From Telmatactis stephensoni (taxonomy: Eukaryota > Cnidaria > Anthozoa > Actiniaria > Isophelliidae), in NCBI GenBank assembly GCA_029948255.1, contig JALIZF010001536.1, positions 62,001 to 126,000 on the forward strand: a stretch of DNA of 64,000 bases, given 5' to 3'. A model generated the notes under the pieces. It did not search any database, was not told the origin of the DNA, and worked only from the letters and a program-made list of their open reading frames with translations. Both the position numbers and the translations under genes were made by a program. Positions 1 to 64,000 of the stretch are shown piece by piece. Each line of letters begins with the position of its first letter. Positions within the stretch are counted from its first letter, which is position 1.

Positions 1-1505
1 ATACTGGGAATCATTCTGAATATTTGCAAAGACTAGAGGTTTTTTTCGCCTACGGCTTGTGATCTTCTCGCACTTCTTTTGTGTTCCTACGTCTGCTGTA
101 TTATTGAAGGAAGCACAGAAAAGACCGTTGTCATTTGTTAATTAATGCTGACAATAAAGCAGATTTAATTTTGAAACTGTAAATTTTACACTACCGCTTT
201 ACTTCTACTGGCCAATCAGAATGAATATTTTTTTTTCATGCACATTAACAGCTTGAAACTCTTTAGTTTCTCTCTCTGTGGGGACTCTAATCAGAATATT
301 TAATTTTTTGCACAACTTCTTATTTAAAGCAAAAAGTTTTTTCTCTATTCATTTCACTTACATATGCCAAATATATGAAATAAAAGCGCCTTCAATTCAT
401 AAAGGTATTTATCCTGAATATTTGCACTAACAGGAAAATAATTTGCATAAAAAACTCCTGAGTGATGATTTCCCAAAAACTAATGACTCCCCGTCAAACT
501 CCATGATGTCTCGAAGGGAGAAAGAAAGAAAAATTGATAGAGATGTCCTTAAAAACTCCTCATAAGAGATCTTTTATTCTTGGCCCTTGAATTCGATTAA
601 ACTGGTAAATTTGATTTTCGTGATCGACATAGCTAATAAGTTGTTGGTTGTGACTTCGACCTTAAAGCTATTTTTCTTCCACATGACACTGACAACAGGG
701 AGCCCAAATGTAGCATTAGTGGATTGTGATGTCGTGGTTTCTCGAATAATTGGAAAGTTAAACGTGACTCACATCCACAAGAAATACCACAAGAGATATA
801 TATGCAAGGTTCGTATAAATCGTGTGAAGCGATGCTCCTCAAATTTTCAGGCCCCAAGATGTAAGACTGTATTTAAAAATCCTGATGGCGTTCACACGTT
901 GCTAGTCCAATCAGGACCACAGCTAGTTCATAGCAAACTTATTTCATCTTTATCTAGCAGCTATAGTAACCATTTATCAATTGAATCGAGTATGACATTG
1001 TACTAGCGGCTCAAACTTGGAAGGTACGCTCACTAAAAAATACACAGGCGAGCCACCTTAAAAACAATAAAATTGTTGAATTATTGACGCGAAGCTAAGC
1101 GAGCGAGTTGAACATTTCGCCAAAACTCACTTGAATTATGCAGGAACCATCCTAAAAGCTGCAACGTAACATTATATCAAAATCTCCAAGATATTTGGCA
1201 ATTGTTGCAATATTAGCTAACGCGGTTTTCGAGAATTCAAAACATTCAATTGAAATTTTGTGGGTAGAGCTCGGAAACCGTTGGCAGTTGCCAGTTGGTG
1301 TTTGAATAACAAAGCTCGTAGAATATCGAAAACCGCAGTAGCTGCATGCCTTGTGGCTCTTAAGCAAATTGTCATGCTCTTTCAAATACATGAGAAAAAA
1401 AAGGAAATAGCGCAGAGTAAAGAGTTCTTGAAAATGAAAACCTTTCAAAGAAGACGACGAGTCTGCCCCTTTCCCCTTTTTAATACCAAATATGTTTTCT
1501 CAGTG
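1..1505. other. Gene-free AT-rich flank
   Basis: No recognisable exon was found on either strand. The longest open frame (587-1006, +) has no initiator in a good context, no domain signature and no splice-consistent partner, so I treat it as chance. Stretches of T and A homopolymer and short ATATTT-rich motifs are present. The 3' part probably contains the promoter and 5' untranslated region of the PAN/fibrinogen-like gene starting at 1506, but I could not identify a core promoter element with confidence. Confidence 0.5.
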
Positions 1506-3912
1506 ATGTATAGGATTCACCCGAACTGCTTCAAGAAATCTCTTTTACGCTGGATGTTCCTGGCCGTTCTATTACAGTGCCATCTTACAGGTTCTCAGAC
1601 ACTTTTTGGTTCTACCCATTCCATGCAGAATGCTTATCTTAAAGGCTATACTTTTCAAGTTTTCACAGGAATCACCAGTTATTTTGAGTGTTACATGAAA
1701 TGTCAAGAAGTTGAAGATTGTTTCAGTTTGAATTATCACCCTGCCAAGAGTGTGTGCGAGCTGAACTCTGCTACACATCAAAGTCGTCCAGACAACATGG
1801 TGTACGGGGTTCCACATGCTACGTACGTATTGGACTCCTTGAAGCATCTTCCTGGTAAGTTTATATCAATGAATCACTGTAAACAAAGTTTTCAACAATA
1901 TACTTAATTTAACTAAGAAAAAATAGAAAACTCTCAAATGTGTTCAAAAGGAGGCATTGCCATTTGCTCAAAATAGTCTGACAGAATCTCGAGGGATAAA
2001 ACAAAATCGCACAATGAACTTTTCGAACTTTACTGTTTTAAACGTTTTCTAACTTCTTCCTCTATTATAATTTCTCGTGACTTTGATATTTACATTCACA
2101 TCCACAATAGAGTGTAGAGTAGTTGCCTCTGATGTTTTTACACTATGAAACGTTCAGACTGGAAAGGTTGGCCGGCTTCTTTACTTAGTGTGCGACGTCA
2201 GTTGTCATGCAACTTTCACGTCACATCCTCGACTTCTCACAAGTCTGTGTAACTCGATGTAGGTACCCGTAACAAGCAGCACTGATGGAGGGAGTGTTAG
2301 AAGACGCGCGTACTGTCCGTTTCCTGGAAGAAGTGAAGGAGCACTGACGGGACATCATCATGTACTATTTCCGTTTTATTTTACGAAATAGAATAATTAG
2401 CTATTAGTGGACTAGTATAAGTAATAGCATGTTTTGTAGTGGTATTTGAAGTAGAAATTGTTCAAGTTTGTAAGAAAAATGAAAATAATCGGAAATTTAC
2501 CTGTGAAAAAAAACACAGCAAAAAGAAAGAAAGAGACAAAAACGTTTGCACGGAACCCTGTCTCCATTCGGTATTCAAGGTCATGGCGATGGATGGTCTT
2601 GGTTTGTCACTTCATCAGTGCGGATCCAATTTTTCACGATCAATATATCTCTTCAAAATCAACGGTGACCCCCATTTTTTATTCTCTCATCTTGAAGAAC
2701 TACTTAATATCAACATCCTGATAGTTTTTCACGGAAAATGTACATTTATTTTTCGTGCCGAAAAGCGACATTTTCACCCACGAAAACGACAGAATGCGAC
2801 AATTTTGTTCGAGGCCGTAAGTTGTTGCCTAAAAGAATGACTTTTTTTATACGGCATCTAAATAACGTTTTTAAAACAGATGAATAGTTAGAGAAGCCTT
2901 CTGGTACCTTTTTACTATGTTCAATTTTTTTTATTGGAAAATCAATTTTCGTTCTCTTTATTATTTTGTGCTTCGTGACGGAGGCTTTGCAAAGTGCAAA
3001 ACTGACTTCTCAGCGATGTAGCTCTCGAAATTTTATCGGTGACCCCTATTTTGGAGCTTATTTTATTTGTTTCATGCATGATGATTTAACAGCATGCTAA
3101 ATTACAGTGAATTTTCATTCATTTTGCATTTTCCCGCGAACGTCTTTGAAAAAATGGAAAACCAATCGAAGGTTACTACCTCAATATGGATCATTTGCAC
3201 TTTGCTCGAGCACTGACTTCTAATACTGTTTCTTGTTGTGCTTCTACCAGGTACACATGTAAGATTTCCCGCTAAGAATTGTTCTGCAATACACAATTCC
3301 TTTCCCTTCCTCAAATCTGGCCTGTACTGGCTTGACCTTGATAGAAGTGGTTCTCAGGCTCCTTTCCAGGCCTACTGTGACATGGAGACTGACGGAGGTG
3401 GCTGGACCCTTGTCTGGTCTTTCACATTCAATATGTACAGTCACTATACCAGCGGGGCGAACCATGTGACACCAGTACCGAAAAATCTTTACACCTCTGC
3501 AGATGCACCATCTTCTGACACTCCACCGAGAAATGAAACTGACTTCAATGCTTTGAACTTTGACCTGTGGAAACTGATTGGCAAAGATTTTCTAATCAAG
3601 TCCAACATCAATAATTGGGTTTCCTGTGTCCCAGGTACCGGAAGTCTTGTCACCAAGACCCTTGGAAGTTTGAGCTGCAAGTTCATCAAACAAATTGTAA
3701 CAGAGAAACCAGGCTGTCTCTCTGTTCCAGGACAAATTGGTAAATTGACTCATGGTTTCACATTAGGTAGCCCAAGCTCTGCCTCGAAATTAATGTATTA
3801 TTTTGAAAAGAGTTCGTCGTCAAATTTTCCAACCCATGATCCATGTGTAGAAGGTCGATCATATCAGAAGAAAAACGTCCCAAATCTGCATACTAACATC
3901 TACATTCGGTAA
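1506..3912 (+). CDS. Secreted PAN/apple plus fibrinogen-like domain protein
   Basis: Two exons, 1506-1854 and 3251-3912, joined in phase 1 (CCTG|gtaagt ... ctaccag|GT), give 336 residues. I chose the ATG at 1506 because it is followed by basic residues and a hydrophobic run (about residues 14-30) that looks like a signal peptide; ATG 1557 is an alternative. Residues about 44-105 form a PAN/apple-like module (ECYMKCQEVEDC followed by a later Cys). Residues about 127-176 carry the start of a fibrinogen-like fold with the motifs GLYWLD, FQAYCDMETDGGGWTLVW. The rest is divergent and lacks an obvious calcium site. Families like this in anthozoans are extracellular and are linked to lectin-like recognition, mucus or skeletal matrix; the role here is inference. 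Additional 5' exons cannot be excluded. Confidence 0.75.
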
Positions 3913-4386
3913 TTTATGTACAAATATTTATAGATCACTTCACATACATCTCTGAAGCGCAAAATATCATACTTGACACGGTTTTCTTTGTTATTCAAAG
4001 GGCTCTATATCGCTTATATATATCCCCGGTCATTATCAATTCAAGGGATGTATCTAGATCGCCCTCGGGATGCACCTGGATACATCCCTTGAATTAATTT
4101 ATAATTCGAGGGATGTATACAGATATTTACTCGTCCCATACCTCCTTAGGCCTCTTTCTTGTGAAACCGAGACTTAAGGCCATTATTCAGTCCTCGCTGA
4201 AAGCGCTCGCAGCAAGCTAATTAACGATCGAGTACCCGTTGGGAATAAAACTGATCTATTGTTCAAAATTTCGCTGCGAGTAAAAATGTCCGCTGCGAGT
4301 GCTTTCTGCGATGAGTGGAGAGACTGCTTAACTGATGGTATAATCTCAACAAAAAAGTTTTGTGTTGTGATGAAGTTCGTTAGCAT

Positions 4387-4940
4387 TAAGGTACGGTAAT
4401 ACGAGCAACAAAATCACTCAACTTGTCTCGCAACATTGCTGCGAAGCGAGTTGAAGAGCGATGCTGCCCGTTTTACCACCCGAGAACAAACTTGTCTCGC
4501 AACAAAATTATTGTTGCAGGTTGAGAGAATCCTGTATTCTCATTGGCCCCTAAAATCATTTGCTGGAACACAAGTTGAGCCGAGGTGGTAATACGAGCAA
4601 CATTTTAAAATTTTGTTGCAAGAAGTAGAACGACCTTCTACTTTCTGCAACAAAATTTATCAACCTGCACCAAACTATTTTGTTGCGAGACAAGTTTGTT
4701 CTCGGGTGGTAAAACGGGCAGCATCGCTCTTCAACTCGCTTCGCAGCAATGTTGCGAGACAAGTTGAGTGATTTTGTTGCTCGTATTAGAGTGATGGCAC
4801 TTAATCCGTGAAATAGATATTAGTCTAACAGACATTAGTAGACACTATTTCTATTGTTTTCTTTTGTTTTGATTCGACTATTAGACACTGACTATTAGAT
4901 TTTGTTTCACGGATTAAGTGCCATCACTCTACCGTACCTT
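4387..4940. repeat. Long palindrome interrupted by a MITE
   Basis: Left arm about 4387-4524 and right arm about 4660-4788 plus 4932-4940 are near-perfect reverse complements over roughly 130 bases. Shared motifs include AATACGAGCAACAAAATCAC and CAACTTGTCTCGCAACA. The right arm is split by the 141-bp element at 4789-4929. The structure looks like a non-autonomous foldback DNA transposon. Confidence 0.85.
4789..4929. mobile_element. TA-target MITE, GAGTGAT family
   Basis: Terminal inverted repeats begin GAGTGATGGCACTTAATCCG and are flanked by TA on both sides (4787-4788, 4930-4931). Removing the element and one TA restores the right arm of the surrounding palindrome exactly (CTCGTATTACCGTACC), so both the boundaries and the TA duplication are directly demonstrated. 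It has no coding capacity. The interior contains ATTAG/CTAAT-type repeats seen in sister copies. Confidence 0.88.
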
Positions 4941-5265
4941 TACTCTGAATAGAATTGAAAAGCAATTGTTTTGCTTTCATGGAATTCACTAACAATGATC
5001 TGATTGTCGATAAGGGGTGGCGAATGGTACCTAGAAAATCGTGGGTCTCGGGAACTTTTGATCCGATCTCGGAAGCTTTTGTGACGAGTCACAAATTCTC
5101 GTTTTTGTGTATTTCTTTCAGTCTCGGTTTTTCAGGAGGCAAGGTCTCGAAGTCTCGGATATATTTTCATTGGGGAGGTGGTATTGGCACTTGCGGCGAT
5201 GGAGCTCACCGTTCACAGTGCCGCAGTGTATTAATTAATTTCGTTTTTTCCCTTGATATGGTATT

Positions 5266-5500
5266 AAGGCGCTGTTACTTGGTGCAATTCCGACTGTAAA
5301 TTATCTCACAATGGCGTTCCGAAACAAGTCCATTGCAGTAAAATACCCTGCATCGTTCAAAATCATTGCGAGAAAACGATTACAGCAACGATTTTCGTTG
5401 TGCCGTGTAACACCTCTGTAATGGTCCATGCAACTTGTTTTGAAACGCCATTGCGAGCGAAACAAGTTGCAGAACACATTGCATCGTGTAACAGTGCCTT
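5266..5500. mobile_element. Palindromic MITE-like element
   Basis: Ends GGCGCTGTTACTTGGTGCAA and, in inverse, TTGCATCGTGTAACAGTGCC are imperfect inverted repeats, with a second inner pair around AACAAGT/ACTTGTT and CAATGGCGTT. It has no coding frame of its own. Confidence 0.6.
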
Positions 5501-6187
5501 TACGATGTCAGAAATTGGATATGTTTTAGAGTTTTTGACGAATTTTGCGTTTTTTATATATATATTTAGTTTCCTTGCGGTTTTGCGGGTGATTAGATAT
5601 CCCCCAAAGTCGCACCGTTCTCGTTTGTTCGATTCTATTTACTCGGCCGCTTTTCGTTCATGGAATAAAGTCCGATGTAGAACTGAACGGTTCCTTTTTT
5701 CGTCACAGGCAAAATATAGCGCACATGCTCATTTGATCAGGGTTTCGCTGAGAAGAATAAATTTTAAAATAATTGGCACAAAATGTAATTTGTAATAAAG
5801 GAGTTTGCAACGGCAGCTCTTCAGTTGACTAAAGATATTATATTTCCCAGTTCTTACGAGCACGAAGCGCGAGCAAAAATCTTACAGTAAAGTAGATCAC
5901 AGTGATCGCTTTCTGGGTGATATGAGAACTGAATTTCTAGATAATAATGCGTATCAGATTCAGATGCGTCAGTATTATTAAGTCTTGGGCTCGGTTTACT
6001 CAGCACTCAGTCCGGCTTGAATTTTCCAAAAGGGTTAGTCTCGGATTTACCATTCGCCAGCACCACTTTGATTGTCCTTTGGGATTGCTTTAAACCGAGG
6101 CTCTTAGCCGACAAAAAAAGAAAAAAGAAAAAAAAATTGTTTCTCTGCCAAAATCTACCTAAAAACGAGCTACACGCAACAGCAATT

Positions 6188-6380
6188 GCAAGTGATAGCA
6201 TGACGAGTATGCGCGAACCGCTGGACAGAAGTGGCCTCTATCACGATTTTAACCTGGCTTAGTGCTACCTCTCTCATAAAGAGAGTCGTATATAGTCTCC
6301 CCAAAGTTATTCGGAGCATCACTGTCGAGTGTAGAAGTGCTAACAGCTAGCTAGAAACTATCCTTGCAAAATTATCCACA
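6188..6380. repeat. Dispersed repeat, copy 1
   Basis: About 190 bases match, in inverse orientation, the sequence at 49153-49349. Shared landmarks are ATGACGAGTATGCGCGAACC, CTGGACAGAAGTGGCCTC, TTTTAACCTGGCTTAG and ATATAGTCTCCCCAAAG. Only two copies occur in the window. The class is unknown. Confidence 0.8.
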
Positions 6381-6764
6381 AACTCACATATATCTAGAGG
6401 TGTAAGGGCAAGGCAAGTCTGAAAGCTCGAATGCAGTCCCCCTCCTTGTAACAGCTAATTGATCGCAACTTCTTGAAGAGAGCTTACAAATGAGTTCTAC
6501 TCTTCAGCACACTCGTATAATATCACAGTAATCTTTATGATCATATTGCAATATTTAAGGCGTCAGTTTGTATTTGTTTACAATTTATCTATAAAAAAGC
6601 AAGGACAATTGAGACGCACACAGACAAGCTGAGGGCTTTTTGTCGTCATACTACCCTAAGCACAAATAAAATATACATGTCGCAGTTGTAAAACATAATA
6701 CTGACATGTACTGTGTTCATATACAATGTATGTTGCGGCTGATGAAAAGTATGGTTAAAGGCTG

Positions 6765-6963
6765 ATTTACACGCTACGATTTGTCGGCCCGATTTGGGTA
6801 CTTCGATTTTGAGCACTCCAATTTATTTGACTTCCCCTATTTCAAAATTTAGCCCGACACAAATGTCTGTTGCAGTGCAAAAGAGTTTTTTCAAATCTGG
6901 CTGTTTTCTTTATTTTTCAAAAGCTTATCAAAAAATCGGGCCGACATATCGTAGTGTGTAAAC
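6765..6963. mobile_element. MITE-like inverted repeat
   Basis: Ends near TTACACGCTACGATTTGTCG and, in inverse, a copy reading ATCGTAGTGTGTAAAC form an inverted pair of about 32 bases with the shared core TCGGCCCGATTT/AAATCGGGCCGA. Interior AT-rich, no gene. Confidence 0.7.
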
Positions 6964-7249
6964 TGAATGGACCACTTGTATCGTATAATATTACCATTAG
7001 TCAGAACGCTTTGCTCACTTTCTTTTGCAAACTAAAAGTGTCAATTGCTTTATTATCCTCACAAAGGATAATTCATACTGAATAAAAAAAGAAAATTTGC
7101 AAAAGATTCTCCAATGATGCTATCAGCCCAATCGGGCCTGATAATGTGGTTAGGCCATGTACTTGTACTGGGAATGGATACAGGAATGAAGGGTTGGCTT
7201 GGGGGGCAATCAAGGTTGGGTGTAATAATTAATTTAATCCTACACACAG

Positions 7250-7291
7250 AGGGGGGGGGGGGGGGGGAGACACACAGAGGGGGGGGGGGGA
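7250..7291. repeat. Poly-G runs
   Basis: Two long runs of G, separated by a short GAGACACACAGAG spacer, with one matching flank (ACACACAGAG) repeated on each side. They may be slippage products or assembly-sensitive sequence. Confidence 0.9.
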
Positions 7292-7345
7292 GAGATCTGT
7301 CGGATACAACAAAACTTTGGGACACGCCCTTGAAAATGTGGCACT

Positions 7346-7481
7346 TAGGGCGTGTTTATATGAAGTCGAGTTGTCCCTGCTGGCCGGGTGACTCATTTGT
7401 TTTGTGTCCCTCAAGGAAAAGAAAACAAAGGAGTTATCACGGCTAACAGGGACAACTCGTCTTCTTATAAACAGCCCCTTA
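7346..7481. mobile_element. Palindromic MITE-like element
   Basis: TTAGGGCGTGTTTATATGAA at the left pairs with TTCTTATAAACAGCCCCTTA at the right, followed inward by GAGTTGTCCCTG/CAGGGACAACTC. A related but longer element with GGCCCTGTTTATATGG and GAGACAAGTT motifs lies at 8429-8715. Confidence 0.7.
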
Positions 7482-7775
7482 CTTTAAGCATAGGAAGAAG
7501 GGGATTAATGTTGATTATGAGATACAAAAAGTCTATATCAATGATCCACTGATACAGACTTTTTGTGCGATAAATAGATCGGATCTCTGAATGTACAGTA
7601 CGAACTTTATAAAACGGATGAAGCTGTAAAAGGCCGGAATATTTCATTCTCATACTGATCCAAATATTTGGGGGGGGAGGGAAGTAAGGAAAAGGAGCAT
7701 ATTTATACCTTTCTCCTCTCCTGCTTATCTACAACTAATTCCAAATATATTTCATTTAATATATAGTTTAAAAAG

Positions 7776-10700
7776 TTAGTTTGTCAGCTTCTTATAGGCT
7801 TCCCTTTTCATGGCGTTGACTTTGGCTACGACTTTAAGGGCGGGTCCAAGTTTCATTTTCAGTGCAACAACCATGTGTTCTTCTTTGAGTAACATCAAAG
7901 CTTGGCCATCAATCTCTTCACTGACAAAGGCATCGGCGTACTCTTCACAACCGGTTAGTGTTCTGTGGAAAAAATAAGATTTAGTAAACTAACTGTTTTC
8001 TGATCTTTCCCATATATACCTATTTCAAAAAAGGTTGTCGTATGAGAGGCCGCAAGCCTATAAACGCGACTAGACCGAAAAGGAGTATGGGTAGTTGCAA
8101 AATTTCCCTCTCTTTTTTGTATTGGTCTTGATTTTAAAATCAGCAAATGAAGCTCTTTGATGTATTAGGTCATGGCAAGCTGAAGTTGGATTATGGTGTG
8201 GATATTTGTGTGGTTTTATAGCTTTAAGTAATGTTTACCCATGCTTCCTTTCGGGTGAGTCGCGTAGGCTTTTACCGACAACATTTATTGAAATAGGTGT
8301 ATATATATAATGTCGTGCGCCTTCAAAATCAACAGAAATGGGTTTGTGTAACTCTTCTTTCAATTTCTAGACATCAGTTTATAAGATTTATGAGTTGCTT
8401 CACCGTTCCTCTCCATCCTAACAGTCTCAGGCCCTGTTTATATGGAGAAAAGTTGTCTCGCGTTTATATTGAGTTTCGTAAAACCTGGTTCTCGAGGACA
8501 CAGTAAGCCCAACTGCAGTTTTCGCTGGAAAATTAGCGTGCGCGCGCATGTCATGTTTTAGCTGACTCGACGCGGGAAGGCGAGTTATCTGTTTATGTGA
8601 GAAAAAGCTGACTCGCATCCCAGGGTTACCCTACCAGCCGAGACAAGTTATCTCGACCCCGGGCCAAGTTGTCTCGACCAACCGAGACGAGTTAAATGTT
8701 TCATGTAAACGCTAGGTTGAATTTTTTAACAAAGATATCTAGCACGACCATAACACAACAAACCGTTTAACAGTCGAGAAAACTTTGCGGAAACAAAACC
8801 TGTTACCACTCAGTAAAAATATACGTTACAAAGGTTAGTATTAATGTCCATAATAATGTCTCAACTTCGCAATTTAAGTCGACACATTATAATTGTTTGA
8901 ATGGTGGTCATACATTTTGCGAGAACTTTTTTCGCGGGTTTTTAATTTCGCAATTTTTTTGTCAAATTGCTAATTTCGCGAAAATTAGTTGTAACAATAA
9001 GGCCATCATCCTAGCCTATATCTATCTTGTGAGATGTATTCAACGGTCAATTTGGATTCCCATTAGTTGTACATATCAGTTGTTTCTAATTTTGTCCTAG
9101 AGTAGTAGTTTTCGTATGAGTGCGAAACGGGTCGCCCTATGCTATGACTGGGTCAGTACCGTAATGTCTATAAAAACAATTGAAATTCCTGCTTTAGCAC
9201 GCCGTACCGAGCCGTGCAGTGACCGTGCCGTTTTCACAGTCATATAAAATCTGCTCCACTCTCATTGACATTACCACCACCATCAGTATCATCTTCATCT
9301 TAAACATCGTTTACCTTATGTAGTTTGAGACCTGTTCAACATTCCATTTGGATTCTTCTATGTGTTCATATATCCATAGTGGTTCGACTTCGCCACGAGA
9401 CCAGTCAAAGTACATAGAAGGAGCATTGTCTGTAGAACGATTAAGTACAAAATCCATCAAAATTAATGAATTGGAGGGTAGTGATTGGTGAAGAGGATAA
9501 GGGGAACTGGGATAAGAGCAACATGGAGTTGGAGAATGGAGAAGACAAGATTATGGTAGAGGAGGAGGAGGAGGAACAGAAGGAGGAAGAGGAGCAGGAG
9601 CAGGAGCAGGAGGAGAACAAGAGGGAGAGGGAGAAGGAGAAGGAGCAGGAGGAGAAGGAGGAGAGGAGAAGGAGGAGGAGGAGGAAGAGGAGGAGCGGGA
9701 GGAAGAAGAGGAAGAAGAGAAGGAGGAGGAGGTGGTGGTGGTGGAGGAGGAATAGGAGGAGGAGAAGAAGGAGAAGGAGGAGAGGGAGGGGAGGGAGGAG
9801 ACCTAGCTTCTCCATCAAGCTTTTGCTACGAGGCTAGCTTTGCAGAGCAGTGTGAGGACGGGTTTTGTTGGTGGTTCTGGTTATTTTATACAGCTAACAA
9901 CTCTGACAAATGTATAACGACTGTGCTAAACAACAATTCTCAACAACTACTAACACAACTAATCATAAACTACTACCAGTCCTCTATTTATGACTATTAC
10001 TCTGTGAAACAGCTGTTGACACCTAGATGTGAACTACATCTGAATATGCTAATCAAGGACGATGACTCAAAGACTGTTCACTGATATTAACGAACGATTA
10101 TATATCTGAGATTGTCTGATAGCAATAGGAGGTACAAGATAAGAACAGAACTCTATGATAACTTTATGAAAGGATTGTCACTCGGAAATGTGTTAGAAAC
10201 ATTGTTAGAAACATTGGAAACATGTTTTTCAATTAGAATTGTATGTTTCTTCGAGTGTGAATTTTTGCTAGGAAAAATCCGAGCCCAACAACATGTTGGT
10301 GACAACGTCCGCCCCGCGCACGCTCAGCATAAATAACGAACTTCGACCTGTTTGCCACTAGAGCCTTCAAATAGCTCAGTGGTTGAGCGTCGGAAAGGAA
10401 ATCCGAAGGTCGTGGATTCAAACCAAGCTGAGGGCTCGGATTTTTTCCGAGCAAAAATTCACACTCGAAGAAGCATACAATTCTAACTGACAACTATGAT
10501 GTTTCCAATGAAGAGATATAATAACATTTACAATGAGGACACGTCAACTAACTGTCCCCGAATAAGTGTCGTACTGCGCAACGCGGACTGAGTGGTTTGG
10601 TCAGCAGGTCAGCTGAGATGAAAAAGACTAGCTGGACTTGACCCTAGAATAATTTCGGGAATGTCTCTCGACCAATCAGAAACTTGATCGTTATCTTTGC

Positions 10701-13700
10701 AGTTAGAGAAACATATCTAATAGGACAAAAAAACAACAACACATTCCTGAAATATTTCAAGGTGCCCACAATTTTTCGACTTACACTATAAAAAATGGTT
10801 ACAGCTGTACAAATGTCATTCCTATTTTGGTAGCTGAATTGACATGCGTTATAAAAAAGTATCTTAAATACTAGTATCTTCAAATATTGAAAATATTTAA
10901 GTACTAAAAGACTCTAAATTTGATGTCTCGTAAAACTTTAATGGAAGGTTATAATCAACAAATAAAATGCCAGCAATCATACCAGCCCATAACCTATAGT
11001 CAAACATTGACTATCATGTGCACTGTCAACCAGAACATTTTATGTTGTAAATCGAAATCTCAATTGAATTGTACGAGATTGGAAATTACAGAAATCCGAA
11101 AAGTCAAGTTTCCCATGAACCGAGCCAAATAAAACTAAAGAACACTAATGTCTTCTTATGATCTTTTCTTTAATTACATCGTGTACACTTGAACTTCACT
11201 GTCTGAACTAGTCTCCTACACAGGCGTTTTTAGTCTCGATCCAATAAAATCTCGATCAAATACTGAATTTATTGGATCGAGACTAAAAACGCCTGCGTAG
11301 GAGGCTATATCTGACGCGGCCCAAAAGAAACATACCGTTTAAATAGACATAGGCACTTATAGACCACGTTTATATCTGGTATAATAGTGATTTAATGTGA
11401 CAGAACGTTGAGAAAATCCAATATTCATAGACCCAGTATTTATTGCAGCAGCTCTTTGATTAAAAATGAGAAAAACGTTCCCATCCAGAAAGCTTTTTCA
11501 AACGTCAACACTTTCAACATTTTTGTAATAAACCTCCTGCTAAGATAGAAATAGAATCAAATCATAACGTTCTTATTTAACTTGGCATATTTAATGTGGA
11601 AGTCTAATATTGTAAATTGTATTTAAAATCACAAGCAAATTTATGTCGATTATCATATTAATCCGTAAATACTACACGTATGGATAAACTTGAAGTTTTA
11701 CAGTTATGTTTAACGGAAAAAAGTAGTCAAAGCGGTGTAAAAACATTGAATTTTGTGGAAAACGAAAAGGGAGTTTTAATTTATCTGCGTTAGCACGGAG
11801 TATATGATCTTTGGCATATCCATGAAACTCAGAAAAGATAATCAGTTAATGGCATTTTCAAATGAAAAATTGACAGTAATATTTGGTTTGGTTCTAAACT
11901 ATTTGCAGCAAGAATCTTAACCAGTTTGAGGTTGGGACAGAAAGTAGAGTAATATAATTTCAAAGCAAAATATCCACCAGTTCTACTGAAAACAATACCA
12001 AGTCATAAATACTCAATTATAAACACAAACCTTTTTCTGTGCCATCGGTTTTTTCATCCCCCTTCTTTTTAGATAGATCTTTCATGAGTTCATTTCCCAT
12101 TTTGCTCTAAATCTTCCGATGCAAGTAAAAAATAACTAAGCGCTTTACTGTTCGTAGATTATAGGAGTTGGCTGTGCATTGCTAATGAGACATTTATTGG
12201 ATGCAAAAAGAATAGATAAATTGTATTGTGAATAAAAAGAGAATACAATTAGTCTTCGACATACCAAGGACGGTTTTAAATATGCTTGGAAACCATACTT
12301 TGATATGCTAAAATTTAGATGACTTTCTTGAAAAACAAAATTGTTTTGAGTCATAATACTTTGAAAAGAACAGAATAATTTTTTTCCCTTAATCTTAAGT
12401 TCGTTATTTTTTTTAATAATTTAGAGCAACAAGACCTTCTAGCATTTAACACCAAAAAAAAGCATTAAAAGAGAGTGAAGAGATAAGGCGATCACGGAAA
12501 AAAGGAAAACTAAAACTAAGAATGAACAAACAATAAAAAATGAAACACTAAAAAGACAACTGGAAAAAATATTCTTTATAAATCTGTTGATTAAAAGTTA
12601 AGAATTTTTATCGCTTTCAATAACGTAGCTTCGTGTGAATATAAAAGCACATACCAAACGAAGCTTACGGTTTCCCCGAGCGAATTTTTACTTATTGAAG
12701 CTTATATACCATAGCTTTCTATTCATCCACATAAATCCAGTCAAAACTTAGCATAGTCGAATCTACGCCTCGGTCGGTAACCCTCTTTAAAGACACTTTG
12801 GAATATGCCGTTAATTTTGTTAATCAGTAAATACAGCGGAACGTCCTCGACGATCACTTTGTAATTTACCGTTAAATTTGATAGTCAGAAAATACAGTGG
12901 AACATATCCATGAATGACCACCCATATAAGACGACCACCCCCTGGAGGTCAGCCCTTCCCTTAAAACGACCACTTTGTTATTTACCGTTAATTTCAGTTT
13001 TCAGTCAAACGGAGTCAATAATCTCTCTACAAAGCAACCTCCATAGAACGAATTGTTCCATTACACTTTAAGAAGAGATTTTTTTGCAATATCGAGTAAT
13101 AATGGCTAAAAGGGCTAAAAACTAGACCTTGTCAGTTTTAATTTAAATTTTCGTTTTGGATTAACACTCAAACTCTATTTTTACCATTTAGAAACTAATC
13201 TAATAACATAAAATGCCTGTTTAAAACTTTTTTTATCTAGCAACTTTCAAGCTGAATGTAAAAAAATACAATGTATATATATATGGCCAATGAGAGACTG
13301 GAGGCCTAAACCTCATTTTGGATTCAAATTTTTACTTTGGATTAATTCAACTTTTATCAACCAAAGCCAATTACAATCAACCTAAACGTTCTTTAAGAAA
13401 ATGCTTTAGCTTTGTGCAGTTGATTGTAGTTGTAGGATTGTAGGTTGATTGTAATTCGCTGTGCTCGTGATTCCACTTGAGTTTTGAACATTTTATGACG
13501 TCAAGAGTGTGTCAATAAGAGGACAGACAACTCAAAACCATCTTCAATTTGTTAAATATGAAAAATAAGATCCTCTTAATTCATTACGATAACCACAGGA
13601 CACCCAAACAAAAATTCAAAATTTTGGAATCCTGTGTACTTACTTGGTGGCTGTTGTTCACATAACTGTATGAATTACTTTTATCAAGTTTTACTTACCA

Positions 13701-16700
13701 AATTCATTGACTTGCACTGAAGCATTCACCAATGAGGATTCAACCATGTGGTCCATGTTAACCTAAAACGGTCAGGCCATACAGAATTTTGTCAAACAAG
13801 CATGAATAGCTAGGTAAAAGGATTGTTGAGTGAAATAGATGAAGCTGGAAAAATGGGATTGGTGAAAAGAGGAAGACAAAAATGTGGAAAAGATGAAAGG
13901 ATAAAATAAATAAGAAAGAGAGAAAAGAAGAAAGAAAGAAAGAAAGAAAGAAGGAAGGAAGGAAGGAAGGAAGGAAGGAAGGAAGGAAGGAAGGAAGGAA
14001 GGAAGGAAGGAAGGAAGGAAGGAAGGAAGGAAGGAAGGAAGGAAGGAAGGAAGGAAGGAAGGAAGGAAGGAAGGAAGGAAGGAAGGAAGGAAGGAAGGAA
14101 GGAAGGAAGGAAGGAAGGAAGGAAGGAAGGAAGGAAGGAAGGAAGGAAGGAAGGAAGGAAGGAAGGAAGGAAGGAAGGAAGGAAGGAAGGAAGGAAGGAA
14201 GGAAGGAAGGAAGGAAGGAAGGAAGGAAGGAAGGAAAGGAAGGAAGGAAGGAAGAAGAGAAGAAGCGGAAGGAAGAAGGAAGGAAGGAAGGAAGGAAGGA
14301 AGGAAGGAAGGAACTGCAATAACTTATACAGGCTGTTTTGTGCAGCTAAGAGCTCATGTGGGCCTGTTTTCTCTCACACTTACAACCTCTACATTAAATG
14401 ATTTTGCAAACACTGCTCAACTCACATGTTGATTTTTGTGAGGAAGGAAAATGTGGGAAGGATGAAAAGAGGAAGGAAACAATGTGGAAAAGAATGAGAG
14501 AAGCACTGCCCATGTAAGGTAGGCAAAGATGTTTGGAGGGAAGAGAGTGGGTGTGGAAGGTAGAGGATGGATGGAAGAAGATCGAACATGGGAAGAAAGA
14601 AGGATGAGAGGAAGAACAATACAAAACTTGTGTGGAAAGTAAGAAGGTTGAATGGTAAGAGGATGAGGGAAGGAAGAAAGAAAAGTACAAGGGAGGAAAA
14701 CAGTTAAAAAAGGATGGATAGAAGGGACTCAGGGAGGGAAGGAGGGAGGGAGGGTGTTACAAAGGGGAAGGAGAAAAAAGGGGGATGGATGGAAGGGAAT
14801 GAAAATTGAGGTATATATAGGAAGGAAAGAATGGATGTAATGAGGGAGGGAGGGAGGAAGGAAGGAAGGAAGGAAGGAAGGAAACATAGTAAGGAAGGAA
14901 ACAGTCAGGAAGGAAACATAATAAGAAAAGAAACACAGTAAGGAAGGAACATAGAAAGGAAGAGAGCATAATAAGGAAGGAACATAGAGAAAGGGAGGAG
15001 GAATTGAAGGAAAAAAGGGAGGAATGTGGCAATGAACTATGGTCAGCCGGGTGCAGTCCATGTATAAAATGTACAGTTGTAGGTTACTTACCCACCTCCC
15101 TGGATAAGTAATGAGGAAATAAGGAGGGAAGGGACAGAAAGATAAATAGAGGGAAGGAAGGTACATAGAATGAAAGAAAGAGGGAAATGTAGAATGGAAA
15201 ATATAACAGCAAAACAGGGTACATGTCAAACAGAGTAAATTATGGATAAGGAAAGCACAAAAATAAGGAACAAAGAGAGGAGGGAAGAAAGGAAGGAGAA
15301 AAGAAAGAAGAAAATGATCAATTCTAATTAAGGAAATGGAAAGAGGACCAGAGGTGACAAAACATGAAGTAAAAGGATTTATTTATTGCTTACTTTTGAT
15401 AAAGAGTGAACTGACTTTCTATGACCAGGTATTCCTGGTCTAGTAGCACTAGGGCTCAACAGTTTACCACGGGGACTCTTCATGCGAGCATGATATGCCA
15501 TCATCTTACGAGAACAGCTGACACTATATCGCCTTGCACAAGATGTAGAGCAAAAGCGTCTTGGACCACGCTGGTGATGCACTTCAGTAACATTCCCACA
15601 CTGTTCACAATGGCCAGGAAGATAATTTGAGTCATAGAAAACATCATTGCTCTCATCATTACTTAATGGACTGCCTGGACTGTGGACTACAAGAAAACCA
15701 GTGAATTATTTAACAATAATTAATTAAACCTACAGGTTCTATTGGTGCCTGCAAAATATTGCATGCCTTTTTTACCTTTTTTGTTTGCTTTTTGTTCTTT
15801 TGTTTATGCAATATATCAAAACTGAGTGTGAACATTTTATCAGGAGTTTGAAACGTCAAAAAGTGATGAAAGCATGAGGCCATAGGTCATAGTTTGTTTC
15901 AATTGGTGATCTAGGATTCTATCAGTTCGCTTAATAGTATACATGTAGCAGTTAAAAGCAGGTATAGGTATGCAGAAGGTCTCGATCAGCTTGGATTCTA
16001 AGCTAATCACTCAAAGTTATCACTGAATAATCTTGGCATGATATGAAAGGAGCTGGTTATCAAAATCAATATGTGAGTTGAGCAATGTATGTAGTCTAGA
16101 GTATATCAAATGTAGTGGTAGCAAGTGCGAATGAGCCTTGGAGATATTAGCATTAATGCTACTCTAAAATCTGAAGATAAAAAGATTTGATTTGATTAAA
16201 AGTGTATTTTCATATGTCGCAGTCATCATAAAAGCAAGATCATTTGGTTTGAAATATACTTAAAATTTAATTATACCACAAGTAGTAAATAATCTGCACC
16301 ATACAGTAAGGGGTCAGTTACTGATTTTGTTGACAGCTTACTGTTATCTTACCCACCACTTACATGTCGACCAGCTACCAACTATTTACCAACAACTTAT
16401 TGGCCCTTGTCCTTTACAAACCACTTACCAAAACTTAGGAATCATATATGCACTTACCAGCCCCTCACCTACCATTTACTTACCACTTATACCAACAACA
16501 TACTGACCACTTACAAGTAGGAACCACTTATTGAGCACTTACCAAACACTTACTGACTGTATGGTGCAGATTGTGACTTTTATCGTAAAATTCCATGATC
16601 AAAACTAATGATATCCCTACTGTACCTTCATTGTCAAGTTCCATGTCAATGTCACCATTGTGATCATGGTTTGCATTGCGCAGAGGATCATAGTCATCTT

Positions 16701-19408
16701 CATCATCATCAGCCTACAAAACAATGTCCAACTTTAAGCAATATAAAAACAAGCTTAGGAACTCAAGGCATATACATGTAGGAGTGTTGCTTTTGCTTTT
16801 CAAATACTCTACATCTTCCAGAGTGCAAGCCTTACTACATGTAATATGATAAGTAGAGAGACATAATCGATCATTTTGTTCCCTTTTAATTATAAAATTA
16901 ATGCAAGCCATGTCTCTGTCCACTGATAAAAACAGCAGCTAGCCAATCAGCCTGTTTGTTACTTGACTGCATGTATATTTGAATTGCTTAATTTATTTAT
17001 AATTTCTATTAATTAAATTAATCTTCTGGGCCCGGTTGTACGAAGGTTGGATAAAGTTATCCACTGGATAAGAGTTATCCACTGTATAGATTTTGTATAG
17101 ATTTTATCCACTGGATAAGGATTTATCCGCTGGATAGCGCTATTCACCCTTCGTACAACCGGACCCTGTTGGGCCTTTTATTTATTAAATACTGATATAT
17201 GTATCTGAGCAGTTTCTCTTACTTCAGTGTATGAGTCAAAGGCACAGTTACAATCCATAGCGGAAATTTTTAATGTTTTTATACATAATCATGGCATTGA
17301 TATGGTCATAGCAAGACAAAAATGTTAGCACATAGCCTTGTTCTAAATCCTTTGTACATATAGGTGGCATGTGAAGCATAATTCTGGGAACTGGACTATT
17401 ATTTCAACCAATGTTAGTGTGGCAACACAAGATATGTTTTTGTTGAAAATATATTAATTAATAAATTAATATTTGAGTGAGTTCACAAATGTGTTGGTCA
17501 AACAAATTCTCTCTCTGATTGGCTTAACTTGCATAAAAAATCATTGGGTGGCCTCAGTAGTGTGCATTGCACAAGTAACCATTTATAAAATGCTAATTAT
17601 GTTTATTTTGTATTAAATATTTAATGTATAGCCTTGTAAAGCACTATATGAACAAGTAGTACAATAGCACTACACATGTAGTACACATATACATGTAAAT
17701 TAAGTGATTCATCTTTTTTATATCTCAAAAATATTTTTACTATGCATCTACTGGTATTTCATTATGAACAGTAATTTAATTACTAGTGTATTTTGTTTTC
17801 AAGCCACTTTATTCTAATCAATCTATGTATAATTTAAGCCAAAAAGTGTCATTCTACTCAGGTAATTGTAATTGTAGATCATCTGAGGCACCAATCACCA
17901 TCAGTCTCTAAGGAGACTAAATATTATGGATGATCTCCCCTCCCCAGGTGAACTACAACATATACAATAGCCAACTTCTGACTTAATTGACACTTCACTT
18001 GCTATATACAAAAGTATCAAGATGAGGCTAGTCATGCATAAAGCTCAGTCATTCATAACAAGACAAAAGTTTTAGCATGTAACCTCATTCTGAGCCCTTT
18101 GTATGTTGTAGGTGAAGCATATCTTGCAACTGGACTATTGGTTTCATCAGATAATCATTCACAGGAATTTATATATGTACACCCAATATGTTTTTGTAGT
18201 TTGGGGTTGAATTTTTGGAGAATTTCAGGTCTCTGGTCTTCTCACTGCCACACACACCCAACCATTCTGTGACCAAACACCACCCTTCCCCACTAAATAT
18301 CTTTATTTTCTATGATCAAGCAACACAAACAAGTGATCAATCAATAAGCACTCTGCATATAACTGTCACATGATACAAAATCTGGTATACTGGATGGCAA
18401 AAAACCCTCTGGGACATCTAAAACAAAGACAAGACAAGCTTAATTTTTAATGTCCTAATTTGCTCCAGAGGCTGTTCTCACTTTTTTTGCTTTCCAGTAA
18501 GCTAACAGTTTTTATACCATGTGACTGTTAGATGTGTATAGGGCTCATTACTGAGTCTTAGTGCTGCTCTTACATTTTATGTTTATAACTCTCAATAATA
18601 AGAAGAATACACAAGTAACACATTATGCACGTTTGTCGAAGAGGAAAAGCTGGATTAAGATTTAAGTAGCAATCCACTAGTTTGGTCTAGGTCTGTATAT
18701 CCATAATAGTCTCAGACTCAGTGCTGCATATCTCATATATGTGAAAGAAGACATAAACTGCAAATGATTTTATATCACTGAGTCTGTGCATGCATGTTAC
18801 TACATAACTAGTGCTTTGGTCAAAAGTTCAAAGTAATTAAACTCTTTAAACTTTGAAGAGTAATAATTAATTTGCCATTACTTTAGTTATTTGCATAATG
18901 ATGGTAAAACCATTTACCTTGGAGCAGGAGATTTAAATAGTCAGTCATGGATACTAATATTTCATCAATGAATAATCAATAATCCGAAATGAATAAATAA
19001 TAAAAGTAATTAATTTGTCCCTTTGATTAATAAGTAAGCTATTTAAATGGCAAGGTTTTTGTCACATGCTGTAATTAAAGATACCATTTCAATGAAAATA
19101 GCATTTTTATGATACTCGAATTTGAAAACAATTTTTTAACGGATTCAAGAAAAAACCTTTCCGATGCAAAACGTGTCAATTGCAAACATGCAATTTTACC
19201 CCAAAAAATCACTGTTGTGTTCTCAGTGCGTGTGAGAGCAGAAAACATTCTTAGTTTGTTTTCTATGAGTCCTTACCGTGAAAGGGATGTTACTTTCTTG
19301 TATGAGGAAGCCTTCGACGACGTGAGTTAAAACTCTATGGGCAGTGACACTAGATTTGTTCAAACGATTGAGTTGTTCGTACTGAGCCGCTACGGCCACC
19401 ATTTCCAT
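7776..19408 (-). CDS. PHC: Polyhomeotic-like Polycomb protein (short form)
   Basis: Six exons on the minus strand: 19408-19277, 16713-16626, 15686-15394, 13762-13699, 9429-9315, 7962-7776. All donors and acceptors are GT-AG and the phases agree at every junction, giving 292 residues. Residues about 27-44 hold the HD1-type motif LTHVVEGFLIQESNIPF. Residues about 45-73 are acidic. Residues 99-136 form an FCS zinc finger (CEQC, FCSTSC; Cys 100, 103, 119, 123). Residues 221-285 form a SAM domain (KWNVEQVSNYI, GCEEYADAF, EIDGQALMLLKEEH, MKLGPALK), split by an intron exactly inside its first helices. This domain order is that of Polyhomeotic, the PRC1 subunit whose SAM domain polymerises on chromatin. 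Vertebrate PHC proteins are far longer; here the glutamine-rich N-terminus is absent. A phase-0 acceptor-like sequence before codon 1 (exon could extend to 19453) leaves open a longer isoform. Confidence 0.86.
8017..8299. mobile_element. MITE with ends like the 25-kb transposon
   Basis: The left end is TACCTATTTCAAAAAAGGTT after TA 8015-8016. The right end is CATTTATTGAAATAGGTG before TA 8300-8301. The outermost bases match the ends of the 6.16-kb transposon at 25246-31406; the interior differs. It lies in the last intron of the Polyhomeotic-like gene. A second, inverted, more decayed copy is at 47460-47738. Confidence 0.8.
8429..8715. mobile_element. Palindromic repeat in PHC last intron
   Basis: The outer ends GGCCCTGTTTATATGGAG and CATGTAAACGCTAGG are imperfectly inverted. 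The interior carries repeated GTTGTCTCG / CGAGACAA motifs (8452-8460, 8639-8690). It is related in style to 7346-7481. No coding frame. Confidence 0.55.
9100..9261. mobile_element. TA-target MITE, CGTATGAG family
   Basis: The left end reads GAGTAGTAGTTTTCGTATGA after TA. The right end carries CAGTCATATAAAATC and closes with CACTC. The interior has the CCGTACCG/CGGTACGG-like pairs shared with copies at 32862-33006, 38551-38742 and 48446-48591. It is in the last intron of PHC, 54 bp from the donor of exon 5. Confidence 0.78.
9535..9805. repeat. GAGGAG purine minisatellite
   Basis: An almost uninterrupted run of GAG/GGA/AGG triplets on the plus strand. It lies in the PHC intron just upstream (in transcript sense) of the acceptor at 9430, so the pre-mRNA contains a long CTC-rich polypyrimidine stretch about 105-375 nt before the splice site. 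Both-strand open frames here are translation artefacts of the repeat. Confidence 0.95.
10222..10495. mobile_element. Foldback element with a tRNA-like core
   Basis: Arms 10222-10285 and 10432-10495 are inverted copies (motifs AATTGTATG, CTTCGAGTGTGAATTTTTGC, CCGAGC). Between them lies the tRNA-like segment 10361-10437. A shorter hairpin built from the same arm sequence but without the tRNA-like part is at 34045-34135. Confidence 0.75.
10361..10437 (+). ncRNA. tRNA-like sequence, probable SINE/tRNA pseudogene
   Basis: The 77-base segment can fold like a tRNA. The acceptor arms are GAGCCTTC / GAGGGCTC (7 of 8 pairs). The D arm GCTC/GAGC lies within TAGCTCAGTGG (A box, 10372-10382). The anticodon stem TCGGA/TCCGA has loop AAGGAAA, and a T arm contains GGATTCAAACC (B box, 10413-10423). 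The formal anticodon would be GGA (Ser), but there is no long variable arm and U33 is replaced by A, so I doubt a working tRNA. A promoter-bearing tRNA-derived repeat is more likely. Confidence 0.55.
11213..11306. repeat. Near-perfect hairpin
   Basis: GGCGTTTTTAGTCTCGATCC and its inverse GGATCGAGACTAAAAACGCC, extended on both sides (TCCTACACA / TGCGTAGGA and AATAAA / TTTATT), give arms of about 35 bases around a 20-base loop. It is in a PHC intron. Confidence 0.85.
13454..13562. repeat. Dispersed repeat with TGTGTCAATAAGAGGACAGA
   Basis: Closely matches 46340-46448 (same orientation: TGATTCCACTTGAG/AACTCAAGTGGAATCATGAG context, GTGTCAATAAGAGGACAGAC, ACCATCTTCAATTTGTTAAA). At 46140-46450 the same motif is also present in inverted form, making a larger foldback there. 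Confidence 0.8.
13951..14312. repeat. (GGAA)n microsatellite
   Basis: Pure GGAA repeats run from about 13951 to 14234 (roughly 70 units), preceded by (GAAA)n and followed by an interrupted block to 14312. They sit inside PHC intron 13763-15393, so the transcript reads (TTCC)n. Open frames rich in Leu-Pro-Ser-Phe on the minus strand are repeat artefacts. Confidence 0.98.
14313..15360. repeat. Diverged purine-rich tract
   Basis: A further kilobase of the same intron that is strongly purine-biased on the plus strand: GGAA, GGGA, GGAAGGAAACATA and AAGAAAGG motifs, with a short tandem around GGAAGGAAACATA(G/A)TAA at 14870-14990. Only 15030-15120 breaks the bias. No exon signature. Confidence 0.85.
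16291..16572. mobile_element. MITE with CACTTACCAA iterons
   Basis: Ends ATCTGCACCATACAGTAAG and, inverted, CTTACTGACTGTATGGTGCA are near-perfect terminal repeats. The interior is a degenerate array of CACTTACCAA / ACCACTTA-type units (about 16350-16560). It is 54 bp downstream of exon 2 of the PHC gene in transcript sense. Confidence 0.75.
17029..17167. mobile_element. MITE with GGTTGTACGAAGG ends
   Basis: GGCCCGGTTGTACGAAGGTT at the left and CCTTCGTACAACCGGACC at the right form the terminal inverted repeat. The interior holds five TTATCCACTGGATA-like half-palindromes. It lies in a PHC intron. Confidence 0.85.
17290..18160. repeat. Pair of diverged direct repeats
   Basis: About 17300-17420 and 18045-18155 share a series of motifs (AGACAAAA, TTAGCA, CCTTTGTA, GTGAAGCATA, AACTGGACTATT). 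They are imperfect copies in the same orientation in the long PHC intron 16714-19276. Otherwise that intron shows nothing coding. Confidence 0.6.
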
Positions 19409-19967
19409 TGATGTTTTTTGATCACTTACATCTTCTAAAACATGATTTTGCTTCTACAGAGGTGTTAACCAGGAATTAATTCAACAAAAACGAACGAATA
19501 AACCTTTTTTGAGCGGTATTTGATAAAGAAATTTGAGTTTTGAAGTCGACTTTTCTTGAATAAAAGTCAATGGACCAGACGCGAAAAAACGTGTTGTCTT
19601 TGAACAGCGGTTTCTGCCAAAAACGGACAAAAACTTTCTCACAGGGAGGGCCTAAAACAGAAAAAGGAATGATAAATCCACATTCAAATAGAGAAAAATA
19701 TAAAAGCTAACAAAATATGATAAATATGCTACTATTAAAGTGTTTTGATCTTAACAATAAAAATAATTTAGGAATAAAATAATCAAAAAGTCTGCTTGCT
19801 ACATTTTAACTACTTAGCCTACCCCTGACGTTTATCACATGCAAAGTCTTCTTGACTTCTCTAATTTCTTATACTTGGATTTTGCAACAGCTTCGTTTTG
19901 GTTTACAGCAATTCTTTTCCCCTGGAATTTGCTACTAGTTCAAAACTCTTGTGGTAATACTTTTTAC
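19409..19967. promoter_or_regulatory. Head-to-head intergenic region PHC / ribokinase
   Basis: The 559 bp between the PHC ATG (minus, 19408) and the ribokinase ATG (plus, 19968) contain no ATG on the minus strand until beyond 19680 and no repeat that I recognise. Both transcripts must start here or beyond, so this is a likely bidirectional promoter with two 5' untranslated regions. No TATA box was assigned. Confidence 0.55.
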
Positions 19968-21531
19968 ATGAAAATGGCGAGCAGTTGTGAGCAAAATTTC
20001 GATGTTGTTGTGGTGGGTTCGTGTTTTGTGGACATGCTGTGGTATGTCCCTCGTGTTCCCAAGTCAGGAGAAACTCTCCACGCTTCAAAATTCCAGCTCG
20101 ATTTTGGAGGGAAAGCTGCAAATCAGGCCGTGATGGCTGCTAAACTAGGTGCTAAAGTTGCAATGGTTGCTGTGGTTGGAAAGGATAAATTTGGTTATGA
20201 TACCATTGGAAATTTTAAAAGTCATGGGATAAATACTGATTTTATTCATATGGAAGATGGAGGCACAACTGGAGTTACATCAATTGGTGAGAGATGTTAA
20301 GATTCAACTTTAGAAAGTATAGATATACTATATATTTAGAGTGTATTATTTGGAATTTTTAGGACCTTTTTCATTTATTCCATTTAGCTATATTCAATCC
20401 CATGAAGTCTTCATATTCTTTCCACTATATAAACATCCTTAAGCTTAATTACAATTCATTTTCTGTTAAACTTTCTCCCAATTACAATCAATTTCGGTGT
20501 TTAACTAGTCTCATAGTACCTTTTTTCTTCCCAATTTTTCTTATATTTCTCATATTTTACAGTTAATATTCTTTGCTATTTCTACCAGTTAATTACTTAT
20601 AACTCTTTCTTTGTGTAGCTGTAGATGATGATGGCCAACCAGCATTTATTGGTCTAGCAGGATCTAACAAATCAATAACTATGGACCATATAAAACTAGC
20701 AACAGACATAATAAAGTCTTCTCCTATTGTAATATGTGACAAAGGGATCCCTCTTCAAATATCACTTTCTGCTCTTCAATTTTCTAAGGAACTTGGCTGC
20801 CAGACAATCTTCAATCCTGGACCAACATATGAATATTTAAACCCTGTAGACTATACATATATAGACATAATGGTTATTAATGCATTGGAAGGGTATGAAA
20901 TGACAGGAATCACTGCTGATTGTGTGGAGACAGCAAAGGAGATTGTAAAGGAAGTACATAGAAGAGGAACATGTAATGTTGTGCTAACACTAGGAAAAGA
21001 TGGTGCTGTTTGCTTGTCAAGTAATGAAGGTACACATTATATATTAATTATATTATGTAATGATGCAAGAAGTACCACTGGGAATTACCCTTGTCAGTTT
21101 TTAAAAACTTGATTGATAAAGGTTTGGATACACATAGTAAAATATATGCCTACTGGAATATAAGCTTTCCCACTTATACATAAGCTCCCCCTTAATCCCA
21201 CCCCTCCCCACCCCCTCCCCATGCAATTAAGCTGCAATTACCGGTAACAGTATTTAACATTTTTGCACTTTTGGTTATAGGAGAAGAGTACTGCATTTCT
21301 GTTGTGAGTACACAACAAGTGGATGCTGTTGACACTACTGGTGCAGGAGATAGTGTAGTTGGTGCCTTGGGCTACTTCTTGGCATGTCATCCTAACCTTT
21401 CTTTTAAGGAGGCAGTTCAACGAGCTCTTACCATAGCAACAATAACTGTGACATCGCATGGTGTACAGTCAAGTTATCCAAAGAGAGTAGAACTACCTGC
21501 ACATTTGTTTGAAAACAACTCTGATAATTAA
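19968..21531 (+). CDS. RBKS: Ribokinase (PfkB family)
   Basis: Three exons, 19968-20286, 20619-21029 and 21281-21531, joined in phase 1 at both junctions (ATTG|gtgaga ... gtag|CT; GAAG|gtacac ... atag|GA), encode 326 residues, close to the usual ribokinase length. The enzyme phosphorylates ribose to ribose-5-phosphate with ATP in the cytosol. Evidence: N-terminal substrate-side motif GGKAANQA (47-54) with a preceding DMLWYVPRVPKSGET segment typical of the family, FNPGP in the middle, LGKDGAV, and the C-terminal PfkB signature DTTGAGD (261-267) with catalytic Asp 267 and the anion-hole GAG. ATG 19974 is an equally good start. An in-frame ATG at 19839 would add a hydrophobic N-terminus and is less likely. 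Confidence 0.94.
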
Positions 21532-21574
21532 AGTGTTGAGGAACATGTTCCCAGACTAATTAGTCTTGACTGGG

Positions 21575-21882
21575 AATTGGCAAGAGACCATAATACTATG
21601 AGAGCAAAACTGGTATTAACGTCAGCTTGGTATGCTTCGTTACTTAAGGTTATTTTTGGTAACAGGAAATTGATGCCATCACGTGCACAAACAATGAAAT
21701 TTGGTGCTGGAGAAGAAACAGTTCATATCTATAAGCAAATAAAAATCAAACTCCATTGTTTGATAGCCATGCATGTGTGACATGGTGTCAACTTCTTGTT
21801 ACTAAAAATTACCTTAAGCACAACGCACACTGTGCAGATCTGTGAGTTTTGCCCTCTTAGTATTGTGGTCTCTTGGAATTGA
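21575..21882. mobile_element. MITE with CAAGAGACCATAATACTA ends
   Basis: Left CAAGAGACCATAATACTATG and right CTTAGTATTGTGGTCTCTTG are inverted over about 32 bases (extending to GAGCAAAACT / AGTTTTGCCCTC), with similar flanks GAATTGG/TTGGAATTG. A solitary related end occurs at about 23795-23833. It is immediately downstream of the ribokinase stop. Confidence 0.78.
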
Positions 21883-21885
21883 TCA

Positions 21886-22063
21886 ATAGAGGCTTTGCAC
21901 CATCATGTGATGGTGCAGCCATGACAGGAGGCAGGAACAATAGAGTTTTTTCCCCCTGGGAAACTGAACTGTTTCTCATGTAAACCAGATTAGTCCAGAC
22001 TCCATTGTTCCTGCCTCCTGCCATAGCTGCCATCATGTTATGGTGCAAAACCTCTATAGGCTA
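21886..22063. mobile_element. Palindromic MITE
   Basis: AATAGAGGCTTTGCACCATC pairs with the inverse sequence ending GGTGCAAAACCTCTATAG; inner pairs include GGAGGCAGGAACAAT / ATTGTTCCTGCCTCC. Almost the whole 178 bases folds back on itself. Confidence 0.85.
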
Positions 22064-25020
22064 CTGTGAAGCCAACCCAATTTTTCAGAAACAGGTGAAG
22101 TTTTCACTATTGATGTCTGTCAGTCAAGATTTTGTCTGATAAAACATGTAAACTACATGAAATTATGTAACAGTAGCTTAAATGACTGAATAAGCCCCAG
22201 GGTTATTGGCCATGTGGACAGGAGGACTTATTCAAAAGGGGGCTTTTTTGAGTAGTAGGGGGCTTATAAATTTTGCCAAATAAAAATAAAATACTGCATA
22301 CATTTTAAACCCTTCTTTACACAATTATAACCTATGACACACTAGATTTGTGGACTGCATTTCAGTTTACTACATTTTACATTTTATAAGTTTATATCAC
22401 CCTCTAGTGTTAGCTAATGTGGGTCATGGTCTCAAAAACTGAATGGAAGGGAATGGGAGTGAGAGGGAGCTAATTTAAATATTGACCCTCTAGGCTTATT
22501 AACAGGATTCCCACTGACCTTGAAAAGTCCTGAAGGGAATTCTTAAAATTTTTCACGATCAGGGAATTGTCAGGGAACGTTTAATGTATTGTCAAAATTG
22601 TCAAAATGTTACAAAAGTTTGGGATTTTAGGTTAGAGAGAATTTTGGGTTGGAAAGGTCAAACAACCCTTTTAGCAGATTGGCTGCAGAATTCCACAGTC
22701 CATTACCACTTAATTTTGTTGACTGATATCAATGGAGCGTGATTATACCTTTAGAACATAGAGCAGACACCATCATCAGCAACTTCCAGCAAATAACGAG
22801 TGAATATTTAATATGCTCAATGTGGCTACCCCTAGATGGGCGTTTCCCAAGGCCAACATGGAAGCACCTGGTAACCATACCAAAATCCATCTTCATATCT
22901 TTTTGAATTTAGTACGCGCTTCACGCTCGATAACACCTTACGTAGCAAATTACTGCATGTCAAAGACAAAACGACAAACGCTCTAAAGCCTGGTCCACAC
23001 TAGCGACTCCGCAAGCATAAGCGCAAGTAGCATATACGCAGACTCAGTATCGCATTTATCTCGGAAGTTTGAAGACCAATGCAAATGAGCAGTACATCAA
23101 AAAGTCTGCTTATGTTGCCAGCTTGCACATATGCTTATGCTGCTAGTATGAACGAGGCCTAACCTGGTTTATGGAATTGTGAAGACGAAGGTTGCGATGA
23201 GATCTCGGGGTACGACATCACGGTGTGTGTTGAGGAGGGAGCGATGCGTGACGAGAATAAATTCCACGCTAATCTCGGTTAATTTGAAATCTTTCTCGTC
23301 CATTTTTTTTTCTTTTGAGTTTTTCATTTTCTTCAGTGTAAAATTTGAGGAAAAGTGCTTTTTTTAATTTATCCGGATTTCCCTACAGGACATAGAGAAA
23401 ACGGAATTGAAAGTAAATGCTTATTAAAGAAAAGCTGGCAGTTATCATGCAAATTTAGGCCCTGTTACCTGTTACACGTGCGGTGCACTTCATGGGGGGG
23501 GGGGGCCAAAAACGAAAACAACAAATTATAACTGCTATATTAGTTACAAAAAGTAGAATCTCATGTTACTCTGTTCTCAGTTTTCGAAAACTAGTTAGTG
23601 CACAAGAGGCTGTCTTGACATGATTTTTCGCGACGCACACTGCGATATATGCGCGCGCAAACAAAGTAATTTCATTGCCAGAAGAGAAACGATTCGTATC
23701 CGTGCGCGCGCAAAAACCCAATTCCATTGTTTGAGACCCGCTTGCGCTCGCGATATTGCGTCAACTCCCTGTTATTACTAAACATGATCTTTAGCACAAA
23801 GCACAACGCTCTCTTAGTATTATGGTCTCTTGGTTTTACTGACTTTTAAGCTCTTTTAATTTTACATGCATTCAGATATTGATAAATTCCATCTACGATC
23901 GAAATTGCGACAATATCGTCCGACGTTAGTAAGCAAACGTACGTGTAATTATTATCCTATATTTGTCTTTATCCGTTCCTTTTTTCTTTTTCTTTTTTAA
24001 TTGTTTTCTTTTTCGTTTCTCCGGTATCAAAGTAGACATTTATAATCATACCTAATAATTTACATTTAAAAAATCTCATAAATTAGTCGTCTTTGGACTG
24101 GAAAGCATTTCTTAATTGAATAACTGAGCATATCGTACGTTTCCCGTTAACGTTTTCACTGGGAAAATAATTGTTTTGTTTTGTTTCTCAGGACAAGCCT
24201 GCTTAAGTATCAAAGCTGACAAGCAGTTTTGTGCCATTATAAAGGGTTGTTTAGAAAGACTAAGACGTGAACGAAACAGTGTTCATTACTTTTGCATTTT
24301 GACGTTTTTTGATCAATAACTTTTATTTACTAAATCTACAATGGCAAACAAATGGAAATCTGTAACACGTTATCAAAGATGTTTTGAGCATGCACAACGG
24401 TCCAATACTCACTATTGGACAAGTTTCTGTACATTTCTTCTATTTGGACCCGATGGCCTCCGTCGAATTAAAACGTTAGTTTGTACGATGTCGTTGGAGT
24501 GTCAGTGATATCAGCTAATTGGGTAGACAGGGCGTACTATATTATAAAAGAATTGAGCGATCACCAAATGCCTTCCTTTTATAGTGGAAGTGTCAAAAAA
24601 TAATTGGTTTGTTGTTTCTGTAAAGAAACACTATTTGGCTTTGCCAGGATTTGCATTTACTAATTGAGAAGAGTTGAATAGAAAGTATCAATATTAGCAC
24701 AAATTAAAAGCGTCAATCAAACCTGGGAATGTGGTTTTACAAATAAATTTACATTTGTTTCACAAAGAAACCTGTGAATTGAAAAAAATGCTTCTTTTTG
24801 CCAAATTGTTCCCCTTGGAATAAATTGAGGAACAAAACTGAATTTGCGTTTCGACCATATAACTTGAACTCGTCATTCTGTATAAATCCGCCATGATGAC
24901 GTTTTATTGTTTACGGCACAGTGGAACTAACATTTTGTTTTAATCACCAAATCGCAAGAAACTGTTCATCAGTCCTTGTATATTTTATTATAAAATATTT
25001 GAGATATAACGCGCGCGCTG
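22064..25020. other. Gene-free stretch
   Basis: No exon recognised. It contains a likely foldback at 22985-23165 (GCCTGGTCCACACTAGCGAC / inverse GCTAGTATGAACGAGGC), a G run at 23494-23503, the lone MITE-end relative at 23795-23833, and T-rich sequence at 23970-24020. Minor open frames (for example 23179-23367) lack start context or similarity. Confidence 0.55.
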
Positions 25021-25243
25021 ATTGGCTGGCTACCATGTTTATATCAGAGGACAGAGACATGGCTCGCTCAAAAAACGTGGAAAATATTTTATAAAAGCAA
25101 TATAAAACGATCGCTCATGTCTCTGTACTGTGATATAAACACTCTGGAATATATAGAGCACTCGAAAAGCAAGAGAAACACTCGGCTACGCCTCTTGTTC
25201 CTATAAGCTTGCTTTTCTCTTGCTCTACATCTTCCATCGTGTT
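25021..25243. repeat. Foldback element, left part (split by transposon)
   Basis: The segment CAATATAAAACGATCGCTCA ... CTGTACTGTGATATAAACAC has its inverse at 31407-31445 (TATCACAGTACAGAGACATG ... TTTTATATTGCTT). The two halves were contiguous before the 6.16-kb transposon inserted. Further inverted pairs (AAAGCAAGAGAAAC / CTTGCTTTTCTCTTGC) lie near the centre. Confidence 0.82.
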
Positions 25244-25905
25244 TACACCTATTTCAAAAAACGTTGTCATCGCCAAAGGCGATAGGCGATAGGCGATAGG
25301 CGATAGGCTATTCCAAGACCGAGACGCATTATGGGTCTATTGAATTGGATTCCTTCGTTGAGTCAACTATGCCAGCGCCACTGGGCAGAGATCTCCGATG
25401 GAGGGTAATTTGGCTTGTAAATGGTTTAAAATTTTCTTTAGCCGATACGGCATTTATCCTTGGTTTGTCTAAAAGAACCATACAGCGGTTGTTAAGGAAA
25501 TACAGAAACACAGGAGATTTAAATACCGAGACATTGGGTCGACCACGCGGGGCAATAACATTAGCTCCTCGTGAAGAGCTTATCATATTTGAAGCCATAC
25601 TGGAAAAACCAGATATGACACTGGCAGAAATTGTCCAGGAAATACAGCAGCAAACAAACTTTTCCTTTGCTGTGTCTTCACTGCATTACTATTTAAAGCG
25701 TAATGATGTTACACACAAAAAGGTAAGACTGATTTTTAACTGTTAAAAGCGCTGTGTTAATCGCAGGTAATCGGCTACATAAACTAATGTTATTGTTCGA
25801 CGTTCAAAGTTTTGTCCGAAAACATTGAAAACATGCAAGTGCACTGATAAAGCCAAGCCGTGGGTATTTTGAAGTAGCTAGCTGTTTTAGAGCGGTTTTC
25901 ATTGA

Positions 25906-26159
25906 GAGTGATTTCAAAAAGCCCGTGAAACAAAAATTCATAGCTAGTGTGGTTGAATCGACACAAAAGAAAACAAACGGAAAATAAGGTTCATCAGTGT
26001 CTAATTGTCTACTACATAGATGTCAAAAAACCTGTGAAACAAAATCAAATACCTAGTGTGTAATAGTTTAATAAAAACAAAATAAAACAATTATAGTAAT
26101 AAGGTCTAACAGTGTCTATTAGTCTAATAACTATTTCACGGGTATTTTTGAAATCACTC
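25906..26159. mobile_element. Nested GAGTGAT-type MITE in transposase intron 1
   Basis: Left GAGTGATTTCAAAAAGCCCG and right inverse (CGGGTATTTTTGAAATCACTC), followed by TA, mark a 254-bp foldback. Inside, a second related pair (CAAAAAACCTGTGAAAC) suggests an older internal duplication. The left TA is not preserved. Confidence 0.75.
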
Positions 26160-27137
26160 TAACCCGTGAAATGAATATTATTTCCCGTGCTAGAGTAACA
26201 AACTCACATCGAAAAATAGATCAAAAGAACACGTTGTATGCCTAATAGTTGCTTCCCGATCGACTTAAAAATTTGTAGTCCATTTTATGTTTTTTTCTGT
26301 AACTTAATAGGTCCATGAAGTCGCATTGCAAAGAAATGAAGATAGGCGTGCACAGTACTGGTGCAACATTAGCGCTTTTGCACCGGAAATGCTTGTCTTT
26401 TTGGACGAAAGTGGATTTGTAAGTTTTTGCATCAATAAACGTTTACACAGAAAGCATTCGCTTCTTCGTTACTTAATTACTGTTATTTCATGATTGCCAG
26501 GACAAAAGGATACGTCGAAATTATGGCAACAGTTTTTGTGGAACAAGAGCACGCGTTCGGAGACCACATTTGAATTGGGGACCACGGATATCAGCCATTC
26601 CAGTAATTTCTACAGATGGCATTCTGGACGTAGGCATCTACCTGGGGAAATGTCAACGAGGCAACGTTCTTGACATTTGTGCGTAATGTTCTGGCCCCCG
26701 TAATACTTCCCTTTAATGGCATCAATCCACGTTCCGTTGTGATCATGGGTGCGTTCAATTTTAAGACTTAATTCTTCTGACGTTTATTTATTTTTCATTT
26801 CCTCATTATATTTGTAATGCAAACCGCTGTGGAATTGCTTAGATGTTAGACGTGTCGAGAAGGGACTTCTTCCCTAAGTACATTCACTGATCACGCAGGT
26901 GCTGGGAACGGCGTACTCTCGTGTAGTACCCACCACATCCTTATCATTTTTAAACTGTTTTGCTAATGATTTCAAGGAGAAGCAACAAAACAGAAATTCA
27001 GTTTTTGGCACTTTTACAAAGAAAAATGTGTAGTCACCCTATGTAGCTTCTTTCAAAGTGCACTCCGACGGAACAAGAATACCTTCGGTGGCACCCCAGT
27101 TAGAACATTTTCGCTCTTTCCCCCTTTCCTCCCCAAC

Positions 27138-27160
27138 CCCCCCCCCCCCCCCCCCCCCAT
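27138..27160. repeat. Poly-C run in transposase intron 3
   Basis: About 20 consecutive C residues following CCCCTTTCCTCCCCAA, in the intron before the last transposase exon. Likely replication slippage. Confidence 0.9.
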
Positions 27161-27559
27161 TTCAACATTCTGGAGCCATGGATAGAAAGCTATAGGCAAC
27201 TCTGGATACTACTGGGTATCTTTATTTTAACCTCAGTAAATCACTGTTCACTTTCAACAAATCATACATTTCTTGTTTTTCAGATAATGCCGCAATACAT
27301 CATACAAATGCTGTTGTTAACGCCATTAACCAGACTGGAGCTCTTCTAGTATTTCTTCCCCCCTATAGCCCTGATTTCAACCCATGTGAAAATTTATTTT
27401 CGCAAGCAAAAAGCTGGATCAGGGCCAACGATGTTATCTGGCGTCTATGCGATCAGCCTGAGCGAATGGTGTTACACTCATTCTTAAATATAAGTGATGA
27501 TGACGTTAGGAATTGCATAAAACACGGCGAATACATTTAAGGTGGCTTTTTTTATTGAC

Positions 27560-28480
27560 AATGTTTCCGATTTTCACAAATTGAGCAACTTGCTCTTGAC
27601 CAGCCAAAACAGTATTCACAACAGTTATTGGACTTGAATCAAAGTTTATATTTTGGTCTATTTCACTTCTATTTACGTTGCCATAGCGATGGTAAACAAA
27701 GATGGCTGAAATCAATTTTTCTAAAATATCTCTCGAACTCGAGCATCTCTAGACAAGGGACTACATGGGCAATAAACTACACACTAAGGCAAAGAAATTA
27801 AGGCGCAACTCTAAAATTTTTACCAAGCCGTTTTTGAATAAATTACAGACAATAAATTAAAAAATGAAATTTATTGATTAGCTCATTAAGTGATAAGCTT
27901 ATCCTAGTTTAATCACAATGATTTTCCTATCAGTAGATAAACTGACTTCAAGGTGTTTTTTTTTTTGGTCAGTTTCAGTATAATCGGTGTTACCATGGCA
28001 ACGATACCGAAAATAAGGCTGAAATCAGTTTTTCTGAAATCTCTCTTGATTTCAAAGAATTCCAGGCACCCAAATACTATGTAATAATGTACATACCAAG
28101 GTAAAGTAGATAACATAGAATTAAAATTCTTTGATTGAAGTGATTTGGAATAAAGGACCGGAAATTGGAAAACTGATTCGCATTTTTTGTTTTCGCGATT
28201 TATTCGAAAACGGCTTGGTAAATTTTTTTGAATTTAGCATTAATTTCTTTGTTTTAGTAAGTAGTTTGTTGCCCTTATAGTCCCTTAACTAAAGCTGTTC
28301 GAGTTCGAAAGATATTCTAGAAAATTTGATTTCAGCCATCTTTGTTTACCGTCGCTATGGCAATACAAATCGAAGTAAAATAGACAAAAATATAAACTTT
28401 GATGTAAGTCTAACAGCTAATGTAAAAACCGTTTTGGTTGGTCAACAGTAAGTTGCTCAATTCGTGGAATGAAAAACGGA
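27560..28480. repeat. Long foldback between the two transposon genes
   Basis: Arms of about 290 bases (27560-27850 and 28180-28480) are inverse copies with moderate divergence. Shared landmarks are AATTGAGCAACTT, TCAAAGTTTATATTTT, GGTAAACAAAGATGGCTGAA and ACCAAGCCGTTTT. The central 330 bases include a partial further copy (GTTACCATGGCAACGATACCG). It may be a nested element or part of the parental transposon. Confidence 0.75.
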
Positions 28481-28532
28481 AGCATTATAACTCTATTAGT
28501 AATAACGTAACAGTAACAAGATTACTCAACTA

Positions 28533-28695
28533 GAGTGATTTTCATTCGACAGTGAACAAAATATTACTCTTAAGTTGGTAGTAGTCGATAAGAAACAAGA
28601 GATAACTCGTGCAATCCACGAGTTAAAAACAATGGTTTGCAGTGTACTACCAACTATTATTTTGCCCTTCCTTTCACGATCAAATGAAAATCACT
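28533..28695. mobile_element. Nested TA-target MITE
   Basis: The left end GAGTGATTTTCATTCGACAG follows TA 28531-28532; the right end reads GATCAAATGAAAATCACTC. It sits 17 bp beyond the stop codon of the SHOCT-like gene. Confidence 0.72.
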
Positions 28696-28712
28696 CTTCT
28701 GGGAACCCTAGC

Positions 28713-31282
28713 TTAAGACAAGTTTGCCAGTTCTGCCAGCAGTTTGTTTTTTTGATCACTGAATTCTTCTTCGGTTAGGACGTGTTCCTTTTTCAACTCA
28801 GCCAGATCTCTGAGTTGTTGTAAAAGTGTTCCTCGCAATTGTATCTAAATAGAACACGATGACCAAGTTAAATTACTCAGTCAATGCAAAGCTCAAACAG
28901 AAAAGAAAAAGCAAACAAACAAAATATAGTTAAAAACACGAAACCATCTAAAAACAGAACAAAATACAAGCCAGTAATTAGTTTAAATAGTATTGGAGTG
29001 ATTTTCCGTCGTCTGTGTAAGAGGTTGCTTATTAGCTAGTATTAGATAGCCGTTTCCTTTTCACAGACGATGGAAAATCACTCTAAACATGCCTTATTGT
29101 CTTCTTGCGGTGTTTGTTTCCCAGTAGTGGGACCAGTACTAGTGGCGTTAGCTTTACTACAACCATCTTTAAAGAATGAAAATCGAGGAATTTCCTCTTC
29201 ACTTTTATAATCCCCATTGACCTAGAGAACAAAGAATTCTATAGTTATAGCATATAAAGCAATTTATACAATTATCGAATTTCTCAGGTGCACGCCTGAT
29301 CTAGGATCTAGGAGGAGGGGAAGCGACTCGTCACCCCCTTTTTCAAAACTACTAGTTCTTCGTATTTGATTATCCATTTATCTGTTTTGTTTTTGTTGAG
29401 AAAAAAAGGTTAGTACAATCCCCTCCCTTCTTGTGAATCTAAGGACAAGCGCCTGTGTTACTGCGCCTGACCATGCAGTACTGACCATTTACATAAACAA
29501 TTAAACGGATTATTTTTTTCTTGAGCACATTTCCATTTAGGCACTAAACGCCTATATAGAGTGAGGGCATTTAACCCATGAAATAGATTTTTATAGTGTA
29601 GTTGACATAAGTATCACTACGTGCATTGTTTTCCTTTGCTCTGATTAGACATTGACTATTAGATTTAGTCAGTCACGGGTTAGAGTGATTTCAAAAAACC
29701 CGTGAAACAAAATTTAATAGCTAGTGTGTAATAGTTTCATAGCACAAAAGAAAACAATGGAAATAGGGCCTAGCCTACTAGTATCTGTTAGTATTTCACG
29801 GTTTTTTGAATCACTTAGAGGGGTTAATGAAAACCACTGTATGACAATCACTCTAGTCCTAAATAAAAGTCGTTAGATCGACGAGTAACATTTGATTTAC
29901 AATAGTCACGCGTTCTCACGTGCGATTGTGTTGTACAACAACGAATACTGATAAGCCAAAGTCAAGTAAATTAGTAGCTAGTAAAATTGGTTTTAGAGTG
30001 CTTGAGTGGTTACAATAGAGTGATTTTCATCGGACTGTGAAACAATTACTAATAGTCAGTGTTTAATAGTGTCTAATAGTTGTATACGTATTGCAACAAA
30101 AGAAAACAATGGGTGCAGAGTCTACTAGTGTCTATTAGCTTAGTAACTATTTCACAGTCCGGTGAAAATCACTCTATATCCGTGAAAAAGTTAGCGAAAC
30201 TAAATTGTACTAAATAGCGCGAAATCCTTTGTTTTCTACTTGCTTAATTAGTGCAAATTAGTCCAATTTATTACAAAGTTTTTCGCGGATATATTGTAAG
30301 CATTCTTAGAGTGATTTTCATCGGACTGTGACTGAAATAAAAACTAGCTATTAGTGAGTAGTAGTCGAAGTTCGACATAAGGAAAGAATAGAATTAGGAT
30401 CTACTAATGTGTATTGGCTTAGTAACTATTTCACAGTCTGATGAAAAGCACTCTACAATATATCCGTGAAATTGCACTAATTAAACAATAGAAACGAAAG
30501 GATTTCGCGCTATTTAGTACAAATTATAGTTCGCTAACTTTTTCACGGATATATTGTAAGCACTCTAATGCTTGACCCATTTAATCATACATTATGCTAT
30601 TAAACCTAAGTTTTTATTAGCACTGGTCCAATTTAATAACGGAATCTGAATTCAAGGAGAAATCATATCATTCAGTCTTAGCGCGAAGCGGGAAATTTGA
30701 ATAATCAAATTAACTCACCAACAACTTAGCCCACACACGCAACTTAAAATCCGACAATTTCGGGTGTTTTTGTCGTAAACTATTAATTCTTGCGTCAAGG
30801 GCAGAGCTGGTATCGTCGTCTTCGTCTTTCTCTGCAAAAAAAGCAATATTGACTTAGCTTTTTGGATATCTTACAAAGTCTGAAATGCAAGTAACAATAA
30901 CACACTCACTTGTTTGTCGTGCTCTTTTGTTTGAGCTCGAAGCAGATGAGTCAAGGCTGCGTTTATTTGACCTTCCGCTGCATTTGCTTAGCCACAAATA
31001 TATCCAGCCCTTTTTTTCTAACGACAAAGCTTCTCCGAGATGCACCTCATTTATGATGTTGTATCGACGGTTTCCAGGTTGTCCGAAGTATCCAAGCTCA
31101 AATTCTGACTCATGCTTTACGCCCGCTTCCTCCGGGTATTTTGTTACTATAAATTGTTTTAGCTTTAAAACGGTATCGAATCTAGGAACATTCCTTAGTG
31201 GGAATGATTTGTGATGCTTTTTATTGTGTTCGTCAAGAACACGCAAGTCAATGTTCACATGCTCTGCAGCTTTCGACGCCAT
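28713..31282 (-). CDS. Transposon-borne protein with ubiquitin-like N-terminus and SHOCT-like C-terminus
   Basis: Four exons on the minus strand: 31282-30910, 30831-30719, 29221-29093, 28844-28713. Phases agree (1, 0, 0) and the model encodes 248 residues. Three junctions are GT-AG except the third donor, which reads AAG|GCATGT (GC-AG). Residues 1-105 alternate strands and a helix in a way that resembles a ubiquitin-like or PB1-like fold (IDLRVLDEHN, FDTVLKLKQFIVTKYPEE, GWIYLWL). Residues about 108-125 are Ser/Lys/Arg-rich and could be a nuclear localisation signal. The C-terminus (about 213-244) fits the SHOCT pattern: LRDLAELKKEHVLTEEEFSD followed by KNKLLAEL. SHOCT motifs are short oligomerisation or targeting modules in bacteria and eukaryotes. 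The function is unknown; location inside the transposon ends suggests an accessory factor. Confidence 0.72.
28996..29083. mobile_element. Small nested MITE at a splice donor
   Basis: GAGTGATTTTCCGTCGTCTG and its inverse CAGACGATGGAAAATCACTC bound an 88-bp foldback followed by TA 29084-29085. It begins 7-9 bases inside the intron whose donor is the GC at 29091-29092. Confidence 0.75.
29559..29815. mobile_element. Two abutting nested MITEs
   Basis: One copy starts GAGGGCATTTAACCCATGAA after TA (preceded by GAGT) near 29559 and ends around CACGGGTTA (29682). A second starts GAGTGATTTCAAAAAACCCG at 29683 and ends TTTTTTGAATCACT. Both lie in the large intron of the SHOCT-like gene. Confidence 0.65.
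29996..30565. mobile_element. MITE containing two further MITEs
   Basis: The outer element has ends GAGTGCTT ... ACAATATATCCGTGAAA and, inverted, TTTCACGGATATATTGTAAG ... CACTC, flanked by TA. It is interrupted by a copy at 30018-30174 and another at 30309-30453, both starting GAGTGATTTTCATCGGACTG and each bordered by TA. These together account for most of the large intron of the SHOCT-like gene. Confidence 0.72.
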
Positions 31283-31406
31283 TCTCGCCTGCTCTCCACC
31301 TCGTGAAGGTGTTTATATTCATACCCATAGTACTGTGCGGTCTTGGAATGGCCTATCGCCTATCGCCTATCGCCTTTGGCGATGACAACGTTTTTTGAAA
31401 TAGGTG

Positions 31407-31445
31407 TATATCACAGTACAGAGACATGCGCGCACGCGTTTTATA
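31407..31445. repeat. Foldback element, right part (split by transposon)
   Basis: Inverse counterpart of 25093-25140. Joining 25241-25245 (GTTTA) directly to TATCACAG recreates GTGTTTATATCACAG, the exact inverse of the intact left arm. Confidence 0.85.
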
Positions 31446-32358
31446 TTGCTTAAGTAAGAATGGAAACCAGCGAGTACTGAACACTGATACATCAATGAAC
31501 TGCGTCAATGACGTTTCCAGCCTCAGGAGACCATTCCAATTCGTCCTTCGTCCTTTTGCGCAACGTGCCGCTTAGAGCAGTACAAAAGGGCATTAGGGCA
31601 TTAATTTCAGGGTCGTACATAACACCCAAATTCCTTGGGGCAGTCACTGATATTTCACGGTTTGAAGAAATATGTATTTAATTAGGAAAAGATAGCAGGA
31701 CATCAGTAGTTCCTTAATTAATTAGAGGAGCAACTGCCCTCTCTGCCATTGTCACTCTGTGACAATTTCTATTTACTGGCCGCACTGTATATTTAGTAAA
31801 CTGTATGAATTGTAAGCCATAAATAACTGCAGACTGCAAATACTTAAACGCAGCGTATATGTACACTGCTCTCGTTCATATCACTTGTAAACAACCATTG
31901 CAATCATATGCAATCGGGCTTTTAATTACTTTGATACTAGCTACTGGCTTGTACTGAAAAAAAAAGTTATTTTGCAGGAGAAAACGTTCGGTTATTATTG
32001 AGTTTCCAGTTCGGCCAATTACAACGAATTTATGGAAGATTTTTTAATGGAAATTATTAGGTATGTCTAGTTTCGTTCTGGTACTCACGACTTATTGACC
32101 TAGCTTATTCTGCCGTTTCGTGTGCGTCCTGAGATTTCGTCATATTTTTCAATTTCATTTTCTTCATTTAAAAGCCTTATATGAAGAAAGAAAAGTCTTT
32201 GCATGTTCAAATCCACAAATCAGTAGAATATCTAGCTTCTTTTGTTTTAAAAGAAAATGAAAAGGAAAATTAGCAGCTCACTAGATTTTCCGCAAATTCA
32301 GATTTGATATATACTTTCTCTCCATTATATACATCAAAATAATTAATTGTTTGCAGCT

Positions 32359-32714
32359 TCACTGGAAATTTTTGTTCATTTCCAATGCGGATAGGAAATA
32401 TCTAGGAAATATCTAGGAAATTGCGTTTTCCTAGGATGGGAATTAACTGGACAAAATGTAGGAAATACATTTTCCTACATATTTCCTAGATATTTCCAGT
32501 CATTGGAAATTGCATTTTCATAGCTATAGATATTTCCTACCTTTTCATTTTCCTATGATAGGAAATATCTAGGAAAATGCAATTTCCAATTAGGAAATTA
32601 AAATGTATTTTCATGCCTACATTTTGTCCAGTTCCATGCACTCCTATCATAGGAATTAAAATGCAATTTCCTAGATATTTCCTATCATTGGAAATGAGCA
32701 AACATTTCCAGTGC
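32359..32714. mobile_element. Element built from ATATCTAGGAAAT iterons
   Basis: The ends CACTGGAAAT and ATTTCCAGTG are inverted, as are the next segments around CATTTCCAATG / CATTGGAAATG. The interior carries at least eight direct or inverted copies of a unit like GGAAATATCTAGGAAA, together with CTGGACAAAATGTAGG and its inverse CCTACATTTTGTCCAG. No coding frame. Confidence 0.8.
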
Positions 32715-32861
32715 TTGTAGCAATTTTAGTTCATTGATTACAATAGCTAATTTCAGAAAACAATTGTTTTATCTTGCGAATTGCGAATGACTATAACAAG
32801 CATTTCAGGAAATCATTCTTTTATTGTCGCTGTACAAATGTACAAGAGCCAAGTTCATATA

Positions 32862-33006
32862 GAACGATTTTCGTATGAGTGGGAAACTGTCAGTGTCGTG
32901 TCAGCTTGTAATGTGTATAACTGAAAAACATTCGAAATTCCTGCCGTAACCGTACCGTGCGGTGATCGACGTCTGTGCCGTTTTCACAGTCATACGAAAT
33001 CTGCTC
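32862..33006. mobile_element. TA-target MITE, CGTATGAG family
   Basis: Left GAACGATTTTCGTATGAGTG after TA, right CAGTCATACGAAATCTGCTC before TA. Interior CCGTACCGTGCGGT. About 145 bp. Confidence 0.8.
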
Positions 33007-34044
33007 TACGTGTTTGCATATGTATATATATGATATGTTTTCAAGCAGCTGAGCATAAAATAAAGAGAATGGTGCCCGAGAAGGACTCCCCCTACATTTT
33101 GGGCGCCGAAGATCGGCGTCGATATTCATTTTATCCCTAAAAGGCCAAAACTGGCTGGCGTGGCTGAAACTATTGCGTAACCCCTACAAGGTACCAAATA
33201 TAACAGTATGTGCCCTGAAAATTTTCAATCTGGTACCGTTTCCGTAAAAAAATCATTTGTCTATATGAGATCGAGTACCAATTAAAATCCGGGATTTGGT
33301 AAAAGTCTTATTTTTCGATCCATGTATACCGCACTTCTCTAATCGCTCCGAGTAGCGTCCGTTTTCTTAATATAGGGCTATAGCCTCAATTTTCTGACTT
33401 ACAAGCACAAATTGAATATGTGGCTGAATGAACAGCTAACTGCAGCCTAGGGTGACTTCAATAAGACTTTTACTCATGTGAATTACAAGTGCAGCTATAT
33501 ATTGTTTTAGCTGCCAATAACTAACGGGTACAGTTTTAAAATCATACAATTATAGAAGCTTTGAATTGATTGCTGTAACCCTTGGTTAGTGAATAAGTTT
33601 CAAATGCGTCCCTGTATACATTCTTGGTTTGCAACCCGTGCCGGATTCACTTCTATACATTTTTCGGGGATTGCTTGCAAACTAAAAATTAAAAAGGCGA
33701 GCTGTGTTATCTTGCCGGTATATATACGTGTCAGTTTTTGGCGTCTCCAGCTACCATGGTAACTACCCGCAGTTTTCCGGCATTTAGCACGAGGATTCGG
33801 ATTGCGTCATTGGGTACTAGAACCTGTACGGTATATACCTTTGGTATCTAGCAGGTTATCTGCGTGATGATCACGTCTGCGAAAATGTAAATTATACAAT
33901 GAACCCGTCTTTTCCTTTTCAGTAAATTTGTTCGTTAAAACTTAGTATTGTTTTGTCCCGACTAGTTTTAGTTTATCTTCCTTGAGGATCTTTTTTATCG
34001 TTTTTGTTTTGTTTTGTTTTGTTTTAACTTTTGTTTTTGTTTAT

Positions 34045-34135
34045 GCTTCTTCGATCGAGTGTAGATTTTCAGTTTGCTCGGATTTTTTTCCGAGCAAAAA
34101 TCTACACTTGAAGAAGCATACATATCTAACTAATC
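34045..34135. repeat. Hairpin related to 10222-10495 arms
   Basis: TGCTTCTTCGATCGAGTGTA and the inverse TACACTTGAAGAAGCATA flank a central GCTCGGATTTTTTTCCGAGC palindrome. It is the same arm sequence as the tRNA-like foldback, without the tRNA-like core. Confidence 0.78.
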
Positions 34136-34420
34136 ATTAATGAATTTTTTGCATTTGAAAGGCTTTCCGCCGGCCTAATTCACTCGTTTCCCTAGGCGCG
34201 TATGAAAAAAAAACATTTTCGCTTTTGTTACTCAGTGTTCTAAGTCCAAACTATAGGAAATGACTCAAAATGTCATCCTATGAAGCCTTTTCAATAGTGT
34301 AGTTCAATTTCCTTTCGAATCTCATTGTTTTCATATCAATCGGGGTGTCTTTGTCTTACATGCAGGGCCGATGAGCCTTTAGAACGACTTTCCTTTCAGC
34401 ATCTGCGCTGCTTTCTTCAA

Positions 34421-35542
34421 TTATAGGCGCGTGTTTGTCGTTGCAACGGAAATGTCATCTAGAGTACTTTCATTATCCAAACTCAATCTCGAAATTACGG
34501 GGGAGTCTTGCATGGAGCTTTTTCTATTGCGCAGATAAGTTTCCTTTCCTTCCCGAGGTTCTTGACTCCCAACAACTTCTTGTTCACTTTTCTTCTTCTT
34601 AAGGCATCGCATTATGCGTAAACTGTGTATAAATTCACGCCGAAATGTTGGGCTCATTACCCCGTATATTACTGGGTTGGCTACACTGCTCACTGATGCG
34701 AGAAATGTATATGTAACATAAACTTCTCGTGGTGCAGCAAGCCTTCCGACAAATAGGTCAACTAGGTCCACTATTAGAACAGGGGTCCAGCAAACCATAT
34801 AAAATAAAACAATAACAAATAAAGTTCTTGTGACCTTTAGTTCTTCTGTACTGACCGTGTCGTCGGTTTGGTTCTTACCAAAACGCTTGTTTCTTTCGCT
34901 GATCGTTTGGAAGACTCTCACGTAGCAAAACAAAATGATCGTACAGGGAATACCTACATATACGACCACTAACAGCCCTGTGAACCATCCCACATCCTGC
35001 TCTGTATAGCAAAAGAGTTTCCCAGGGTGCCAGACGAACTTGTTTCCACTTGCCAAGTAGATTATTGGAGCAATGATCGATAAAATCCACACTAGAGATA
35101 TCGAGTACAGTGTGCGTCGAGTTGTAAAATATGTACGATACAGAAGGCATTTTACAATTCCAAAGTAGCGATTAATCGCTGTGGCTGCCAATGTTTGTGT
35201 TGAAGCTGCTGCCATTATAATCGCTGCACATCCTTCAATCTGACACACTATGGGTCCATATAACCACTTGGAAGTTACCACTACCGAAAACGTGAGCGGC
35301 ATAGCGAGTATTCCCATTCCTAAGTCTGAAACAGCTAACGAAGTCACGAACATATTTGGTATGGTACGGAGTTTGGAGTTCCTAAAAATCGCTACAATAG
35401 TAAGAACATTGCCAACGATTGTCACCAAAAAGAGAAATCCGAAAATGATACTTTCGACAACAATTTCGGCAGTGTTTCTGGATTGTAGTTCATCAGCGAG
35501 AGTTCCAAGTTGGTCCGCGTTTGTGATCGTGGATGAGTTCAT
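34421..35542 (-). CDS. Rhodopsin-family (class A) G-protein-coupled receptor
   Basis: A single intronless frame of 373 residues with seven hydrophobic segments (about 29-53, 64-87, 98-122, 145-165, 186-208, 239-262, 273-295). Class A landmarks are all visible: GN in TM1 (Asn 45), SLAVSD in TM2 (Asp 73), Cys 100 and Cys 178 for the extracellular disulphide, NRY (124-126) in place of DRY, Trp 152 in TM4, CWTP (251-254) in TM6 and NPVIY (289-293) in TM7. Asn 2 is in an N-glycosylation sequon. The NRY triplet recalls melatonin receptors, but those usually have NAxxY in TM7, so I call only an orphan rhodopsin-family receptor. Intronless receptors of this kind are common and expanded in cnidarians. 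The 53-residue tail is Ser/Thr-rich, offering phosphorylation sites. Ligand unknown. Confidence 0.94.
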   Translation of the reverse strand: MNSSTITNADQLGTLADELQSRNTAEIVVESIIFGFLFLVTIVGNVLTIVAIFRNSKLRTIPNMFVTSLAVSDLGMGILAMPLTFSVVVTSKWLYGPIVCQIEGCAAIIMAAASTQTLAATAINRYFGIVKCLLYRTYFTTRRTLYSISLVWILSIIAPIIYLASGNKFVWHPGKLFCYTEQDVGWFTGLLVVVYVGIPCTIILFCYVRVFQTISERNKRFGKNQTDDTVSTEELKVTRTLFVIVLFYMVCWTPVLIVDLVDLFVGRLAAPREVYVTYTFLASVSSVANPVIYGVMSPTFRREFIHSLRIMRCLKKKKSEQEVVGSQEPREGKETYLRNRKSSMQDSPVISRLSLDNESTLDDISVATTNTRL

Positions 35543-36267
35543 CGTCCTTGATTAGTCATACAAGAGTTAATCGTGATCTTCAAAGATCTGTGTATTTTTC
35601 ACTAGGAAATCGCAATTAATACTTACGATTCATATGAATTTAATATAATTGTGGACCAAGCATCGATGTGTTAAATAGTCATCTTCAATGATACGCCAAT
35701 AGCGTGTCAATATATCCGCCTCTATAATGTATCTAAATGAAATTTGAATATTCAGAATTTGATTATACTTTCCCTTATTAATTATAAAAGGCCTATTGAG
35801 AAACAACAAAGAAATAATTTAAGCCAAAAATTAGTTAGTAAAATGAGGGTTTTTAAGAAAAAAATATAGAAAAAGCAAATAGAAGGGGAACTGACATACT
35901 TTTTTTCAAATAAAATAATAATTTTCGAGGAAAAACAACAACTGATGAAATCGAAAGGCAACATATATTAATCAGTAATTTTAGTTCAGATACTTCTTTT
36001 GTTATATATATCTTCAATCGGTTCGTTTATTTAATAAGGCACCTTTTGGTCCTTTTGACTTTTTGTTTTGATATAACTTTTAATTTTGTTTATTCAGAAT
36101 TCATACAAAAAGAACTTTAATATCGTGTAGCTGTTTGTCTTTCACCTATAATACACATATTTCTTATTGACTTTCCGTGCAGGTGAGAAATAGGTGGATT
36201 AATAGAGTTACACGTTCGAGCATTCACGTGGAACCCGCGGGACACACCCGCAATCGACACCAGCGAC

Positions 36268-36795
36268 CGTGATCAAAATCTTTAGACACTGAATTTAATT
36301 AGTTGAAATTTCGTTAAATGATTCTCCAAGAGTCCAATGCTCACTAGTTCAAATCTTTTCTTGATATTCCGAAGGGAAGTACTATATTTTTATGAATCTT
36401 TAGAGGTGTCAGTGACGTCATTCACTCAACCCAAACATCCAGCTCCTTATATTTCTTTGTATTTTGTGATCGAAATATCTCAACGTATTTGTTCTACAAC
36501 GAGAAAACTGACCAGAAAACCATTCTTAAGCACAAACAATGTAAGAAAACGTCTTTATTCAAACGTTTAGACTGAAAGAAATAAAACTGTTCAAGAAACT
36601 AAATATAGAGAAATGTAAGGAGCTGGATGTTTGGGTTGAGTGAATGACGTCACTGACACCTCTAAAGATTCATAAAAATATAGTACTTCCCTTCGGAATA
36701 TCAAGAAAAGATTTTAACTAGTGAGCATTGGACTCTTGAAGAATTATTTAACGAAATTTCAACTAAATTCAGTGTCTAACGATTTTGATCACAGT
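36268..36795. mobile_element. Near-perfect 528-bp palindrome
   Basis: Arms of about 180 bases: 36268-36450 and 36613-36795. Only a handful of mismatches are seen across them. Shared landmarks: GTGATCAAAATC / GATTTTGATCAC at the ends, TTAGAGGTGTCAGTGACGTC and AACCCAAACATCCAGCTCC near the loop. It lies upstream of the GPCR gene. It is non-coding, and the high arm identity suggests recent origin or gene-conversion upkeep. Confidence 0.9.
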
Positions 36796-37763
36796 CCCAC
36801 TTTGATGTTAACAAACGAATATATATCATCTACACAAACTCATGATGCACAGAAGAATTAAGTCATTTCATTGAACTGTTCTGTAATGAACACATTGAAA
36901 CTACTAAGCATTTGATTTAATCAAAGCAGTGTTACTAGTACTGTACAAGAGAGGAGCAGAAAAATGAGAAGAAATAAGGAGCAAAAACTGAAGAATTGGA
37001 CGATTAAAAGGCAAAAACACAAAGGGAAACAGCAAGCTTACAATTTGGTCTTAAAAACCCATGCAGGCAAAGAAATTGCCTGGGAGAAATTGGAGGGATA
37101 AAAATACGGAATTACAGATGCTCGCTCTTTTCAATCGAGTACCTTTAAGGGCTTGTTATCTATGTTATCATATAATTTCAATAGTGGAGTACATTTTTGC
37201 CGCACGGTATATAATTTCAGACTTGAAGCATTGTGGGTTTGAAGAAATCAATAAAGAAATGAATACAATGTCGACATTTTGTTGGTGATTATATGTATAT
37301 TTCTTTATTTAAAAACTGTAACATAACTTTTTATCATTATTTAAAACTTTGTAGTTTTGGCTTTTTTTTTTTGCTTGTTTTTGTATGTCAAAAATCGTAA
37401 TTAATTGCATAAATTTTACTTTTAGATTTTCGTAATACATCAAATCAATGAATTCAATTTAACAGTGAAACTCTCTAAAGCAAACACCCAGTTCTTAAAG
37501 TTCGACATATGGGGGTCTGTTTCACAAGGGTCCCTTTTGAGGATGTTCACTGTTAATATTTTTGGATAATCTATACTCACTACAGAATATATATATAACA
37601 AAATATTGGCCAGCCACAGATAAGAAATATACTTAAGGTTTTTACAATTCATTGACCCAATTTACACTGAAGACGAAATATTCGTCAAGACGAACTAACC
37701 GTGCCGGTTTTGAAATAAATTTCATACCTAAAAGCAAAAAGACCATTATCCCATTATACCATT

Positions 37764-38152
37764 ATCGCGTCGCGTCGCGTTTGCTAAATCACTCAAATAC
37801 GTAAAAGTCCAGTATTACACTTATAAATTCTCTTACTGGTTAACGCGTCGGTCAACGCGTTTCAGATGAATTTGAGTGATTTTATTTACTCGCGAAACAA
37901 AATATAACACATATTAGAGTGATTTAGCAAACACGACGCGAGGTCAAAGAGGACGCCGCGCGCGCTGACGAATTTTGTTCGAAATGACCGTTGACGTCGC
38001 CGACGTCAAGGAGAGGACGTGAAAACAATCGAAATGGCGTCCTGAACGTCCGTCATCTAACGTCCTGTTTTCGCGTCGCGTCGCGTTTGCTAAATCACTC
38101 AAATACGTAAAAGTCCAGTATTACACTTATAAATTCTCTTACTGGTTAAGTA
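37764..38152. repeat. 82-bp direct repeats flanking a spacer
   Basis: 37764-37845 and 38071-38152 are essentially identical (CGCGTCGCGTCGCGTTTGCT, AAATACGTAAAAGTCCAG, AAATTCTCTTACTGG). The spacer has inverted pieces of the same sequence (GAGTGATTTAGCAAACACGA at 37915). This may be the two ends of a small element plus an internal rearrangement rather than LTRs, as no TG...CA ends are present. Confidence 0.75.
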
Positions 38153-38404
38153 AAATCCCTTTACCTGTGAAAAAAATGTCTGCGAAGCAAATCATAACCT
38201 ATGTAGCACTCTCCCTTTAAAGAGGGTCGCAAGGCTAATCATTACCTATAAGATAATTATTCCAGACGTATAATTGCTTTTCTAGCATAAATTGGGTTAT
38301 TGCTCTCAAATATGAGGCCTCTGTTAAATAAAAAAATAATAATGAACTGGCCACTAAGAAAACAAATATTAATTTACCATGATAGCAAAGGCTTAAAAAG
38401 AGAA

Positions 38405-38508
38405 CAACAACAACAACAACAAAAAGAACAACAACAACAACAACAAAAAGAACAACAACAACAAAAACAAACAAAACAAAAAAACAAACAAACAAACAAA
38501 CAAAACAA
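38405..38508. repeat. (CAA)n / (CAAA)n microsatellite
   Basis: A CAA-repeat array interrupted by AAAAGAA, passing into CAAA units. Poly-Gln on one strand and poly-Cys/Val on the other are artefacts. Confidence 0.95.
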
Positions 38509-38550
38509 AACCAAAGACGCCTCTGCTCGCAGGGTAAAATTAATCGGATA

Positions 38551-38742
38551 GAACCGATTTCGTATGACTGGGAAAATGACACCATCACTGCACGGTATGG
38601 TCCCCCTCGCAGCCATTTTTGTGTCGTCACGCAACGCTTCCCTCCCCAAAGTACGGTTACGGCAGGAATTCCCCATGTTTTTACGGCACTGATCCCATTA
38701 CAGTACAATGCGGTCAGTTTCCCACTCATACGAAATCCACTC
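38551..38742. mobile_element. TA-target MITE, CGTATGAG family
   Basis: Left GAACCGATTTCGTATGACTG after TA 38549-38550, right CCCACTCATACGAAATCCAC then TC and TA 38743-38744. The interior carries CCGTAACC/GGTTACGG-like pairs common to the family but is longer than its sisters. Confidence 0.78.
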
Positions 38743-38932
38743 TAGTGCGCACTGCACAATATCCGCTCTAGTGTGCACTGGCTTCGTTAATAAATTGTAT
38801 TCGGGACAAAAATCTGTCCCCAGGACAAGTACCATGAATTCAAGCTGAAACAGTCTCCTGAGTTGTGCGCACGCTTGTGCCGCTTCGTGTCCCTGCAACG
38901 TATCCCCTTTTGTTTAATTCTAACATTGACTT

Positions 38933-39115
38933 AGGGGGTGTTTACATGGCACTAGGATCATCCTAGCACTAGGATCATCCTACCTGCTATACATTTACTG
39001 TATTCTGTTTACATGGAAATTTGTGTCTTAGATACTAGGTCACCCTACTAAACAGAATGCAGTAAATGTATAGAAGGTAGGATGATTCTAATGCCATGCA
39101 AACACACCCTTATAC
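38933..39115. mobile_element. MITE with TAGGGGGTGTTTACATGGCA ends
   Basis: The right end, read in inverse, is TAAGGGTGTGTTTGCATGGCA. Inner inverted segments (CTACCTGCTATACATTTACT / AGTAAATGTATAGAAGGTAG) extend through most of the 183 bases. Confidence 0.85.
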
Positions 39116-40016
39116 TATTTAGCATGTTTGTCATGTCTAAGGTTGAAACTCAGTCTCACACTCACGTCTAAACACGGTTTTAGTGAATTTCGTTCGATAT
39201 CAAAGATGGCGGCTATAATGGACGACTTCGTCCCCAGCCGAGTTCGTCATGTTGCGCGTTTCAACCCGGGACGCGGAGAAGATCTTCATGTCGCCCCGGG
39301 GGCAGAGAAGACTCTTGAACTCAAATGAACTCTTGCCCAGGTCTCTGTGTAAACATTTCACCCGAAAATCATGAACCTCGTCCCGAGACAAACTCAGCCC
39401 GGATGAAACCGCCCTTGTAAACGTCGCCTTTAGCTAGTTTATCAAGGAATAAGGCCCTATCGAGTTCTTTTTTGTTCAGTGTTAGCCTCAGTAACGCGTA
39501 ATAATGTATTCTTTAGAACTTTACTAACAGCTCGCCGAAAGGTAGGGAATGCACATTAATGAACAAAGCAATTACTTGATAATTCCATGGGATTTTGTGG
39601 CTACTGCGATACCCAATATGAAAGGCAAGGGAAAAAATCCTCTGGAACACAGGGTAAAATTTTGAAGCAAATTTCTGCCTATCTTACATGAAATCCAGGC
39701 TAACACTGAGCAACATACAACTCGAAACTGGTCTAAATGGTTGCCGAGAAAAGTGTTCAATTCCCACTGTCGGAATGTTGAATATTTTCTACGTGTGTAC
39801 TCTGCATTAGAGATCCAGAACAGCGACGTTCTGAGAAGAACCAAATTTTTTCCCTGTTTGGTTTATCTATGACCTACATTGTAGGTTTTTAACCGTGACA
39901 CAAAGTAACGGTCAATCGATAGCAAACGGCTTATTTCTAATAGCATAATACTCGCCAAGTTTACGATATGACCTCATTTCTTTTTTCAACAACTTGCTCC
40001 TTCTTTATTTGACGTT

Positions 40017-43000
40017 TCATCGTGTAACGAGCATTTCTGGGAGGATTAGTTGAAGTACATGTAGATGGCAAGGATCCCATGGTGGGTGGTCCGGCCTGTA
40101 AAACAGAGAGAAACACCTAATAAACAACACAGGCTGAATGATACCAACTTTGGAATACCAAATCTGCAAGCAGATGCTTCCCTGGTAAAAGAAGTTGTTT
40201 TTCCATGAATTCAACTTTTTTCTTGGTTTACACTACATTTATTATATGGCACAAACTACTTCCGGTGAAATCGCGCGCTCTGATTGGCTAAGCAAAAATT
40301 GATTTTCAAATATATCTACATGTAGATGTGGACTAATTATGACGTTATGTCCAAACTAATTCGGATAGATTTGAACTCCAATTTTTCCCTCGTAGTTTTG
40401 GCTTAATCCATTGCGAAACGGAGTATTTTTAGACAAAGGGGGGAAAAACATTCAAGTGTGGACGGAAGGTCTAAGCAAAAAAAAAAAAAAAAAAAGAAGA
40501 AGAAGGTCTAAAATGTGTCAAATGATTAGTGTGGACTGTGAGATTATTACAGTAGTTTCAGTACTGAAATATTTTTCGTGTCTACTGCTTTTAAGGAGAC
40601 AGATGAAATAGAGTTTTCCGATTTACAGGCTTTGGCACAAATAGTACCAGATATTTATTGAGCATGTATGTTGTTCGTTTGTTGTTGTTGTTGCTGTTGT
40701 TATTTCAGTGTTATCGATAAATTTTACGTTTAGCTTGTTTGAAAATTGTGTTGCTCTTTTTATGAGAATTCTTCAAAATTGGAAATGTAGAACAATTGTG
40801 ACAAATAGAGGCTGGTACTATCGTTTGATAAGGCAGTTAATCGGAAAACCCTCAGTAGCAATTAACACTGATAGTTTTTACGGCAGTATACCTGAGTAGT
40901 TGTCAGCTGTTGTCTTTGTTGTTCAAGAAACCTGGTCGGACCACATGGTGGACAACTGTAACAAAAATCACATCGCTATCTTTAAGGGAAGGGAATGAAA
41001 GGGGAGGCAAGGCCAAGAAAAGGGGAGGTTAGGAGAAAAGAAGACAGGGGGAGAGGGAAGGATGAAAACATTGATGGCACCAATGTATTAAGAGGTCGTT
41101 TTGACTAGTAAGAAGGTTAGTTATACTGTAATTGTTTAAGTTTTCATACCTTGCCCTGTAGTTTTCGAGAAGAGCAGGAGGCACTAAGTCTCTTAATTCA
41201 ATTGCTTCCTTAAAATGCAGGACTTCCTGGAAGTGTCTGAAACCCCTAACCTGTAAAAGAGGAATATTGTCAAATTACCATGGCAATACAAAGATATGTC
41301 GACTCCTTTATTTATCATTACTTCCTCCCTCCCTTCATCAGTTCCTCCCACCCTCCCTCCCTCCATCGGTCCCTCACACCCTCCATTAGTCCCTCTCTCC
41401 CTCCATCGGTCCCTCACACCTTCCATCAGTCTCTCTCTCCCTCAATCGGTTCCTCCTTCCCTCCACCAGGCCCTTTCTCCCTCTATCAATCCCTCACTAT
41501 ATTGGTCCCTCTCTCCATTGCTCTCTCTCTCAATCCACAGCCCCTCCCTCCCTCTATCGATCCCTCACTTTCTTCACTGACCCCTTCCTCCTTCTACTGG
41601 TCCTTTCCTCCATCTGTCTCTCCCTCCCTCACACCCTGAATTTGTGCCAGTAGAAGAGATTCACAAAGTAGTTAGCAGTGTAAATGCTACTCATATTATT
41701 TTGAGTCTCCTGTAAAAAGTACCCTGAAAACCGGATACCAAGAGGAGTGAGCAAAAGCACTTGTTTTCTCACTGAGGCTCATCTAAATAGAAGCAAACAC
41801 AGTTTATGTTTACACTGTAAAAAAATAGTATCAACCTGGATAGTATAAATCTCATCATCATCTTCATCTTTTACCACAGCTTGTTGTTCTATAATATTAT
41901 TAAACAGTATTAAATCTTAAAGAAATATACATGTTAAATATTGATATCAAAACACTGAGACATGTCATGACATGGCACAGATTTTTAGTTATACAAAATC
42001 TGCTCCCTCTGTTGAAGTGCGGCAAAAAATAGAAAAGGTAATGCATGCTGCATGCAGATTTAGAGCATGTGAGAATGATCAGAACACAAGAGAAGTAGCA
42101 CAAGGCATAATCTTAGCTAGTGCTTTTAATTGCAAGTGTTATAATCAATTTGGATCCGTACTCCACGACAATAACCAAGTGCTCTAAATCTGCAGACAGC
42201 ACAGCAGGCATGTTTTCTATATCCTTTGATTTCAAGCACAACCAGTATTTATTTACATTGACCAAAAATTCAAAAAGTATGATTGTCCACATGCTGTGTG
42301 CATAGTAGAGTGTGCAGTATAATATTGCATCCCTCAGTCAATGAGAGTACACATAAATACTCTGTATTTGATATTTTCATTTTAGTTACCTGATTTAATT
42401 TTGGCAAGGCCTAAGTTGTTTGAAGAGTGATTACATGTAGTATTTATCTTTAATGGGTCACAATATGAATAGTTTTATTTACATAACCATGAGTTGGATA
42501 ATTGAAGGGTTTCATGTGAAAATGGCCAGAGTGACTTTTTGGTGATGTTTTCAAATGGTATAAAATGGTATAATTAACTCCTATGCTGAAAAATTAATCA
42601 CTCTAAACATCCATAAAAAAGTCACTTAGGTCATTTTCACAGAGAACCCTTCAATTAATGTAACAATTTATTGGGCACTGGTAGTCTAAACCTCATAGTT
42701 ACCTTGGACCAGAGGGCCTTGAACAGGTGGCTGGGCTGCTACTTGATCAGCTGGTACATGTACTTCTTGCTGCAACAAAATGTATAACATGTATATTAAC
42801 ATGACAAATCTGACACCACAGACTACAAAATATGTACAGACTGTACACTAAATCAAAGGTTTTCAATCAAAACCAAACACTAGTGGGATTTTCCCATCAA
42901 GTCCATTTTGTTTCCTTAGTAGCAAATATCACATTAAACCTAGTTGTTATGGAACACACTTTAAACTTCAACAATTTCAGAGAGTTCATATTTTTAGAAG

Positions 43001-46000
43001 AGCACACAACTTTTAAGGCAGTTTCAGGCCCCCTATAGGAGTCAATTATACATATCATATATATCACTCAGGTACATATTCATACATAGTTAAATGATTC
43101 AAGACATGAAAAACTACAACATTTGCAAGTATATGGATGGAATATAGGCCATTTGCACTAACAGGTCATGTCACCCTATCTCCCCTAAATCAAGCAGTAC
43201 CTCCATCAAAATGAACTCCAAAAATAGACAGAGCACCTCAATAATAGTGACAGTGCAAAGTTTCAGTTTAAGTTAGGTTATAAGATGAAATAAGGAAAAC
43301 AAAGAGTAAATTTAGGATTAGATATTTTCCTAAGATTTATTCAGAAAAATGTGTTGGAATTTTTTATTTTGACAGTGCTGACACCTGTTAGTGCAAATGG
43401 CCTGTTGTCACTCAGTTAATTTAGATGCATGTTTGTGTGTTTCTTCATAAAAACGAAGGAAGAATGAAAGTATAGATAAGGAAGAACAGTGAAATGGAGG
43501 GAAGGAAAAAATGGGAGGGGGAGTGGCTCAGAAGAATATAATACTAATAAAACCAACCTTCACTTTTAACCTAAGAGGAGATTTCCTTTTTAAACTACTT
43601 GCTTCATCTTTTGGTTTATCCCTTCCAGGAGTGGTGGAGATCTTTGTATCAAGTATTCTTTTTCCAACAACGTGACCCCTATGGAAATGTCAATAAATTT
43701 AGAAAGAGAAGATATAAAATTACATTTATAAAAAATTTAGAAAGTTAATAGTATTTTTATTGAAGTTATAAGTCTTCTGTTGTCATGCTTGCATTTTGTT
43801 TAGTATCTTCCTTTCTAACAGAAGCTTCAATAAAAGGCAGACACTCTTATCCTGTAATTTTATCCATTAGATAAAATAATAACATTATCCAATAGTTGCA
43901 CTCAAAAATTGACTCTGAACTAAGGTTTTGCTACTGGCCAAAAGCCTCAACCAGAAACTTTTGATCAAAGTCATTGGAATATAGGTGCTATCCCTTTTTC
44001 CAGAGGATTGGACATACATTGCAGTGTAAAAAATATTAGATTATGTCACACCTCTACTGTATACACACTGGTTCAATTTCAGACTAATTGCTAATAGGAT
44101 GGTGAGGCTAAATTGCCAGAGCTTTAAGGAAAGCACATAACTTATCATAAATTGTAATTATTTTCTACATGCAGCCAGTTATCAAAATCTATTTCTGACT
44201 CTCTTTCATCTCTGTTTCAAATTGTTCTTCTACTCCTGTAGTCGATTTTTAAGCCCTAGTCAAACTCTTCTATATAAGGATTTTGAACACATTTTTGAAT
44301 GATGATTGATGCTGATCAACACCTCTCAACCAATTAGAATATCCTGCACCCAGAATGAACAAGTAAAATGCTAGGCACTCTCTTCTTTCTACCCCCCCCC
44401 CCCTCCCCCCTTGATCTCCTCCCCTTTTCATCCCCAAATAAGCCCATGCAGGCTAATGAAGTATTTAGACTTACTGATACTCCAGCAGAAATACACAATG
44501 GAATTGTCTCCTGTCTGGACCACCAGGACAGGTATTCAAACAAGAAAATTTCAAGTATTCCAATATGTGTTGCTGACCAACTAAAAAACAAGAGAAAGGA
44601 ATTTGGAATTTAACACAAACTTTGCCTTCCATTCTGTGCAATCATCAATTCTGTTACCAATCATCTCTACTTGTTTTACTTTGAACCTACAGTATTGATA
44701 ATCAATGCTTTATTGTGTGTGTGTGTGTGTGTGTGGTATTAAAGAAGAGTGAATTAATGCTCCTGTCATCTGCACACTTGAAGTTTAACCCAGTACAGCA
44801 ACAGCTTTACTGCATACATCTATCAAAACAAGCTGATAGTTTATAATAGGTTCTTGTGGGCTATAGACAGCCCCTCTGGATTTGCCCTGGCAATAACACT
44901 TTTATGGAGATTGCTTGAAATATCGGAAACACCTGTAAAATGATCAATTCTTCAACTTCTTACGGCCTTAATTTTATCTAAATTAAAATTGAGGTACTCT
45001 TTTAATTTCCTTATTGAGTGCAAACATGAAAAATATTAAGTAGTGTGAACTACATGTATATGTACATGTATGTAAAAAGTGAATAAATTAGCCAGTAACA
45101 AAATGAGCAGGGGAATGGGACCAAGTTTCCTAGATACGAGTTAATTCGCAAACAGACTTCATAATAAGAAAGAACACATAAAAATAAGTAAGAATTGAAA
45201 ATTTGATCATGTTTGAGCAAATGGAAATAGAATTATGATGTTTCAAAATTTTCTTAAAATACAGAGAATGTATGGTTTGGCTGGACGTTTCGGCTGGACA
45301 CCATACATTTCTTTGTAGTTTTGTCAGGGTTTGAATGCTCATAACATTGTTTCTATTAAGTCAAACAACCCCAAACTTGGTCAGCAGGCATGTTGTATGC
45401 TACTTTTTCATGTGATGGGGTATTTTTTTCTGGAACGTTAATTGAGTTGGTTTTACAAACTTGGATCCAGTCCCTTGCTGTTTTTGTTACCGGCCAATAG
45501 CAAATATTATTGATTAAACAACTGAAAACAAAGGGTTTTGCACTTTCTTTGAACAACATCTTCACACTCCAAGTCACCTGTACTCACCATCTGGGCATCT
45601 CAGTGGGAACCCAACAAAATAGTGGCCCCCACTTGCTTCAAATCCATATAGTGCTTCACTATTACTACATTCTATGATATGCTTTCTACCATCTAAAGTG
45701 ACAAAAATACCAACAACAATTGATTATAAAATCATGGAGGGAGGAAGGATAGAGGGAGTGAGAGAGGAAAAGAAAGGATACTGTACAATTTATATGTAGA
45801 AGAGTGGAAGGAAGTGAGGGAGAAAGGAAAGATGATGGAATCAGTGAGTCTAAAAGTCAATGCAAGAAAGTCAATTGGAAAGAAAGATTAAATAATCAAC
45901 TTATAGCTGTAAAGAAAAATGATGGAATATAGGACTATGAGAGGAAGATGTTCAAAGGAAAGACTGAAACATTTTACCTTGCAAATGGTTTGGACACCTT

Positions 46001-49000
46001 TGAACAATATCTCTTATGTGCTCCGTTTTGGAAAACATCACAAAGATCCTAACAAAGAGGTTTTGATAGTGCTGAGCCAGGAAACCCTCTATGACATAAA
46101 AAAATGAATTTGAAGTTTTTATGCTATCAACTATTTTACAACACTTGATACTAATCTTGCAATCTGATTGGTTGATTAGAGTGTGTCAATAAGAGGACAG
46201 ACACACTGTTGACGCGTTTTAGCACATGCTCATTCTGTTACCCCAATTAATGAAAAGGACTTTTTAACTTTTATCTCAAATAATTGTTGTAAAAAACAAA
46301 TTGAAGATTGTTTTGAGTTGTCTGTCCTCTTATTGACAAACTCTTGATGTCATAAAATGTTCAAAACTCAAGTGGAATCATGAGTGCACGTCAAGAGTGT
46401 GTCAATAAGAGGACAGACAACTGAAAACCATCTTCAATTTGTTAAATATACATTTGTATCATTAGTTGATAATAAGATGATGTTGAAAGAAATTTAAGAA
46501 ACTTCTCCATTAGAGAACATACATATAATAGAAGTTTCTTAAATTTCTTTCAACATCATAACCATACATGTAGATGGTGATTGATCATATATACAGTGCA
46601 CGTAGAAGGTTTTAATAAATGGTGTCCACCAGTGATCAATCACCATCTACATGTATCACTTCTTTGTAAATCTGACTTTGGTACATTGTAGCAATAGTAC
46701 CTTTGAAATAATATGGTACCAAGAAAAGCCCAAAAGAGACTCATTCATTTGGGCTTTTCATTTCTTCTTTAGGCTAAAATATGTACATGTAACATAATTA
46801 TAATTTATACATGTATGTGAAGTTGTAAAATTGCAGATCATTTACCTTTCAACTTCAATCTTATTGGAATTTCCACTTTATTCTTGGCATATATTCTGTT
46901 GAGCTTGGTTGAAAAGGTCCAGGATGTTGCCTTTACCAAGGGCAAGCGTTCAGGTTCAAATCCAATGTCAAACTCAAACTCACCAGGGATATTATCTCTC
47001 GAGTGTAAGAGAGACATTGCAGGTAAGGTAATTTGGTAGAAAGTTGGCAAAAGTTGTGGTGATTGTGGTGGCCGTGGTAGAATCACTTGTTGTTGACCTG
47101 CTGCATTCAAGTTTTGTTGCTCCTGTTAAAAATACATTACATTTTAATAGGACCAAAGTCAAAGCTTTCTTCCATACTGAAGCAGAACTTACACTGTAGG
47201 TTATGGCTAGAAACTGGAAAGATACTGTACACATAACTCATGTAAGATTTGACTATAGGCAGAGTCTGAGAAAATGCAGATGTGAAAGGCGAGGAACTAT
47301 TGTGATATGTGAGGTATACATGTAGGTACATACAGTACATGGATGTAGTACTTAAACATACATCTACAATTACAGTGAATTTACAATGCACTGACAATTC
47401 TGCATTCATGTGTCTTACTTGTCCCCTTAAACAATATAATTAAATATAGTCTGAATGTTAATTTGTATCAATAAATTAATGTTGTCGGTATCAAGCCTTG
47501 TGTACTCACCCAAAAGGGAGTATAGGAAGTTATAATTAAAAACCACAAAAATTTCACACTATTGTAAACTCAAATTCAGCTTGCTCTGACCTTATACACT
47601 AAAGAACTTCACTTACTGATGCTGAAGTCAATACCAAAGCGAAAAAGAAAGTGAAACTTTGCTACTACCCATACTCCTTTTCAGTCTAGTCACATGGGTT
47701 TGAGAGCTCTCACATGGCAACCTTTTTTGAAATGGGTGTATACTGATCCATCAGGATCATCTGGCAATATTTCAGTTTTTATTGCATAAATTATTAATTT
47801 GAGTGATTTGAATTCATTCTACACATACAGTGTAGTGCTTGCAATTCCATGCAAGCAGAAGTGCAGAATCAAAAATGACATGAATCTTCTGATTTTCAGA
47901 TAATCAGGGCTGTCAACTCTTCCGGATAATCCAGGAGTCTCCAGATTTTGGATCATATCTCCCGGTCTCAAGATTGGCCCCTGAAATCGCCCAGATAATC
48001 GCTTGAATCCTGGAATCGTGGCCATTTTAACTGAAATATCATCTTCTTTCTTGAAATATCTAATTCCCCCCCCCCTCCCACTAAGGCATGAAAATCAATC
48101 TCGGAAAAAGCACGGTGAAGCCTGGCATACGTTTTGTCTCTCTAAAATCAGATGATCAACAACTGTACTTTTAATTTCAAAATATGCAAGAAACAAAGAA
48201 TTTAAAAATGTCACAGCTACAAAAAATGTTTGAAATCATATTTTAAAGAAAATGACACAAACCTGGTGTAGGACATTGTGGAAGCTTTGATCAAAACTAG
48301 GATGTACAGGAAATTCTGACAGGTCATTGGACATGACACCCTCACTAGTGGAACTTCTACTTGCATTTTGGAAGAGCTCCTGCATGTTTATGAATTTAGT
48401 ATACAATTACAATTTAGTAATGTATTGTAAAATACTTATTATAATAGAGTCATTTTCGTATGAGTGGGAAACTTACCGCGCCGTACCGTGACCGTATCAG
48501 TGCCGTAATGTCTATAAAAGCATTCAAAATTCATGCCATAACCGTATCGTATCGTAACCGTACAGTGTTCCCACTCATACAAAAACGACTCTATAAAATA
48601 ATTATTATAAAATACAAATGTAAAAAATAATACACTTCACTTAGCTTTATTAGTTATTATATGTACCTGTCCACTGTTGGAATTTAACATTTCTGCAATT
48701 AAATAAATACAATAATTACTTAATATAAGAAGTATGTTTTACAGACTATGTCACTGTATAAGATGGATGTAAAATAATGATGAATATAGAAATCTCTGAC
48801 ATTGTTGCTGCATTGGCTTTGTTACAGATTTTTGTTCACTTCATCAAAAAATGATTTTAAAAATGCCCCAATGGTGATATGCAAAACTAAACTGATGTTG
48901 GCCTAATGGTATGCATTCCTTAGTAATCTTTTCCAAATTACCAACAATTCAATATCAAGTACAAAGTCTTGCATGCATCCAGCTACATGAGAAGAATACA

Positions 49001-49640
49001 CAATTCAGCACTGTGCAGTGCCATAATCATTAATATAAAAGTAGCTGTATGCATGTAGAAGGTATAAATACAGTCAAACCTACACTTACAAACACCTCTG
49101 GTACAGCATCAAGTGATAACAACTGCGCATGTCTCCAACTTCTATTGTCTTGGACAAATGGATAATTTTGAAAGTATCATTTCTAGCTGTCCGTACTTCT
49201 GCACTCGACTGTAATGCTCAGAAAAACTTTGGGGAGACTATATATGACTCAGACTCTTTATGAGAGAGGTAGCCCTAAGCCAGGTTAAAACCGTAATTGA
49301 GGCCACTTCTGTCCAGTGGTTCGCGCATACTCGTCATGTTATCACTTGCTGTTCTCTGGTACATGTAAGCATTATATACCTCCCATAAGTAGACACAACT
49401 CTTAAGTGGACTACATTTCCTGGCCCGAGGATGTTGATCTATGAGATAAGGTTCAACTGTATTTTCTAAAAAGTATACTGCAGGTATAATTATATATATA
49501 GGACTTTTAAAATTATCAATTATTTTACCTGGATCAATGTAATGGTTTACATCCCCAAGCTCAGATCTCAATTGATCCATTGTTCCATCTGATAGAGTAT
49601 GAAGCAGTTCTGAAATATCTGACCCTTGTGACATGGCCAC
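40017..49640 (-). CDS. TP53-like: p53/p63/p73-family transcription factor
   Basis: Eleven exons on the minus strand: 49640-49529, 48692-48667, 48379-48263, 47122-46846, 45692-45588, 44580-44475, 43678-43558, 42769-42703, 41888-41836, 41250-41150, 40095-40017. All ten introns are GT-AG with matching phases; 387 residues. N-terminus has a p53-TAD-like run (SDISELLHTL) and a Pro/Gln-rich linker. The DNA-binding domain spans about 130-275: PGEFEF, KATSWTFSTKLNRIYAK, SCLNTCPGGPDRR, LLEYQGHVVGKR and PGRD match p53 strand by strand. The tetramerisation segment is 320-351 (DEIYTIQVRGFRHFQEVLHF). Equivalents of human Arg248, Arg249 and Arg280 are kept (236, 237, 267), but Arg273 is Lys 260, and the zinc ligand His179 appears as Ser 189 after Cys 186; Cys 226 and 230 are kept. 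No SAM domain was seen. It is perhaps related to the divergent cnidarian p53 paralogues described in Nematostella. The last exon has a competing open frame. Confidence 0.9.
41290..41635. repeat. CCCTCCATCGGTCCCTCACA minisatellite
   Basis: A pyrimidine-rich array on the plus strand of diverged units around CCCTCCATCGGTCCCTCACA / CCATCAGTCTCTCTC. It lies in the p53-like intron 41251-41835, directly upstream (transcript sense) of the tetramerisation exon. Open frames across it are artefacts. Confidence 0.92.
42500..42658. mobile_element. Palindromic MITE
   Basis: ATTGAAGGGTTTCATGTGAA and the inverse TTTCACAGAGAACCCTTCAAT bound a foldback with inner GTGACTTTTT / AAAAAGTCAC pairing. It lies in a p53-like intron. 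Confidence 0.8.
43147..43402. mobile_element. MITE with GGCCATTTGCACTAACAGGT ends
   Basis: The exact inverse ACCTGTTAGTGCAAATGGCC occurs at the right end. TA precedes the left end and TG follows the right. The 256-bp interior has no open frame or secondary repeat. It lies in a p53-like intron. Confidence 0.86.
44709..44736. repeat. (TG)n microsatellite
   Basis: About a dozen TG units in the p53-like intron 44581-45587. Confidence 0.95.
45735..45850. repeat. Purine-rich tract
   Basis: GGAGGGAGGAAGG / AGAGGAAAAGAAAGG-type sequence in the p53-like intron upstream of the exon 45588-45692. Lower complexity, diverged. Confidence 0.7.
46140..46450. mobile_element. Foldback with GTGTCAATAAGAGGACAGAC
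   Basis: GAGTGTGTCAATAAGAGGACA occurs at 46182 and again near 46394, and its inverse TGTCCTCTTATTGACAAACT is at about 46321, with TTGAAGATTGTTTTGAGTTG as the paired inner arm. Compare 13454-13562. Confidence 0.7.
46484..46655. repeat. Two adjacent hairpins
   Basis: Hairpin 1 (about 46484-46562): GAAAGAAATTTAAGAAACTT and its exact inverse. Hairpin 2 (about 46563-46655): ACATGTAGATGGTGATTGATCA and its inverse TGATCAATCACCATCTACATGT. Both are short foldbacks in the p53-like intron or next to exon 46846-47122; function unknown. Confidence 0.8.
47460..47738. mobile_element. Decayed copy of the 8017-8299 MITE
   Basis: In inverse orientation the segment reproduces both ends of the 8-kb element: CACCCATTTCAAAAAAGGTT at one end, then GACTAGACTGAAAAGGAGTA and TGGGTAGTAGC, and AATGTTGTCGGTA at the other. 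TA follows at 47739-47740. It lies in the p53-like intron 47123-48262. Confidence 0.75.
48446..48591. mobile_element. TA-target MITE, CGTATGAG family
   Basis: GAGTCATTTTCGTATGAGTG after TA 48444-48445 and the inverse CACTCATACAAAAACGACTC before TA 48592-48593. It is the clearest copy of the family at 146 bp and lies in a p53-like intron. Confidence 0.86.
49153..49349. repeat. Dispersed repeat, copy 2 (inverse of 6188-6380)
   Basis: Matches 6188-6380 in reverse. It lies just inside the first p53-like intron; reading exon 1 through its donor would run into this repeat, which supports the splice model. Confidence 0.8.
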
Positions 49641-51547
49641 AATCTAAACTGCAGTCCTGTTTAAAGACAGTATTACTTGGTCACTTCTTAGGATAGTTAA
49701 CAGCTAGGCTTGAATTTAACAGTAAATTTTCAACGTTTGGTAATTAAAAATGTGTCCAAGTAACCTGACATGGTTAGCAAAAGTTTTCTTTAAAATAATT
49801 CATTACACAGAAAAAATCTTTGCAATAAATTGAAACACAGAAACTTGGATAATAAACTTTATCATTTGGTTTGTAAAATGTATCAGTTTCTATTAACCCA
49901 CATGGTTAATTATCCCAAAAATTAAATAAGAAAAAGTCAAAGCTGCACAAAATGGAAAAATATACTTGTAAAATAGGACAATAACAGAAATACACTGCAG
50001 GTTTTAAAGCAGACAGCCATTTTTTTTTAAATCATGCAAACTCAGATGTTCGACTTGCAACCTTGATAATTTACTTCTTCCATCAAAATTAAAAATACAA
50101 AGTCTTGTATTCAGTGATTCAGGGTAGGTCCTTATTTTCATAAGCTTAAAAATCCCTCATTAAAAGGAAGTGGAAAAAGTTGATCTCAAGTCTATAATAA
50201 TGCCAGTCAACATGCAGCAATGCTGGAAAACATGCAGTACCTCTGCTCAAATCTCTTTTTTGCAACCATCTGAGACTGTAAATCTTCCCATAACAAATCA
50301 TTCACAAAAACTCATACATGTATGAACTAATATTCTGTGGTCTAGTTACCCCCCTCCCCCTCCAATTTTTTTGAGTTACCATTGTTGGTGTTCCACTAAA
50401 AAGCTAATGAAAGTGTATTTGCAATGATTTAGCACAGTTCGCACACGAGATCAAGCAAGAACCAAAACATTTGAAATTGTTTTCTATACACTGTTTCAAG
50501 CCAGAGCATTTTGTTACTCACCTAACATATTTTCTTCGGATCTAACATAGAAGGAACTACGAGTTTATTCGCTAAAAAGTTGTGTTTTACCGGTCATCAA
50601 TTTTGTAGATGAAACTGATTTCGAGATGAGGCATTCGAAGTATTGTGAATATATAATTAGGGGATTCCCCGCCACGAGGTTTCCCCCAACGCGCCTTACA
50701 AAACTTTTACAAATCCGCTAATCTACAACAATAAATCCTCACGACAATATATAAACTTAGCCGTTTACAACAGCAGCAATATGTTAATTATCGGGTTTTA
50801 AAGGACACCGAAGAATTAGGTTTGTAAACGTAACGTTTAAAGGTTTTCAGACAAACGAAGAAGACGAAGTTTGCTTGTTGGCGTGTTTTACGAGACAAGT
50901 CAAATGTCTAAACATATCGCATCATACAAGCCAATTAATAAGCTAGGTTGTCTCTCAAACTGACTTCTACGACTTCTAATTACTCTAGCAATCCAAATGT
51001 ACCAAAATACTTTCTCGAATCAAAGCAGTGTAGATTTCAAAGAACTTACTCGATCGGTGACCACGAATGCCACAAGTTGTTGTCCTCCAACAACCGTCTG
51101 TGGATTTCAGATAACTTTCAAAGTAGCAAATGGAACAGCCAGGAGATTTCAAGAAGCTTTTGTGAACAATTAACATAAGTTATAACGATTAACAAAGATG
51201 GAAAATAAACAAAATCAATGAGTATTTACCCGACCAACAAGTGAAAGACGAGCCACGCGTTAGACGCTGTCAAATGACCTGTGAGCCCTAAAGCCCTGGG
51301 ACAGCGGTAATAAACAAAAACGCGGGCTGCGCTCGGCCAATCACAAGCTCCTCGTAGTTTCTGAGTGTAAAATTCCACGAGTTTTCGAACCCTAACAACT
51401 ATACAAATTAAAACAAATTAAAATAGCAAAATTGGTCTCTTGCTTCATTGGTCATAATACCGTATTAAACCGTAATAGCGACCACAAATCAAGTCGCGAA
51501 GCGACGATATCGATCGCCTTTTCGAGTGAATTCAACGTGGAATTTAG

Positions 51548-52317
51548 GGACCGTTCATTTTTTATCAGGGAGGGGGGGGCGGTGGAATTCCAGCAGGAGT
51601 CCATACAAGAAAAACTAGCCCCCCCTCTATAAGCCTGATTTTTTTTAATGACCCCCCCTCTCCACCGCTCCCCTCCCTCCCTGATAAAAAATGAATGATC
51701 CCTAAAAGGATCTCAAAAGTTTGTTGCAGTTGTATAAATGTTAGCAATCCATGTACTTTAATGTCAGATTATTTCGTTTTTCATGATCATTTACAGGCCC
51801 GTAGGCTGCATTCTGAATGGGGATTCGTTTCGGAATCAGGGTGGATCAATTTTCTGTAAAGAATAAAGCTCTTGCTCTTCTGAGAGCAAGCAGAACATTT
51901 TCAGAAACCATTTACAATAACGACATTATGCGAGCGCGAAGCGCGAGCTGCTCGTCAAAGTAAGGCATGAAAGTAACTCAAAAGTACTACATTTCTGATT
52001 CAGTAAATGAGTAGTTAGCACATATAACTAGTTTCGGATTTTGTAATATCAGTACATTTTAATTTGCGAGCGCGAAGCGCGAGCCGCTCAGCGATAGGCA
52101 GTAAAGTAGTAACTCAGAAATGTTCTATTCTGTTTCCCTTACTTAAAAATAACTGATAAAAGCTCATTGGTATGATGTTTTTGAATGGCCCCCCCTTTTG
52201 ACATTGATTCTTCTACATGTGGCCCCCCCTCTATAGGCCTGATTTTTTTGAATGGCCCCCCCCCCCCCCCATATTTCCACCGCCCCCCTCTCCCTGATAA
52301 AAAATGAATGGTCCCTT
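51548..52317. mobile_element. G/C-tract foldback element with three ends
   Basis: GGGACCGTTCATTTTTTATC at 51549 has inverse copies ending at about 51704 and again at about 52317 (GATAAAAAATGAATG(A/G)TCCCT). Runs of G then C follow each end (GGGAGGGGGGG, CCCCCCTCTATA). The pattern suggests a short element plus an extended or duplicated version sharing the left end. Confidence 0.7.
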
Positions 52318-52667
52318 ACCGAGTCGAGTCAATAAATTTTCCTTTAATCGTATAGCACACAAGGCTAGAAAAGAAGATAAATGCGCATAGGAAGCCATTT
52401 CATTGCCAACAAACAAAACTAACTGACGAATCATATTGAAGCTGTAGGCATGAATGAAAACCACCTTTGCAAACCGGGCCTAGTCGTGCTGTAAAATGAG
52501 GAGCAAAATTCTGATCAAATGACTTCGAAACAAATTTTCTTTCACTGCAATCGAAATGAAGAATCACCGGTGGGCATTATCCAGGAGGAACAGTTGTGTG
52601 AGTGTCTCATGAGGGGCAAAACAAGACGTTCTAGGAACCGGGAAAAATTCGTTTGGATCACTCTGCA

Positions 52668-52701
52668 ATGGCAGTCACTGCCACCGTTGAACAGAAAAAC
52701 G
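52668..52701 (+). CDS. Possible first coding exon, unidentified
   Basis: ATGGCAGTCACTGCCACC opens a short frame (MAVTATVEQKN) followed by a good donor, AACG|gtaagc. No matching downstream exon was found in the window, and 11 residues are too few to name. Recorded only because the start context (GCAATGG) and donor are both good. Confidence 0.2.
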
Positions 52702-54964
52702 GTAAGCATTTGTCTAGTTTAATAGCTCTCATATCAAGCATTTTATCTTTGATGTTCTGAAAAACTAGTTTGAGCGCTTTGTCGGAGTTTTTAGGCCACA
52801 ACCGGGTTCGATGAAGACTGAGGCACGCGGAGAGTTGCCTGAGTTGAAGTCGCTACGGACTTCCCTAGATTTTGGCTGTAAAACAAACTCAAAAATGAAC
52901 TTTCCTTAAGGAAAATACTGTTTTGAACAATCAACTTTGTTAATATTTTCTAAAAATCAATTCAGTGTTGTCTTGTCTTGCTTTGATCTGATTTTCGGCA
53001 TGTTGTTCGGTCACTTTGGTTTTAATTTGCCCAGCTTGAGAAGTAGTGATTTTGCATCTCCTGCTCAGTCATCAGAAGTATAATAAATAGGCTTATGCAG
53101 TACTTTAGAAAGACTGAAGTATTCACTCATGTTTAACTTTTAATTTCTTCTTTGGATGTGTAAGAAAATCTTTTAGGGCAAGCTAGCACACTTTTGAATG
53201 TACTGAACCGAGCTGAACATGTCTGTTCGGACGGTGCAGCTGTTTATGATCGTCCTTTTAGTTTTTGTTTGTATTTGTTTTAATATTTTTCGAAAGATTA
53301 TATGATTGGAGATAAAAATATTCTAAATTATTCTAAAAGAGTATGAAAGAGTAAAACATTTTTTTATATAAGTGCGGACGTAAAAGGAAGCCCCTCGATT
53401 CCACAAAATATCACCATCCTTCTCGACCAATCGAATCAGCGCGTGATTTAGCAGTTTGCTATACGATTCAGTTTAAAATTAGCATTCAGGAATTGCTGGG
53501 TTAATTATATGAGGCTTGTGAAGAAGTAGTCTACCTGAAATTATATTTGACAAAGCGATTCAGGTGGTCAGAGGTCAGCGGTTACTAAAGTGGACAATGA
53601 CAATTTATCAAGTTCGAGTGACTCTGACGAAGTTCTTTGAAGATCCAAGCTGAAGCCAGGTCAAGTTTGAGTACTCCAGATAATATGTGCAGACAAGTTT
53701 TGCTGAAAATAAGAAGAATCCCAAAGCGCGCACAGTCGATCCGAATGTGTCTTCGGATAGACAACGGGCCACTTTGAAAAAGAAAACGGAAAAATAAATA
53801 CAAATATTCCTTTGACTGAGTAACCAGCATCTTATTATAGTAAATACGAGAAGCAACTTTCTAGCAAATTTAACACTTTGGAGCAACTTTCTGAGAAATT
53901 TTGAACATCTTTTTCAACAATTTGGAGTAACAAAAGAAGCACAAGTAACGTGTCATCGCTACATATTTTCAATGAGGGCGTTCGATGTTAAGTTCATGAT
54001 CCCCGTGCTTCAAAGTAGCGCCCTATTTTTTTTGGTAAGTGTCTCGAGTTACTCCTTCACGTTAACGCACTTTTCGAGTTATGCGTTTGACCACACCCAA
54101 TTTTTTTCTTGGTCATCCTATCGCATACTGGATGTGACCAAAGCATTTCATAGTTTCCGTAGAAAAGCCAATAGACTAAAATATGAACCATTAACCGTAA
54201 AAGCCACCAACCCATTAAGGTCCTCAAACATGAGAAAATATCATTATGGCGTATCCATGTTTAAACAGTTATTTGCTGATTTATTTGCTGATAAATGCAC
54301 GAAATCCATGTTTAGAATTTGCGTAAATGAAAATGAAATCCCTAGCCCTCCCTAGAGAGTAGAAAGAATTACGATGCATTATGGGACATTTTCAAGATGG
54401 CCACCAAAAGGACCAAAAGCCATTCGTTTGTCCCGGTGGAGCATGCTTCCCGGTGGTCAATCGTACGAATCACAGCCGGGGCCCTGACTGCAATAACCAC
54501 AGGGTGACCAAGCAGTGCTAGTGTGCAAAATGAGATAAGAACCACAGGAAGACCACACATAAGCGGCAATTCATTTCTTATTCTAAGGAGGATATTTGAT
54601 TTTATTCTAAAGAGGATATATAAATATGCAGAATCTGTGCATATTAATAAGATTCACAATCTCTGCATATCAATGAGGTTCACGATCTTTTACGAATCGT
54701 AAACCACTGGTTACGAATCGACTCGATCCGTGTGTATTGGACATGTCTGTAATCAATGTGCTGTTTTTTGACTTTTTTGATCATCGCTCGATCGTGAAAA
54801 ACTGCTTTACATGTTCCCCTCACTACTGAGTAAGTAGAAAAGGAAAAACTGAAATCATTACGCTATTTAGTGGCACAGGTCGATCCGGATAGTGGAAATC
54901 TGTACGACGTCGGTCCATATAGGCAAGACCTCGGGGACAGCCCGGGGGTAGGGGGGGAGGGGGG

Positions 54965-55298
54965 AATCGGGTATGCTCGTCGGAAATTTAAAAAAAAATA
55001 CCCCTAAAAGATATCGGAAGTCTTTTTAAAAGGGCGTGGCCGGACGATTTTTTAACCCCTAAGAGATACCAGCGATAACGAGATAATGAACATTATTGGT
55101 ATGAACACAAAATTGGATGGTCGACACGCTTTTGTTGGGTACATTTCTTCCATTTGAGAACAAGATAATAGCGATGGGCTCTTTTGATACCCTAGAAGAT
55201 ACCAGGAAATGCTAAAACTCTAAGCTTCAATTTTAACACCCTAAAAGATACCACATCGCTGATTTTTACTCCTAAGAGATACGACGAGCATACCCGAT
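54965..55298. mobile_element. MITE with CCCTAAAAGATACC iterons
   Basis: ATCGGGTATGCTCGTCG at the left and its inverse CGACGAGCATACCCGAT at the right form the ends. The interior contains about six direct or near copies of (A)CCC(C)TAA(A/G)AGATA(C)C on the plus strand. Poly-G and poly-C blocks flank it on either side. Confidence 0.78.
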
Positions 55299-55654
55299 CC
55301 TTTTACAATAGAGTCCACCCCCCCCGATGGGACAGTTTTTCCCTATCCGGACGTCCCAGCCGGAAAATGACATATATTTCTTGAACTTTATATGGCCTAC
55401 TTGGCTCGGTTTCCTTTGTTCTCCGAGTGTCTATAACTAACTCACCACACTAGGCTTTGAATTCTTTCGATAGAGATTGGGGCTGCAAGTTAACTGAATT
55501 TACCTAGTCATCAACTTACTGAGGGGTTGATGTTTATATGAACGAAAGATATACCAAACGCGCGTCATCAAATTACCTGCAGTTGTACAGAAAGAATACA
55601 AGGGAGAATAATCAATGCCCTTCGATTTCAGGATTTTGATGTTAAAATTCAGTA

Positions 55655-56336
55655 CGAAAACCTCATTATAGCTTGCACTGGTTACCTGTTGAACAGCGTA
55701 TTGAATTTAAGATACTTTTGTTGACTTTCAAGGCTTTAAATAATGCTGCTCCTTTGTATCTCTGTGAACTTGTAGAGCCGTATGTGCCATCTCGCTCCTT
55801 GAGATCTTCATCATTAAATCTTTTAACCAAAGGCTCCTTCAAACTTAAAACATATGGGAGAAGAGCCTTTTCAAATGCCGCACCAGAGTTATGGAATAGT
55901 CTTCCAACTAATATCAGGCTATGTAATACTGTTTCTAGTTTTAAGCGCGAGCTTAAAACCTGGCTCTTCAAACGAGCCTATAATAAATAATTTCCTTGAT
56001 AGTTTTATTTCGATTTAATAAATATTTTTAATAATTTTACAAATTTAAAATAATTAAAATTAAACAAAAACAAATTATACAATGTTGCAATGTTGTTATG
56101 TTATAATATATTGATGAAATGAAAGTTATCAACATTGAATTGAAAAATGAATTGAAAGTAATTATGAAACAGTATATATATATAATATATATATATATAT
56201 TTAATATATATTTAGCATTTTTAATTTACATTTTAAAGTTTTTATATATATTTTTTTTCAAGAATTGTAAAGCGTTGTTGAACGAAAGGATATTGACGCT
56301 ATATAAAATATTATTATTATTATTATTATTATTAGA
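55655..56336 (+). mobile_element. 5'-truncated LINE (CR1/L2-like) 3' end
   Basis: A frame ending at 55990 encodes the C-terminal end of a non-LTR reverse transcriptase: LHWLPVEQRIEFKILLLTFK, then NAAPLYLCELVEPY, AFSNAAPELWNSLP and LKTWLF. Upstream the frame closes at once, so only the last ~110 codons remain. A 3' untranslated region follows, ending at GACGCTATATAAAATATT and an ATT-repeat tail (56309-56335), typical of CR1/L2-type 3' ends. The copy is dead on arrival: a 5'-truncated retrotransposition product. Confidence 0.86.
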
Positions 56337-56999
56337 TCTCGACATGAATTTTTGAATGGGAAATAAAATTGACTTGCATCTATTCTTGTTCATTTAACAT
56401 ATGCGGTGAGAAATTCGAGTTATTCTGTATATTTACAACTAAAAATAAATACGGAACTTTTTCGAGAGGGGAATAGAGCGAGTTTTGAGAAATTACTTTT
56501 TTATCGCACCAAAAATTAGAAAAATACCGGTTACTATACCAACAGATCTTCACATGTGAAAGATATGATATCGCTGCGCTCACTCGTGAGATATCAATTG
56601 AACACTCGAAGATAAAGTAGTATTAGCCATGTAATATCCTCTCTATATATTATATTATATGCGTTATATAAAAATATCTATAAAAGCTATGACTAAATAA
56701 TTATGAATTAAATTGAAATCTAAATTCATTAACATCTATGCCAATTTCTTAAAAAAATATTTACGAATTGCCATCTTAAAAGACTTGAGAGAGTTCATTT
56801 TCCTAATGTTTACTGGAATACTGTTCCAAAATCTTGCACTTGTAACTTCAAAGGTTTTCCCCCCTTCTGTCTCTCTTTTCAACCTCGGACAAACCAAGTT
56901 GATAGATGCATTCTAAGTCTAAGCCTTCATTGAAGACCACTCCCAATAGCTTGATCTCTCGAATTTGCCGAGCTGCATGGTTGTTTATACCACACCTCT

Positions 57000-58712
57000 C
57001 AGTGGCGGATCCAGGATTTTAACAGGGGGGGTGCATTTTTTAAAGTCGAGTAAAATTTTATTGAAAAACGTTTCTCATGTAAAAACGGTTGCCTGGGGTT
57101 CTCGTGGGCAGCGGGTACGTTTATTTAATTTATGCAAGAATAAGATAATATGGACACTAGTGTCGTGTTGGAAAAAAGATAAACAATATCACGAATTAGT
57201 TATTCGCAAATTAAGTTTTTTTATGCGCCGGCTAACATTGGCATTTCAACATTATTCATTCTCAATGTCATTAGTATTATTTACAGGAGAACAATAACAT
57301 CGCAAGGTAGAGCTTAGAGAATATCAGTACAGTGAAAATGAATACGGGTGCCTTTTTTCAATACTTACTATTTAAGATAAAATATCAGCAAGTTGCATTC
57401 GACGTGGATGGCGGCGTGCAAAATTATCAATGATTTCATCTGTATTGTACCCTTCACCCCAAACTTAAACTCCCCGGAGACGGAGGAAGAGATGCCGAGA
57501 CTAGGCTAAACTAGGCTAGACTTATTATATCTTACTGTGAGAATTTAGCTTTTTTGATGTAAATATCATACATTTAATAAAATAAATATTTTTTGACATT
57601 AAAATTTACCGACAATCAACTGTTAATTTTGACAGCTAGCTGTCTCTAATCAAACAACTCATCAAAACTGAAACACGACTATAACATTGATTCTTACATT
57701 TGAAAATAGGTATCATTTGGAAAGTTTTTAGTTTTGGCTGATACCTAGATACTTTTTGTAAGGATTTGGATAATAGTTTTGTTTTTAAATTTATCTAGTA
57801 TTATCATGTCGCAATCTCCGCTTGATATAATCTTTGTAGCGAACAAACCTCGACTTATTTTTCTCATAAACAAGAGACAACTACACCAAAATTAAAAGAT
57901 GATTGATTTATTAATTCTACACACATTTACTTATCAAGATGTGAAAGACAGAAAAATATCAACTCTGCTTAATATATAAAATGATCATAACCGTTAGAGA
58001 AATCACACTATATAAACGCGCGGCATAAACGACAGAAACCGGCCCACTCGATTTGCCTATGTTGATCTTAGGATGTTAATCTGTCTGATTAGGAATAGCG
58101 AATTAGCGAATTTCCAGTTTATAAGAATTTCCAAATTTCCAGCTCATATAAATTGAGTTTTCATTGGTGAACTCAAAATGTAATCCATTGTCTTGTCGGC
58201 ATACGGGAAAGAGAACTGAGAGATACCGAAAATTAGCTATATCATTACGAATACCTTCTTTTGTAGTAAACAAACGTAAATAACATAAACCACTGTATGA
58301 GATACCTTACTTTCTCTGAAATAATCTGTAATCTTTCGGCAGGACATACTGCAAATAAATGAATGCCGACTCTTCTTGCAGGTTGTTACCGAGTAGAAAC
58401 TGGGCACCAGTTGTGTTCGCATTTTCCTCCGTCGTTCGGGTAGGGTGGACATGTGGGTGTATTTATGGCAATGAAGTGAAGATTATTATTGCGATTAGGA
58501 TAAATGCGAAAATTGAGGCACCGCAAAACCATTAAAGGACAAACAATGTAAGATCTATTAGCATTTTATAGTCTTATAGGGAACCGCCGTTTTTTATAGG
58601 GTTGCGCCGTTCAGCTAACGACCTTCAAGAGCCTAAGGCATCAGCCGATGTTTTTTAAGGGAAAAGGGGGGGTGCCCGTGCACCCAATGAACCCCCCCTA
58701 AATCCGCCACTG
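57000..58712. mobile_element. hAT-like non-autonomous element, 1.7 kb
   Basis: Ends CAGTGGCGGATCCAGG at the left and CCTAAATCCGCCACTG at the right match over about 11 bases, followed by G/C tracts. CCTCT lies directly outside both ends (56995-56999 and 58713-58717). The terminal motif is typical of hAT-Tip100-like transposons. hAT duplications are usually 8 bp, so the 5-bp repeat is odd. Interior is AT-rich without a transposase; a minus-strand frame at 58452 carries KITDYF before a possible donor but is not convincing. Confidence 0.7.
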
Positions 58713-59329
58713 CCTCTGTCGCTGCTTCCTGCTGTCTCTTGTGACGGCCATAACTTGATATTCGGATGGATTTCGTTAACAGAAGCAATTCTTACCAGAG
58801 TTCTTACTCGTTGTTTTCCCATCTTCTTCCAGCCCACTGATGACATCGCTGATTTTCAGTTCTAATCCGAGAGATACAAATGGTGGTCATTCGCATGTGC
58901 ATGTAGCTGAGCTGTGATCTTCTAATTGAGCAGAACACTTGTTCTAGTATATCCTCCCCAGCGCTTGTTCTAGGAAAGATCCCCGAGGACATCTTCGGTC
59001 GACAGATTTCCATTCACTAGAAGCGTTGCTGAGTCTGATTGTGTTTTCTCTGCATGTTTGTAAGATATGTGACTTTGAAAGAGCCAGAGTCCTATCGAAA
59101 AGGCCCATGCTTTATGAAGTCTACTAGAAAGCAGCAACCAGGGAGTCGAATGCTTTAAAAATGTCAGTAAATAACATTCCTGCTGTATTTGTACTCCATA
59201 GATGAAAAAAAATTTTTTTTTCGGTTTAAAGATCAATAAAGTTTTTCAGTTCAGGGAATAGTCATTCCGATTCATTGGCTTTTCACAAGAGGCCATGACT
59301 TTATTCTATTTTATTATTGTTTGCCTTTA

Positions 59330-60500
59330 ACTTTACAAGATTCGTCTGGAAAACTGAGGAATTGAGATCTCTGCATCCGGCTATCACAGATACGCAAATC
59401 TCAAAATAACATCTCATTGAAAGAGTAATTCAGTCTTAAGTGTGAAATAAACACAAGATTTAATGATATTTGGTTTACCATTGTCTGCAACTCAGCGGGG
59501 ACTTTTTTGCTATCAGTCTTTGCTGTATTCCAATTGTTATTTGATATCTTGTCAGCTAGCTGAAAACAAGTATATATAATCTATTGATAAGCTTAAATAG
59601 TTTCGTTTTCTTTTAGTGGAAGGATGATTACTCCTTCATTTATATAGTAATTTATTGTATTTTATCATGTTTTTTATTGTATTGTATTTTTATTTTTGTT
59701 CACATTTTGTTCTTTTTTACTCTTCCACACGCAATCCTATTGTTTTCGTCTCGGAAATTGAAAGGTGCGCGCGAATGACAGACTTATCAATAATTTTCTT
59801 TGAAAAAGATAGTCCTTCCGTTTGTATGAAATAAATACGAAATTTACTGATGTTTCGTTCCCAATTGTCTGCGCAAAAGCGTAGCGGGACATTTTCATTT
59901 ATCACCAGTTTTCACTTGAAAACAAGTACTTATGCCTTATGGATAACACACGGATAAAAAAGAGTTTTGTTTTGTTTTAAAGGAAAATTCAATTTCCTGT
60001 CCTACTTTCCTGATTTCTTTTCAGCTATTTCTTCAACCTTTCTCTGTTTCAGATTAGGTATATCTGTCTGGAAAAGTCAAGGATTCTAGATCTGCTCCCA
60101 CTGTCCACAGATACATTTCAAAGGGACCGCAATATCTATTATTGTCAATAAAGAAAATTTTAACCGTAGGATGATATTGAGACATAATTTTTGGTTAACC
60201 ATTGTTGGCAAACTTCCTCAGCAGGGAAATTTTCAGCTATTGATCTTTACTGTATAATTAGGATAGTTTTCAAATTGTTGTGTCGTCTTTTAAGTTTCAT
60301 GCACGAAAACAGTTATTGTACTGTAGATATAAAGAGTGGTTTAGTTTTGGTTTAGAGAGTGGTTCCAGAAATTTACTTCTGCGTTAAATACTTTTTAAAG
60401 TGTTTGGTATTATTTAATACCTTTTTGAGCGATTCAAGTCTCGAAAATTGACGGTGCATAAATTCAGTGCAGACGGCAAAATAGCGTAGAAACATGAGTG
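59330..60500. repeat. Decayed tandem repeat, about 360-bp units
   Basis: Units starting near 59345, 59745, 60065 and 60430 share the series (T/C)(C/T)GTCT(G/C)GAAAA, ACCATTGT(C/T)(T/G)GCAA, AGCGGGA, TTTTC(A/T)(C/G)CTAT and ACTTGAAAACAAGTA-type motifs. Units alternate between two subtypes, so the higher-order period is about 700 bp. It could be decayed satellite or duplicated exon-intron blocks. Confidence 0.5.
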
Positions 60501-61954
60501 ATTCGATGCAAAGATAAAAAATATATTTTATATATATTTGTAAAGGAACTAAAATCAGTAGAAAATTAAAATCTTAAATCGAAATCTTGTTTTCTTGGTT
60601 GGAAAAAGCTAAGTGGAAAATTGTATAATTTTATGCACTATGTGATCGTAATAAATTATGAATAGCCAAGCTCACAATTTCTCCCACAACCAAATAGTTA
60701 TGCCATTTGACAATAGAAAAATGTTTACAAGTTGGACAGTACAGAACTTCCTCTCTTTGACATGATTTTGTGGCTGAAGACTTAGAACTAAAACTGAACT
60801 TGAAGGTAAATATAAAGGAAATCAAGTAATCAAGTACGTAATTATATTTTCGAAAATCGGCGTTGTCGACATTAGTTTGCAAAATCGCAAATAAGTTCTA
60901 TGCTTTTCAACACCTGAAATATCTTCATTTTATTGCCAATAAGACTACCTCATCCATTGCATAAATAGAACATGATTTAGAAAGCTTAGAGCGGCAGAAA
61001 TGAAAAATGGACGTTTCTTAGTTTGAATGTTTTCTTCAGTAGCAATGTTATTCAAAAGCTTTCAACTTTTGATTTCTTCAGTATATCCTGAGCTGGAAAG
61101 ATTTTTGAAATGAAAGCATAGATGTCAAATGAATGTTTTAATCCAATTTTATTGTCGGATTCACATTTGCATTTCCGCCGGGCAAAAATGCACAAGTCCA
61201 CTGAATCGATTTCAATTAATCTTGCAGTAATTGACAAAGAAATGTTCCGTCGAGGTGCACGTCGTCCGTCAAAATTTGTTTGGAATAGCGTATCTTGCAT
61301 TAAGGCTATCAAAATCATGTTGCCTCAGTTCTTGTGCACCACAAATTGATTTCCAAACGCAAGCCACGATAATTTGTGAAGTAATTTATCTTGTGAAATA
61401 GTTTAACTTCTTGTAAAGTAGTTCATTGAACATGTTGATGAGAACCACATCACAAGTTCTCGCTACATTCATCCCTTTTCTAGGTTAGCTTAGGTTTGGG
61501 TTCTTCAGTTAGGTGCCGTGGAGTTGCTAAGCTTGTCATTGCTCAGTTGCTCGGTTAGTTTATCCTGTGGGGTTGCTTGGTTGGTTGCTGAGGTACTCGA
61601 CCGAGGTCAAGATTCTCCCGTATACAGACTAATCAAGCTCGGTTAATAAGAGTTTTATTAGACGACCATTTTCCCTAAATGGTAAAGAAAAACGTTTCCC
61701 CTACTCTTTCGTTATTCATTTTAAATTTTGAAGCGCGGCGCGTAATATTCGATTTGCTTCTCAGTATTTTTACTCGATCGACTTTAACAATGAGGGCAAA
61801 AGCGAAAGATCAAATAACTGTTCACAAAAAGCAAGATTGAACAAACCAAACAATGAAAAACACTGAACCACGTACGTACTGGAGTGAACTTTCAACTTTT
61901 CAAATGATTTGTAAACATTTTCACGCCCTGACGGATTCAGCCGTAACCCCCCCT

Positions 61955-61992
61955 CTCCCCCCCCCCCCCCCCCCCAAAAAAAAAAAAAAAAA
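61955..61992. repeat. Poly-C / poly-A junction
   Basis: Long C run immediately followed by a long A run, then GAAGAAGAA. Likely an error-prone simple-sequence site. Confidence 0.9.
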
Positions 61993-63415
61993 GAAGAAGA
62001 ATTGGATGCAATCTGGTACCCTATATTTAGAGCAAATGAAAAATATTGCGGTGGTTGCAATTGAACCTTTACGCCACTAACAGCCGAATCCTTCAAACAG
62101 ACGTTACTTCAGTTCCATGCAGAGGATCAGGAAGAACCTTAGCTTGTACAGTATTTGTGTTTTTTGTTTGTTTGTTTTTGTTTTTTGTTTAGTTTAGTTT
62201 TTTTTTTTTACAGGCCAGTAAAAAGAAAACAATTAATATAGGCTTACCGAGGAAAGAACAACAAACAAACATACACTATAAAGTTTAGCACTAATTTCAA
62301 TGTACAGTTCTTTACCACTGTAAAAATCCACCCAACTTTCACTCGGTTCCACCTCTTTTCAGTTGCAGTGTGATTATCCTGATTTTGTCAAGTATCTCAA
62401 AATCTTTTTCTGTTGACAACAGACAAGCGGCCATTTTCTTGAGAGATGAACTTGGGTGAGAATGGTTATTTTCGCTCTAAAATAACCCTTATTCTGCTTA
62501 TTTCTTAGTTGCTTGCTTTCGTAATGGCATGGCCAAGGATGAAACTGTTTAGCCACGGCTTTAGCTTCAACAGTTGAACAGTTGTGTGTCAGAATAACTT
62601 TTAGTACGTTGTTTGTTTGCAAATTCTTTCAACTTGACTCTGCATTGTGCTGCTTGCTTCAACTTCACGCGCAGTTCACCTCAGTTTGCCGATAATTTCA
62701 GTTGAGTTAAAATCAACATCCCGAAACTGTGAAACTAGATGTCTTCCTTTTGTAGTACTACTTAGATGGGTTTTTTGTTGTTGTTAGTTTGCTGGTTTGT
62801 TTGTTTGTTTTTGTGTGTGTTTTTTTAATTTGTTTTTTGTTTTTGTTGTTGTTGTTCTTTTTTCTTCTCCTTCTCCAGCAGTTGAGTTATAAACTCTGTC
62901 AAAATCTGCTTTGGCAAGAATGCCAAAGATGCCAATCGCCTTCAAAAACCTGCAACAAAATATGACTTATTTTGCTGTTGAAGTTGGTTCGTGTAACATC
63001 TTTGCCATCTTTTCGCGCGCGCAACAAAATGGCGGCTGATAGCGAAGTAAGACAATAACAGACCAAGAAATACGTTTGAATGAAAGTGATAGACGAAAAC
63101 TTATCGCTTTCACCCAAAGAAAACCAATCTCTTTAGGATTCAAATTTGAAAGTGTCAAAAAAATCCACAAACAGAGCTGTCGCTTGCATATAAACATCAT
63201 TTGTTAGAACTGTGAAAAGAAATTTTCTCACGAAGAGTGCTTTTTTTTCAAAACAACAAAAAGTGCTCAAATAAGGAGCAAACTCGAAAGTATGTTATAT
63301 CTGACTGTATTGAAAAAAAACTGCTTTTCCCCGTACTACTTCTTATGATAAAATGTTGATTCAAAATAAAATGTACCGTTTGCCAATGGGCTTTCACTTC
63401 AAAATCAAATGAACA

Positions 63416-63566
63416 ATTAACACTTATTGACTGGGACCGAGGGAAACAGTATGTTTTGTGGTCCCGAGACCGCCAATGTTTCCCGAGGCGGAGCCGAGGG
63501 AAACATTGGCGGTCGAGGGACCACAAAACATACTGCTTTCCCGAGGCCCCAGTCAATAAGTGTTTT
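63416..63566. mobile_element. Palindromic element with GAGGCGGAGCCGAG centre
   Basis: Arms AACACTTATTGACTGGGAC ... GAGGGAAACAGTATGTTTTG and the inverse (AAAACATACTG ... CCCCAGTCAATAAGTGTT) cover nearly the whole 150 bases. Centre GGCGGAGCC. It is a GC-rich foldback in AT-rich DNA. Confidence 0.88.
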
Positions 63567-63798
63567 GTTATATACCAACTGTCAAAGAACAATCAAAACG
63601 CATAGTTATGATCACACATTTTTATTCCAAATCTGACTTATTAACCTGTGCGCATCTGATATTTCTCTTTTCTTGTTTTCTGAGGGTCAAAATTGAGGGC
63701 CCTCGATGATGTTGAATTTCGTTTCTTTCGCAAGATGTCGTGATAATCCATACCTAATTGAGATAAGAGTGTTCTTTGTGTAAAAAGACCCATCTTAC

Positions 63799-64000
63799 TT
63801 TCTTGCATTTACATAGAACTGTTGTAACAATTGGTTTAGTTCGAGTTTTTTGAGACCTTCAAAGTCGGCAGAAATTCCTTTTTCTAAGCAAAAGTCTCTT
63901 AGAATCTTCACAGCTTAATTGTTTTGTTGCATTCTTTGTGGATTTAGACTCTTTGTCATTCAGTAACTTTTCGATATCTTCGTCCGTTCTGCTTGCAAAT
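63799..64000 (-). pseudogene. Crypton/DUF3504-type recombinase N-terminal exon, partial, frameshifted
   Basis: Reading the minus strand from the window edge gives RTDEDIEKLLNDKESKSTKN and ATKQ, then after a shift AVKILRDFCLEKGIS, ADFEGLKKLELNQLLQQFY, VNARK and a donor AAA|gtaaga at 63798. This resembles the N-terminal region of DUF3504/QRICH1/ZMYM-type proteins, derived from Crypton tyrosine recombinases and abundant in anthozoans. The frame breaks at about 63914-63920 (CAATTAAGCTG), where one or four extra bases disrupt it, so this copy is probably dead or contains a sequence error. The start codon lies beyond the window. Confidence 0.55.

Follow-up and report, generated by a model that had tools for sequence, protein, structure and literature searches.

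Tc1/mariner-type elements are the textbook one-protein transposons. The locus analysed here raises the question whether two genes can belong to one such element: the original prediction described a long Tc1/mariner-type transposon with a spliced transposase and a second spliced gene running towards it. The window, i.e. the whole stretch of 64,000 nucleotides that was analysed, corresponds to G000:C415:62001-126000 of the source assembly (G000, 483.5 Mb). The region is very probably one copy of a two-gene lineage of DNA transposons that occurs in corals and anemones and belongs to the IS630-Tc1-mariner (ITm) hyperfamily; its second gene, ORF2, would encode a partner of the transposase.

Ends and insertion site

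The element comprises 6161 bp. Its ends and the largest nested sequence are:

25244..25245, no strand, left TA (target-site copy)
25246..25304, plus strand, left terminal inverted repeat, with the outer block CACCTATTTCAAAAAACGTTGTC followed by GGCGATA heptamers; MITEs have similar ends
25316..25335, plus strand, left inner end motif AGACCG...ATGGG at element position 71, with 4 differences to the motif
27572..28469, no strand, inverted-repeat sequence of 898 bp that separates the two genes and is probably a nested element
31324..31343, minus strand, right inner end motif at position 64 counted from the right end, with 5 differences
31348..31406, minus strand, right terminal inverted repeat
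31407..31408, no strand, right TA (target-site copy)

The ends are as clear as predicted, since the arms 25244-25304 and 31348-31408 are 98% complementary over 61 nt, the TA on both sides included. The sequence TCTCTGTACTGTGATATAAACAC is common to the joined flanks (reverse complement) and a host repeat at about 25120-25142, and the empty site is mirrored in the opposite arm of the surrounding host inverted-repeat element. Because the flanks match the host repeat, insertion at a TA of a pre-existing inverted-repeat element was concluded. Several hairpin elements with TAGAGTGATTTTC ends and the 898-bp inverted repeat are nested in the element; nested sequence accounts for ~2 of 6.1 kb (added up by hand). 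The spacer in the ends is a GGCGATA heptamer array, which also occurs in MITEs elsewhere in the source assembly. Transposase and ORF2 each start about 124 bp from an end.

Transposase

The transposase gene has four exons:

25369..25722, plus strand, exon 1 (helix-turn-helix part)
26311..26418, plus strand, exon 2 (first catalytic D, LDESGF)
26501..26748, plus strand, exon 3, frameshifted by one base near 26642
27284..27540, plus strand, exon 4 (second D and E, stop)

The exons yield 321 residues with DD34E spacing (counted), the introns of 588, 82 and 535 nt are all GT-AG, and DDE_3 was matched with E 1.3e-27 and 96.9 bits (X placed at the frameshift), which bears out the predicted three-intron DD34E transposase. 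The transposase of the window is broken because exon 3 carries the frameshift; as read from its sequence, this copy can make no intact transposase itself. A copy on C724, matching the window at 96% over 611 nt and then at 90% over 765, is free of the 26642 frameshift but has a stop; it lacks ~140 bp of the window's intron 1 and ends within intron 3.

For the protein relatives, the best 120 of 3173 matches were used. P0002 matches over the full length (55%); P0003 from Exaiptasia covers 55% of the query at 79%. A quick tree was built from 121 rows (window plus the 120 listed matches). It places the window in a set of 11 rows with support 98, made up of nine anthozoan-group rows (including the window) and two unnamed ones; a tenth anthozoan-group row, P0120 (Dendronephthya), lies outside this set on a long branch. 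Among the matches listed, the nearest named relatives of both transposase and ORF2 are anthozoan (Exaiptasia, Acropora, Pocillopora), which makes a coral or anemone the likely host. Read by eye, the Acropora millepora model P0005 omits exactly the window's exon 2, and the Actinostola model P0075 joins at the start of exon 4. A PDB sequence search with P0002 returned weak SETMAR matches (E 0.025).

The minus-strand gene ORF2

ORF2 has four exons and about 248 residues:

30910..31282, minus strand, exon 1 (PB1-like domain, basic linker)
30719..30831, minus strand, exon 2 (DFKLRVWAKLL)
29093..29221, minus strand, exon 3, donor AAG/GC
28713..28844, minus strand, exon 4 (SHOCT-like tail, stop)

The donor after exon 3 may belong to a GC-AG intron or be a decayed site. 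The annotated A. millepora model P0178 aligns over exons 2-4 and the last part of exon 1 (54/151 identical, 36% over 151 aa, E 6e-25 with the database size set by the analyst), so that the second spliced gene on the opposite strand is upheld. The protein search with the ORF2 of the window gave a single relative, P0001 (E 0.001), which stands for 13 clustered sequences. The source of P0001 is presumably Acropora: its tail contains residues 1 to 23 of the A. millepora models P0178/P0179, and these models supply exons 2-4.

Adding P0001 to the search gave 59 proteins with E no higher than 10. The motif ISKN or PISK, i.e. terminal sequence read through, stands in 41 of them (non-contiguous numbers between P0133 and P0177), and these 41 have no visible ORF2 match. 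In P0001, P0125, P0126 and P0128 an ISKN/PISK-type motif stands in frame ahead of ORF2, as does AILKNVV in P0123 by eye. As TATACACCTATTTCAAAAAACGTTGTC translates to YTPISKNVV, ORF2 most likely adjoins the same end in these P0001-type proteins, judged from proteins and not from DNA. Words of 4 or 5 residues from the three frames of the end were absent from the 120 listed transposase proteins; hence it is ORF2 that provides the link to the end in other sources.

The viral, bacterial and phage collections gave no matches, and the PDB sequence search with ORF2 nothing solid (5nb9, E 0.061). In Pfam, SHOCT matched the ORF2 of the window below threshold and GvpG more weakly still; the PB1 family was absent among the matches at E up to 1 for both this ORF2 and P0001. 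Exon 1 was modelled first at pLDDT 69.3 and then with the deeper alignment A3; the predicted fold is a PB1 beta-grasp, with the PB1 domains of p62, NBR1 and Par6 as close structural neighbours. Exon 4 alone, too short a query for a good search, gave 5 matches, one of which is convergent with a weaker transposase match on C435.

Recurrence of the gene pair in the source assembly

ORF2 exon 1 has 67 matches in the source assembly, mostly divergent, and transposase exon 4 at least 132 (150 of 341 candidates scored). For the pairing test, all 67 ORF2 matches were set against the top 74 transposase rows, which reach E 1.7e-7. A convergent transposase match within 9 kb was found for 33 of the 67, none in other orientations, and about 0.05 were expected. 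The remaining 58 transposase rows, mostly ordinary-looking long frames, were inspected by eye instead, and no ORF2 match was seen at a distance of 9 kb or less from them. Many rows are near-identical pairs and may be haplotypes; independent loci are fewer than rows.

Pairing depends on the transposase match: 29 of 37 rows with E below 1e-20 pair with ORF2, and weaker rows rarely do (2/9 to 1e-16, 2/21 to 1e-10, 0/7 among the last). Six of the eight unpaired strong rows were re-read with 1.5-kb flanks (C133:335908 and C384 were outside the re-reading); four (L075, L080, L084, L085) carry convergent ORF2 exons, and L057 and L058, probably two haplotypes, have none in these flanks. Against the pair speaks that 34 of the 67 ORF2 matches lack a transposase match at a distance of up to 9 kb, with 150/341 transposase candidates scored. 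Ten of these form 5 inverted pairs resembling non-autonomous derivatives; the 24 others are unexplained. The nearest transposase relatives, C19/C702 (71%), have no ORF2 in 1.5-kb flanks and the C724 copy (90-96%) contains the left half only, so within its closest subfamily the window copy alone shows both genes.

Relatives delimited by their ends

Transposase was seen beside ORF2 in the 1.5-kb flanks of 8 of 29 loci. Ten larger stretches were fetched, six chosen for a transposase seen by ORF2 and four without that criterion; both genes were present in 8 of the ten, including 2 of the latter four. L053 and L055 have ORF2 and an end, but the 7 and 6 kb fetched, respectively, gave no convincing transposase (L055: one 14-residue match, E 0.041). 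Seven relatives could be delimited (2504, 2871, 2796, 3453, 2731, 3730 and 4140 bp), with TA adjoining both ends. Each has inverted ends, a DD34E transposase and a convergent ORF2 at the opposite end; in L051, an inverted repeat is present, with exact ends not set. Thus, the joint occurrence of both genes between ends, which the original prediction had proposed as its check, recurs in divergent copies. Length as a trait of the family was not borne out, the delimited relatives measuring 2.5-4.1 kb.

The ends follow a common plan, in which an outer block like CACCTATTTCAAAAAACGTTGTC is separated by a variable spacer (tandem repeats in some) from an inner block like AGACCGAAAGGATCATGGG. Of 16 ends searched for the inner block, 15 have it with at most 7 differences, a loose threshold at which weak cases are uncertain. 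Where transposase exon edges were detected in the delimited relatives, they carry splice-site letters at the three intron places of the window. The exon search did not detect exon 2 in L047, L048 and L050, and exon 1 is absent or fragmentary in L046, L047, L050 and L052. In L049 and L054 the transposase is readable as four exons without internal stops.

Selection, shared descent and the proposed role of ORF2

Across eight elements, ORF2 exon 1 and transposase exon 4 have correlated distances (r 0.79, a value reached in 47 of 40320 permutations), C342 entering with 45 residues of exon 4 only. Without one close pair, r was 0.45 (105 of 5040 permutations). The window is nearest to C342 in both proteins, and C316 is close to C410 in both.

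There are signs in the sequences that ORF2 may be under purifying selection. For exon 1, dN/dS was 0.27 for L031/L032 and 0.13 for L019/L044 (at a dS of 2.6, close to saturation). Larger subfamilies have an identity of about 0.6 to one another and dN of 0.26-0.29, dS being not computable. Low-change pairs scatter, with dN/dS 0.00-0.48 in most and dS zero in many. Three L041 pairs count against constraint (dN/dS 1.4-1.7 at dS 0.019).

By analogy, ORF2 would help transposition. The transposase would cut and paste at TA, and ORF2 would be its partner: the basic linker may bring ORF2 into the nucleus, the PB1 domain may oligomerise or bind another protein, and ORF2 may help to gather transposase on the two-part ends, like the Myb-like protein of Harbinger. 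We are evenly divided on a further-reaching version, according to which the anthozoan ITm lineage is an obligate two-protein machine: a PB1-type polymerising protein and an IS630-like transposase would act on bipartite ends with exchangeable spacer repeats as docking sites. It would be an animal equivalent of ciliate TBE and would have arrived at the Harbinger strategy independently. A diverse two-gene animal lineage that seems to be constrained makes testable why some elements gain a helper, and a PB1-type protein becomes available for study in transposition. The annotation of coral repeat families and of 'uncharacterized' coral genes (e.g. LOC122951088) would change.

The two-gene lineage could also be real with ORF2 acting on the host, e.g. 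blocking silencing or degradation via its PB1/ubiquitin-like domain. PB1 and ubiquitin-like folds are used in host signalling and autophagy adaptors, and the structural neighbours named above fit this. Further, with the close pair left out, ORF2 exon 1 diverges more (0.44-0.73) than transposase exon 4 (0.24-0.52), as antagonists often do, though exon 4 belongs to the conserved portion of the transposase. Yet the second protein of Harbinger, a protein of known role that binds transposase and ends, also diverges faster according to the portion of PMC9179366 available, and we regard action on the host as rather unlikely. That ORF2 derives from a single capture of part of a host gene and travels along as a passenger is very improbable. 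For it speaks that the Mutator-like ancestor of the MUGB genes in plants probably took up a PB1 domain (PMC8616336, in extract), but a recent passenger misfits 67 mostly divergent matches, convergent pairing, an exon structure common with the A. millepora model and the signs of purifying selection. A captured host gene was dropped for these multi-copy, often paired matches, which also differ from the unique host locus named beforehand as refuting the prediction. A chance neighbourhood of a one-gene DD34E transposon and an inserted ORF2-bearing element, to which the nested hairpin elements might point, is hardly credible and was dropped, as both genes lie within one pair of ends at about 124 bp from either and seven further delimited elements have the same arrangement; no second pair of ends around ORF2 alone was noted in a self-comparison printing only inverted matches ≥ 20 nt with an outer span > 1.5 kb.

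Classification and known systems

P0002 passes the NCBI IS630 model NF033545 (115.4 bits, cutoff 100), whereas the HTH_Tnp_Tc3_2 match of the window's transposase is far under its cutoff (12.7 vs 31.5 bits). A DDE_3/IS630-type transposase, together with TA duplication in the window and the seven delimited relatives, places the elements in the ITm hyperfamily. The predicted Tc1/mariner type is put in doubt by the two model scores; 'ITm, DD34E, IS630-like' would be the safer name than 'Tc1/mariner'. The Tc1, Gambol and IS630 groups (ITm DD34E) share with the window lineage DDE_3, DD34E, an HTH N-terminus, about 321 aa and TA copies, but the latter has three fixed-place introns and the second convergent gene. 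This gene, present in the window and seven relatives, also departs from the single gene of Tc1/mariner sensu stricto. The single-gene rule is itself usual, not universal, as TBE and Tec differ.

That known elements carry one gene is correct as a rule, autonomous ITm elements usually having one ORF (PMC8533490, in extract), but ciliate TBE and Tec carry extra genes, as stated in the accessible parts of PMC7325037 and PMC12242761. The latter (2025) calls the TBE accessory proteins surprising, given the one-protein norm. By these partial descriptions, TBE and Tec likewise combine a DD34E transposase with further genes, one Tec ORF lying in the complement; they differ in ciliate hosts and in extra genes described as coding for a zinc-finger/kinase protein, a recombinase or a small protein without assignment, and these descriptions mention no PB1-type protein. 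Further ITm multi-gene cases were not found in the literature, as far as seen in extracts. HvSm elements (Hydra, Schmidtea) are partly cnidarian, with DD34E and TA copies, but measure 1.7-2.8 kb and have no second gene in the excerpted description (PMC7325037), by which they are set apart. PIF/Harbinger shares the two-gene layout, a faster-diverging second protein and congruent histories (PMC9179366, in extract). It differs in its transposase superfamily and in its helper, Myb/SANT versus PB1-like in the window lineage.

MUGB is a domesticated Mutator-like protein. The plant MUGB genes also join a PB1 domain to a transposon-derived gene, but there both parts belong to one protein, with PB1 encoded by an additional exon that is regarded as captured (PMC8616336, in extract). 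Literature searches, which covered titles and abstract openings of open-access papers, with Repbase outside, gave no description of a two-gene anthozoan ITm element or PB1 helper; an unpublished or repeat-library entry may exist. With the pair recurring between inverted ends in divergent copies, the predicted distinct lineage with two convergent genes stands, and the window element is a real, recurrent and new structural variant among known transposons, in which ORF2 would act as helper.

Non-autonomous copies

At least 71 end matches were found in the source assembly (40 of 293 candidates scored), most of them outside full-length elements. A majority of end copies without the minus-strand gene had been named as refuting the prediction. 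Literally this is the case, but the six end matches examined are MITEs of 254-260 bp, without ORF2 and without transposase too, so they give no evidence against ORF2 belonging to the full element and were rejected as counter-evidence. In their available parts, PMC2872659 treats coral MITEs that are piggyBac-related, and PMC3212995 covers Gambol MITEs, with nothing decisive for the window family. The left ends of the MITEs are preceded by TATA in all but one (L014 TATA; L015 AATA), and the right flank of L010 is not TA. The boundary of the L012 MITE was set one base short, and L014 and L015 look like one site seen twice.

Insertion site and nearest relatives

The two-gene element was inserted into a second inverted-repeat element (window 25036-25245 and 31407-31444), the arms of which read TGTTTATATCA...CAGAGACATG; the empty site is mirrored in the other arm of this host element. 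The copy on contig C724 of the same assembly (G000), which is 90-96% alike, breaks off in intron 3, and the sequence beyond the break (position 2740 onward of the fetched stretch L009) is presumably akin to a Penelope-like element. Nearest to the window among the transposase relatives are those on C19 and C702 (L057/L058; 71% in exon 4); they are degenerate, and ORF2, the convergent gene, was not seen in the 1.5-kb flanks read around them.

Inverted pairs of ORF2 exon 1

Elsewhere in G000, ORF2 exon 1 occurs in five inverted pairs with spans of 0.9-3.8 kb:

C110:742076-744298
C125:577868-580095
C432:262346-266111
C47:45662-46527
C547:141879-143285

When the G000 match lists were compared, no transposase match lay within 9 kb of any of them. 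Possibly, these pairs are derivatives which contain the start of ORF2 in their arms.

Short elements and hairpins

In the window, two short non-autonomous elements have related ends:

8017-8299
about 47480-47738

By eye, both contain an inner block resembling AGACCGAAAAGGAGTATGGG, and the latter has a degenerate left end. Within 25902-30558, several hairpin elements whose ends resemble TAGAGTGATTTTC sit in the introns of the two-gene element; some are nested or overlapping, and one adjoins the ORF2 exon 3 donor site.

Other window contents

Host gene pieces were recognized as follows:

1254-1904, plus strand, PAN-domain exon
3217-3909, plus strand, fibrinogen/COLFI-like exon
19818-21112, plus strand, pfkB-type kinase, two exons
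34424-35551, minus strand, rhodopsin-type receptor, single open frame

A long purine-rich tandem repeat at 13900-14320 results in open frames on both strands.
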